NCBI GenBank assembly: GCA_963922205.1 | Contig: CAWUHX010000030.1 | Coordinates: 806,001-870,000, forward strand | Direction of reading: 5' to 3' | DNA: 64,000 nucleotides | DNA from: Romanomermis culicivorax | Taxonomy: Eukaryota > Nematoda > Enoplea > Mermithida > Mermithidae | Notes under the pieces: model-generated | Told to the model about the DNA's origin: nothing | What the model saw: the letters and a program-made list of their open reading frames with translations, nothing else | The model's database searches: none | Program-made: the position numbers and the translations under genes | In this document: one piece after another, positions 1 through 64,000 of the stretch | How positions within the stretch are numbered: the first letter of the stretch is position 1 | How the letters are laid out: every line of letters starts with the position of its first letter

Positions 1-426
1 GTGAATTTTTTCCAACTTTAACCCAAGTTCTCAAAAATCTAGTCCACTTCTTTTTTAGCTTGGCAACTATCCAAGCAAGTATATTCTCTTTTTTTCTGCC
101 CGATCGGGGCATTTTCTAATAAACTGGTTCCCCTGTTTTTAATGGGCCTCAACAATGCATGAAAACCTTTGTAGAAGCACATTGAAGTTTTAAATTTGTT
201 TATCTTCACATCAAAGAAACAATAAAAAACAATCTTAAAGCTACAAATTTTCACCTTCCGTAAAAGTAAAAGATGTGTAAACTAGAACTTAAAAAACGTT
301 TTAAACATAGTGCTAAGTGACCATTTCCATTGAATTCCCCATGATTGTTGTAGTGGTGCGTCTGGCTATTCATTACACCGCACTCACCACCACCACTAAA
401 ACCACAATTTCCAAACCATCCACGTG

Positions 427-499
427 GCTCAGTTAGTGCAGTTGGTAGCGCGTCTACCTTGTATGCAGAAGGTCGAATGTTCGAGCTCCTCACTGAGCA
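427..499 (+). pseudogene. tRNA-like sequence, first monomer
   Basis: Folds by eye as a degenerate tRNA. The 7-bp acceptor stem GCTCAGT pairs with ACTGAGC; the D-arm GTGC pairs with GCGC around AGTTGGTA; the anticodon stem has one mismatch and loop CTTGTAT (position 34-36 TGT). A and B box-like promoter blocks are present. The T-stem does not pair well, and there is an identical-context second copy 251 bp downstream, so a SINE head is more likely than a working tRNA gene. Confidence 0.5.
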
Positions 500-677
500 T
501 TATTTTTTTGACGCGCCGGCCACGTGGACTTGTGCATACGACATTGATGACAATACCAGGACCCTTCCTCTTCGAAGGGGAGAGGGCTGTTGTAGTGGTG
601 CGTCTGGCTATTTATTACGCAGCATGCCTCGCACTCACCACCACGACTACAACCATGATTTCGGAACCATCCATGTA

Positions 678-750
678 GTTCAGTTTAGCACAGTTGGTAG
701 CACGTCTGTCTTGTATGCAGAAGGTCGAGGGTTTGAGCCCTCACCGAGCA
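678..750 (+). pseudogene. tRNA-like sequence, second monomer
   Basis: Diverged duplicate of the tRNA-like segment at 427-499. It has the same AGTTGGTA D-loop, the same TTGTATGCAGAAGGTCGA core and a better T-stem (GAGGG with CCCTC), but an extra T after the acceptor stem and a short T-loop. Probably a decayed RNA polymerase III promoter region of a SINE. Confidence 0.45.
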
Positions 751-875
751 TTATTTTTCTGACGTATCAGCCACATGGATTTGGGCATACAACATGGTCA
801 GGAACCCGTCAACCCAAAAAACTGCAGAAATACCTTTGTTTACACGCAACAATTTTTTTTTGTGTGAAGTGACTG

Positions 876-1693
876 TGTAACGCCCGTTTTCTACTATGTA
901 CTTTTACTTGAGTCAACAAAACGTCCACGGGGTGGCACATGATAATGTTATGGAAAATAATAGGAATGATAACAATAACCACGAATACAAAACCACCGAC
1001 TGCTTTCTTAGGTGTCGACATAACCCGATTATACTAATTTATGCTTTCACACATGCTTTATTAAAAACGAACACGAATAAAATCTGCATATTTCACGCTT
1101 TCTTTGCCTTTTATACCACTTCTTTAGACCACGCCTTCACGCCATGGGAGGTCTGCTTCCGTCTTGCTTTCCTAACCAATCATTGCTTTGCTTACCTGCT
1201 TCCATTTACTGTATGCTTCTATCGCCACGCCTTTATGCTTTAATTAATGCTTAACTTTCAGGCTTACATGCTTTAATTTACCGTATGCTTAGCCACGCCT
1301 ACATGTTTTTAGTTTTTCATGTGTTTTTCTGCTTTTCATGTGTTCTACCTGAATCTTGTGTCTGGGTTGGGGTTGATGCATTTTCTACATGGGCAGGTGT
1401 TTTTACGCCTCTGGGGGGAATTATTGTACCTACAGAAAGTGTGTTTTCATGTGAGTTATGAGGGCCAGGTGCCAATGTGCAAATTAATTATGTACATCTT
1501 AATTGGGTCGATAATGGCTTCTGGGTGCGAGACGTTCAAAACAGAACACTTCAGATGAATTTACTGGGATGTCAATATAGGAAAACTCAGACATCCTTGA
1601 GACAATAAATTATAGAATAAATTTATATATAGTAATAAAATACACATACTGTACATTATGAATTTACAATGATGCATTAGCATCTACATTACA
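876..1693 (+). mobile_element. Solo LTR (Ty3/gypsy-like), family 1
   Basis: Starts TGTAACGCCC and ends CATTACA, the TG...CA ends of an LTR, flanked by a perfect 4-bp duplication ACTG (872-875 and 1694-1697). The host sequence on both sides is Helitron minisatellite that joins cleanly when the 818 bp is removed. AATAAA-type signals lie near the 3' end (about 1604-1620). No internal retrotransposon sequence is present, so it is a solo LTR left by recombination. The TGTAAC start and 4-bp duplication suggest Ty3/gypsy; that is inference. Strand is arbitrary. Confidence 0.75.
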
Positions 1694-1697
1694 ACTG

Positions 1698-2330
1698 TGT
1701 CCATTGACTTCTCCATAGTCAGAAACCTCTTCCTCAAAAAATCGCAGAAATACATTTGTATACACTCAAGATGATTTTTTATGTAAAGTGATCACATTCC
1801 TTAACTCCCCATTGGTTGAAAACCCCTTCCACAAAAAGTCACCAAAATACACTTTTTTACACCCGGGATAATTTTTTGTGTTAAGGACCACATTCTTTGA
1901 ATTCCCTGTGGTCGAAAACACTTCTACAAAAAAATCACGAGAATGCGCTTGTTTACACTCGAGATAATTTTTTGTGTCAACTGACCACGTCTATCGAATT
2001 CCCAATGATCGAAAACCCCCTCCACCAAAAGTCAGGGGAGAGTACCTTCATTTACCATAATGATTTTTTTTGTGTAAAGTGACCACATCTATTGAATTCG
2101 CCGCGGTCGAAAACCCTTTACACAAAAAAATCACGAAAATAGGCTTGTTTACACCCGAGATAACTTTTTTGTGTAAAGTAACCGCATCTATTGAATTCCC
2201 TGCGTTCGAAAACTCCTTCCACTAAAAAATCACGAAAATACGCTTGTTTACACCCGGAATATTTTTTGGTGTAAAGTGGCCGCGTCCATCGAATTCCCAA
2301 TGATCGAAAACCCGTATAGCTCGAAAATCC
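1698..2330. repeat. Minisatellite array (~98-bp unit) of Helitron copy 1
   Basis: About six degenerate units. Each contains a GAATTCCC block, a TCGAAAACCC block, a CACGAAAATACGCTTGT block, an A/T stretch and TTGTGTAAAGTGACC. A further partial unit sits at 797-875 before the solo LTR. The same unit recurs in the other two Helitron copies. Confidence 0.8.
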
Positions 2331-2819
2331 CAATAAGGCTACCGGTTCAATTGAAACTGCAAAAAATTAGTAGTGCATCGTGCTGCAAAAAATAATTTCT
2401 TTGAAGCCGTAAGTATTATGTAACAAAATTGAGGAATTTCGCGTTTCCCGGGACTTCGGATCCCCATATAATGGAATCGAGGACATATTTTTAAAAAAAT
2501 GAAAAATCGCATTCGAGATTGCACCCCCAAGATGCTTAGGCCGAAGTACGGAGCTTGGATATGTCACACCCATTGTGGAGCATGGTGGGACTGGGACCCT
2601 AAAAAAGTGCGTTTTTTGCATGTTTGTGGGGCCCCACCGAGCACAACTTGCAGATAGAAGCGAAATGACAAAAGGCACCCATAGTTTGCCCCTATGCCCG
2701 AAATTATGAGAAAACTCCGAAGGTTCTAGCTCTTACCGTTTTGGCTCTAGAGTGGGGGGGACATGAAATTTAGGGGCCAAGTATATCATAGGTTGACGCT
2801 ATCGCGCTACCTATGATGA

Positions 2820-3059
2820 ATAGAGTATAGTGAATTTAAAGAAATGGGTGTCATTTATGCATTTTTTTAGTGTAAATATGTCCGCATAAAGAATGACTGC
2901 GTCCTGCGTCAATGCAAGATGCATAATGTGAACGTTTCTACGACGTCAATGAAAAAAGCTCCCTCACGAGTTTCACGTCCCATGAAAAAGCGTTCAAAAC
3001 TAATCCAGAAAAGTAAATTTGGGAGCACAAACTTTTGTAAAGCGAGATCACTAAAATTA
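2820..3059. other. No feature seen
   Basis: Unique AT-rich sequence between the Helitron 5' end and the MITE. No convincing coding exon or repeat was recognised. Confidence 0.5.
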
Positions 3060-3304
3060 TATGCTGTTTTTTATAAAATACTTGCAAACAGAAAAGTGAC
3101 ACAAATCATTACTGTCGTAAAAATCTTTTACATAGAACTCTTACTGTAAGATTTTTCACTCGAAAAATTTTTGTAGGTTAGATCAGTACGCTCACGAATT
3201 TCTAGTCCTATACGATATACTGTTTGCCAGATAATCGTGAAAATCTAAAATACTACTTGCTTTCCACTTTCATTGTTTAGAAGTATTTCAGGAGAAAGAG
3301 ACTA
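3060..3304. mobile_element. 245-bp MITE with TA target site
   Basis: Starts TATGCTGTTTTTTATAAA and ends AGAAAGAGACTA, with TA on each side. It matches the element at 14154-14398 in inverted orientation over its whole length, and both copies are exactly 245 bp. Related copies lie in the introns of the DEG/ENaC gene. The ends form imperfect terminal inverted repeats and there is no coding capacity. TA duplication suggests a Tc1/mariner-type source. Confidence 0.65.
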
Positions 3305-3828
3305 TAATTTTCCAAAGTAACTCCGCGTTAAATGAGAAAACACAGGAAATGCCCACAGTCCGATTCAAGCAAGAAATATGCAAACATCTTCAGACCCAAT
3401 AACCGCATCTAGGAACTGATACAGGTCAAGTTCTCAAATGAGACTTGGGACTAACGTTTCAGCAGTATAACGACCTAGACTCTGTTGCAGATTGCTAGGA
3501 GTTTAGGAAATATGGGTTCATGAGGAAAAATACCCACTGGTCAGGAGTCTTAGAGTAAACCCTCCCTTACTCATGCTAGGATCAAGCTCTATGAATACTT
3601 TGGGGCAATAAGGTTTAACAAAAAGTGCATCTTGAGTAAATAGAAAATGAAGTCAGAAGTGGGTCATTTTTTTGGTGTTTGATGTATCTTGACCCTGTCT
3701 CCTGCTACAGCAGAAGTATAATATGTACAATTTACCTTTAATTTCAGACCAACAGATGAAGTATGTTTGCCTCATTTGCATGATTAAAAACACAAAACAC
3801 TTTGTTGCATTATAAAATTTACTCGAGG
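3305..3828. other. No feature seen
   Basis: AT-rich sequence with no open frame or repeat that I can support. Confidence 0.5.
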
Positions 3829-4544
3829 TCACATAACACGGGCAACACATGAAAAATATTTCAAAACCAAGAAAAAATCTTCTCCACTGAAGCTATCACT
3901 AACACCGCTAACCACTAGACGTTCGTAGAAGCTTTGGTATACTCTTGGAAAATCTGTCAGCTGTTTTTTCAAATCTTTGATTTTCCTTTCGTTGATAGGA
4001 TGAGTGTGTGCCTTCTGCATCGATTTCAATCAACTTGAATAGAGGGCGTCAAACGATGACCTTGTATGTTCCCTTGCTCTAGTCTTCAGATTCGTCGAAA
4101 GAGTAGTATTCGAACTACCCAAACTCAATAAGCCAATGAATATCAGGAAATCGAATTTTCTCGCCATTAAAGTCTTTAATTTCTTTGGCTAACCGCATTG
4201 CAACAAGCAATTTCTTCGCTGAGATTAAATCACTAGAAATATTTTGAACCAATAACTGATTATGATTCTTGATGTTTTGAATAATGGACTGATATTCATC
4301 TGCATGGTTAACATTTTCAGTTTTGCGAAATGTTCTTTCTATCAAGGTTGTGTTCAATAAAGACGAAACGGCCAATATGAATCAAATGTCCCCACTGTAA
4401 AATTCTCGTTCTTTCTACGACAAGAATCAGACCAAGCAACAATGAACGAGTAGGCATGTCTTTGGTTGCATAAATAAAAGCCATTAAATATGAGCAATTT
4501 TCTTTACACCTACGACCCGCTTTGTTTTCAGTCCATGTAAACAT
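3829..4544 (-). pseudogene. Possible decayed exons downstream of rGC-A
   Basis: Three overlapping or adjacent minus-strand open stretches lie here: 4544-4317, 4375-4115 and 4029-3829. The middle one includes LLNTTLIER and a stretch with QSIIQNIKN and LLVAMRLAKEI. This resembles, weakly, the part of rGC-B made from its exons 5 and 6 (VLNTMVER, then SFLQTIKQ, then the ILVCLEHE region). The reading frame changes between the pieces and splice sites do not chain cleanly. It may be the remains of the rGC-A ligand-binding domain, an unrelated gene fragment, or chance. Low confidence. Confidence 0.2.
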
Positions 4545-5394
4545 TTAACCATTTTCTGATGGACCTGAGACAACGTGTACACCAAAGTTGTGAAACCATA
4601 ACTAGCGCAAATAAAAGGCTACGGATGTTGAAATTTTCGGCGGATTCAGTGTTTTTGCAAGTCATATGTTAGGAACATGGTACATGGAGTATTTTCTTCT
4701 GTCATACACTTCATAGTAAACTTAAATGCTTTTGTGTGTTCCACAGAAACCCAACTGTACACAGAGAATTGTACAACAATAATGTGATATGTGTGAAAAC
4801 CTATTTAAATGTAGTGTTTTGTCACAATGGCAAATGTCCAACAACACCAACAAAACACAAACCTTCAAGGTTAACAAGGTGTTATGTACATAACACTTGT
4901 CTAAAAATTGCATCTTTTTTGCATTATATCTGGTGTGCTTTGTCAATATTGCGTTTTCGTGTATAATGTTTTTCTATGTTAAAGCACATGTATTCATGAG
5001 GCCAAAACGGTACGTAACTCCTTTTTGCTAAAAATGCCACATAACATTCAAGTTTAGTTTAGTTATAGATTACGATTATTTTTTTCCTAGGAGTAAACCA
5101 TTATTCAGACCTCACCCGGATAATTCTGAAATGGGATTGCTACTTACGAATTTTAAGTGTTAACAGTAAAAGAATTTTCCTAAACATTTTTATTCGTGTC
5201 AGAGGAAAAATTACAAGAGGACTTACTTCTACAACTCCGAAAATAAAAAAAAATTAAGTTGCTAAAAAATTAAATAAAAAAACAAAGTTTTGACATCTGC
5301 AATTGTAATTTCATCTGAATATTATGTGTTCCGACAGGTTGAGCAATCCAGCCTGGGTTAAGGAACAAATTGTCTGCTCCCGTAGCCATTCTAC
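4545..5394. other. Intronic or intergenic sequence, nothing seen
   Basis: Lies downstream of the third recognised rGC-A exon. If rGC-A continues, this is its third intron. No repeats or exons were recognised. Confidence 0.4.
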
Positions 5395-6549
5395 AAGGGT
5401 TACAGGTACTATCCAATCGGTCTGCTTGGTTAATACGAATCCCGATGCTTAATTGATCAGACTCGAATTCATCCCATGCAAAAATGAATCTGATCTGAAC
5501 GTAGTACATCTTCTCCAAAGAATGGACAGAAAGGTTCAAACAGCTCAAACAGATTAAACCGTGTGATCATATCAAGATTGTTCAAGGGGTTTCTGGTACA
5601 ACAAAGCCATTGCTTCCAGCAACATTGCTAACAAAAAGCCATATTTATTTTCAAGAAGAAATTCATGCGCCCACTACGACACTACCATTAGCACATGTTA
5701 ATTTCGAACCTGATGTTGGCCCCCGGCAAGAGGTTTTCACGGTGTATCTTTTCCATTGCTACAAATATAGCGCCGGCGGACGTGGAAAAGCCGATGCGCG
5801 AGTTGATCAATGGGATGTCCTTGGGGAGCATGACGCCGATGCGAAGGTCATAGGCGCCTTGCGATTTCTTGCTATCTAAATTAATGCAAACATTCGCTTT
5901 GACGTTATTTCACGTGCCCTAAGTAGAAAGACGAATTTCGTCGAAAAATAAGAGAGAAATCAACAATAGCTGTATATTGTAGACTAAGCTCATTAATTCT
6001 CTTGCGAGAAAAGTATTGGTTTATCCATAATTTCGAAATTGACATATTTCAACAAGAGCTATCCTACAATTCTAGCTTGACTAAACAATAGTATGATTTT
6101 AAAATTCTGTTGTTATGGGACACGAACTTTATGGAAACATTTTTCCAAGCTTATTTCCCTGAATGTGAAAAAGAGAAAATAAAGTAACTTGTTGAAATTC
6201 TAAAATATCATGTTCCCACTGTGCCAAAACAAGGCGGACATCAGCTCTTTTTACTCGAAAATATCCTGCGCGAATTCGAAAATATTCTGTGACAGTACTT
6301 TTTTATTTCAAATGTGAAACCTTGATTCGGGTCAAGTGCATGCCTAGAGGAAAGTGCGTACAGTACTCTAAAATATCTAGCAACACATCTTTTACTCGAT
6401 GCATCGATGCTACTGTATGAATTGACATCTCGTTTCCTGATAGAAATCAATTCATCACTATTGAACGGAAACGATCTCGAATCGTCAAAGTTAATCACGG
6501 AAAAAGAATTCGCGGTCGAAATGAAAGCAAAAAATAGAAAAATTCCCAT
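5395..6549 (-). CDS. Receptor guanylate cyclase paralogue rGC-A, first three exons only
   Basis: Exon 1 (6396-6549) starts at ATG 6549 and encodes a signal peptide (MGIFLFFAFISTANSFS). Exon 2 (5710-5875) encodes LRIGVMLPKD...GAIFVAMEKI, the opening beta strand and helix of an ANF-receptor ligand-binding domain. Exon 3 (5395-5489) continues with WDEFESDQLSIG. Splice phases are 1, 2 and 1, identical to exons 1-3 of rGC-B, which lies upstream on the same strand, so the two are tandem duplicates. In the family this extracellular domain binds peptide ligands or ions and controls an intracellular cyclase. The transmembrane, kinase-homology and cyclase exons are not recognisable in the remaining 5.4 kb. 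Either a large intron runs out of the window or the gene is truncated. Exon 3 end is the least certain boundary. Confidence 0.65.
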
Positions 6550-8897
6550 TTTTTAAATTTCCCGACGAAAATTTTAAGAAAAATGATATGCGAGCCAAGC
6601 AAGGGAATCTTCACTAATTAGATCACACTTTATGAGAAATACTAATCCGAGGAGAGTTCACGAACCGAAAATTGTCGAGAATGTTGACTATGCAAACAAA
6701 TGGTGCGGCAAAAATTCGTCATTGGCTACCTACTGCGTTATTTTTTCGATGAACTTGCTTCATTAAATCATGAAATTTCACACACGCGAGCTGCGAAGAT
6801 GTCACGTTGAGAAAATTCCGACCGTAAACATATTCTAGAAGTTTCTGAGAAGCCATCTGACAGTATGGCACAATTTTCAATTCGTTTAAAGTGGTTCATT
6901 AGATACGTTTTTGGCACGTACAGGTAAAATCAATAGTCACTTTTTTCATGAACTAATAAAATATATGAAGATCATTGCAAACGAGAAAGTTACGGTTGGT
7001 TAACGTCAACGGCGCCAAAAGTTACATCAAATAACTTACTATTGGGAAAACGCAAAACATACATCGATCTTTTGCAGATAAACTATTCAATAAACATCTT
7101 CATAGGACATCCGTGTTGTTGTTTGCAATGGGATCAGTTTCAGATTCTATAAGACAAGCCTGGTGGCGAGCCAGTTTCCCCATGGTACGATTGAACTATT
7201 CAGATTAATTGTTTTGCGGGCTCCTGTATGGGCCCAAGCCGAAAATAGTACTGACACTCAGGGCCAGGCCTGATGTCTCAGACCTACCTCGGCCTCCACA
7301 GTTATCAATACTTGCTAACAAAAAAAGGTGTTTCACATTTTTATGCGATTGTAAGGCCAATAATATCTGACAATGAAACCAGCTTAGTGTTGCTGTTATG
7401 CACGGAAGTGTTATCATTTTTCTGAAGGGTACAACTTTAGGAATATACTGATGCTTGTTCTTCAACAGAATTTAATTGCTACGCTAATCTCAATGTTTTT
7501 GAACTGAAGTTTGTAAATGTGAATTTGAATGCAGATGCCATACATTGAATATCCGAAGTTTCGATGGAATTCTTACAGAACGTACAGAGATTTTCATAGT
7601 CATATCAACCAAACATATGCTCAGTTCTGTCGTGTGATAGTTTAAAAAACCTTTCATGCCCAAAGAAAACGAAAAATAAACCCTTAGTCAACAATTCTGA
7701 TAACAAACTTCATGCATCTGTTTAGACATCGAATTTTCGGAACACAGTTCCAACAATCAGTTTCTTCTTTTCAAATATTTTTTATACCGCACGAAAGATT
7801 TATCTATTTATCGTTTCAAGTTAATTTCAGATCATGGCAACAAGCATTACAATAATGTCCGCAACAATGGTAATCTGTGACAGTTCAACACGTTCAATTC
7901 TCGCATCTGTTTTCAAAAGAACAGAATCACGTTGATCTCTGATGGTGAGAAAAAAAGTTTGTGATTCCAACTGATTTCAATCGGTCCATGTAAAGTACCT
8001 TAGAATTCCTGATTTGTCAGGTGAAATAAAAAGCAACTGCAATGGAAGGAATAATCTCCATGTTTCTTAAGTTGGCGGCAATTAGTAAGATTTTCATTGA
8101 TTCCATCTAAAAATAGGAGGGAACACACCATCAGTACACCGAAAAGAAATTGTGCATGATGCCGAAACAAATCAATTCGCCTAGAATTATAAACGGAAAT
8201 CGTTTACAATAACTGAATCAGATTCTCCTCAATTCTTTCATTTTTTGGAGTTTTGAAAAAACAGGATTTAAACGGCCCTGGCTAAAATCTTGTCTATCAG
8301 GTAAACTAGCAAGCCGAGTCCGGGGCGGTCGAAGTGTAAAATTGATGGGCCGGGCAAGACTCAATTTTTTCAGTCCGTGAAAGGTCACTACGGAGTCAAT
8401 ATTTGGTGCACCAATGTGTCACCATTGAACTAATCTCTTTATGCGCACTAATGCAAGCACATCTGAATTACACTCAGAGTGTAAGTCGCAAAACGATTCA
8501 GTTTTATTCGTGTCGAAAAAAACGTTTGATTAGGCTTGCTCGAAAATTTTATTCAAAAAAGAGATGTTTTTAGAGCATTAATAAAATCTCAGAAATATAA
8601 ATAGACAAAAAGTCACCTTTTCTCTGGAAGTCTTCTGCAGAACTATATTTTTTCCAAATGAGCCTCGCTGATGCAGAAAGATGTTTATGCCAATAAAAAA
8701 CGTGCATAGTAGGGAATTCTAATATAAATTTGTGTCATTCGGAATTGAATGGTTTACAGAAAGCACAGTGAACACATTAATGTACTTATAAGTCAAAAAA
8801 CTTCAAAAATAATAATTGTCTCTTAGATCGTTATAACGAAACTTTAACTGCAGAAACTTTTCGTAAAAATGATTGAAATTCATATGGAATCAGCTAA
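6550..8897. other. Intergenic region upstream of rGC-A, nothing seen
   Basis: Presumed promoter side of rGC-A. A weak copy of a dispersed repeat (AAATGAGCCTCG at about 8657) is present. No supported exon, RNA gene or clear regulatory site was found. Confidence 0.4.
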
Positions 8898-9179
8898 AGC
8901 CCTATTCAGAAGTAAAAAAACCTATAAGATTTTTGTCCTATAAGATTTTTATAGGATTTTTGTCGGCGACAGTCGGCGACTCTATGGAATAAATAGGCAT
9001 TTTGCATATAGCCCAATTCAGAAGTGAAAAAAACATATAAGATTTTTATAGGATTTTGTCGGCGACAGTCGGTGACTCTATGGAATAGATAGGCATTTTG
9101 CAAATAGCCCAATTCAGAAGTGAAAAAATCATAGGATTTTTGTCGTCGACAGTCGGCGACTGCCCTTCTGAATTGGGCT
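8898..9179. mobile_element. Small Harbinger-type MITE with internal tandem repeats
   Basis: Terminal inverted repeats AGCCCTATTCAGAAG and (reverse) AGCCCAATTCAGAAG, 15 bp with one mismatch, are flanked by TAA on both sides (895-897 and 9180-9182), the TWA duplication typical of PIF/Harbinger. The interior is 2.7 copies of a ~104-bp unit, each restarting with the terminal sequence and containing a GTCGGCGACAGTCGGCGACT block. This looks like partial tandem duplication of the element itself. No coding capacity. Confidence 0.7.
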
Positions 9180-9925
9180 TAACAAGTTGCAGCACCCCAT
9201 GGCATTGGTCAGCAAAAAATTATACTTGCGTTTCGGTTTCACTTTTTAGCAGAGAGAAGAAAAATGGACTAAGTAAAAGCTACTCCCTTGATGTTGGTGC
9301 AAATCATTCCTGAAAGCGTGTACACTCGGGAATGATCTAGAATTTGAAAACTAATAAAATATCAAATTCATAAAAACATCTCCGGTCGCATATTTGATAC
9401 GTAGTGAATTCTGTTATAACAGTTTATATTGAAGTTACTTTGAAGTATGAGTTTTAGGAAAACTTGCTTCATCCTCCGCTCTATCAGCTTCATTTATTAA
9501 CTTTGAAAATTTTGAATACCATGTCATAATAGTTTTTGGCTTCACGTGTGTCAGGTAGATTACAAACAGTATTGAAGCCTCATGGTAGCGCAGCTGTTCG
9601 TCCGAGGGCACAGATCTACTCGGATCATTGAATAACCATGCTGCAGGAATAAGGCTGGCGCCACTTGGGGCTACACCAGTGAAATCGAACGTAGAACACG
9701 GAATGAGAAGAGCGAAATAGGATGGAGCAAACGGGGTCCCTCCAAGTCAAACACTAGTAGACGATTTCTATTAGCACTTTATTAGTAAAGGAATAAAATA
9801 AACGAAAATACAAAATAACGTCTGCGGAACATATGAAAAGAATATGCAGCGTAGATCAGGACTGGGTGGCCACAAGTAAGTAGGTGACAGTAAGTGCTGA
9901 GTATAAGGATTTTCATGTTTACACA
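9180..9925. other. Intergenic, nothing supported
   Basis: No exon recognised. A TGGTAGCGCAG motif near 9585 is reminiscent of a tRNA D-arm but no cloverleaf follows. Confidence 0.4.
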
Positions 9926-10424
9926 TGTTGGGCACCCTGTTGCTGCCCAAGTCGCGATCATGCAAATCTATGATGGGCGACTGGCGGCGCAGACAAATTT
10001 GCATAGCAACGGAGGGCCAAAGAAATGTGAAAAAATGATTGTGAAATCATCATAGGTGGTGCTGTAGCGTCAACCTATAATATACTTGGCCCCCTAAAAT
10101 CTGACTAACCGCCCTAGAGCAAAAACAGCTATAGCTAGACACATGAGGTTTTTTGCATAATATCCGCCATACTGGCAAACATAGGGGTGGCAGAGATCAT
10201 TGCAGGTCTATAGTTAAATAGTGTTCAGTGGGATACCAAAAACATGCAAAAACTGCCTTTTTTAGCGCCCCTCTTGCAGCAGGTTCCTCAATGGGTATGC
10301 ATCTCTGGACCTTGATACTTTTACCCCTGCATCTATCGAATGTCCACTCAAAACGCTTTTTTATTTTTTGAAAATATTGATTTGGTCAAATTATATCAGT
10401 GACCAAAGTTGGAAAAAATCCCCT

Positions 10425-11014
10425 TCGTTTGTGTCCAAAAAAATCACTTTTTTGGTGAAACAGATGTAATGTTATCTGATTATCCTGCCTGTAAAACAAA
10501 GGTATTTCCGTGGTTTTTTGCGGAAGGGGCTTTCGACTATTGGGAATTCAATGGATTCGATCATTTTACACAAAAAATAGTTCCGAGTGTAAACAAGCGT
10601 ATTCTCGTGATTTTTTGGTGGTAGGAGCTTCCGACCACGGGGAAATTCAATAGATGCGGTTACTTTACACAAAAGTTATCGTGCGTGTGAAATAAAGACA
10701 TTTTCGTGGTCATTTAAGGAAGGGGTTTTCGACTATTGAGAATTCGATGGAGACAGTCAAATTACACAATAAAAATTATTTTGGGTGTAAACAAGCGTAT
10801 CCTTGTGGTTTTTTGGTGGTATAGGTTTCTGAACGCCAGGAATTCAATTGATGTGGTCACTTTACACAAAAAAAATCCCAGGTGTAGACGAGCATATATT
10901 CGTACCTTTTTGGTGAAAGTCAATTTAATCAAAAAATTATTCCGGGTGTAGACAAGCATATTTTCGTGATTTTATTGATAGAAGGAGTTTTCGGGGAATT
11001 CAATGAATGTGGTC
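10425..11014. repeat. Minisatellite array of Helitron copy 2, first part
   Basis: About six diverged ~98-bp units in the opposite orientation to those at 1.7-2.3 kb and 35.7-36.5 kb. Interrupted by the solo LTR and resumed at 11615-12010 with about four more units. Confidence 0.75.
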
Positions 11015-11018
11015 ACTA

Positions 11019-11610
11019 TGTCAGGCATCCTGTTGATGTCAAAGTCACGATTGGGAAGTCAACATGCAAACCGACAAATGGACAAAAAGTGGCGCAGACA
11101 ATTTGCATAGCAACAGAACGCCACAGAAAGAAAGAAAAGTGATGATGAAATCATTCATCATTTTTATACAATTATTCTTCGTTTTTGTGCCAGTGTCCAT
11201 AAATAAACCTTTGCCCAGCACAACGCCTTTAATTTGCATATCATTTCAGTAATCAGTCCACTTTCTTTAACTTTATTGTATACTCTATTAAATCGTTATA
11301 TTTAGCGTCGGTATATGGTAAGTTGCGAAGGGCTTTAGGCCCATTTGCACGTCTCTTGCAGATGTCAGTTTAGAAGGAAGACTGTCCTAGGGATCCCTTG
11401 TTTATCATTCCATCCAGAGGATTCATAATTTTCCCTGGGAGTCTACGAGGAGCCATTGTGAGGGCCCCATTGAAGGTAAGTATTAGCTGTTGTTGCCAGG
11501 TTTGGGCAAGAACTGTTACACTATATCCGAGGCCTAGCCAAGGAGAAGTTCTAACTAGTTCTGACCAAATCTATCTTCCTTTAATTCCCTACGGAAAGAC
11601 CTGCACAACA
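11019..11610 (+). mobile_element. Solo LTR family 2, uninterrupted copy
   Basis: Starts TGTCAGGCATCC and ends GCACAACA. It sits inside the Helitron minisatellite, whose sequence resumes on the other side. Flanks are ACTA (11015-11018) and ACTT (11611-11614), so the 4-bp duplication carries one change. It serves as the reference that proves the split LTR at 9926-14451. No internal retrotransposon region. Confidence 0.75.
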
Positions 11611-11614
11611 ACTT

Positions 11615-12010
11615 TACACAAAAGTTATTGTGTGTGTAAAACAAAGACATTTTCATGGTCATTGTGGAGAAGGGGTTTTCGACTATTGGGAATTCACTGG
11701 AGACAGTCACTTTACACAAAAAAATTATTCCGGTTATACACAAACGTATTATCATAATTTTTTGATGGAAAGAGTTTTGGACTGCTGGGAATTCAATAGA
11801 TGTGGTCACTTTACACAAAAAAATTCTCGCTAGTGTAAACAAGCATATTTTCGTAATTTCTTGGCGAAAGGGGTTTTCGACTGCAAGGATTTCAATGGAT
11901 GTGGTCACTTCACACAAAAAATGCCCTTTGTGTAAACAAAGGTATTTCTGCGATTTTGTGGGCTGAGGGTTCTAGACCCTGGAGAATTCAACAGATATGG
12001 TCACTTTACC
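11615..12010. repeat. Minisatellite array of Helitron copy 2, second part
   Basis: Continuation of the array broken by the solo LTR. It contains the same GGTCACTTTACACAAAA and GGGGTTTTCGACT blocks. Confidence 0.75.
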
Positions 12011-12190
12011 TTCTGTTTACAACGTGTTTTACTATGCAGTTACACATCTTTTACTTTTATCAAAAGTGAGAATTTGTTGTTTTAAGACTGTTTTTATTGT
12101 TTCTTTGATGTGAAGATGACCAAATTTAAAACTTCAATGTGCTTCTATGAAAGTTTTCGTGAATGGTTGAGGCTCAATAAAAAGAAATGA

Positions 12191-13740
12191 ACTAGTTTAT
12201 TATAAAATGCCCCGATGGGGCAAAAAAAAGAAGAATATACTTGCTTGCATTGCTTGCATAGCTGCCAAGATAGAAGTTGCCAAGATATTGACCTAGATTT
12301 TTGAGAATGTGAGTTAAAGTTTGAAAAATCCACTTTTGTAATATTGGATTTTTATTCTCTCTGATTAAAAAATTTTTCATATCCATGAAAAAGTATATTC
12401 TGCAGCTGAGTGAATCAGCACACCTACCAACCGTTGGTCCACATAGGGTGGGGGAGTAAACCCTTCCACATGAAATTTTAAAACGCTGGGTCCCCCATAT
12501 CACCCCAGCAAAATGTATGCTTCCAACTGCACTGAGCTTTAACAGATGAGAAAAAAATATGAAATTCAAAAATAAGATTGACTTGAAACATTGCCTTTAT
12601 CCCATTGCCCTGTTTGTAGGCAGTGCGCAATGACTGTGACCAGGGCACATATCTACTAAAGGTTTAACTTCGAGCTCAAAGATAATCTCGAACAAAAAAG
12701 CAACCACGTCAGTTTCAGAAGTTGCACCAACATGTCAATGATATCAAGTGTTTGCTATAATCTCGATGTCTTCAGGATTATCCCCATCTCGAGCTGTTGG
12801 GTTGCACTATTTTCTTATTTTTTTCTAGACTGCAATGCCTGAACCTGGGCTTTCACCTTAGTATTAACAAAACTTGAGCCTGGTGTGAATATTGTTAGTT
12901 CTGCAAGAATACAATCTTGACATTGTGATTAGCTGAAACTAAGGATTAGTGCTTAACACTTTGAAAATCTTATGACCTGGTTCCTAGTTTTCACAGTACT
13001 CATGTTACCTAGGTATTTTGCATACCCAACCTAAGTACTATATCTAAGTATTTGAACATTAAAGTATATAAGTTTTTTACCCATACAATATCTTGGTAGA
13101 AATATGGGTAAACAGTTCACCCGAATACCTAGGTAGCACCTAGGTTTCATTTTTGAAATTGACCTGGGTAGGTATACCCAGGTACCCAAAATATCTGGAT
13201 ACTCAGTATGAAGCACGGCTGAGGACCAGTAATTTAATCCAGACGTTCAGATTATTCTCAGATTGGGTTAGTGCAACTAACCATAGGTTTGTTATAGTGC
13301 TTAATGACGCCTTTTCAATCACAGGCATAAGTTGTAAAAACAAAATGACTATAATATGTCAGTCACTCACTATTTTTCAGCTAGAGTTATTCGGATCAGT
13401 GCGGACTTGCAATGCTATATTGCTATTGGTTTAGCATTTCTCCATATTTGAGTGAAGTCAAGCATTAGCTTGCACATAATTTTCATCCAGAAAAAATTTA
13501 TTGTCGTTGGTACAATGCTATGGGAGGACAAAATGCATGAAGCTGCAGAATGTACCTTTCCACGGACATGAAAAATTTTTTAATGAGAAAGATTAAAAAT
13601 CCAATATTACAAAAGTGGATTTTTCAAACCTTAACTCAAGTTCTCAAAAATCTAGTTCAATTCTTTTTCTAGCTTGGCAACTATGCAAGCAAGTATATTC
13701 TTCATTTTTCTGCCCCATCGGGGCATTTCTAATAAACTAG
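12191..13740. repeat. Foldback block of Helitron copy 2
   Basis: Inverted arms of about 190-200 bp (12191-12395 and 13555-13740), each with a GCCCC/GGGGC hairpin close to its outer end. The loop of about 1.15 kb holds several short palindromes based on ACCTAGGT and ACCTGGGTA (13010-13200). Equivalent block in copy 3: 34542-35556. The right arm includes the true Helitron 3' end. Confidence 0.75.
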
Positions 13741-14153
13741 TTCTATATATATATCTGATTATATTCTCGCTGCTTATGCCAGCGCCCACAGTAAAACTTT
13801 ATCCCAGCGCTTTCTTATTAATTTCCATAAACATTCAGTCGTCCGTTCACTTTCTATAACATTATTGTTTATTTATTTAAATATATTTGCATATTGTGTA
13901 GGCATACGGTAAGTCCATGATGGGCCAAAGGCCCATGCATGTGTCTCTTGCAGATGTCATATAGAGAAGAAAGACATCTTGAGGGATTCTCCTATATCGT
14001 TCCTTCCAGGGAATATTAATTTTGCTCTGGGAGTCTATGAGGTCCGCTCTGTGAGGGCCAGTTATCAGTAAGTATTTGTTTGTTGTTGCCAGGTCTGGGC
14101 GAGATATATCCAAGGCCTAGTCAAGGGGACCAGCCAAGGAGAAGTTCTAACTA

Positions 14154-14398
14154 TAGTCTGCTTTTCTTCAAATGCTTCTAAATAATGAAAGTGGAAAGCA
14201 AGTAGTATTTCAGAATTTCACGATTTTCTGATAAACAATATATCATATTGAATTGGAAATTTGTAAGCATACTGACCTAACCTTTAACAATTTTTCGAGT
14301 GAAAAATTTTAGAATAAGAGCTCTATGTAAACAATTTTGACGGCAGTACTGATTTGTGTCACTTTTCTATATGGGAGCATTTTATAAAAAACAGAATA
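14154..14398. mobile_element. 245-bp MITE inserted in the split LTR
   Basis: Ends TAGTCTGCTTTTC and (reverse) TATTCTGTTTTTT, flanked by TA (14152-14153 and 14399-14400). Removing it restores continuity with the intact LTR at 11019-11610. It is an inverted copy of the element at 3060-3304 and has the same length. Confidence 0.75.
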
Positions 14399-14575
14399 TA
14401 GTTTCGGCCAGCCATCCTTTTTTTAACTCCTATGGAAAGACTTGCACAACACACAGTTGTTTTGTTACAGTTAGAAATCGAAAGTGAAATGAACACTGAC
14501 ATACCCGAGAGTGAATAGATAGAACATAATTTTGTTTTTAGATCAATCTGAAACAACGAAAAACACAAGTACGAA

Positions 14576-17500
14576 TCATCCATCCAATATTTCCTCTTGA
14601 GTGCTTTGCTGGGTAAAATTCGCCATTGACTTGTTGGCCACGGACTCACTTACGGATTCCAATTGATTTCCCAATTTTCGACCCAGTAACCAGTAGGTGA
14701 ACATTGGTCCTTTAGACTAAAGAAATAGAAAATATTTCGAGTAATGGTAATTTCTATCTGAAACTGAAAGAAAGCGAATAGTTGACTCGCCTGAATTTTC
14801 ACTAAGAATGCATGGCGCAGAAAAGTGACAAAACTCTAGAGATTGCAAGAGACAAATTCCTGGTGAATGGTTATCTTGCAGAAATTTTGGTAAAGTTCAA
14901 AACATTCTTGAAATGTCACATAAAACTATACTCCATTTTTTCCAAATCAACTTGGGAAAAAAATTTGCTCATGCAAAATAAAATGCCTTTTTTCTCAAAT
15001 TGACTGTAGCAGTGAGGACTAGAAGTTGGAAAATAAAATTTTGGCTCAATTTGCATTTTTATTACCTGCCTACAGATTTATGTGGACATGTTTTCATTCC
15101 GAGATCTGTTTAAATGAATGGACTACAGATGGTTTTAAAGCCATCCATTATTACCTATGGTTAGAATCATTACTTTCAACATGATTTCTCCACGAGGTTT
15201 AGTAATATAACCGCCTATTAGCTCGATCAAGTAACGATTGGTTTCTTCACTGATGTGGACACATGATGCTGAAAAAGGTTATATGTAGCTTGAATGAAGC
15301 ATTAATTTGAACTTTAAAAAATGCATACGTTTTCCGCTACTTTCCATCAAGTTAGCTACAATTACCGTATCGCCAAAAATACAGTATTTAGGCATAGTGG
15401 AGCCGACGACACCGGCCACGCACGGTCCTGGGATTTAAAAGAGTGAAATTTTTTGCCGAAAGAATAGAATTATTAGCAAGTAAGCAAAGTTTTATGAATA
15501 GACATGCATGAACATTTGGTGGAAACTCAGACCAGTACTATAACTTGGCAAAGAGATGCCAAGTTTTGCTCTGCCATCCATGGTTCAAATTATCCCAAGT
15601 CTGAGAATAGATAATGGATATTCAATCTGCTGATCATTGGCTTATCAATTCAGCTTGACTTAATTCTACATATTTCAATTTTCGAGCCTGATTTTTGACC
15701 GATTTCTGAAAAAACGAAAAGACTCAAGAATGCGTACAGATTCTTAGGAACGCTCGAAGAGATTCATTCTTGTGCAGAATAAGTTTCCCACTCTGCTTTT
15801 GATCAAAATGACGATATATTTATTCATCAGAAGTAGAAATTTTGAAAAAATTCGGATTTTGCCTGAAGACAACCTCAGAGTCGATTATCCTTGAAGCAAA
15901 TACAATGAATATCATTTTAAAAATCCTCAACTTATTTTGTTCGGTAAAGATCCTACCGTATGATAAGCGTAAAATTTTCTGCATTTTGACTATGACTATA
16001 ATTATATCAAAATGTTATAGTCTGTTTTTCTTAAAATGCCTGTAAATCTGTTTAGGCAGAATAGGAAGAAAGATTTCGGCATGCTTACCTGTATGAATCC
16101 CAATTCTGACTTCCAATTTGTCATTGGCCAAGTGCGGTATAACGAAAGATTTGGTGGCCGAAACTAACTGCAGAGCTAAATCGGCCAAGTTACTGGCATG
16201 AGCATTTCCGTTTTTGACCGGCAACCCGCTAGTGCACATGAATCCATCGCCAACAGTAGAAAGCTGAAACAATCAAAGGTAATGGTTTGATCAGAAACGA
16301 TTATTTTGCACTCTTACATCTTCGTGAGGGTTTGGGGGATTTATCACACCCAGAAAGTGTTTGACTTCATCCAAATTTTCATTTGGTCTGCACGCAAATA
16401 GTGACTTATCAGGGTGCACAGTCATATTTTATTCCAAGTGTTAATCAATTCCTCTCACCTTTGGCTCTGTCGTTTCTATCCTAAAAGTCTTTGCGTAGGA
16501 GGAGTTTCCATCCATTTTCGTCTCAAGATTCGCGTTATTATTCTTCTTAAGGCCCTGTCATACTTCACCGCGAGGTAATGCGCGGCGGCACCGCTGGTAC
16601 CCCTTCCAAAGTTCAACTCAAACGAAATTTTCGAACAACTCATGTGTTAGCTGTAATATATTGTTGTTATAACACATTGATGCATACTATAACATCTGTA
16701 TATGCAGTTCCATCATATTTTTTACATGAATTGTGAATTATTACACTTTTCAAGTATTATTTTATTACGCTTCTTAATAATGCATGCACAACAAAGAAAT
16801 TCTGTGGGGACTCAGTCAGTACAAGCAACATGCTTATCTAACATCCAAGCAGCATGTTTTTCAACCTGTATTAGACAAGTATGTGAAATTATTTGCTTGG
16901 ACAGCATTTTTTAAAGTTTGAACGCTACTTGTTTGAATTAAGTATGCTTCGTTTGGAGAGATCGTTTTACTAGGGTATCATTTTCATTCATGATGACTTC
17001 CTCTTCTCTCTCGATCATTTTTTCGTTCATCATCTTGTCAATCATTGCAGGGGAATCAGATCTGCTGGGAGGTCAATACCCCCAAACCTCCCTCCACGTG
17101 CATGTATGCTACATTCGAAAAAAAATCATCCTACATTCTGAAAAATCCATGATTGACAAGTTTTGGCCATGCACTCAGAAATTTTCCCAGTGAAGTTTTT
17201 CCTGTAATTTTATCCCATAGGTATTATTAATGACGTTTTCAGAAATAGATTTTCAGGAGGATTGGAAATATGTATAGTTCGTTTTTATAAAATGTTTCTA
17301 AATTGAAAATGGACAAAAAATAGACCGCCCTCAAAGTCGTTTACACAAACCTTTACAATAGGATTTTTGGCGTAAAAAATCGTGAGGATCAGTCGAGCAG
17401 ACTCTGTAAATTATAGAAATATAAAATGATACTATTACAAAATTTACAATGGAGATATGAATATGGAAAAATTATTAATATGAAAAGTAGGTGTAAACAC

Positions 17501-20500
17501 GTTTCCACGGCCTGATGTTGTCTTAGCAATAAGCCACGTGCAATTAGCAGCTGCAAAAACGATTAAAAACAAGAGTGCTTGCAAATTTTTCGAGAAACTT
17601 TTTATTCAGAGAGCAAAATCCGAAAGTAAAAAAGCGGCGCCGCGCGGCGCTGCGCGGTACCTCGCGGTGAAGTATGACAGGGCCTTTAGTCCTAAGACAC
17701 TTCGGCTCTTCTATCTATTTCGCATAGAAATCGCAGATAGTGTTTTTTGAGAAAAAATTTTTTGTATCATTGTCTGTAATGCATTTTCGTGTTGTTTTTT
17801 CTCTTGCATTGAAATACTGTGCCCAGAGTAGGGCGTGTTCTTTGTCTTAGAAATAAAAGGGTCGTTTCCGACCGCTTGGCCCGGTTTGTGGTTTACCCCG
17901 TCGAACTGATTAGAGAAGTGACGGTGACCCCTTGGAGCTCCAAAGAATTCCCCCAAAGGTGTTTCAATCGTGTCCGGGTCTTTATTGCGTCAGAAAGAAA
18001 ACCAGTTTGGAACTCCCGAGAACTGCAGGTAGGTTACTGAGGGTATACGAGCCACTTAAAGCAACAAATTGGGCACCAATCGATGGATCTTTTTGAGATG
18101 AGAGAAGCATGATCTACAACGCACTTCATCAAAAGTTCGACATTGACTATAAGTTAAAAATGAATCATCCCTGAAAATCCGGTACATAAGGTAGTTTTTA
18201 ATGTTAAACATTTCCGGTATTTATTTCACATGAAAGTCAAAATTCGCGTCGCTACAATATTCAAAACTTTGCAATTTTTTTCAATTTTCAAAAATTTTAT
18301 GTTATATGCACGCGATTCAAAATATCAAAGCATAGAAAATGATGCAATTCAGTTTGATATTTAATCTATACATTTTACACTTTTGACGCTATTGGAAGGT
18401 GTCAAAAAAGAGGTGAAATGAAACCGAGAAAATCATCTGGAATCTTTTCCGGGCACCTTTCCGTAGGATGACACATAATTTTTTTTAAATTTTCATTAAG
18501 CATTACTGTCCAACATATTTCGTTAAAATTTTAATCCGATTTGCATACCGTGCATCTTTACGTATTAAAAGAAAAAATGTGGTTCGAAGTCCTGATAAAT
18601 GTTCGATTCATCCAGCTTTAATGGTTGCTGAACGATATGCTTCAAATCAGAGATCGAAATTTTTGGAAATTTTCATTAAAATTCATAAATCCAATGACTG
18701 CTTGACATTTTATTCACAGGAATACGGCGAGTTACTCCCTTTGCTGTAGTGAAAAGGCACTGTAATCTCTTATCATTTGATTTGTTTTCATTTGGCTGAC
18801 GTGACGTAGTGTGGCGCAGCCGGTTCGAAAGCGCAACCTGTATCAAAACAGTAGCGGGTTCAAAAGCGCAGCCGAAAATTTCAGAAGCGGAGCATTACGA
18901 AAAATATATGAAGGCGACAGTTTATTTTCACAACTAAGTTTAGAGATTCTAAATACCAAAATTATAATTTAAATAGTCAGTCGTTTTTCTTTTCTGTTCA
19001 TTTTGGCTTACTTTTTCATGATACAGGGTGTCTTAAAGATCAATTGTTAACGTCATAAATATAAAAGCTTATAAAATTCTGTCATTTAGCTTTTTTTGTA
19101 CATTTCTGTAATGGACGTGGTTTTTACTATAGGGATGTCCTAGGCCGCCTTTTTTAAATGATATTTTTTCGATACTTTTTTACAGCCTTCGAAAACATTT
19201 TTTTTGCATATAGAATGACGCAAAAATTTTGGAGGAAATCAAGTTTTGTACTCAGAAAAAGATGCAAATTAATGAAACGGAAAAGAAAGAGAGACGGTGA
19301 AATGGAACAAAAATAAGGCAAGGCAGAAAGAAGGACGTAAATATAATAAAATAGAAAACATGTTGACAACAATAAGATAAGTAAATCCCTAGTTTTTACC
19401 GTAATCTACCTCGTATTATACTCCATTCATTTCAAATGATCGATGCAGCGATCCCGTGAAAGTACGTTCAACACAGAAAAACTGTTGAGGCTTATTACTG
19501 TAATGAATGACGGAAATTTTTCGTTCATGAGTGGTAAACAGAACAGCCGAAAGTTTCATCTCATAACCTCGTTAAATGGTCAAACTTTATCGCGTAACAT
19601 CCAGGTGTCAAACAAACTTCTATGGAAATCAAAAGTTAATAAGAAGCGTGGTCTTTATATGATTTTCGCTCTGGAAACACACTAAACTACGGCATGTATG
19701 AGAGGCAGACCCGCGTTTACAGAAGTCACGCCTTAAATACTGTAATAAAAATGTGAAATTAATTACTTGAAATTTAGCGTTTTGATTTTTTTAATTTGAT
19801 TTGATTGAGATTTGAAATTTAGAAATTGAAAATTGGAAGCTGCCGGTCAGTGTTAAGTGCAAACAACTTCTTTTTACTACAGTGAAAGATCACATATCAT
19901 TTTAGCCGGAGTACTATCAATAAGCTGAAAAAAATCTTCAACTGCATTCGCTGTACCTATTCTCATGCATGAGCTGACTGTTAACCGCTTTGACGTGTCC
20001 CTAATGGTCCGGGTATCGTTTGAAAATATAGATTTTGTCACAGGGTACATGTAGACTGTAAACTAAAAACTGATCTAGGATTGAAGAACAGAGGATGAAA
20101 CCCAGACATGCACGGCAAGAATTTTCCAGGGGGGGAGGGTCCTTAGACTTTTTATTCAGAGGGCAGGGGGATGGGCGAGCAAAAAAACAAAAAAAAGTTC
20201 TGAAAGCTTGTTTTTCATACAAAATATGCACAAGAATCATCAAAAAAGCTATCTTGAAAAAAGTTCAGGAGGGTTTTTGACGAATTTTTTTGGGCCAGGT
20301 GGGGGGGGGTGGCCAGGGTCTCAGGTAAGGGTTTACCCCCTACCCCCTATGTGCATGTATGGATGAAACACAACATGACGTACTTTGATGATTAAATGCT
20401 TGGAATCCAAACTACAACTGTTGGAAGACACAATAGAACATCGGACGTTACTTTCTCAACCAAGGTTATAGTTACTTTTCACTTTTATTTAGAATCCTAC

Positions 20501-23500
20501 AGTAAAATTGCATTACTTTGTAGGCGTCATACTCGGATATAACGTCGTCGAAAACTGAATACAGTTCGTTCAAAAGATTGACAGTCTGCAATGGCGTGCT
20601 ACGGGCAGAAATGACTGAAAATCCGACCACATCCGACAAAAGTATGCTGACATTGTTGAAAGTTTCCGGGTCGCACATTTGGCCGGACTTCAGGCGATCG
20701 GCAACAGCCCTTAAGTTGACGAGAGAGTTGAAAGTAGTCAAAATCATTAACTCCGTGAGAACGTGCAGAAATTCAAATAATGTTTTACGAAATTACCACC
20801 GTCTCGAAGGAGAGTGCTTGTGAATTTATCAAAATGCAGTTACGGCAAAGAAAGCTTAATTTTCAGGTAAAGTTCATTGAGTTCTGTCAATTTATGCCGG
20901 CCTTGTCGTGCTTTAAAGTATAATAGACCATACATGGCTTATATTCATGGATCGCACTACTGCTCTATAGTAAATCCTGAGAGTAACTTCCTCTCAGATG
21001 AATACAAACTAATGAGCTTACTTCGGCAACATCCTGTACAGTAGCAAGTCAGCCTTTTTGGCTTCTTCGGTCAAAACCCTAGTTCTGTCACTGATTTTTT
21101 GCTCCAAGCCCGACGCATATTTCTCCATCATTTTCAAAATATGATCCATCAAATTGAAATTCCTGGAAAATTGATCAGAATAAGCCAAACGCAATGATAA
21201 GATTCTGATATATTGTAATAGAAGTGCCGGAATTCAGCTCATATTCAATGTTGGAATTTCGAAAAGAATCAAAATCTAGAAACCACGGTATTCTAACGTC
21301 AGCGAAAAGATAACTTTTTTACGACGCTATTGACGCAGTGCTTGATTTCTATTTATTCAATGCACACTTTACTGAGTTTTATCTCGTCTCATTTTTGAAG
21401 AAAAATAGAAAACGACAGGAATTAAAAAGACATGTTTCCTACGTAACAAATGTCTCGATTTTTTCACGATGGTTTTGGATATTTGTATGATTATGACAAA
21501 TACTTCTATTTCGACGAAGTTTGCTCTATTAAAAAAAGCATACTTTCCGCGGGCCATTTGCTTCATCAACGATTTAACGTGCTTGAAATTTGGTCGAAGG
21601 ATAGGATCTTCTTTCCAACAATTGTTCATAATTTGAATCATGGCCGGATCGACGTCGTTCTCTTTGTCCAATTTGACAGTCGGTCGAAAAGGTGGGCTTT
21701 CCGTTTTGGCTACTCTTTTTATAATGACTAAAAGGAGATGAGAGGGGAGTGGTATAAAGAGTAGGAGTAAAAAATATGTGATTGTCGGTATTCTCATCAG
21801 GAAAACTTTTCAACATGTTTTTTCATTCTAAATACTGAGAACGTGCATGAAACGTTTGAAAAATATGTACCTTGGGATACGAAATAATTCTGAGAACACA
21901 AATTCGTCAAAAATTACATAAATCATGAATGTGACAAAAATTTCTTTATTTAATTTTTTCTGGAAGTTTCATTGATTTTTTATCATAATTTTTGATTCGG
22001 GGATATTTTCCACGAATGAGATGTTATGAACACGATAAATTCCTTGTTGTGTCTACTGTATGCCAATTTTAGATCAGTTTACTTTCTGGTATTAGATTTT
22101 CCGCACAAAACGGTCTATCACGTAGTAAGACTTCTTGGGTAAGAATGGCAAAAGCATAGACGTCGCCCGGTTGGGAGACGGGCAAAGAATGCGTATTGGT
22201 CGATATAAGGAGTTCGGGAGCCGTCCACAGCTTGTCTAAAATATTAAAATGTCTTCCTGAGATCAAATTATCAACATTAGATCTTTTCCTGACCCTTGGC
22301 ATCTTTTGATTCGACCCGTAATTTGTTCAAACCATAGTCGGAAATTTTGCACACCCAACGACCGTCGACCACGCAATTGCTGGACTTCAACTGACCATGA
22401 GTCAATATTTCGGACGAATGCAGGTATTCCATGCCCTGTGTAATTTGAACGCTTTACGAAATTTCACGTCATAAACGCAAGATATGAAATAGACAATAGA
22501 AGTCTCTGGAAGTTTTTTTTGTTTCCGGAAAATACTCAACTCTTCCAGATTTGCACGTTCAGCCCTCCCTGGTTCAAAGCTCAAATCAAATCACCTGAAA
22601 AAATTGTCAGAGAAGATACTGATAACTTTATAAATTTTCATATTAAATTTAAAATTTTCAATTTCTCTTGCAGCCGATTAGGAAAGCATGTATGCAAAAC
22701 TGAAAAGAAATTAAGCGTTTTCACGGGTACAAATGCATTGTTAGATCACGACGAATTTTATGCAAGTTCTGATCTTGGGTAGGTACGAGTGAATATGACT
22801 TTGGTCCATCTTGATTACTGTACTAGAGGGCATTTGACGAATCTTTTTGACACGTTATTGTAGGATCTCCGAATTATAAAGGTAACTTACAGTAAAACAT
22901 TAAGATTGTATGACAAGCTGATAACCAAGCTTACCGATACTACATCGCGCAAAAGCGAATATTTGAAGAACCAATCAAGTTTAACTGTATCGGCGTGTAA
23001 TATGTCCTGAAAATACTTCTGATTCAGAAAAACGAACGCCACATTTATCGTTTTTAGATATCTCACTTCCAGGCTTCCTTTAGACGCATACTTCCAGAGG
23101 GATATGGGCTGAGGAGAATCTATGCATAATCCAACAAATACGTTCAAATTATCGTGAACCATGTCTTTCATCTGAAAGCATGTACTGAATTGATATTCCC
23201 TAGATAATATTATTTAATACATCGTATTATTTTAAAAATTTTTATGCAAATCTATTTTATACAAATTTCCATGGTGGTCAAAAAACCGAAATACTGGGAG
23301 GCTTGCAATACCTCAGCCAAGTAGGCAAAGACTGTTCGGATTTTATTACCCAGGTAACTTGTCAACGCAGGTTTCTTGTTATGAAATTTTACACACACGA
23401 TTGAAACATTCCTTGAACAATGCTGAGATACAGTAATCAACTTTTGTTTTGCAAATAATTGATCTTTAGGTACTCGAATGAAAATTCTATGTGTCCGTAT

Positions 23501-26500
23501 TTGATGACAAAATTTAAGCTGTAGTCATTAGCAAAATTATTACTAGTATCAGTAAAATTAGTAGTTTCCTAAACTTTCAAGTATTTCTCCCAACGCTGCA
23601 AGGTCAATGTCTTATTTAACAAATTTTCAAAAATTTAATTTTTCAGCAGTATATTTCTAATTTATTGTTTTATTTGAATATTTAATAATTTATTTTAATT
23701 TCAATTTATTTAACTTATTTAATAAACAGTATATATTTTTTAATTTTTATAACCTGCAAAAAGGACTCATGAAAAGGATACCTTTCAGGCAGTTATTTCC
23801 TCAAGACACATAGTATTTTAAAGTTCAAAACAGCTTGGTCGTCACACAGAATTATACCCCATGGCAGTTACTGGTCGAAAATAATCATGGTAGGTACAAT
23901 CGACCTGCTAATTCCTGCCATCATCTGGTTGATTTCTCGCATAATTCGAGAAAGTGGCAAACTAAAAATTACACATTTCAGATGTTTTTGATCCGATTCG
24001 TTGCTCAAGACGGCGCTGACTTCGTGATTTTTCACAGTGACCAAGATGCCCTTGTGGTGGGCTACATTTTTATCACCCTTGGCCATGGCCTCGTTAGTTT
24101 CGTCGGATGCCACCGTGCTGATTGTGCGCAAAGAACCAAGACTTTTGCTGCGCCTGCTCTGAAGGTAACAAATTTTAGACACTTTTGCAGTATTTTGCAG
24201 CAAAAATTCGAAAATTAGTGCACGCATCAATAAAAATTTTCTTGTTTTAAATTTTACTGACCTTATCATTTAGGAAAACAATATCTCTGTAATTGATTTT
24301 CCACAACATTTTGCCGAGTTCGTTGCATAACATACGGCGTCTGAAAAATTCGCAAAAAAATTCGAGAAAATGATGCAAATGCAGAGCAGATATTACTTGA
24401 CGAAGAAGAAAACGCCTACCGTTGAAAGTCCAACCATCAGAAAACACATGAATGCTCCGATGGCGACCCAATGTGTTACTGAAAGTAAAGAAGCAAAAGT
24501 TATGACACTTATTCCAATGTATTAATGCCTGTTTCAATCTGGATAGCACTTTCAGTTTTAGCAAGTGAATTTTGTGGATATCTCTGTGTGAAAAAACCTG
24601 TTAGTTATCACGCTTTGATCCAAAATTATTGACATGACGTGCCTTGACAAATTGAAAAGTTTTAATGAAATTTCGAATGGTCTTGTGTCTCTTTCAGAGT
24701 AAGAAGCCAAAAATACATTGCAAAAAATCAAAAAATGCATGCGTGATAATAGCAACAGAACAATGAACTTTGAAACTTTTCTTATATACATCCCCCATTT
24801 TAATCTACGACAAAAGAAGTTCACTCACTCGATTGTCTTACAACGACGCATTTTTCATTCAAAAATCCACAGTCAGGCACATCTTTTGGCGCAATACCAT
24901 TGCGATTCTCGAACAAAATTTTGTCTGGTACCAAGACGTTAACAGTCTATGGGAAAGATAATGAGCCTTTCACAAAGCGGTTTTATAAGAAAAATTTAGG
25001 CTCTGTTAAAATTTGAGATCTGGAAAAATAATTTGTTTACTACTAACGAAAATATCACGTTTTCAGCAACATGGAGATTCTTCATTTTCCAGAAAAATCC
25101 GCAAAGACCAGAATCTGGCATAACATACTTTTCCATCAGAATTCGACATCAATAACTCGACAACTCTGGTCATTTTCATGCCTTTATCAAAAATACGAAC
25201 CACAAAGTTCGGTTCCCTCGTATTTTGGCTGTCGATAACGACTTCTCCGGACAAACCTGTAAGCAAGAAGAGGACGCAAGTATTATGGACCTACTGGTTG
25301 TGTAAATCAATTACCCAAAAATCTGGTATTCTTGGTGTTATTCGTTATCCAACGGGTATCCTCGATTGTGCCGCCCTGTTGCAGGGTTTTGTTCAGCGCC
25401 AAGGCATACAGATAGATGGAATCGTGTAAGAAGGGGCTGTAGAGTGACCCCTGAAAAATGATGCTTCCATAGGATCTGATGCAGTGAAGATAATCTATTA
25501 ATATACGCTTACGTATTGGTCTTCAACGTTCGAGCTGTCGATAAGGAATGGCTCCTCTTTGGCTTTTCGGATGATTTCTTTCTTGAAATAGTGCAACTCG
25601 TCGTTCGAAGATGTTAACATTTCGACCTGAAAATTTCGTCCACAAGTTTGGTAGATTCTATTTTGCCTTTCAAAGTATGTTTTTTATGGATTTTTATGCG
25701 ACTCTGTTTGAATTCATACTCTTTTGAGAGTTCGCTGCAGTACGTGAATACAGTGATGCGATTCTCAGTTATGTAGTATGATTTGAAGGAATGACTTTTT
25801 TCACTTCGACTTTTGATATTTCAATGGTATCACGAAAAACCGAGTAGTGAGCAGTATGTTTTTGGTAAACGAATTAAGTAATCAGAGCTCCATGAGTTCT
25901 ACCCATCAAATAAGACCACTTTTTGTTTGATCAATCTAAAACTGTCAAAGCTCGACTCATGAAAATTAATGTCTCGCACATTTACCATCATTGTAGCTCT
26001 GAAAGCTTTCTTTGCTGCTTGATCCATGTTATCGATATTGGCGTTCGAATCCATGTCTAACCACATTTCGCTCCTATTATTGTCGCGTACGAAATCGGGC
26101 ATAATGAAAACGTACTCGTCATTGGTCATCTCCAGTTCGTGAGCTTTAAGCATAAACCGGCGCATGTCTCTCTCATGTTCAAGGCATACGAGAATAACTG
26201 GAACAAATTTAAAATATGAAAAATCAAAGTAATTGATCAAAATTTACGGTACAGTTTCCATGCCATAAATTTCCGTAAAGGATTCGGGTGAAAAGCTTTG
26301 CAACTTCTAACTACAGCATCAAAGGGACCTAAACGACAGTTGAGCTCTAGCTTAAGCTGCAGCTTACGTTTCTCGATATGTTTTGTGTAGGTTGCAGGTG
26401 AGCTGCACCTTAACGGAAGTCTATCGAATGTCTCGCTTCAATGGGCAGTTGATTCAAAAATATAATGTTATAGTATATTCTGCAAATCGAATAATGCAAA

Positions 26501-29500
26501 TGGTCAATTATCATCAAACAAGCCTTTTATCAGTTTGGCAATTTTGGCCTCTTTAATTAATTTTCTCTACTTTCTAATATTCCAATCCTATCTCGGTTCT
26601 ATTCATTTTTTGAAAATTTCAGTCTTATGATAGTTAATTTTTTGTTTTATGTGTTTTTTATGAAAGGATGCGCGGAAGATAGATGTGAACTGCCAATTCC
26701 GGTTCCGATTCTAAATACTTCAGTCTGTAGTTAATTTCCTTCTTGATCAACTATCAACAATAACTTCATTTGGAAATTTATGCTTTGTAGAATTTTTAAA
26801 ATTCTGAACCGTATAAGAGTAGCAAATGTTGTGACAAACACAACCACGTGTCTGCAAAGCATTTGGAGATTAGGGTTGAACCACGCGCAGAATTTTATTG
26901 AACTCATCCATGAAATGCCGATAAGCTGGAAGATAAAGCGTGACAATTATTGACTATTAGGATGTCCCACGTGATACTCAAATTTGACCAAAGTTGTGGT
27001 ATGATAATCCTGTTTTCAGATACTTGAAAGTCTAGAATTTTGGTTATAAATTGGATTATAATCGATGTATTTCGTGAAATTCACTCCGAAAACATTATTT
27101 AAAACGTTCTATTTAATCTTGGTTTTGACCTCTTCCAAAATTTTTTTAGTGTCGATGTATACGTGCAATAACTAAAGGCACAAATTTTCAAGTCATATCG
27201 CTTACTCCTTGCAAATTGTTTTATCGTTTGCAGAAATGACATGATTTCGTCATCGGTTGGTGAAATTCTTTCCACCATCGTGTTCAAAACGTTGACTATC
27301 CCAGCTTTCAACAACGTTTTCTTCAAACTGTCGACTATGGAGTAGCATCTTCGGCTAGCGTTGTCGTCCGTATAAAAAGAGGCCACTCGTTTCCAATTGA
27401 AGTGAAGCAACAGTTCTTTCAAGGCGCGTCCCATTCTGTGTTGAAACATGGAACTAGTTTACTGTAGCGATATAACAGAGTCTATATCACTTCAAGGCAG
27501 ATCCTATTACTCTCGACATGGTAGGGAAACGTTTTTCGTCGCTCAACTCCACTAGCGTTGCTGCCCAGCTTATCATAGGTATGTTGAAAAGTTTGGCCAA
27601 AGGAGCAACGGCTAAAGCAGCTGAAAAAGTATTGAATTTATGAGTTGTCATAAACATGGGAGATGATCATGCACATACAGTAAGGAAAATCTGGTGGAGA
27701 CCAAGTGGATTTCTGTTAAGCTTTCATCGCCCACAAACTCGGTCAAAAATAGGGGCGCAACATTTGGAAATACGTTTTTAACATATCTCAACGAGATTTT
27801 GTCGATTGAAGTCCGATTCGTTGGTTATCAAAAAGCTCGGTTTACCTCTAGATGGTAAATTCTGAACGAGGTCAACAGCTTTCGGAGTGTGGTCAAACAC
27901 TTCGAAGTGAGGTGAACCCAGCTGATGGTTGGATAGGATGCTTTCTTGCGCATGCATTTTTTCATCGAGTTCACTATGTAAAAATTCTTATGTTCCTGCG
28001 TCTAAAACAGATTTTTTTCTCTAAAGTCCATTATCTTCAAATGAGCCTCAGATTATAAAGAATTCAGGGGCAGATAACACTGCTGCATCGTACGCCAATA
28101 TTTCCTTCTTTTAAGTTGTCCTGATAATATGGTTTCGTTTTTTCAAGCATATTTTTGCATTCGAGGTTCATTCAAAAAAAAACTATGCGTATAAATTTCC
28201 AAAAGATCGCTGTTTACTTGTTGCACACGGCGGCCCGATCATGACATCTATCTTTCTATTCCGCATCATTTCGATGCTATAGCCGACAGCAGTGGCGTCG
28301 TTACACTCGTCAAAGTTCACGACGATGCTAAAAAATTTGAATTCGTGTCATTGAGGAAGCCTTCGAAAAAAGACTTGAAATCTCTGTATATATGCACAAG
28401 AAATGCGAATATATAATATTAAAAATCGTTGGAAAGCCAAACTGATGCAATACTGCACGCATGTAATGAAGTCAGTCATTAACGAACAGTCAATTGCACC
28501 TTCATCTGCGCAACTATAAATCCGGGTTTAGGGCCGTGTTCACATCGTGTTTCAGCGCTAACCATTTATCGAGAAGCAATTAAACAAGACCATTTTCCTC
28601 ATCAGCATTTATCATAATTTTTTAGTATTAATCACGTCTAATAATAACGATAACTAAACATAACTAGCAAAACGGTTATCCACCATCGTGTTTTAATTAA
28701 AAATTTCCTCCGTTTGAGCAATGTTGAACTAAATGGGTGGGAGTACTTTTTGGCTACATTCAAGCTGTTTTTCTAACGGTTTTCAGTGATGATATGAATC
28801 TTTGAAAATGAAAATAGTGAGCTTGCCATTCGTACTCTCATTACTTTGAGGGCTGTGAATTCCCATAAATGCTACTTTATACTACCCGAAAGAAATGAAA
28901 CAAACTTTTTAGTCAAAACGGGACAGTCGTTTCCAAAAGCATCCAAGACCGATTGGAAAAGATGGAGGATGAGGATGATCCGATTGTGAATTTTCAAGAT
29001 AGAAAGCAGTTGAATAACCGGCCTATGCTCGTGGTTCCCATGGTTTACAAATCTTTATCTGTAGGCTTGTCTGGGACATATCGTAATGTAAAGAGAATTC
29101 AGCTGAGAAACTGGATGCCTCTGTTAACGTTTACTGTAGAGGTAAAACTACACGAATATTTTGAGCTTCATATGAAGATTTAAAGTCCGTGCTATAGTTC
29201 GCACAATGTTTGTTGCTATAGTTCAGCCGGAGTTGTCCGGCAAGTGGTAGCTTGGAATTGAATTTTCTATTCTTTAATTGTTCAATTTTTGTGATTTCGA
29301 TTATTATTATTATTATCGTTTTTATTATTCCGATTTTTCGAAACGTTTTAATGCAAAAATTGAGAATTAAAAAAAAATTTTCTCCTGAGAATGTCCAAAC
29401 AAGGAAAAATATTTTTTGATATAAAATCAATTGCCAAACCGGCGCCGGCCGGCAGTAGCGCAGAACCGGCGCCCGCCGCCGGTTCTGAGCTGCTACACTT

Positions 29501-32500
29501 CTACTACACTACTTTCACAGTCGGTCGGTTCTGAGCTGCCAATCTACTTTCAAGACGGCAGCGCCGACCGGCCAAGTATAGCGGGGCCTCAACTGATCGA
29601 ATAGTGGTACATCAACAAAGAGAATGGCTGTTTAAATAAAGATTCAGTTCCTTATTGGAATAACGGGATACTCTGCATTATTATTATGATATTCTTCATG
29701 ATAATGGACTACGAAACAAAAAGAAATGCACACGATGAAATAAAAATAATATTTTTATATGAAACTAGAAATGGTTAATTTTCTTCAACTTTTTCTTTTT
29801 TTGGTCGCCCTAGTCCTGTCTACCAAATTTTTGGCTAAAACACGATGTTGAATAAGGATTAGTATTAAACATAATTAGCGCTAATATTTTAACTAGGCAA
29901 GCTCAAGGCCTTACATAGCTAATCTTAAACACGGTAGTTGCGGCCAACACTTGGAATTCTATACTAGCAAGTTGGTTGCACCCAGTCTTTCAGTCGGTTT
30001 AGTAGTTCTGGGGCCGGTTTCCGGTACGTAAGTTATAACTTAAGTCAGTTCTAGACTTAAGTTATAACTTACTAAGTTATAACTTGAGTCGGTTTCCGGT
30101 ACGATTTAAGACATAACTCAGCGAAGTTATAACTTAAGACTGACTTAAGTTACATCTTGAATAACGTTTTACTCCCATTATCTTCACAATACGAAAAATC
30201 AATAAGTTAAGTTATAACTTAAGTTATATCTTAAATCGTATTATGGGGTTACGGCGAATCAAAAACGCCTACTCAGTTTACACAGCGGGTAAAAGTAGTC
30301 CGCAGCATTGTTGCATCATGCACAATATGTTTCATTTCACTTAAATAACGTCCACTCCTTCACTACGAATGCTAACATGAGTGAGAAAAAGCGAGGTAAT
30401 AATTGGACCACGGCCCAAATTGAACGATTAAAGGACATGTGCATCGAAAAACGTGGAATTATAGAAGCCAAGCACAACGACGCTGATATGCGAGTGAAGA
30501 AGAAACGAACGTGGGAATTCATCGTCAACGAAGTTAATTCTTGTTATCCTGCCAACAAAAGAAATGTCGACGAAGCGAAGAAAAAATGGATGAATTTGAA
30601 AAGCCTGGCAAAGAAAAAGAATGGTGCGGATAAAAAAGCTTTGCAAGGAACGGGAGGTGGGCCATCGTCGTCTCCAATGCCTCAGGTACTTGAGGACATC
30701 GTAGATGCCTACAAAAAATCCGATAGTTTCAACGGGATTCCGTCTGGGATTGATACCGAAGATACCACTATTACGTCAGATTTAGAGTGAGTACTTGCAC
30801 GTATAATTTACTTAATAACGCGAATTATTTCTTGAAGAATGTTAAAACGATATCCTAATAACACTATCGAAAAATGAATGAGGTTGCACATTAAAGTAAA
30901 AGGAACTAGTATAGCCATTAGGCAACTGCCAATCACTAATGACATAGTGTTTAAATCAAAATAAATTTTGTAACCGACTTTATAAAACTATTTCGGTGAC
31001 GACCGTCTAAACAAATTACGAATTTAACAGCGTAACATGAAAATCTTATTTAAGAAATGAAAATGAAATGTCGTAGCGATCATACATTGACAGTGGAAAA
31101 ATTCTAGGGGATTCATACCTGAAAAGTCGGATGAAGTCGAAAAATGTGACAAATCTGCTGAAACGCTGTTTTTAGACGTTTCTCACCATGCTGAATCTTT
31201 TTGATCAATAGAACCAAGAATTTTTCCAGAAAATTTCAAACAATTAGCATAGAATTTGAAGCAAAAGAGTATTAATAGAGTATCACTTGATGCTGCTTGA
31301 GACATTATTTATGACCAATAGAAAAAATTACTTCATCAACAATATTGTCCACAAATTTTTTTAAAGGATATAGTGTTGAAACAATAGCCAATAAAAAGTG
31401 ACTTTTAATTTAGAATCTGTCGAACATTGAGTGTGCTCTTTCAAACGTTATTTATTAATTTTCATATCAAAGGATCATATGTACTTTTTTCCCCTCAATA
31501 AATATCTCACTTTCGGTACTGCGTTGTTTTGATTAACAGCTTTAAAGATTTTTTAAGTTTTCATGATTAGGTAGTATAGTGAAATAAAAATTGAAAATAT
31601 TCATTAATTAATTCCAGAAATGAATCCGATGTCGATTACGATATGGTCGGAAAAGGTCCAATTTCCACAGCTTCCAAAGTTCCGATAAAGGCTCCGAAAA
31701 ATGCGGAGAATTCGGTCACACCGTCATTACTTGAAATCGAGAAAGCTCGACTCGATATCGAGAAAGAATCGTTGGAATTACAAAAGGAAACGTTTGCCAT
31801 GAAAAAAGAACTGTTCGAAAAGAAAAAAGTGAAATTAGATTGGGAGATTCATGTGTTGAGACTGAAAGCTGATAAGTTGAAATCTAGTTACAACCTCACC
31901 GAGTTGAAATAAGTTTTATTATTATAAGAATCTGTTTGAATAAAATGTGAATCCGTTTTTCGGACCAGACTATAAATGGAAGTATGAATTCGCAATGTGT
32001 AATCTAAAAGTCTTTCCGTTTTCTGGACCCAGTGCGTCGTTGTAATCCGCAATCTCAATGCCTTCTAATTCGTCTTCAAACACATCATCAAAATCTCGTT
32101 GATTCCGATCAATCGCTAGATTATGCAATATACTAGTAGCAATGATGAGCTTTGTGACTTTAGATGGTTTGATACGAACTTCACCATGCATAATGTGGAA
32201 GCGTCGTTTCCATCTACCAAACGTTTGTTCAATGATGACTCGTGTGCGCCTTAAAGGAAGCACAATAATTTTTTTTATTCACTCAAAAAATTTTTTTGTT
32301 GTCTAAACGTGCAGCAAAATTTTAACTATAGAAAAATTAATACTGCGGAAAGAATATATCAGGGTTTCAAGCCCCCCCTCCAAACCCCCACCACGCCCAT
32401 TTATGGTCTCCAGTTTTTCATGGTGACTTCAGGAAAAAATTATTCAATATTGAAGCATAAAATTACATAATTTTAGCTGTATAAATATTATGACGCTTCC

Positions 32501-35500
32501 ACATCCGAATATGTTATTTGTAAAGGTGAAAAAGAACAGAAATATGTTCTACAATTTGACATTATTGTTGTGCTGAAATTCTTTGAAAATTAAGGAGATA
32601 TATTTATGCTTGATTAACATATTATCATGTTATTTCTGTTTTATTTCTTCAAATTTTGATCTATGAGATAACAAAGGGAATTTTCTGAATCAAGAAAGCA
32701 GTGAAATATGCCTACCTATGGGCTGCGTTAAAATTCAATTGATTACGATTTTCCGGGTTCCGGAAAGGCGTGAGTAACCATGGTTTGCAAGGGTACCCGC
32801 TATCGCCGAGTATGAATCCGTCTTCACGACCGGCTTCAAATTGCGCGTTTATCCGGCTTTGAGACCACACAAAAGCATCATGCGTTGACCCTGGCCACTT
32901 CGCGCAAACGTTCAAAAATCGTCCTTTACTATCACAAATACTTTGGACGTTGATAGAAGGAAAATATTTACGATTAATATAGTCGTTTTCATTTTCAGAC
33001 GGTCGTTGAATGCGAATATGAGTACCATCAACTAATCCTAAAACGCCCGGGAAATTTGCAATTTTGTAAAAGTCCGATTTTATTTGATCGCAACGCCCTT
33101 CGACCGGAAACTGTATGCCGGAACTCATACGATTCAATATAGCGCTAGTTACTTTCCAAACTGTTTTGCATGCAGCACTTTTGGTTATACGAATATCGTC
33201 CCCACAAAAAATTTGAAACGTACCAGTAGCATAATATCGCAAGGTCATAAGAACTTGTTGCACTGGCAGCATGGCGTAATTCCTCTTCGTAGTATTTAGT
33301 TGATTAGCTAATAAGTCCGTGATATGCAAAATACTTGGACGATCGAAACGATATCTTTGATACAAATCCACGTCATTATATATATCTAGAGGATTAGATC
33401 GGTCACGAAATATTCTATTGATGCGAATGTTGTTTCGACGTTCCTCGTTCAGCAGCAATAAAAGTCGACCGACCATTTTTCGAAAACGCAAGAAATGATG
33501 TACGAGTGAAGTGTGAACAAACCGACATAATACACCTCGTCGTAACTTTAAGACACCTACCCACCAGTCTTAAATTTCACGCGAGTTAAGACATAACTTA
33601 AATAAGTCAAGACTAGTCTTAACGTACCGGAAACCCATTTTTTTAAGTCTTAACTTAAGTCATATGTTTAAGACATGTCTTAAAGTTGAGCAAAGTCTTC
33701 CGTACCGGAAACCGACTTAACGGTTTAAGTTAGAACTTAAGTCCGACTCCGACTTAAGTTGCTTTCCGGAAACCGGCAGCAGTAGTTTCATCAATAGTCG
33801 ACGTCCATTGATGCAGTAATCGCTTCTTTTGATTCAGTATTGCAGCAGTCCCCCTTTCTACAGAGTGGAGTGTACGAAGTCGCATATTGCGAAAACCAAT
33901 CAATATTTCACAGATTGATTTTTTTGGAAAATAAAATTTCAACGAAAGCATCATCCAAACTCCGTTAAGGACCACCGAAATATTGAGGAATTACATCTTT
34001 TCCTATAGTCCATTTATTTTCAAACGAATCTCGAAATTCGAAATAATCTCAGAAATCCGTGAGCAGATAATAAACCTGCATCGTATATCGAAATTTTTTC
34101 CCAAGTTTATTTCCTAACTGCTACGGTCAGTTGGAGAAAAGAGGAATCCCTGCATGTAGGTTGTTAATTTTATGCATGAACATCTTTCCGCGCTCAGAGG
34201 CTTATTTGAAAAGCATAGACAATAATGGTGTTTCGACTACTCTCAGAGCTGAATATCTGAACACACGCTAGCAAAAGCTCTGGACAAAAGTACTGCACTA
34301 ATCATGCTAGTTCTAAAATTTAGCACGAGTCCGTATTTCTACACGAAGGCACGACTGAAGTAGTGCTAAAATCTTTTGCAAAATGTCGTTGTTTCGTCCG
34401 GAGAGTTTACAGATCTGATTGGAGCAGGTTTAGCGGTGCACGAAATCATTCTTTCGTGTGAAAACCCATGGAATAAGACGGCCTCATTGACTTTCTCAAT
34501 GACGTATAATAACAGAAAAACGATATCCATATATATAATGACTAGCTTATTAGAAAATGCCCCGATGGGGCAGAAAAAATGAGAATATACTTGCTTCGAC
34601 AGTTGCCATGCTAGAAGAAGGAGTGGACTAGATTTTTGAGAACTTGGGTCAAAGTTGGAAAAAATTCACTTCCTTTATATTGTATTTTCATTCTGTCTCA
34701 AAAAAATTTTCTATGTCTGTGAAGAAGTATATTCTGCAGCATCGTGCATTTTGTCCTTCCCCTGGCATTAACTACAGCAAAACTTTTCTACATGAAAATT
34801 ATATGCACATGATTTCAAATGTAAAGAAATGGTAAACCAATAGCTTTCTAACTCCCGACGTATTCAAAATTCTTGCCTCTCACACTAGCTGAAAAATAGT
34901 GAGGCAGGCATATTATAATCATTTTCAGAACTATAAAGAAACCTGAGACTGGTTGCACTAACCCAACATGAGGATAATCTCAACATCGGGACTAAATTGC
35001 TGATCCAGAGTTGAGCTAATCGCAATGTCAAAATTATTTTCTTCCAGTGCACAGACAATACTCACTTCAGGATTAACTAATACTGAGATTTGATTTCGCG
35101 TTTGGGAATTGCAGACATTTTAATATTTATTCGCTTTAGAGATAAGAAAATTATTCGAAAAAGTTAGTGCAACCCAGGGTTTTTTTGCCGGAGGCAAATG
35201 AAATTTTTTTGGGGCAAACGAAATTAGAGTAGTCATTTGTACATGTACAAACGGCTCTTTGCCATTTAGGGAGGAGATAAGGTAGAGAAAATATGCATTT
35301 TGGTGCATTTTAGAAGTTCATAATCTCAAAATTAAAAAAATAAACTTTAATAATCATAGGCAGAATATACTTCTTCACAGACATAGAAAATTTATTTGAG
35401 ACAGAATGAAAATCCAATATAAAGGTAGTGAATTTTTTCCAACTTTGACCCAAGTTCTCAAAAATCTAGTCCACTTCTTTTTCTAGCATGGCAACTGTCA

Positions 35501-36649
35501 AAGCAAGTATATTCTCATTTTTTCTGCCCCATCGGGGCATTTTCTAATAAGCTAGTTCACCTCCTTTTAGTGGGCCTCAACCATGCACGAAAACTTTCAT
35601 AGAAGCACATTGAAGTTTTAAATTTGGTCATCTACTTCAAAAAAACAATAAAAAAACTTCAAGCAACGAATTCTCACCTCCGGCGAAAGTAAAGGATGTG
35701 TAAACCGCATAGTACTTTAAAAACGTTGTAAAGATACTGAAAGGTGACCATATCTATTGAATTGCTCATGGTTTAGAATCCTTCAACCCAAAAATCGCAG
35801 AAATACCTTTGTTTACACAAATGACTTTTTTTCGTGTAAACTGACTCCGTCCATTGAATTCCCCATGGTCAGAAACATCTTCCCTCAAAAATCATAGAAA
35901 TACATTTCTTTACATTCAATATGAATTAGTGTGTGAGGTGATCACTTTCATTAAATTCCCAGTGGTCGAAAACCCCTCCCACAAAAAACTCACGAAAACA
36001 GGCTTGGTTAAATCCGGAATATTTTTTTTGTGTAAACTGACACATCCGTTGAATTCCCCGCAGTTAAAAACCCCTTCCATAAAAATCACGAAAATATGCT
36101 TGTTTACACCTGCGATAGTTTTTTTTGTAAGATGATCGCATTCGTCAAATTCTCCGTGATCGGAAACCCCGCCCACTGGGAAATCACGAAAATACGTTTG
36201 TTTACAACCGGGATAAGTTTTTGTGTGAAGTGATCGCATTCATCAAATTCCCCGTGGTCGAAAATCCCCTCCACAAGAAAATTACGGCAGTACGCTTGTT
36301 TACACCGTGAATAATTTATTTGTGTCAAGTGAGGACGTCTATTGAATTCCCCGCAGTCGAAAACTCCCTCCACTGAAAAAACACGGAAATACGCTTGTTT
36401 ACACCCGGGATAATTTTTCGTGTAAAGTGACCGCGTCCATCAAATTCCCAATGGTCGAAAACCCTTGCAGCCCAAAAATCTCAATAAGGCTACAGGTTTA
36501 TTTGAAACTGCTAAAAAATTAGTAGTGCATTATGCTGCAAAAAATTATTTTTTTGAACCCACAAGTATTATATAACAAAATTGGGGAATTTGGCGTTTTC
36601 CGGGACTTTGGACAACCATATAATTGAATTGAGGCCATATTTCAAAAAA

Positions 36650-36690
<41 letters not shown>

Positions 36691-39573
36691 TTACACCCCC
36701 AAGATGCTTAGGCCGAAGTATGGAGGTTGAATATGGCACACCGATTGCTGGGCATGGTGGAACTGGGGGCCTTAAAAAGTGCGTTTTTTACCTGTTTTTG
36801 GGGCCCCACCGAGCACCACTTGCAGATAGAGGCGAAATGACAAAAGCCGCCCTATAGTTTGCCCCTATGCCCGATATTATGCAAAAAACTCGAAGGTTCT
36901 AGCTCTTACCGTTTTGGCTCTAGGGGGGGGACATGAAATTTGGGGGCCAAGTATATTATAGGTTTACGCTGTCGCGCCACCTATGATGATCAGTTTAAAT
37001 GGTATTTCCGTTTCTCTTTGCACTATGCTTCAAAAAATATTCTTGCAGAAAACTTTCACAAGTTTTACGATTTAGTTAAGTGTTCAAATATTTGTCATCA
37101 AGCCGACCTGATACTGAACCTCCAAGTAATTTCTAAATTTTTCCTAGAGTGTATCACATTGTGATACAAACCAAGCGAAAAATTTCACAAGTCACACCTG
37201 AGCGTGGTAATGTAACCGCGTGTTTGGGACTGAACAAAGATTGCAGATGACAGTACTGTCAAAGATAGATTTCTGTGTCCATTTAGTCCTCGATCTGGAA
37301 GGAGTTCATTTATCGTAGCTTCCATGTGTATGTTATGCAAACCTCTTGCCTTATTTGCTTCTTCTCTTGTCAAGTTACATAGTCTACATGGCTTCAAATT
37401 TTAACGCCGTTTTTATCAAAAGTATAAATTATTATAGTCTAATCGAAAAATTTGAATCACTATTTTTTCGATTCATTTTACAGCCGATAAAATTACAAAC
37501 AGACAAAATTTCGTTATTCCAAAATATTTTTTTATTCTACAGAAACAGCACGACTTAAGCCGGGGATAAAAATTTAGCATTAGCAAGTATTTAGGAATAG
37601 CAAATGAAACACTACTATCTAAAGTTATGGACAAACGGCGACCTACATAGCCTGGAATGAATAAAAATGTAGCATTATTCTAGCGTTATAGCCCATTTGA
37701 TGTAAAATGATAGACGCAGTGAAAATCAAAGAAGCGAGTTCAATTTGAATCGCAATTTTCACTTAGCGAAAACTTTATACTGTAGAAAAACGCTAAATTT
37801 CGTCTTGAGCATGGGAAAGGCCAAAATCATTGAAAAACATCATGTTGATTTAGACAGAATGCGTCGATACTTAAGTGTTAGTCGAGAAAGTTTGACCATT
37901 CAACGAGACTGGGAAGAAATTTTCAGCTGTTCTATTCGACGCACAATGACGAAATTTTTTTCATTAATTACAGTAATAAGCTTACTAGTTTTTTTCTGTA
38001 TTGAACTTATTTTCACGGGATCCCTGCATCGATCATGTCAAAATGAATGGAGTATAGTGTGTTAAAGCACTCCTGCAGGATTTATACTTCACGTCATGGT
38101 CACGGCAGCCATGACTGATCAAATTTCTGTGCAATCCACGTGCAACCGATCATATAAAACCTCAATTTTTGTGGTACAGTGTGACTAGCCTTGCAATGAA
38201 GTATAAATGCGACTTGAGAGTCCTTAGACTACAGCCCTCTTTTCCAAGTGAGCTTCGGATCGTGAAAAGGTGCTCATGCAAATAATGAACAACTGAGCAT
38301 GCACCTTTTTTCTCAGGCTGACTGTGACTACAATTTGAAAAAAGAAAATCTCGATTTACGATGCATGGTGATCACCAGACAACGAATTTCTTTTGATTTT
38401 TTTGCGTTTCGAGACTCATTTGTTTAACAATGAACCGAATGCAGTAGAGCAGTTGCTCAACCAAAAGAAATTGAGTTATTGTTCAATAAACGCCTAGAAT
38501 CAGTTTAATACTTAAAAATTGGTGCAGCAAAATCTTTGCCGCTATTGGACTACTGACCCGTGAAATAGTTTATTAGTGTTGATGTCTATATGCGCGTTTT
38601 TCCCACAACCCGTTAGATAAAGTTGATCGAAAATCTCGGCTCTGTAACCCTGACAATATCCATACATTCAGTAATTCCTTACGTTATATCTTTCGCAGAC
38701 AATAAACTTTCTCGTCTGATTCGGTCGATAGCCACTGAAACGGCCCCGATCGACGTATTATAGCCCAGTTTAGAATTCAAATGTTCGACAAATCTCGGTA
38801 TCAGAACACCGATTCTGACTTCATCTACTACGGCTGAATAAAACTCATCACAGTCATAGAAGGACAATGTCATTCATGCAACGTGTGTCAGAAAGTGGAA
38901 CAGTTACTCACAAACAAGAATGAATTTTGATCCAAAAGAATACTCCAAGCATAGTTTCAGTCACAAAGAGTGAAAATCACACGTGAAAAACGACCAGCTT
39001 CGTGGAAGAATGGTGACTGAAATGTAAGGATAATTTCACCTATATTCGAAATATCATCTCACATACAGTATTTCCTCTGCTAAGAAAATTTTTCATGAAA
39101 ACTTTTTTGTTTGAGGATAAACCAAAGCAAGATGCGAAATTTTCACAAAGTGTGTGTTTGAGATCTGCCGTTATGGATCCAACATGTGAAATACATTACT
39201 ACTGCCATATTACGAAATTCGTTCAGCTTAATGACACCATTAAGTTCGGATGGAACATCTCCTAGGTACAGAAAACATTTTGAACAAGACAGACAGGAAA
39301 GACAAGACGATCAATTAATCAGACAAATTGGGAAGCATTTGATAACCTGATCGGAAATGCTCAATTCGTTTTAGATGTGAATGCCAGGACTCGATTTTGG
39401 AGTTTTCGCTCCGTTTTGTAAAACTTACATCTGGTAATAGGATTTTCGGAGAAGAATTGCTTATTAGAATTTCCGCGTTTATGACGATAAGATTCGGGAG
39501 TCACATAAGTTTGGATATCGGGTAGAAATGTTAGGACGATACAATAAGCAAGAAGGAACTTTTTACTATACAT
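14576..39573 (-). CDS. Receptor guanylate cyclase rGC-B, complete 24-exon gene
   Basis: Single-pass membrane receptor. Exons: 39429-39573, 38683-38833, 28218-28327, 27491-27620, 27206-27435, 25920-26197, 25513-25626, 25315-25450, 25129-25256, 24829-24946, 24397-24478, 24262-24340, 23973-24158, 23067-23171, 22935-23006, 22294-22435, 22083-22235, 21544-21727, 21022-21162, 20517-20709, 16089-16263, 15329-15427, 15174-15268, 14576-14716. All phases agree, giving about 1,128 aa. Order: signal peptide ([18 protein letters not shown]), ANF-receptor domain ([10 protein letters not shown] to [10 protein letters not shown]), transmembrane helix (~517-540, [14 protein letters not shown]), kinase-homology domain (~565-845, [23 protein letters not shown]), dimerisation helix ([18 protein letters not shown]), cyclase domain (~895-1112) and [13 protein letters not shown] near the C-terminus. 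Family role: ligand-controlled cGMP synthesis. Key cyclase residues are altered (see the domain entry), so activity is doubtful. Intron 2 is 10.4 kb, filled with transposons. Confidence 0.88.
16550..17685. mobile_element. 1.1-kb Harbinger-type non-autonomous element in rGC-B intron 20
   Basis: Terminal inverted repeats start AGGCCCTGTCATACTTCACC and continue with CGCGAGGTA at both ends; TTA lies on both sides (16547-16549 and 17686-17688), the PIF/Harbinger target pattern. GC-rich ends (GCGGCGCCGCGCGGCGC near 17635) contrast with the AT-rich body. No transposase frame is visible. Its ends differ from those of the autonomous Harbinger at 30 kb, so a different source element is implied. Confidence 0.75.
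17686..19416. other. rGC-B intron 20, nothing supported
   Basis: Long intronic sequence. Short GCGCAGCCGGTTCGAAAGCG motifs near 18815-18890 hint at a decayed tRNA-related repeat but no fold is supported. Confidence 0.4.
19417..19640 (+). repeat. Partial copy of a ~370-bp MITE-like repeat
   Basis: Begins TATACTCCATTCATTTC and matches the first half of the element at 43611-43989. The distal end is not recognisable. Located in rGC-B intron 20. Confidence 0.5.
28020..28175 (+). repeat. Dispersed repeat, short copy (rGC-B intron 3)
   Basis: Contains TTCAAATGAGCCTCAGATTA, then GCAGATAACA and GCATCGTA blocks. It aligns with the longer copies at 34003-34225 and 44560-44790. Ends not defined. Confidence 0.5.
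28328..30012. other. rGC-B intron 2, distal part, with a GC-rich palindromic patch
   Basis: AT-rich intron sequence. Between 29437 and 29592 there is an abrupt GC-rich patch with repeated CGGTTCTGAGCTGC and GCGCCGGCCGGC palindromes. It may be the end of an unrecognised transposon. No exon is supported here. Confidence 0.4.
30377..31912 (+). CDS. Harbinger Myb/SANT-like DNA-binding protein (ORF1)
   Basis: Two exons: 30377-30786 and 31618-31912 (donor GTGAGT, acceptor TTCCAG), joined in phase to give 234 aa. The start [20 protein letters not shown] opens a Myb/SANT or MADF-like trihelix domain (residues ~8-85, with conserved W in NNWTT, RTWEF and KKKWMNLK). The C-terminal ~65 residues are Lys/Glu-rich and predicted to form a coiled coil ([20 protein letters not shown]). 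In Harbinger systems this partner binds transposon ends and helps bring the transposase to the nucleus. It converges on the transposase gene within the same element. I prefer the start at 30377 to the ATG at 30308 because the domain begins immediately after it. Confidence 0.8.
31970..33491 (-). CDS. Harbinger DDE transposase (HARBI1-like, ORF2)
   Basis: Two exons: 32716-33491 and 31970-32249 (donor GTAGGC, acceptor TTTAAG), 351 aa, the usual size of HARBI1-type proteins. It has the DDE_Tnp_4 core. The three catalytic acids are all visible: D155 in [11 protein letters not shown]230 in [11 protein letters not shown] and E266 in [15 protein letters not shown]. The N-terminal region carries the helix-turn-helix-like segment ([14 protein letters not shown]). 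It cuts and pastes the element, with ORF1 as partner. No stop or frameshift is seen, so it could be recently active. The true start could be the second Met, five residues in. Confidence 0.88.
34003..34225 (+). repeat. Dispersed repeat copy in rGC-B intron 2
   Basis: Starts TCCATTTATTTTCAAACGAA and contains GAGCAGATAATAAACCTGCA. It aligns with 44560-44790. Probable short non-autonomous element; ends not resolved. Confidence 0.55.
34542..35556. repeat. Foldback block of Helitron copy 3
   Basis: Inverted arms of ~200 bp (34542-34745 and 35360-35556) that pair almost throughout. Each outer end carries a GCCCC/GGGGC hairpin and a CTTATTAG/CTAATAAG end. The loop (~610 bp) differs in length from that of copy 2. 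Confidence 0.8.
35745..36470. repeat. Minisatellite array of Helitron copy 3
   Basis: Spacing between successive TCGAAAACCCC-type blocks is 96-99 bp (35965, 36063, 36159, 36257, 36356, 36453). Units diverge by point changes and small indels. Confidence 0.85.
37689..38054 (-). repeat. ~370-bp MITE-like repeat, inverted copy (rGC-B intron 2)
   Basis: Reverse complement of the element at 43611-43989 over most of its length. Ends TAGCCCATTTGATGTAAAAT and (reverse) CTATACTCCATTCATTTTGA resemble one another, giving terminal inverted repeats of about 30 bp. No coding capacity. Confidence 0.6.
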
Positions 39574-41361
39574 GCTTCACCAAAGTGAAGTTATAGCAAC
39601 AGTATCATCTTTATAACGTGAGAACAGAATGACGATTAGCTAATTAACGTTTACTAATAACGGTTCATCAAGTTCAAAAACGAAAAATACGATGTCTTCG
39701 TCATAATAGCTGATATCATGAGATACATATCGGACTATGTGTGTTATATCAAATTGATAATGGTTCAGTTATTATTTTGCTGAAAACAAAGATGAGAACA
39801 ATGATACAGTTGAACACAAAAACCCGAGATGCTTATCAAATCAGCGGGGAACTTTGGGCTCGAATTCACAAGCTAATGGTAGTGAAGTGGAAGTTAATAC
39901 GATCTCGTGATACAAGAATGCATAGCCATAACCAAGGAAGACCCTCAAAAACGCTCAGTTCGTTAGACGTCAGTCTTAACGCACACGAGGATAAACGAGT
40001 AATATTTTATGAACGTATGAATTTTTGGAATCATTGACAGCAATATATAAATTTTGACCGTGGGGAATTGTCGTTCAGAAAATTTGTTTATTAGGCTACA
40101 ATAAACTCATACATGTGGAAGAGTCGATTTTTATAGAATGACAGAAAAATCATTATTGCATTACAGTCTATTTAAAAAATTGCTGTGTCGAATTTCAGAA
40201 ATGACGGTAGTCTCCTACGCCGGTGTTTTATTCTCCGCCTAAGCACCTTAAAAGGTAGGACCAGTTTGATACAATATTTACGGGCCTGGCAGCTCCCTGA
40301 AAGGCAAATCCCGGTCCAGGCCGGCCGGGCGGGGCCGCCCTTGAAGGTTCCTTTGCAGGGTAGACAAGAAAGTAAGATTTTCGAGCCTCGTTGTCTTTCT
40401 GAAAGAAATTATACATTACAGTAAAATAGTCGTATCAGTTTTTTTTTCAATCTCTATTATATACAATTGGGAGAAACTTGATATGGGCGCTTGTTGTGAG
40501 TAGCTACGACAGATTTACAAAAATCCTCCAAAATTATTGGAAACTCCAGTAAGTTGTGAAAATTCAAATGAAAACGTCCGAAAGAATCGACATTCGTAAT
40601 GAGTGAATTTTTATATGGGTTTGACGTAAAGGCTCTGTAATAGAGAAGTTTGAAAAATGTGGAAAATTTTTTCAAGTTTCACAAATTTGTTCATTAATCA
40701 ATAAAGACAAGAGACTATTTGTAGTATTAAAGGAGTTGGAACTCCATTGCCTAGCCGAGTAAATTTTGACTTTGGAAAAAGGTTAAATTACTTAGAAATA
40801 GTAAAAACTGTAGTTCCTACATTGTAGCTGGTGGTATTGGGTGTAGTATTACCAACACTTGACAAAAATCGGATATTTTTAGCTGGTTCAATTGAAAAAG
40901 AACATTTTTTCTTAATATGCTAGGGAGATGGGCAGCAAAATTTTCATCAAAGACCGCCCAAAACCCAGTCAGAAAGGGGTACGGTTTTTGATCTGATCTC
41001 TATGGGACCCGTTTGCTTGGTAAAAAAGGATTTTGCCTCCTTTGAAAAGTTTTATTCTGAGTAGGTTTAATAGCTTTCTGGTTGATGTCAAACACAATCT
41101 GTGAGAGGTCAACTCCTACTAGGGTTACGTGGAATGCATGCTATTGGAGAATTAAACTGGAAAGTTGCAAATGTTCTGGTAAACCATAAATCTTTAAGTT
41201 ATTGGAAGCTGCATTGTACGGGAGCTTTACTATAACCTACATTGTATACTTTCCAACAATATCTCATAAAACATTCACAAAAATTTGCGAGGTGTTCTAC
41301 TGACCTTGGAAATAAGATTTGAGCGTTCTCTCTTTGATTGAACTATTTTTTCATTTCCCAT
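39574..41361. promoter_or_regulatory. Divergent interval between rGC-B and the DEG/ENaC gene
   Basis: The start codons of rGC-B (minus) and the channel (plus) face away from each other across 1.8 kb, so both promoters should lie here. I could not identify a TATA box or initiator with confidence. A GC-rich patch at 40230-40345 (AGGCCGGCCGGGCGGGGCC near 40318) stands out from AT-rich surroundings; it could be a regulatory island or a transposon end. Confidence 0.35.
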
Positions 41362-44300
41362 ATGGCTCTTTTTGTATCATTTTTCAAGCGAATTCACAAA
41401 AACGTTCGAAATTTCGCCAATGATGGTACGGTGCACGGTTTTTACGAAATTTACGCATCGAAATCTTTGTCGGCTAAATTATTTTGGTTGATTATTTTGG
41501 TGACCAGTTTTGGCACTTCGTTCTACCAAGCTATGGTGGTCAGTAAGCGATTCATCAGCAAAGATAACGCCGCCACGGTGATCAGCATCTTGGGCGCGAA
41601 AGTCTCCGACGACCAAATTTACCCACCGGTGGCCATTTGTTACTGCCACTGGACTAGTTGGGTCAATTATAGTAGGGTTCTAGAGTACGGATTAGATAAG
41701 CAGACTTTTCTGTACAGTATGTCGTTTATTTCTGACGTGGTCGCTTTGCAACCGTTCAAAATCGATTATGCTAGGACGGCGTTTTTGAAAGTCATTGCCG
41801 AAAATAATTTTTCGACCATTACATCTTATTATAGGGCGATTGCCAGGGATTCGCCTATTTCAGTGTCAGGTATGACAAAGAATAAATTGACTTCAAAGAT
41901 GCAGTGCTGTGTTGTCTGTTTTTATAAGATGCTTTCAAATTTAGAAATGCCAAGAATTAATTTGTGCAAAGCCATTACAGTAGAATCGTAAAATTCTTAA
42001 AAGTTAGTTCATTACGGTCACAAATTTCCAGTACTATATGACACGACAAATGGTTTAGCGAAAAATCGTGAAAATTTTAAGTAGTACTTGCTTTCCAATT
42101 CAATTCAGTAGACTATAGATAGCAGTACCATAGTTTTACACTAGAAAGACACTAGTGGGAATAGTAAGGCACTTGGAGTAACAAGTGCTAACAGACCAAG
42201 TAAACTAACAGAGCAACTAAACGTTAGTTACTCTGTTTTTTATAAGATATATATAAATTGAAAAACAACAAAAATTATTTATGTCGTGAAAATCGTTCAC
42301 CCAAATCTTTTACTATAATTTTTTACTCAGAAAATTCTCAAGTTAGCCAACTGTAACAATTACCCAAAGTCTGAAGTTGTGTCTCATTGGGGACTTGAAT
42401 CATTTTCATTTCATAGGCCGCCAATCAGAATTAAAGAGCAGATATTTAACTAACCAAGCAATTACTAGCTACATGACTCTGCGTGACGTCGGAATGCGTG
42501 AGTTCCAGATGTGCCACGAATATCCCTCCGAAGCAATGAAGCGATTAATCGAACCCGAAGTTACTAAAGTCATTTCGTTTTCCATAAAAGCAACATCCTA
42601 CCCGATGATCGATCCAAAAATGATCGGGGATTTAGAGTACAATTTTTATGCAGCTCGTTTTTTACGTGAAAATACGTTCTACTGGATTTTGAACGATTCT
42701 CATTCTCTAGATTTCACTAATTTCACTGTGCCAATGCTACTTTTCCCCAACTCATACGACGTTCAACATTTCGAAACGATGGTTGACGTTTTGGAATTAG
42801 ATTATTTCGCGATGACGGCTACAGTACACAAAACTAAGGCGAAAGATACGGGCTGTATTGAAAATGCTAAAATTGTAGAGAAAAATAGAAGTTGCGAAAA
42901 AAGGTGCAATGCCTGGTAAGCTAAAACTGAAATATTTTTTTATAAATTGCTTCTAAATTTAAAAATGAATGAAATCAGTACAACCGTCAAAATAGTTTAC
43001 ACGAAGCTTCTACTGTACATTTTTTCACTTAAAAAATTATTGAAAGTTAGGTCAATGTGCTCAAGAACTTCCTTTGTCATGTGACCAATGTTTTTGCAGA
43101 AAGTGGGAAAAATATAATACAGTACTTGCTTTTCACTTAGAATTATTTCAAGAAAAATCGACTGAAGGATCTTGGCCAAAAATTATTGAAAAATCATGCT
43201 CAGATGCACAAAACTATCTATAGTCTATTTTGAAATGGCAGATGTAGCGATAGTAAGTTTATTGCTGTAATCATTGAGAAAATCTTTCTCTTCCATCAGC
43301 GACAAATTGACAGACTGACCGATAATTTCTCCAATAACTTGGTCAAAGGCACATAGCTGTTGACAACAGCTCTATCTAAATCGAAAATTGATAAGCAAGA
43401 TGGCGTTTCTTTAATTTTGGTTCTCCCTTTGTAATGTGCGAATTCACATTTTTCCTACTGTATAGGAATGTTTACACAATGAAAAGATCAAATGAAAACT
43501 ATTTTTTCTTGTAACTGCATCTGCCATTTCAAAATAAACGTGAATTTCAGGAACCTCTTTCCAATGAAGTAAAGAAGCTACCAGGCCTTTTTCTGATGAT
43601 TAAAGCTGCCTATACTCCATTCATTTTGAAATGATCGATGCAGTGATTCCATGAAAGTAAGTTCATTACGGAAAAAATAGTAAGCTTCTGTTATCAATGA
43701 AAAAATTTTTCGTCAGTGGGTGGCAAACAGAACGCCTGAAAATTTTCTTCAATAACATTTTTGTGATCAAAATTTCTCGAATAGCACTCGTGTTTTGACG
43801 CACTGCTGTCCAAATCGACAGTTTATGGCATCATGTCTCAAATGATTTTGGCCTTTCCTATTCTCGTAAAGAAATTTAGCGTTCTTCTACAGTATAAAGT
43901 TTTCCACTAAATGAAAATTTCGCGTCAAATTGAATCTATTTTTTCACCTTTCGCTGCGTCCATCTTTTTAAATTAAATGGACTACAATAGGTATCGGAAT
44001 CGGAACCAGGCTATCCGTAATTTTGAAAGATTGATTCCAAATGCCTCGAAAAAAATTATCTAAATCTGTTGTAGGTGCACTCGTAGCTTAGCTGTTCTCA
44101 CTCCTTTGGTCGACTAGGCATAGAGGTATTATCGAACGACTATAGTGACTGTTCTTAACATTACTATGGGTATAAAAGCTGGAATGAGAATATTGAAGCC
44201 ATAGAATGAAAAAATTGAAAATTACAAAAATCAAAAAATACCGCTTTCAAAGTAGGTTTACCCTGGGCTTTTACTTTAGGATTTATTCTTGAAAAATTAG

Positions 44301-45966
44301 TAATTGTTTGAGTGGACTCACAAATTTCCAGTCCTATGTGACATAGTGTTTAGCAGGAAATCGTAAAAGCATGAAAGTACTTGCTTTCCATTTTTGTTAT
44401 TTACAAGTATTTCAAGAAGGAGACTATAAGCATGGAAAATTCAAATTTAGGAATTGATGAATAACTGAGCATTAGTAATTTAAGAAATGAGTAAACAAAG
44501 TGAATTATGAAAAAGGAATACACAAATAATAAATAAGCGAAAACACAAATAAATAAAATTATAATTCATTTATTTTCAAATGAGCCCCGAATACAAAATA
44601 ATCCGCAAAATTTCATGAGCAGATAATAAACCTGCATCGAATACAGAAATTTCTTTCTCTCAAGTTGTTCTCCTAACTGTTGAAGAGGGAAAAACGTGTC
44701 CGTGTGCGCAGGTTATTTTGCATTAACATCTTCCTATGTATACTCCGACGCTCATTTAAAAATACTGTAATAAATATAGATCGACTCAATCAGAAGCCAA
44801 TACGTCGAATCTTTTACAGAAGAGTGTCTCACTGGGTCCTGACTTTCGATTCCAGTTTATATATTTAAGTTTACGATTCCTTTTCAAATTTTCTAGTCGC
44901 ATACTCGTTCTGCAGGTATCCCTCACTAGACGACAATGGTTGTGTGGATGTGGCCACTTTGGCTGTTGTGGATCGTGATTTTGTGAAGTACGCATGTAGG
45001 AGGGAAATTCTGACATTAGGACGGGTACCAGCTAATCACGAATTCGAATACGCCTTCTTTAGTGCGCAAGTTACAGGTAAAGTGACTTCACTTCTTAATA
45101 TGGTTACAGTAGTGTTTTTTAGCGCGGCACTAATAGGGTTAGACCTCCGCAACTGAAAATCAACCGTAACCATAACAACCATAACCAATTAGATTCACCA
45201 TATTTTTGAAAAAAAGATGCAAAATTGAGTTTACACGTTAAAATGCGTGTTGAATATTTCTTCAAGTTACAGTAATCCGTACGCTCAATTTTGTAAACAG
45301 TACACCGGACGTCTATTTTTTCTGTGCAAGTGATCACTATATAATAAGCAATGAGCCTAGGACTGCAGATTTTTCGATAGTTTGTCGAAAATTCTGCCAT
45401 TTGAGAAAAAGAGTTTAATGCTACGGCTGCAGAGGCTGTTACCGCGAATCATTTTTCTCAAGAAATTTCCCTCTGAGTCCTTTGAAATATGCTTCGATTT
45501 TGTGTTTATATTGATATAGGCAGCGGTCACGATAGAAAGCTTTAGAAATGCATAAATGAACTCATGAACTCATAGAGACTTTGTAAAAATCTACAGACTT
45601 TTTCACACGCAATTTTTTTCAGATATCGACGAGAAAACGACGCGCGACGAAAAACGCAGCAAATGTTTGTCGCAGTGCAAGTCCTATCAACCATGCGAAA
45701 GATGGCGTTACAAGTACACTTTGGACAAAGCCATGATTCCCGAATATTCTAGTCGCATGTCCAGCGTTAGAACATACGAAATTTTTTTCAAATATCTCTC
45801 AGCATCGGACATTTTGGTGATAGAAAAAGTTCGTCGCAAAAATTGGTATTTATACATTGGCAACGTAGGCGGCATTTTCGGCATTTGGACGGGAGCCAGT
45901 ATGATCACTTTTGTACAAGTCGTCTACTTTTGTACTGTTCACGAACGTGCCGTGCACGATGAATAA
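41362..45966 (+). CDS. DEG/ENaC (degenerin/epithelial sodium channel) family subunit
   Basis: Four exons, 41362-41869, 42417-42915, 44916-45076 and 45623-45966, join in phase to 503 aa ending at TAA 45964. Amiloride-sensitive-type cation channel with two membrane helices and a large extracellular domain, acting as a trimer. Visible: the N-terminal HG gating motif (DGTVHGFYEIYA, H25-G26), first helix ~38-58 (AKLFWLIILVTSFGTSFY), an extracellular region with the late cysteine cluster (KCLSQCKSYQPCERW), then the second helix GNVGGIFGIWTGASMITF with the GAS selectivity filter at ~480-482. The C-terminal tail is short. The first ATG in frame is 41362. Length is near the lower end for the family. 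Introns 1 and 2 contain several MITE copies. Ligand and subtype (mechanical, acid or peptide gated) cannot be told from sequence. Confidence 0.88.
41913..42115 (+). repeat. 245-bp MITE family, shorter copy in channel intron 1
   Basis: Shares TCTGTTTTTATAA, ATCGTGAAAAT and AGTACTTGCTTTCCA blocks and the GACTATA end with the complete copies. A second partial copy follows at about 42228-42345. Confidence 0.55.
42930..43230 (+). repeat. 245-bp MITE family, diverged copy in channel intron 2
   Basis: TTTTATAAATTGCTTCTAAA start, then TTTTTCACTTAAAAAATT, GTACTTGCTTTTCACTT and a TATAGTCTATTTT end. Diverged and with extra sequence near the end. Confidence 0.5.
43611..43989 (+). repeat. ~370-bp MITE-like repeat in channel intron 2
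   Basis: Starts TATACTCCATTCATTTTGAA and ends AAATGGACTACAATA. The two ends form an imperfect ~33-bp inverted repeat (including GATCGATGCAGTG against GATGGACGCAGCG). Flanking TA suggests a TA target. Related to 19417-19640 and, inverted, 37689-38054. Confidence 0.6.
44220..44425 (+). repeat. 245-bp MITE family, diverged copy in channel intron 2
   Basis: Recognised by ATTTCCAGTCCTATGTGACA, AAGTACTTGCTTTCCATTTT and the GGAGACTATA end. The 5' part is rearranged. Confidence 0.5.
44560..44790 (+). repeat. Dispersed repeat copy in channel intron 2
   Basis: TTCATTTATTTTCAAATGAG start and GAGCAGATAATAAACCTGCA core. Same family as 34003-34225 and 28020-28175. Confidence 0.55.
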
Positions 45967-47636
45967 CAACAAGACCAATAGATGAAAGCTGGTAAATCTC
46001 TCGAAGCTGATGCGTTTTTCTATAAAATTATTATTGCCAATGCGAACTGGGAATTGTCGCTGAAGTTCCGACATAGTTTCTGTCAGTTCCCTATATCAAA
46101 ATTTCACGTAGTACGAGTGTGAATCAATGCGTAAAAGTCGAAATTACCACAGCTTTTTTGTATCCAATCACGATTTAAACAAAATTACAGTTACGAGAAC
46201 CATACTTTTAAGTGTGAACTTTTTTCGTTTCCGGTTGTATGAGAAGGGTCTCCAGTTCCTTTCCAAAACGCTTTTCTTTCGGGATCAGAATTAGCTAAAA
46301 AAACAAATCGCATTACATTATTCTTTTTGAGACTTAGTCAGTAAGCATTTCTTTAGCGATATCCCCACTAACCATGTTGAATGAACTATCTTCAAGTCTC
46401 ACGCAAATCCCATGGATTTCTAGAAGCATATCGCTTACACCAATTCTTCACTACAGGATATGCTGATGACGAGTAGGCTCACAAATTTCTATTGTGAGTA
46501 CTTATGGAATTTAAAAGAATTGAAACAGAAAATTCACATTTAAAATTGATTTTATCCTTAATCAGCCGTGCACTAGAAAAATTTTTCTAGTACATTACTC
46601 GTCTTTTTGACAGTTTTGAAGCTACTAATTGCACAGTAGGTATAAAATTCTCTGTAGCTGTGGGGAATTCGTCTCACGTTCCTGAACAATTTTTCAATCC
46701 TTTACGACCACCAGATCACAGAAAAGTGTTACTTACAGGGTGTCCCTAACGCGAGTTATGACTGATTTATTGCATCAGCATAGTAGTGTTTTCGCCACAT
46801 CTTTCTTTAATAGTGGCTACGCACTGCTACCACATGATCTGGGTCCAGAGATCGTACACTTAATTTGCATATTCAGAATTCAAATAATCATCTTATGTAA
46901 ACTAATCATAACAATCTACATTTTTCGAACCCTCTTTATAAAAATATCATGAAAAATTTACAGCAAAACATTTCAATCAAAAAGCTTTCGAGTCAATGGT
47001 TAAAACTTGGGCATAGAAAGGCAAAGGATGACCTTCGAAGAGTTTAGTTCAAACTTGTCATAGAACTTTAAGCTAGTTCATTGCTTGTGTATCCATGAAA
47101 AACCAATTTCAGAAACCGTGCTTGTTCATCACATTTTCACCGAAAATAAGACACCAAGTTTTTTGTATCCCGGAAAAATTTTCTTTCTTTGGTAACCCAT
47201 ATTTTAAGCATATAATGCAGAAAAAAGTCAACAATAATAGACAACTTTTATCAGAATATTTGGTTAGCAAATTAATTTAATGAGAACTATACCATAATAA
47301 GAAGCACGATGACGAAACAATATCCGTCGAAAAATGAACGACATTTATAAAATACACAATGGAAAATTCATTCAACTTCTTGAACGTGGATCATTATTGT
47401 TGGTCCTTATTTTGTAATTTAGCCAATTTAACGAAAGGATTGTTGAAAAAACCAGTTTTATCGGCCGTCTAAAAAATATGGGACTATTAAAGGCACAAAT
47501 GGAAGAGAAGTCGGAAAGAGACAAAATAAACAATGAACGAAAAATCGTGAACTAAACTTTAAGTCTGTAAGGTGGAGACTATGTTAAAGTAACGTAAAAT
47601 CTTAGATGCGATTGCTATAACGATAGAATATTTCGG
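45967..47636. other. Convergent intergenic region
   Basis: Holds the 3' flanks of the channel gene (plus) and the lipid transfer protein gene (minus). I did not find a convincing polyadenylation signal for either, nor any further exon. Confidence 0.4.
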
Positions 47637-50600
47637 TTAGTCAATGCTCATTTTGCTGAACATCTTCACAGAGTAAGTAGAATTTGAATATTGAAAGCTA
47701 ACGGAAATTTCCAAAAGATAAGAAGATAACCAGAAATACTTACAACGACAGCCGGCTGCGGTGGTTCGCAAGCGAAACACACTGATCTTGGGTATAAATC
47801 GTGCGATCGGCATTCGCACAAATTACAAGCGTTGTCTACAGCGATTTTCCCAACGGACACGGACAGAACGTTGAAAACGGGGTCGATATTCTAAAGAATG
47901 GTGCATCAAGATACATTTTATTCCTGTTAGCAGTTTTTCACATCGTTCATTTTCCAATTTTTCATCATCGAAATTTCGGAAATTTCCGAAAAAATGATTG
48001 TGCAAATTCAAAAATTTAATTTTTGAACTTTTATCACTTGAAAAGTCTAATTTTAGATTAAAACCATAAGAAACTCACGCTTTTCTCGGCGATGCTAAAA
48101 ACAGTTCCGTTAGTTTCTTGCGCCAAAACGGTACAAGAATCGTGCGGTTCGACCAAATCTTTGCGTGCTTCAGCATTCGGTTTCGAATCTGATTTGATGA
48201 AAGCTGACGCGTCGAAACCTGAAACAGGCGGTATTTCTTATATGCCCCACGATAATGTTTTTGGTTCATAAGTCGTAGATATACATATGTGGGCCATGGG
48301 AGCTGCGGGTTTTTAGAAATTGAAAAAATGACCAAAGAATCAGGTTTTCCTGTCGAAACTGGTCTTCGTAAAGGAAATTTCAGAAACCCCCTAAACTTTC
48401 TTTTTTGGACTCTCAGGGCTTGAAAATTATCTCCGTGCGTTTATGGTACATGTGCATTAATTATTCGTAATGTATTCATAATTTTCTGTATATTAAAATT
48501 TTTCAAATGGAAAACATCACCAAATTTTTTATGATGTTCTTAATTACCAATGAATTTCTCTTTGTTATCGCCCAGTTGCAGTCTTTGGGTCGTGACGACG
48601 TACAAAGTATATCCTTGACTGAGCAATTTGGTATGTAAGTCGTAATAACTGAGCTAAGAAATGGAAAAAGATCTAAAAAACAAGACTGTCAGGGTATTTT
48701 TTATAATTTTTTCTAATTCTGCTAGAAATTCGAAAATCAAAACGAGAAGAAATTTAGGAGTTCTGTTAAAAATTTTTTTCAAAAGAAACGCAGGAAATTT
48801 TCCTGCGCGATTCTTGAAATGGTTTCACTCTAAAACTGGAAAAAGTGCTGTTCCGTTCAGAAATTTCCGTAAATTTTCCATGAGACAAGTGCGAAAAATC
48901 TCAAATCGAAAGTAACCAATTTATAGGTCATCAATTATACAAGGCAGAGGTCTTGACATAAAACTATAATTTTTAGTTAAAAATGCATTCAAATTCACAA
49001 TATTGTTTCAGCAAAAAGGTGCGATGCACAAAGAACAGCTTAATCGATATCGAAGGAAATATTTCGCCATCATACTATAAAAAATGTAAAATAATTTCTA
49101 GCCGAAAAAATCTACGAAATTAAAGTTTTTGTGAGCAAATATCCCCTCATATGAAAAAATTGCAGCTCTTTCGTCTTATTTCTCTAGAAAAGTCAGTATA
49201 ACGAAAACTACAATAAATCACATGGTCATGTCAGAGAATTCAAAATTTGGAAAGACCGTTGCACTTACAAAATTGCGTCAGATACATGAACTTACTTCAA
49301 AAGTAACACAATTACTGCACGCTAAAACTACGATAACTTTCTTGCTGGCAGGTCTGAACGGATAATGTTCGGTGATGAAGTCGACAATGTCCAACGGGTT
49401 ATTAGGCGACGGGATGCCTTTGACGTTTTCGGGTGGACTGTAGAACGGTAGCCGACTGGCGATATTTTTAACGTTTGACGCCAGGAAATTGACTTTGTTG
49501 TCCGCGTCGGAGAAGAAAGCCGGTTCGTAGAAACCGCCGCTACCGCTAAAACCCGCAACGCCGAAGCGCACGTTCTTGCTTTTGGATTTGAGGTTAGCCT
49601 CGATTTTCTAACAGAATAAAAAATACATATCGAAAACAAAAGTGGTTTCATCAATGGAATCATGAGTCCGGAAAAAATAAAAAAATCATTCTTATCAAAA
49701 CTTGGCAAATCGGATAGACCGAATTTCCGCATCAAGATCAGCAGTATTTGCCAAACTTCCGGAAATTACCGTTGCGAGCAGAGCAAGTTTGTCTTTGACC
49801 GAAGACATGCATCCTCTTAGTTCGACGGCTAAAACGACGTCAACATCGTTCAAATTGGCGCCAGGAATCTGTTTCGTCGCGTGCAGGTTTATTTTACCAT
49901 CGGGGATATCACATTGAACTGTAAAATTTCAAACATAAAGGCAGTCAAAGAAGTGGAAACGGCAAAAAACTAAAAAATGAGTAAAAGAAAGAGAAAAGCA
50001 ACGGCAATATTGAAGGAGAGAAAAAACAGATAAGCGGAGAGAAAATAGATAATCAAGAATATAAAACGCCGAAATAAATACTGCAAGTAAAGGAATATAT
50101 AACAAAAAGGAAATGTATGCAGACCAAATGTTGTAGTGTGAAATCAGACACATTCGTGTCAGTTTTGGAAGAAGCCCCCAAGTACAACATGTCCGACCAT
50201 GCTGCACCTGGTCCAACGCGACGCTTACTGTAAGACATGGTTTTTCTGATTTGGTGGTGAATTTTTATGATTCTGGTGTGTACTCGTTTTAAGTTATATT
50301 ATTCTTTCTGGCCCTTGCACTGGTCGTCTCGTATTTAATTTATGAAAAACGTTAGTTTTGTGGATAAGGAGGTAAGTTTATAAATAAATATTTAGTTAGA
50401 AAATCGTCCTATTTGTGTCTTAATGTGTGTTTCCTTGTCTGGCTAGCTTCAATCAGGCTTTTCTTGGGTAAGTAGTATCCTTGTTCTTGACTTCTCGCCC
50501 CTGAGTGAGGAGTCATTCCAAGGTTTAGGACAGGCGCAGGGAAGTACTGGCGTTAATGTCGAATCCTGGCTATCTCTCCTGCTCAACAACTACTCCTACC

Positions 50601-53600
50601 GATTTCATCTTCTTCCTCCGACCCCACGGATTAAGAAGACAACAAATCGGTCTGAGCACCAAAAGGCCATCCAATTTTAAAATCATACACAAACGCTAAA
50701 CCACGGACTTCGTGCGATATGAAGAAATTATAAAAACAGATATGAATGAAAGAATCAAGTCAAATGTGAAAACAAAAAAAGTGAATCCATGAAAAAATGA
50801 CATTAGACAGGAGACAGATGAAAAAAGGTTGTATAAGTAGTACACTCTTTGTTCTAATACAGAAGTTGACAGAAATTAAAATTTTTACCGCACTGCGGTG
50901 GCAATTCTGTTCCCTGTGGGCATGCGGCTAAATAAGCTGCAGCCGTCTGGCACACTCCCACGTTGAACTTTGTTTCGTCTTTTTCCTTTTGGACGTATTG
51001 ATTTATACTTTGCGAACAGATGATCATGAAATCATCGAAACTCAAGTGCGCACATTTACGGAACGGTGACCAATGGCCGGCGTGGAAGAGTTTTTCGCAT
51101 TCTTTGTAGGCAGGATGATCGGCGGCGATGGCTTGTGTTTTAGCAGCGTTAGGACTTTTGGCGCATCCGGCGTTCAAGGCCCAGCCGGCGGCATAATCGT
51201 CTAAGCTTTTGGCTGAAGAGCCGTCGGGCAACAACAGATCGGTGTAAGATTCGCCGTCGTTGCGACCCAATAAACCTTAATAAAACGCAGACTTCTAGCA
51301 ATTAAGAATCATACAAGACATTATACATCCAGGATGAGGAAACGTAGTACTTTGTCCCACGAAACATTATGGAGTTGTAAGCAATTGCAAAACATTAGTG
51401 AAAACTAAAGTTTTGCAAAAATAGTCAAAAGTCGCGTTTTCAAACGTTGTCAAGATACCTGGCTTATATCAAAACTTTATCAACGGTAATTTACAATGAG
51501 AGACTAAATTAATCAAACAGTTCACTATACTGAGCATGTAGCAACTTTCTAAGGTTCAAAAGTGCTCTTTTTCATAATGCCTCTAACACGATTGAAAAAA
51601 TCTTAAAATGTACAAACCGTTCGTTTTTCCTCGGAAGCGATTCTTCAGCTTAATCGCGCATATATCGTTGAACGTATTACATTCGACTTTGAGACCGTCG
51701 AATGTTTCTAGGGTTGTGATATGTTCGTCATCTTTAATAACTTTGATCAGAAATCTGGGCGTTTCCTCCAAATGCCATGGCAGGTCGGCGTTTTTTCCAT
51801 TGATTACAACCTAACAACATTATGTGCTGATTAATGATCATGAATATTGAATAGCAAGGTCAACAAAAGTTGACTTGAACAGTAATCTCCATTTTTTAAA
51901 TCGCAAGAGCAGAAAATTGCTCATATTCGTAGCATTCAACTGAGACTGGAATTTTGTAGAACCCCATCAAAATTGCATGGTTATAATTTTCAATTCAACT
52001 AAAAATATGTAAATGATGACAGAATTCTAACGAAAATTTGAGTCAAAATTTTATCAGGTTTTTTGATAAGTAATTCTTACCAATAGTTATAATTCCATAG
52101 AAATTTCAATCGAAATTTTCCAAACATAAATGTATACATGTACGTCAGTATATATCGAATCTTACTTTGCCGTCTTTCAAAATTTCAATTTTCTGATCTT
52201 CATATTCAACGACGATCTTTTTACGAGAGCCACGTTCGAATTCGACGGAAACGGTGAATCGAGAATCGATGTAATCGCGAGCTAACAAGTAGGAACAATC
52301 GGCGGAAAATGTGCGAACAGTGCCGTCGAACGTTACGAAGTATTGATCACCGACGACAAGACCGATACCTTAAATACAGTGCAAGTCGAGAGAAATACAA
52401 ATAAAAAATAATCGTTGGCAAGAATACTACAAACGCACTTTCTTTGGATCCAGTATCGCCAGCACTAGATAGCGAATCAAGCGTGTCTTCGACGGATTCT
52501 TTGATATCTTTGACGCGGCCAATGATACCGTCAGGCGTTATATCGCACGCCAAATCTTTCAAGGAATTGTAGTTATATGGCAAATTAACTTCCATGTTGT
52601 AACTTTGACCGTCAGCTGATTTGTTGAACTATAAGTAATGAAATTTTTGCCGTCAAATTTTTGTTCATACTCCGGATAAAACTTGAATGTTATTCTTTAT
52701 ATTTTTTCAGAATGAGCACTATACTGACAAATTCGATGAATTCTGACGGTATATCTTATCCAAAAAAGTAAATATATTCAAAAAGAAAATTCGCCTCGCC
52801 AGGACCCTATCCGTATGTACTTGGGATTCCAAGTCTCCAAGTTTCAGTTCGTATGCTCAACTAAAATTTCCAAGTCGTTTTTTTTCTCATCGACTTGGAT
52901 AATGATGGATGATAGAATCTCCCAAGTCGGAAAATTTCGATTTTCCAAGCCCCATTGTCATTTAACTCATTCTCTTGTGTCAGTATACCATGTGACACAA
53001 AAGTCCGTATTAGAAGAGCGCAAAAATGATCAGTAACGTTTGAGCAAGAACTTAAAAATATTCTGAAAAACATCCAGTTTTCAATGGAACACACAGATCC
53101 AATTAAGCATGATATTGAATACAAAATTCACGGTTATCTCAAAATTACATGAAAAATATATATGCTAACATATCCTAATTTTATCCCTAGATTGTTTTCC
53201 ATATTTGTTTTTATTTAAATGAAGTGACTATTTAGCTATTTTTTCACATTTGAATTTCGTCATTTTTCGCAGCTTTTTCTTTGGAATCCGCATTTCTATT
53301 ATGTCACCTAATGTGGTTCCTTTACTGTAATTGCCCATCTTATACAGAATTGGATGTTTTCCTATTACTACCGACCAAGATTCCTGCTACCATGTGAATT
53401 GTCAAAATCAGTTCTCGATGCATAATGCCAAAAAACTAAGAAATAAATATATTCGAGCTCACCCTAAGTAATTTATTCAAAGATGTTCAGCCACCGCGAT
53501 TATTGCAACAAAGACTATGTTAGTGGGTGATTTTATGCACAAATAATGGACTTGGAAAAATTTTCCAACTGATATTTCACAAGAAAAAAGTCACTATTTT

Positions 53601-56600
53601 TGCGGGTAAGTCTTCCATGTCTTGGACTCTGAGTCAAAAATTTTCAGAGTAACGAACCGATAATTGGAAAAACAGCCCAATAGATTAAGCTAACTTTTAG
53701 AACTTTTGTGTCATGATACATTGAAGGAAAAAGTCATATTATTGTCATTATAGTTAATACTTTACTCATCACAAATCGCCAAAGGTGACCCAAGATTTTC
53801 ATATGCCCAGTAACATGCAAGAGTAATTAACGCAGAATTGTCATGAAAAATCGGATGTTATCGACCATTGGCCGTCAGAAAAAGATCGACCATCGGCCGA
53901 ATATTGGCGATACCATCGGCCGACAGGTAAATTCCATTATTAGCCGATGCCGATTTATCGGTCGTTCACCACATTAAGTTCATCATCTCTGGTGCTATCT
54001 CTGGAACATTATAAGTATCTGTCAAAATTATCATAGGTTATGGAAAAAATAACTGAAAAAACTGTTTATGATACGATCCAATTCAATGCATAACTACGCC
54101 GGTAAATCTTATTCCAAAATTCTTGGAATAATTAATTTTTCAAACTAAGAAATCGTGAAAATATTATTATCACGTTGGGCTAACATCACTTCTACTTAAA
54201 TAACTATACAATAAGTTTAAAGAAATTTCTCATTCATGTGTAGGATTGTAGACTGTTTACGAATATCAGAGATCGTACATTAGTTTGAAAGATATTGAAA
54301 TGAATATTTAGCTAATGAAAACACTGTATCAGGAACAATTCTGGAAGAAAATAATTAATTTTATGGATCACTCCACTAGCTTTATATTTTGTGAAAAACA
54401 TTGGGCTGTTAACATACCATATATGAAGGTTCCGCTGGTCTGGTAAACGAGTCTTTCAAATATTTGTAGGCTTGCATGCCTTTTGAATAAGGATCGGTAT
54501 ATTGAACAGCCCATTGCAATTTGGAGTTGGCGGCGTCGAAAAACGTCACCAAATCCTTGTAATCCTCGTCTTTTGACCATTCAGCTCTAATTTGTTCCCA
54601 CATTTCGCCTAATTGTTTGACTTTTTGGATGCGAATCTTGCGCAAAGTGCTTATCGTTTCGCCCGCGAACCCTTGGCCCTTAGCTTCCTGGCTGACTTGT
54701 TTCGTGGCATCGCTATATAGATTGCGCAATCGTTGGTATATGGGGCCTTCGGTCAGATCTTTGTAAAATTTGGTTAGCGCTTCTAAAGAAAAATTTCATG
54801 CAAGAAACCAATATAAATTACAGAATTTCGGACTTGAAATTTTTCAGAATCACTGAGAACCGAGAAGAAAGAAAATTAGCAATAAAACGTGACAAGAGTT
54901 ATATAAATCTCAATAATTTCGGAACGAAAAAAGCAACTATCATTTCTACTACTGATTATAAATTTCAGATGATCGTATCATGGAGATTCTAAAAGTAAAA
55001 GAGTTAGAAATGTATAAGCATGTGATTTAGCAGAGCATTCCGAAAAATTTGGAGTATTCCCTCATCTATAATTAAAATTTTATTTTTTTTCAATAAACTT
55101 GGACCTAGAACAATCGTACACAATCCTGCAACTGAAACTTTTGACATACTTATATATTTTTGAACTTGTTCATTCTTGCCAAATTCGTCCATGATGCCAG
55201 AAATTGCAGCCCTAGCTTTCGAAGCCCTTTCTTCGACATTTTTTCTGGCATCACTGAGAGCTCCACCGATATTGGACGTCAAATCCGAAGCTTTAGACAC
55301 GACATTGCGGTACTAAAAAAATATGTGGAAACTCGGTGATAGATAAAGGAGCTTTTTAAAGAATTTTATGAGAAGAATTCGTTCGGTGAACGCTTTACGA
55401 CTTTGGTCAATCCAAGACGTAGTTTTCTGAGTGTTATTAACTCTTGGCAAAAATCATTATACAGAAACATTGCATTGTACTTATTTATTTGAATCCACAT
55501 CAGGTTTGAGGCTAATATTCCAGCGAACATGGTCACTGGAATAATTTGAAGGTATAAAGGTGTTCAACAATTAAAGTCACAAATAACTGTTACTTAGACA
55601 ACTGAAAATAATGTTCTCACCGAATCTTTGTAATCGTCGGCAAATTTGCGCGCTGCATCACTGGCCGATTTCACGCTCGTCGTGTAAGTACCGCTAGCGT
55701 AGTCGATGGCGCTGGTTAGTGCTTTCATTTCTTCGGCTAGAACTTTGCTCAACTTACCAGAAGTTATTTGCAGTTCGGCTGCGATTGCGCTAAAATATGT
55801 TCGATAAAACAATATTTTTTTCGTGAATTGTTACTGATTAAGTATATTATTTAAAATATGGTTTGTCCAGACCTGTTTGTGTAAAGAAAGCCCAGTCGTC
55901 TCTCAACGTAAGACAAACTCATGCATTGTAGAATACATTTCTCATAAAACAAGCTTGAATGTTTAATGGAGCAGTTTATCTATTTTATAACATTTTTATT
56001 TTTGTTGTATAAAACCGGGTAGTCTTGATGAATTTAATCCTTACTCTTCTTCTTTATCGTAGAACTCGTATAATGGTTTCAATTCGTTCGCTATGCCTTG
56101 TGCCAAAAGTTGTTGTGATCGTACAGCTGTCGGCAAATCTGCTGTTTTCGGCATTGCAGTCGGCAGCATTTTAGTGTACTTGTTAGCCATATCCTTCAAA
56201 AAAGCAACATCTAAACAGCGGAATTTCCTTCATTATTGAACAATTACGTATATAATTATCAGACATTTATGCGAGTAAGAATTAAAACCATACATGTGCA
56301 GCAGCCAAAATCTGTCGGGAATCAGACTCCACAGGGATGGGTGGACTTTTTCTAGTATACCACTGCAAGTTATGCATATGTAACATTGTTCTCACACGTG
56401 CAGCATGAGTTCCTCGTTTTCTATTTACATAAGTGTAGCGAGATGAAAATGGTCTTCTACAACTCAAGCAGTGTTTTTTTGCACTGTGCATAACTTTTTC
56501 CGCTCGTGCAAAACTTTTTTTTCAGGTTTTTTGCACCGTGCAAAAAAATATCTATCAATTATGGAAAAAAAATTTGGTGTTTTCATATAGAAAAGACACA

Positions 56601-59600
56601 TTTTGATGCATTTTAGTAAACCCAAATTTCAAAATTTTCCGGCGCTTCGCGCCGGTTATAACTTTAATAATCATTATTATTTATTGCCAAGCTCAGGCGC
56701 GGCTTTTAGCATGTCTACCTTCACTTATCACTAATTTTTAATAGTTTTCATCGTCTTAAACGTATTATTTCATGTCTAATTGGCGATCTTCAATTATAAT
56801 TATATTTAATGAAGGAAGATCCCCATCTTTCCTTCATACATTTTGTGAGAAAGATCTACACATCAACTTGGTGCATTTTAGAAGGTAATAATCTCAAAAT
56901 TTTCCGGCGCTTCGCGCCGGTTATAACTTTAATAATCATTAGTATGTATTACGTAGCTCAGACGCGGCTTTCTGAATGTCTACCTTCACCTATCATGTAA
57001 TGTATAATAGTTTTCATCATCCCAAACGTATTATCTGATGTTGTACAAAAAAACCCTGTTTATGGTATAAAAATTTTTTTTAAACGTGCAAATCTTTTTC
57101 GGTGATTTTTTTGCACCGTGCAAAAGAGCTCGTGGAAAAAAAACACTGAACTCAAGGGAAACTTTGTAACTCTTGGTAACTTAAGGAAAACGCTGGGCGA
57201 CGGAAAATCAAAAAATTGATTTACACTCAAAAATTTGAAAAGTGCCCTTCAAACCATTTCGATATGAAAGTTAATTGAACAAAAACTATGAAAATGTTAT
57301 AGTTTCGGTGCCGAGTTGAAAGTATAAAAGATCAACTCAATTGCCGTGCGACTTACGGTGAACGCTTTCGTCAATTCTTTACGCCGGAAAACTCTGACGG
57401 CCAATCTGTTGCTTTCCTTGAGCCATATGGCGACATCGATGTCACGTAGGAGTTGGCCATTTTCGTCGTGATTCAGTTTCAAGGCAGCAAGTTCGTCGTT
57501 GGCCAATGAGGCCTCGGCCGACAAAATGATTTTATCTTCGGCTAAAAATGAAACAAAAATTTAATTCACAGACTCACGAGTAATCGAAAATAGGTAAGTT
57601 TGTGAGAAAGGCGTAAAAGAAAAAGCTGTGTATCGAGAATTGTGCGTTTTTACAATACTCAGAAGTCTAGTTTTGAGAATCATGAAATTTGGAGAATTAA
57701 GATTCGACATCCTTCTTCAAACATACGTATATTAACAGTTCTCAAAAAATTCAGTTTTTGCACGAAACATTTTTTACCTGGTTTCTTTACGCTCAAGAAC
57801 GCCATTGGTTGCGGCCATTTGCTCAATTGAGAAGTCACGGTGTATGTTGGTTGATCGTTCCTCGAAAATTCGTAAGTACGTTGACCACCGGCAACTTTCT
57901 TACGAACAATCTTGTATTTGTTTTGGCCGACTTTCGTCTAAAATATTATTTGAGAAAATGCAGTGATATAAATTCAAAGACAAAAATATAACAAAACATG
58001 TTTACCGCAAATTCTCCAACTTTACCAGATCGCTTCAAGTCAAGCGAATATTCTTGAAGCGCGCGTTTTTCATCGGGATATTGGGCTCCAAGAGATAGAG
58101 AACGGTCGCAAATTTCGTCTTCTTCGTGGCAAGGTTCAGCGTTATAGGAGCCCCAGCTGAAAAATTAATTTTTTGGGTTGAAGAAAAATGGATTAGAAGC
58201 GTTCGGAAGCAAAAAGCACATATAGCATGTTCCTTACATCTTGTGTCTGATATTCGAAGCATCGTGTATCATTTCGTAAGATTGGCTCAATTTCGTTTTA
58301 TCGCCCGTAATTTGTCTGTCGCTCGATCGTTTGAATATCAATTCTTTCTTCGGATCGGCCGAATATTTGAACGATAGTTCTGCTGAAGATGATTTATCAA
58401 CGTTCGGATCAGCACCCGGTACTCGAGAATATTTGCCCGTCAAATGTACGCCTGCCGGGATCGATGGATCGTTCAAATGAAATTCGGCCGCTGATGAAGT
58501 CGGAACCCGTTTTAAAGAATACTCAATTTTGGTCGGTGGACGTTTATCAATATTCGAACTGGAACATTACGTTCAACTGATCAAATATTTGAAATTTCAT
58601 AAGCAATCAAAAAATAGATTTTCTAATCCTTTAGTCTCAAAACCTGTGTACACGAATTATGTAATGTATGTATAAATGTGTCAACTATGGACACGAAATC
58701 GCGTACTCGGCGCTTCATAACGGATTAGTACCATGTCTTAAGCTCTGCTGCTCAATTATCCATAGAACAGGAACCGGATAGATATGTAATCTTCCCAATT
58801 TTTTGACTGCTGAATTGTGTTTCTAACATATGTCAGAACGACATTCACGATACATAAAGAAAAACAATCTTTCAAGAAAATTTATAGTTGACCGAAAATT
58901 TTGACGATTGCAAAGACGTTTTGATTGTATTTTCTTTAGGAACTTTTGGTCGAACGTTTGTCTGGTATGTAATCTAGAGATTAGAGTTAAAATGTAATTC
59001 TAGGTATGTTCATGATCCACATACCCGATTTCCAGGACATGGTTCAAAGCACCATCCGGCTTCTTTGACCTTTTCGATGTGAAACCAACTTTCCGCTCGG
59101 GGTATCCGACGGCCAACCTCAATGCTCTGGTGAATGCGTCGGAAGTTTCAGCAGCTAACTGAAAATTACGAAAATATTGAAAATTGAGTTGATATATAAT
59201 CACCTAGCGCCAAAAAATTCAGTTATAAATAACCACGAGTCAAATGCTGAAAAACAAATGTCGAATTTTTTTGGCAGGAATAAGAGACAGCTTACTGAAA
59301 TCAGACGTTTTCAAGTAAACTTATAAATGTGTATAAATACATATCCATATATTATTAAAAAACAAGTAGTATAACTAAGTCGGTCGCAGTTGATTTTTCC
59401 AAGATTTTAACAAACAAGAAATGAGAAGGAATAAGTAAGCGCCAATTATTTGGACCAGAAAATATTTATGCATGTTGTGAAAATTTCCAAAACAGCATTT
59501 TTTTGTGTAGCTTGAGTTTCAATCTTCTAGAAAAATTTTCAGGTGAAACTCACTAGAACCACAAGCTCGAGTTATCAGACCCAGTACACATCAATAGACG

Positions 59601-62600
59601 TGGGCGATGTGCTGACGTTCTCAATCAGCTGAATAATGTCGTCAACTAACTACGAAAACAAATCATTCAGGAATCAACCACTTTTGATAAATGTGAGCAA
59701 AACTGTAAACAACGAGTCAATTTTGCACTGAAAATGGGCAACCAATTTTAAAAAATCAGCCAACAACATATTTTTTATCGTGAACCAAATTCATCTAAGG
59801 CTGAATGAAGATTCTTTTGCTGGATAATTCTGGGAGTGTATTTTTAGATGTTGAAAAGTGATTAAAGTCAAAAGTTTTCTCGTGCTCCGCGCCATAATGG
59901 ATACAAAATGATCATTTCCATGATTTTTTCGCATTGGTGACATGTGAAAACTGAATAACATGTTACATTTACCATGCGTAAACTTTATTTGACCAAATAG
60001 TAAAGAAAAACAACAAATAAAGAAAATTTGGACATTTTTAACGAAAGAAAATTTTTTCGCCTGCCTTGATAAATTTCTGCCAACGCCCCAAAATATACAT
60101 AAACATGAACTTTCTTTGTGCGGTTACGTACTCTATAGTAATTTTGAATTTATTTTCATTTAAATTTTCGAAAAAGGGTACCTTATACCTCATTCGGGTG
60201 ACAATTGGTAAAACAAGAGTACACTTTGTCCAGCACTGTCGAACTCGAACACATTCAACAAAAAATATGCCTACTTCAATGCTATAAGCCTTATTAGTTT
60301 TAGCTTCCGGCACGATATCTCCCGCCACCGACCATTTCTTGCCCGCCCATTCGGTGGCGACACCTGCTCTGAATGCCGACGTTTCCAAACGCAGCTTTTG
60401 TGCAGGAGACGTTAGTTTGAAAACGATTTTGCCTTGATTTACGCCAGCTGAGTCCAACAACGACACTTCATACTCTTCGTCGCCTACTTTCTTTGCTTGA
60501 CCTTTGACCGGCGTCTTGACACCCGGCACATTGACCAAATTCACTTTGGCTTCCATAGTTTTAGTGTCTAAATCTAAATCGGCTTTGTATTCATCTTTGG
60601 GCGACGTTCGTACTAAATTGTGGGTCGAATATTTGCCCGACGCCGCATTCCAATCGGCCGAACTTTGTGTCTGCCAGTCAACGTTTGAGCCCATTTTGCA
60701 CGAAAGGCCAGTGTTCCACTTCTCGTCTTGACCTTGAGTTGTTCGCACGTAATTGACACCAAAATTGTGTTGCTTGTTGAGGTCGAATCTGTAAAACGTG
60801 GAAGATTAACAAGATTAAAATGTGCCTCGACATACACAAATATTATTCCCCACCACCGTTCATTCCCTCAGATAGGTTATTTTGAGGAAACAAATTTGGA
60901 AATATAGGAAAAAAATTTTGGGAATGGTTTTCATTGGGGAAATTTTTTTTATTTTTTTTCATTGAAAAAATTTTTTTTGGGAGTTTCAAACCGAAAAGAT
61001 GCATTTCTGTGAACTTTAAAAGATCTCAAAATTTTCCGGCGCTTCGTCTATGCCATCCACAAGTATAATAGTCATTGTTTTCTATCAGGCGCAGCCGTTA
61101 ACATATCTACTTCTGCTGACTGAGTAGCATTCAACAGTTCCTTTCAGAAGTATAGGGAGGCCACTATGGCTCGCGAAATCTCAGTTCGCAAAAAATTATG
61201 TCGTGGTCAACGCCGAGAGTCGAAACCTAGTCAAGCTGTTGAGACTGGAGCACGCTCACCATTACGAAATAAAACCATGAAAAGTTACGTTGATGAGCAC
61301 TTCCAGATCCTGACGTAGCGCTGGTTAAATTCAAATTATACTTTCTCATTTTTTTCATTTTCAGTCAGTGTCACTGCTTGCTTCTGAGTGGCTCCAGTTT
61401 GAAAAACAATCAGCTTCGAAGCAGTGTTTTGAAAAAAACCAATTTTTCCATGTATTCTCTGCTACTCAAACTCGTGTTGCTTGCTGATCGGGCCTGTTTT
61501 TAGGCAAGACCATAGTGCAAACACTATATTGTGGTCACTGCTCGCAAGACGCAGGTTCGATTATTCCCAAGGTACAAAAATGGCATGAACACATGAAAAA
61601 GGACAGAATGGACAACGGAATGGGAATAAAACTGGGGAGGTGCGGACGATCTTCAGCTTCCTCTGTTTCTACTTTCCCGAATTGTGATGATTGATAATAA
61701 TTGAACCTACGTCTGGCAAGCGGTTACTCGTCTTTACTGGACCACAATACAGTGTTTGCCCAAAGGTCTTGCCTAAAAATAGGCCCATTCAGCAACATGA
61801 GTTTGAGTAGCGGAGAATCAGCGAAAAAGATGGAATAATGATAAACACTGATTGCTGTTCAAACTGGTCAGGCAGAAGCAAGCAGTGTCACTGACTAAAA
61901 TGAAATTGATTGGAAAGAACAATTTGATTTTGACCGGTGCTACATCAGGATCTAAAATCGTTCATAAACTTAACTTTACAGGGAGCGATTGCGTAGTGCT
62001 GAACGCAGGCACATACGCATGGGGGTGGGGGTCGTAGGAGTACTAGTAACCCTTTTCATTAGGTTCGAGTTTCCTGTCCATATATGCATTTTTATTCATT
62101 TCAAAATCGAAGATATCGAAAATTTTCTGGCATTTCGTGCCGGATTTTATTTTTCTTAGTGCGTAGTTGCAAAATGTTGTCCTAGCTTATGTTTATAGCT
62201 TTTAAACATCAACATATTAAGGATAATGCTTGATCTTTTATTGCTTTTTGACGAACTTGACGAAAATAAATATTTTTTCGACGAACATTTTCACAAACAA
62301 TTTTTGCGATTCTTAAAAATTTTCGACTTTGGCCAATATCAACTTTCTGCATTTGAAAACTGAGTAAAACTTCATCGGCTTAAGACAATAGAAGAAGTCC
62401 TTGATGGTTGAAGAATCCAAAGTCTTAGTTGCTTGCCTAATTTTTGAATTTTAGGTTGCTTGACTGAAAAATGCATTGAAAAAATTTGATAAAAACTCCA
62501 TGCTCATCCTCGGCGATATTGAACATTCATCGCGATTTTGATTTAGATATTGAAAAAGTTTTGCCCGATTTTTTGAGTGAAAAATCGGAGATTTGATGTG

Positions 62601-63863
62601 TAAAAATAAAAATATGATTGAAATGACTTGTCCAGAAATGCAGCCCAATTTCCTATATATTTTCATGAAAATTTTTGAGTTTGCAGCCTTACGACCAAAA
62701 ATCCTGTACGTGCCTGAAACGTGCTCCAGACTCAAGAGGTTTATGAAGATTCGACTCTCGGCTATGGCGTAACTTTCTGCGAGCTGAGATTTTGCGGGCC
62801 ATAATGGCCCCCTATACTATACTTCTATCAATTGAATCTCATTTCTTTTTTGAATCGTTAACAGTCCGTATTTTGCCGAACATAGATTTTTTCATCAACC
62901 TTCACAATTTTTTTCTTTCCCATGGAATTTTTGAATAGTTTTGAATGTGAACTCCTGCATTAAAAAATGATGAAAGCATCATTTTAGAGTATAAACTTTG
63001 AGCTTCTATTCAGAAATAATTGTTGTGTGTGAAGATTCATTTTCTAGCTTTCTAGAATGTAAAAGTCCGAATTACAAATTTTGTAGCTATTCCAGGAAAA
63101 TTTAAGCATGCATCTGACCAAATCGTAGCGAACTGGACTGAACTTGAAAGTTACTAATTTGAGCCAAATTTAAAAACATCGCAATTTCTGTTTTATTTCG
63201 ACCTCGATCGAGTTATGACTATCGAAAAAGGAGTTTTCACAAAAAATACATTGGTTTACGCCCTTCTGGCTAACCAACCGTCTTGATGTATGTTTCGAAT
63301 TATAGAGGGTTATCCTATGGAGATAGGGGTTGAACCCCGGTACCTGAGACCCAGGATACCCTCGCATGACCTGAAAAAAATCGTCAAACCATCATTATAT
63401 ATGATAATAATGCTTATGAAGCTTTCTTTTTGGTTTACTCTCTTTCTCTGCCCCATGAAAGCTCAAAGGGTCACTCCTGGAAAATTCCTGCCGCGCATGT
63501 CCGTGTCGAACCCTATGCATTTATAGTTCTAGCACTTTGATACGAATAATTTTGACATTGAATATATACCATAAATCCGAATCACAGCTTTTCATAATTA
63601 CTGTTGTACGCCGGTATGTCTTCGAAACACGATTCATTTTGAACTTCAGAAGATTTTGAATTTGAAAGGGCGCGATTAGAGAAGTCTTCGGCACTGGATG
63701 AAACTCACTTGAATACTGCGTCTATTCCCTTCCTGTAATCCTGCGAAACTTCGTAAGACACCACTTTCAGGGCGTTGAAAGAAGTCTCCACATTTATCAA
63801 TCTCTTCAAATAGACAATATCATTTTCCGGCCCCTCAAATTCATATAACGAATTGGCCTTGAC
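47637..63863 (-). CDS. Large lipid transfer protein (apolipophorin-like), C-terminal 1,439 codons; continues past window end
   Basis: Twenty-one exons join in frame to stop TAA at 47637: 63709-63863, 60275-60788, 59025-59158, 58238-58558, 58006-58156, 57778-57937, 57357-57541, 56045-56193, 55621-55789, 55150-55312, 54418-54782, 52439-52628, 52166-52368, 51618-51810, 50889-51275, 49770-49918, 49296-49607, 48548-48653, 48079-48218, 47744-47890, 47637-47663. The first part is beta-rich, apolipophorin-like repeat sequence. Then come amphipathic helices (VVSKASDLTSNIGGALSDAR), a vWF type D domain (DQYFVTFDGTVRTFSADCSY, ending LLGRNDGESYTDLLLPDG), a C8-type cysteine domain and a VWA-like domain. 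Secreted lipoprotein scaffolds of this family carry lipid in circulation. The N-terminal lipid-binding domain is outside the window. The last two exons are the least certain. Vitellogenin is less likely because no polyserine region is seen in this part and the tail domains differ. Confidence 0.8.
49296..49918 (-). other. VWA-like domain of the lipid transfer protein, MIDAS lost
   Basis: Exons 16 and 17, continued by exons 18 and 19. DVVLAVELRGCMSS aligns with the first strand of a von Willebrand A domain, but the metal-binding DxSxS is ELRGC. The fold then continues as KSKNVRFGVAGFSGSG, PLDIVDFITEHYPFRP and KKVIVVLACSNC, with YYDLHTKLLSQGYTLYVV in the next exon. The typical alternation of hydrophobic strands and helices is clear. 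Without MIDAS it should not bind ligands through a metal ion. It sits immediately after the vWD-C8 module. Confidence 0.65.
50889..52368 (-). other. vWF type D and C8 module of the lipid transfer protein
   Basis: Three exons. FVTFDGTVRTFSADCSYLLA is the first strand pair of a vWD domain; the middle exon holds CNTFNDICAIKLKN; the third begins GLLGRNDGESYTD, the typical vWD end. It is followed by a C8-like region with regularly spaced cysteines (NAGC, YKECEKLF, FRKC, MIICSQS, GVCQTAA, AACPQG, PPQC). Confidence 0.8.
52629..54417. other. Intron of the lipid transfer protein gene, nothing supported
   Basis: 1.8 kb without a recognised exon or repeat. Several GGCCGA motifs near 53865-53965 (CATCGGCCGA type) form a short local cluster of unclear meaning. 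Confidence 0.4.
56585..56790 (+). repeat. Repeat with CCGGCGC hairpin, copy 1
   Basis: TGATGCATTTTAG, then CAAAATTTTCCGGCGCTTCG and GCGCCGGTTATAACTTTAAT, then CTCAGGCGCGGC. The core CCGGCGC-TTC-GCGCCGG is a perfect 7-bp hairpin. Located in an intron of the lipid transfer protein gene. Confidence 0.6.
56865..57035 (+). repeat. Repeat with CCGGCGC hairpin, copy 2
   Basis: Direct repeat of 56585-56790 about 285 bp downstream, with the same hairpin and the same AATAATCATTA follow-on. Related, more decayed copies lie at about 60990-61140 and 62080-62180, and a partial match without the hairpin lies near 35295-35350. Confidence 0.6.
61147..62826. mobile_element. 1.7-kb inverted-repeat element in lipid transfer protein intron
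   Basis: Outer inverted arms of about 110-125 bp (61147-61258 and 62700-62826) share AGAAGTATAG, GGCC(A/C)CTATGGC-like, AAATCTCAG and CCGAGAGTCGAA blocks. The interior contains a smaller foldback element and a decayed CCGGCGC-hairpin repeat. No transposase frame was seen. Superfamily unknown. Confidence 0.55.
61351..61909. mobile_element. Foldback element nested in the 1.7-kb element
   Basis: Arms of ~170-190 bp (61353-61540 and 61735-61907) pair extensively: TCAGTCAGTGTCACTGCTTG with CAAGCAGTGTCACTGACT, and TTTTTAGGCAAGACC with GGTCTTGCCTAAAAA. Loop about 190 bp. A GGTTCGATTATTCC motif in the loop resembles a B box but no tRNA fold is present. Confidence 0.6.
62827..63708. other. Intron of the lipid transfer protein gene, remainder
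   Basis: Ordinary AT-rich intron. A minus-strand GGGGTTCAACCCC block near 63328 resembles a tRNA T-arm without the rest of a cloverleaf. Confidence 0.4.
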
Positions 63864-64000
63864 CTGGAAAAGCAGAAAATAAATACGAGTGATAGTATTT
63901 GGGGATGGAGATTAGTAGAAACTCAGCACACGTCTTACTCAACATGAATTAAGTATAGATAAACAAATTTCATTCCCTTATAACGGATTGAGTCCGCCCT

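Follow-up and report, generated by a model that had tools for sequence, protein, structure and literature searches.

Does a receptor guanylate cyclase whose cyclase domain has lost three catalytic residues have to be regarded as dead? This question is raised by rGC-B, a gene of Romanomermis culicivorax located in the 64,000-nucleotide stretch of DNA analysed here (the window). The original prediction described its cyclase domain as well preserved and probably dead, with a non-catalytic role kept by selection, for example as a partner regulating an active cyclase or as a decoy receptor. The pattern of kept and lost residues suggests to us, with a probability of roughly 0.6, that rGC-B is one half, the metal-side (C1- or alpha-type) one, of a receptor guanylate cyclase that forms a heterodimer in vivo. 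The reading of this gene would then shift from a dead receptor to one half of a two-receptor enzyme, whose candidate partners can be named within the genome.

Gene model and exon support

The exons of rGC-B, which were placed by hand, form a gene of 24 exons encoding 1106 amino acids (Table 1), with GT-AG borders at all introns and a frame that is free of stops over 3.3 kb; the complete and open gene announced by the original prediction was thus recovered. The protein has a signal-like N terminus, an ANF-type ligand-binding domain, one transmembrane stretch, a kinase homology domain (KHD) and a cyclase domain, with Pfam matches to ANF_receptor (79-429), a kinase-like domain (578-817) and Guanylate_cyc (887-1071, 190 bits). 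The ANF-type ectodomain (ECD), single membrane pass (by eye), KHD and class III cyclase domain are those by which a receptor (membrane) guanylate cyclase is recognized. Exon 24 contains a donor-like GTAAGT at about 14653, so that the end of the tail is not fixed. The SL1 22-mer was absent in a pattern search allowing at most 1 mismatch, and Rfam SL1 was not found among the best 50 of 149498 candidates, the control being also without match; SL1 use by this nematode is thus not supported.

Table 1. Position of rGC-B, its last exons and its tandem neighbour in the window
Feature	Position	Strand	Content or basis
rGC-B gene	14576..39573	-	exon table, Pfam; signal and membrane stretches judged by eye
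rGC-B exon 20	20517..20709	-	first metal Asp899 kept in LSDVVGF, codon 20633-20631
rGC-B exon 21	16089..16263	-	Ser939 (16260-16258) for guanine-binding Glu; Asp943 (16248-16246) and Arg990 (16107-16105) kept
rGC-B exon 22	15329..15427	-	Cys1011 (15383-15381) kept; Ile1018 (15362-15360) for Asn; Leu1022 (15350-15348) for Arg
rGC-B exon 23	15174..15268	-	end of cyclase domain, including Lys1060
rGC-B exon 24	14576..14716	-	C-terminal tail
rGC-A (L029), 5' part	1..6549	-	continues beyond the window on contig C30 to ~787621; start codon 6549 by eye

Exons 20-23, which are covered by coordinates 15174-20709, were recovered identically by spliced alignment with the cyclase domain of mammalian GC-A, itself a carrier of Glu, Asn and Arg. 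Their lengths (193, 175, 99 and 95 nt) are the same in L031. In the tandem neighbour rGC-A, the GC-A query gave exons 21-23 of 175, 99 and 95 nt and a different exon 20, and the rGC-B query, which is biased towards that answer, gave 193, 175, 99 and 95 nt. The matching exon lengths and the GC-A alignment therefore support exons 21 and 22 without RNA. By tblastn (E 1), no further copy of exon 21 or 22 was found in the window, nor any alternative exon that would restore Glu, Asn and Arg. Moreover, a single base-calling error does not account for Ser939, Ile1018 and Leu1022: to reach a codon of the residue expected, their codons would need a minimum of 3, 1 and 2 base changes, respectively.

Active-site residues and the cyclase repertoire

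The active site of class III cyclases is composite, with the metal side coming from one subunit and the base, ribose and phosphate side from the other. In rGC-B, both metal Asp residues (Asp899 and Asp943), the phosphate Arg990, Cys1011 and Lys1060 are kept, and compared with active cyclases Glu is replaced by Ser939, Asn by Ile1018 and Arg by Leu1022. The three joint substitutions and the two kept metal Asp had been correctly foreseen, although the residue numbers first given (Ser961, Ile1040 and Leu1044) are each 22 higher than ours. The losses are confined to the base side (Glu for guanine, Asn for ribose, Arg for phosphate) and the metal side is complete. rGC-B thus lacks the combination of an active homodimeric guanylate cyclase (Glu, Asn, Arg and both metal Asp), and has that of a C1- or alpha-type half (metal Asp pair and phosphate Arg retained, base-side Asn and Arg absent). 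On these residues, no activity is expected of an rGC-B homodimer, whereas a heterodimer could be active. rGC-B was compared at the Glu column and at 48 columns unchanged in GC-A and ten other membrane guanylate cyclase domains. It carries 11 changes there, five of which score 0 or less in BLOSUM62; of these five, three occupy base-side catalytic columns, which number five in all (hypergeometric p = 0.005, for a set chosen post hoc).

The genome contains at least 16 membrane-type guanylate cyclase domains, a lower bound since the profile and protein searches scored the best candidates only; when proteins were searched with the rGC-A domain, each of the 61 matches lay in a locus already in the set, and no further receptor guanylate cyclase missed by Pfam emerged. 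The 16 were retained from 26 rows, which represent the window and 25 loci; 10 were left out under class labels that are our own reading and not a database assignment: L018, a near-copy of L016 at the end of a contig; L030, taken to be soluble-guanylate-cyclase-like; L014, L020 and L026, read as adenylyl cyclase C1, and L015, L021 and L027 as C2 (the L027 alignment is poor); and the distant L019 and L033. The best PDB match of L030 is GC-A (168.5 bits; 146.8 for sGC alpha-1), and its Asn is replaced by Ala; counted in, it would be one more domain with an incomplete base side.

Nine of the 16 domains have a complete site, three (rGC-B, rGC-A and the divergent L032) the metal side only, and four (L022-L025) the base side only, the latter having lost the first metal Asp and kept Glu, Asn and Arg; none has lost both sides. 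This last count would fail if L019 and L033, which carry changes at several positions in the two halves of the site, were counted as membrane guanylate cyclases. Given that four of the 16 have lost the metal side and three the base side, the absence of a double loser has P = 0.39 if losses are independent, and it favours complementary halves in a suggestive way only. L022-L025 form a single clade (support 99/97) and have KHDs, as judged by alignment to rGC-A, and few events suffice on the tree for the losses of active-site halves. L032, in which 10 of the 48 invariant columns are changed, may itself be decaying.

Complementary partners are thus present in the same genome. Counted by residue pairing, rGC-B makes no complete site with itself, with rGC-A or with L032, and one with each of L022-L025 or of the nine intact domains. 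rGC-A was rejected as a partner because it lacks Glu. In the proposed mechanism, rGC-B would supply the metal half (Asp899, Asp943, Arg990) and a partner carrying Glu, Asn and Arg, most likely one of the base-side-only L022-L025 or an intact receptor, would complete one site. Ligand binding to the ANF-type domain might switch on the pair through the KHD, and cGMP would be made at a single site per dimer. Heterodimer partners would need co-expression with rGC-B. More tentatively, the receptor guanylate cyclases of this genome might be partly split into metal-side-only (rGC-A, rGC-B and perhaps L032) and base-side-only (L022-L025) members making cGMP only if co-expressed, an AND-gate of up to 12 pairs; we consider this wider scheme rather doubtful.

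Evolutionary constraint and alternative explanations

The closest relative of rGC-B is rGC-A, in which Glu is replaced by Leu; its retention of Asn and Arg counts against the half-site reading. Between the two genes, dN is 0.21-0.33 across five regions (0.21 in the cyclase domain, 0.32 in the ECD), and silent sites are saturated or nearly so. Pairwise dN/dS was finite for the cyclase domain only (0.066), and was rejected as a ratio since silent sites are saturated. The cyclase domain of rGC-B is constrained, and the view that selection has kept a role for this gene is supported by its open 3.3 kb and the cyclase dN at saturated or near-saturated silent sites.

Among the alternatives, the one that survives best, although we consider it unlikely, is a non-catalytic receptor, dominant-negative, decoy or scaffold, binding a ligand or partner and forming no site. 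It would agree with the kept ECD and KHD and with the homodimer having no complete site by residue count. A pure decoy, however, need not keep the metal Asp pair, the phosphate Arg and the LSDVVGF and TVGDG loops, as rGC-B does; only one side of its site is lost, and its cyclase domain is no less constrained than the ECD. Neither of the terms first proposed, probably dead and decoy, is favoured, given the complete metal side and the four related receptors (L022-L025) that lack the first metal Asp and keep Glu, Asn and Arg. The residue pattern makes it more likely that rGC-B works in a mixed pair than that it is dead. The idea of a partner that regulates an active cyclase was near the mark.

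Less probable still is early decay after tandem duplication, in which rGC-A would carry the function and rGC-B drift towards a pseudogene. Indeed, rGC-B has the longer branch (0.39 vs 0.08 for rGC-A) and more unique changes (26 vs 8, outgroup L031), and in relative-rate tests rGC-B was the faster of the two with all 4 outgroups (chi2 4.5 to 9.5); this faster evolution also fits relaxed constraint. A pseudogene is nevertheless recognized by frame breaks or lack of constraint, neither of which was found: the 24-exon frame is open and its splice sites intact despite silent sites that are saturated or nearly so relative to rGC-A, and 415 of the 9873 point changes possible in aligned rGC-A codons would create a stop. 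That the rGC-B homodimer is self-sufficient, as a weak or other-substrate cyclase, is very improbable: the metal Asp, Cys1011 and Lys1060 are kept, but its base side lacks the Asn and Arg that are found in 9 of 9 complete paralogues. Hardly credible, finally, is a wrong gene model or assembly in which other exons restore the three residues: exon lengths are common to rGC-B, L031 and rGC-A, no alternative exon was found in the window by tblastn and no Glu codon is closer to that of Ser939 than three base changes.

Comparison with known cyclases

The best PDB matches of rGC-B are mammalian GC-A (ANP receptor 1; 243 bits) and GC-C (205 bits), with the cyclase domain aligned throughout. Both carry Glu, Asn and Arg where rGC-B has Ser, Ile and Leu, and both are described as homodimers in the part of the source consulted (PMC5225109).

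In its residues, rGC-B resembles the C1 domain of adenylyl cyclases, where both metal Asp and the Arg are kept and Asn, Arg and the base-selecting residue are replaced. AC5 C1 (PDB) has IKILGD and VTLANHME where rGC-B has LSTVGD and VIVANLME, and in L014, L020 and L026, both Asp are kept, Asn is replaced by Thr and Arg by Lys or Gln, and the base position is Lys. In contrast, C1 and its C2 partner are parts of the same chain, and C1 carries Asp at the position of the guanine-site Cys kept in rGC-B, a receptor that crosses the membrane once and has a single cyclase domain.

The alpha subunit of soluble guanylate cyclase (sGC) keeps the Glu of VETIGD and has lost Asn and Arg. rGC-B differs in having lost all three, and in its domains outside the cyclase. 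In bit scores against sGC alpha minus beta (6jt0_A, 6jt0_B), rGC-B leans to alpha (+15.9), as do intact L009 (+15.3), intact L011 (+19.5) and rGC-A (+4.2), with -5.5 for L031 and -11.2 for L024; since intact domains lean about as much or more, this was rejected as independent support. In human sGC, alpha D486 and D530 and beta E473, C541, N548 and R552 form one site according to the sections consulted of PMC3591389, a table of which shows no activity for homodimers of either subunit; the likeness of rGC-B to alpha would lie in the contribution of metal Asp to a site shared with a different subunit, which in sGC is beta and supplies the base side.

Closest in arrangement are ODR-1 and DAF-11 of C. 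elegans, described in the parts consulted of PMC5225109 and PMC8045692 as an obligate heterodimer giving essential residues to one site from each. PMC8045692, in the same part, mentions in addition some indications of homodimer action and notes that native-cell proof of the heterodimer is lacking. The portions consulted of PMC1435932, PMC3754915 and PMC12208668 do not state which residues DAF-11 or ODR-1 lack. The analogy would be that of receptor guanylate cyclases sharing one site, as proposed for rGC-B. In the literature portions consulted, this pair is the one obligate heterodimeric receptor cyclase with experimental support, and there are hints of another in GCY-4/GCY-22. With a second genome that carries two sets complementing each other and lying apart in the tree, the heterodimer idea can be tested by simple co-expression.

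Active site of rGC-B

The cyclase domain of rGC-B aligned without gaps across the key motifs with the GC-A cyclase domain from the PDB, the GC-A motifs SDIVGF, KVETIGD and VNTASR corresponding to SDVVGF, KLSTVGD and VIVANL. The original prediction that Glu, Asn and Arg are all replaced was borne out by this alignment (Ser939, Ile1018 and Leu1022, respectively; its residue numbers were 22 above the present ones), and Asp899, Asp943, Arg990, Cys1011 and Lys1060 are kept. The active sites of class III cyclases sit between two subunits, one giving the metal Asp residues (metal side) and the other the Glu and Cys that bind guanine, together with an Asn for the ribose and an Arg for the phosphate (base side). 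The losses of rGC-B are confined to the base-side set; since residues have gone from only one side of a composite site, the domain is probably not simply dead. The same signature was found in the C1 half of AC5 in the PDB alignment, and in adenylyl cyclase (AC) C1 domains of the same genome (L014, L020 and L026, by our own class reading). We consider it most likely, with a probability of roughly 0.6 judged from sequence, that rGC-B supplies the metal side in a heterodimeric receptor guanylate cyclase (GC).

Exons 3-23 of rGC-B and its tandem neighbour rGC-A have equal lengths in 20 of 21 cases, rGC-A having been modelled from rGC-B. Silent sites are at or near saturation (0.74-0.85 of positions differ), and dN was 0.21 for both the cyclase domain and the linker, rising to 0.27 for the kinase homology domain (KHD), 0.32 for the extracellular domain and 0.33 around the membrane; the cyclase domain that lost residues is thus among the better-kept regions. 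rGC-B is the faster copy, with a tree branch of 0.39 vs 0.08 for rGC-A, 26 unique changes vs 8 when the related locus L031 was the outgroup, and a relative-rate excess with all four outgroups. This faster evolution would fit specialisation, and also some relaxation.

Gene model and neighbouring features

The interval of the original prediction corresponds to exons 20-23 of rGC-B. Their lengths (193/175/99/95) are identical in L031, and in rGC-A when rGC-B was the query; with GC-A as query, exons 21-23 of rGC-A were again 175/99/95 and exon 20 differed. The 64-kb window (contig C30:806001-870000) yielded no second copy of either exon 21 or exon 22. The model is least certain at its first exon and at the end of exon 24.

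Features of the window
Feature	Position	Strand	Remarks
rGC-B gene	39573-14576	minus	24 exons, GT-AG introns, 1106 codons + stop
ANF_receptor, kinase-like and Guanylate_cyc domains	in rGC-B protein		Pfam
Transposase gene	33474-31974	minus	DDE_Tnp_4, 86 bits for first exon (Pfam); in rGC-B intron 2 (10.4 kb), same orientation
ORF region	~30.4-31.9 kb	opposite to transposase	may be companion of transposase gene (by eye)
Inverted repeat	34541-34737 / 35360-35556		rGC-B intron 2; 197-nt arms, 97% complementary, 622 nt between
Amiloride-sensitive sodium channel exons (DEG/ENaC)	41338-45963	plus	upstream of rGC-B; Pfam ASC in the two outer ORFs tested
Long multi-exon gene	~49278-63911	minus	von Willebrand D domain in one ORF (Pfam); no Pfam match in second ORF tested

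The inverted repeat could be a foldback or MITE-like element of recent origin, and the product of the long gene might perhaps be a large lipid-transfer or vitellogenin-like protein.

Cyclase domains in the genome and candidate partners

The 359-Mb assembly, judged eukaryotic by its introns, gave 67 exon-level matches to the Pfam cyclase model and 61 to the rGC-A domain in a protein search, the latter all inside loci already in the set; both searches score the best candidates only, which makes the family size a minimum estimate. Spliced alignment served to model the domains of 25 loci that carry cyclase exons, nine loci being modelled twice; one flanking stretch (L034) was also taken. The resulting 26 rows, rGC-B included, hold at least 16 domains of membrane GC type by our own reading. 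All listed residues are present in 9 of these 16. Three retain the metal side only, namely rGC-B, rGC-A (also L029; Glu to Leu) and L032 (Glu to Gln, Arg to Lys); four retain the base side only (L022, L023 and L024, all on C227, and L025), their first Asp being Ser with Glu, Asn and Arg kept. Loss on both sides was seen in none of the 16 in the residue table; the distant rows L019 and L033 would be such losers if counted among membrane GCs. By residue counts, 13 of the 15 other domains would complete a single site with rGC-B, which has no complete site when paired with itself, rGC-A or L032. Elsewhere in the set, L030 (G000:C11), which we read as soluble-GC-like, has Ala at the Asn position with Glu and Arg kept, and L018 (at the end of G000:C585) shares a near-identical cyclase exon with L016 (G000:C413), probably as an uncollapsed haplotype or recent copy.

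If losses were independent, the absence of a double loser among 16 would have P = 0.39. In the tree, L022-L025 group in a single clade (99/97) next to the intact C37 group. rGC-A and rGC-B are sisters (89/90, short of the tool's star), and they share a clade (100/97) with their close relatives L031 (G000:C7; intact) and L032 (G000:C50), which pair together (97/92). This topology therefore implies few independent loss events, base-side loss needing two changes. L032 is very divergent (10 of 48 invariant columns changed) and may be decaying. L031 has all listed residues, yet its metal loops are altered (SDVPSF, TIND) and its PDB scores favour C2/beta (-5.5 bits for soluble GC (sGC) and, strongly, -28 bits for AC); because of these two features, L031 may also serve as a base-side subunit. 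The alpha lean of rGC-B in PDB scores was discarded as support, being no greater than in intact controls.

For L022-L025, L031 and L032, upstream sequence of as much as 9.9 kb was aligned with rGC-A. A KHD is present in L022-L025 and L031 (by this alignment, not a Pfam call), and their extracellular parts were recovered only partially. The upstream models of L024 (L035) and L025 (L038) hold no stop; that of L022 (L036) has three, in a poorly aligned part, and that of L023 (L037) one, with no convincing extracellular end seen in the stretch aligned. The L032 model (L039) has one stop and is convincing only for the KHD end and linker.

Comparison with known cyclases

No title on a catalytically split receptor GC stood among the literature matches listed for pseudocyclases or pseudoenzyme receptor guanylyl cyclases. 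One review, which describes the C. elegans receptor GCs ODR-1 and DAF-11 as an obligate heterodimer, also reports hints of homodimer action, with formal proof in native cells outstanding (PMC8045692). Fungal rhodopsin cyclases are described as obligate heterodimers (PMC8815786), though RGC1 and RGC2 retain the residues known to matter; thus, residues alone do not decide pairing. In human sGC, alpha D486/D530 and beta E473, C541, N548 and R552 form the site, and alpha or beta homodimers have no activity in the tabulated data (PMC3591389). ODR-1/DAF-11 are obligate heterodimers with one composite site, according to another review (PMC5225109). rGC-B would add to a known kind, and its interest is raised by the complementary receptors that this genome also encodes.
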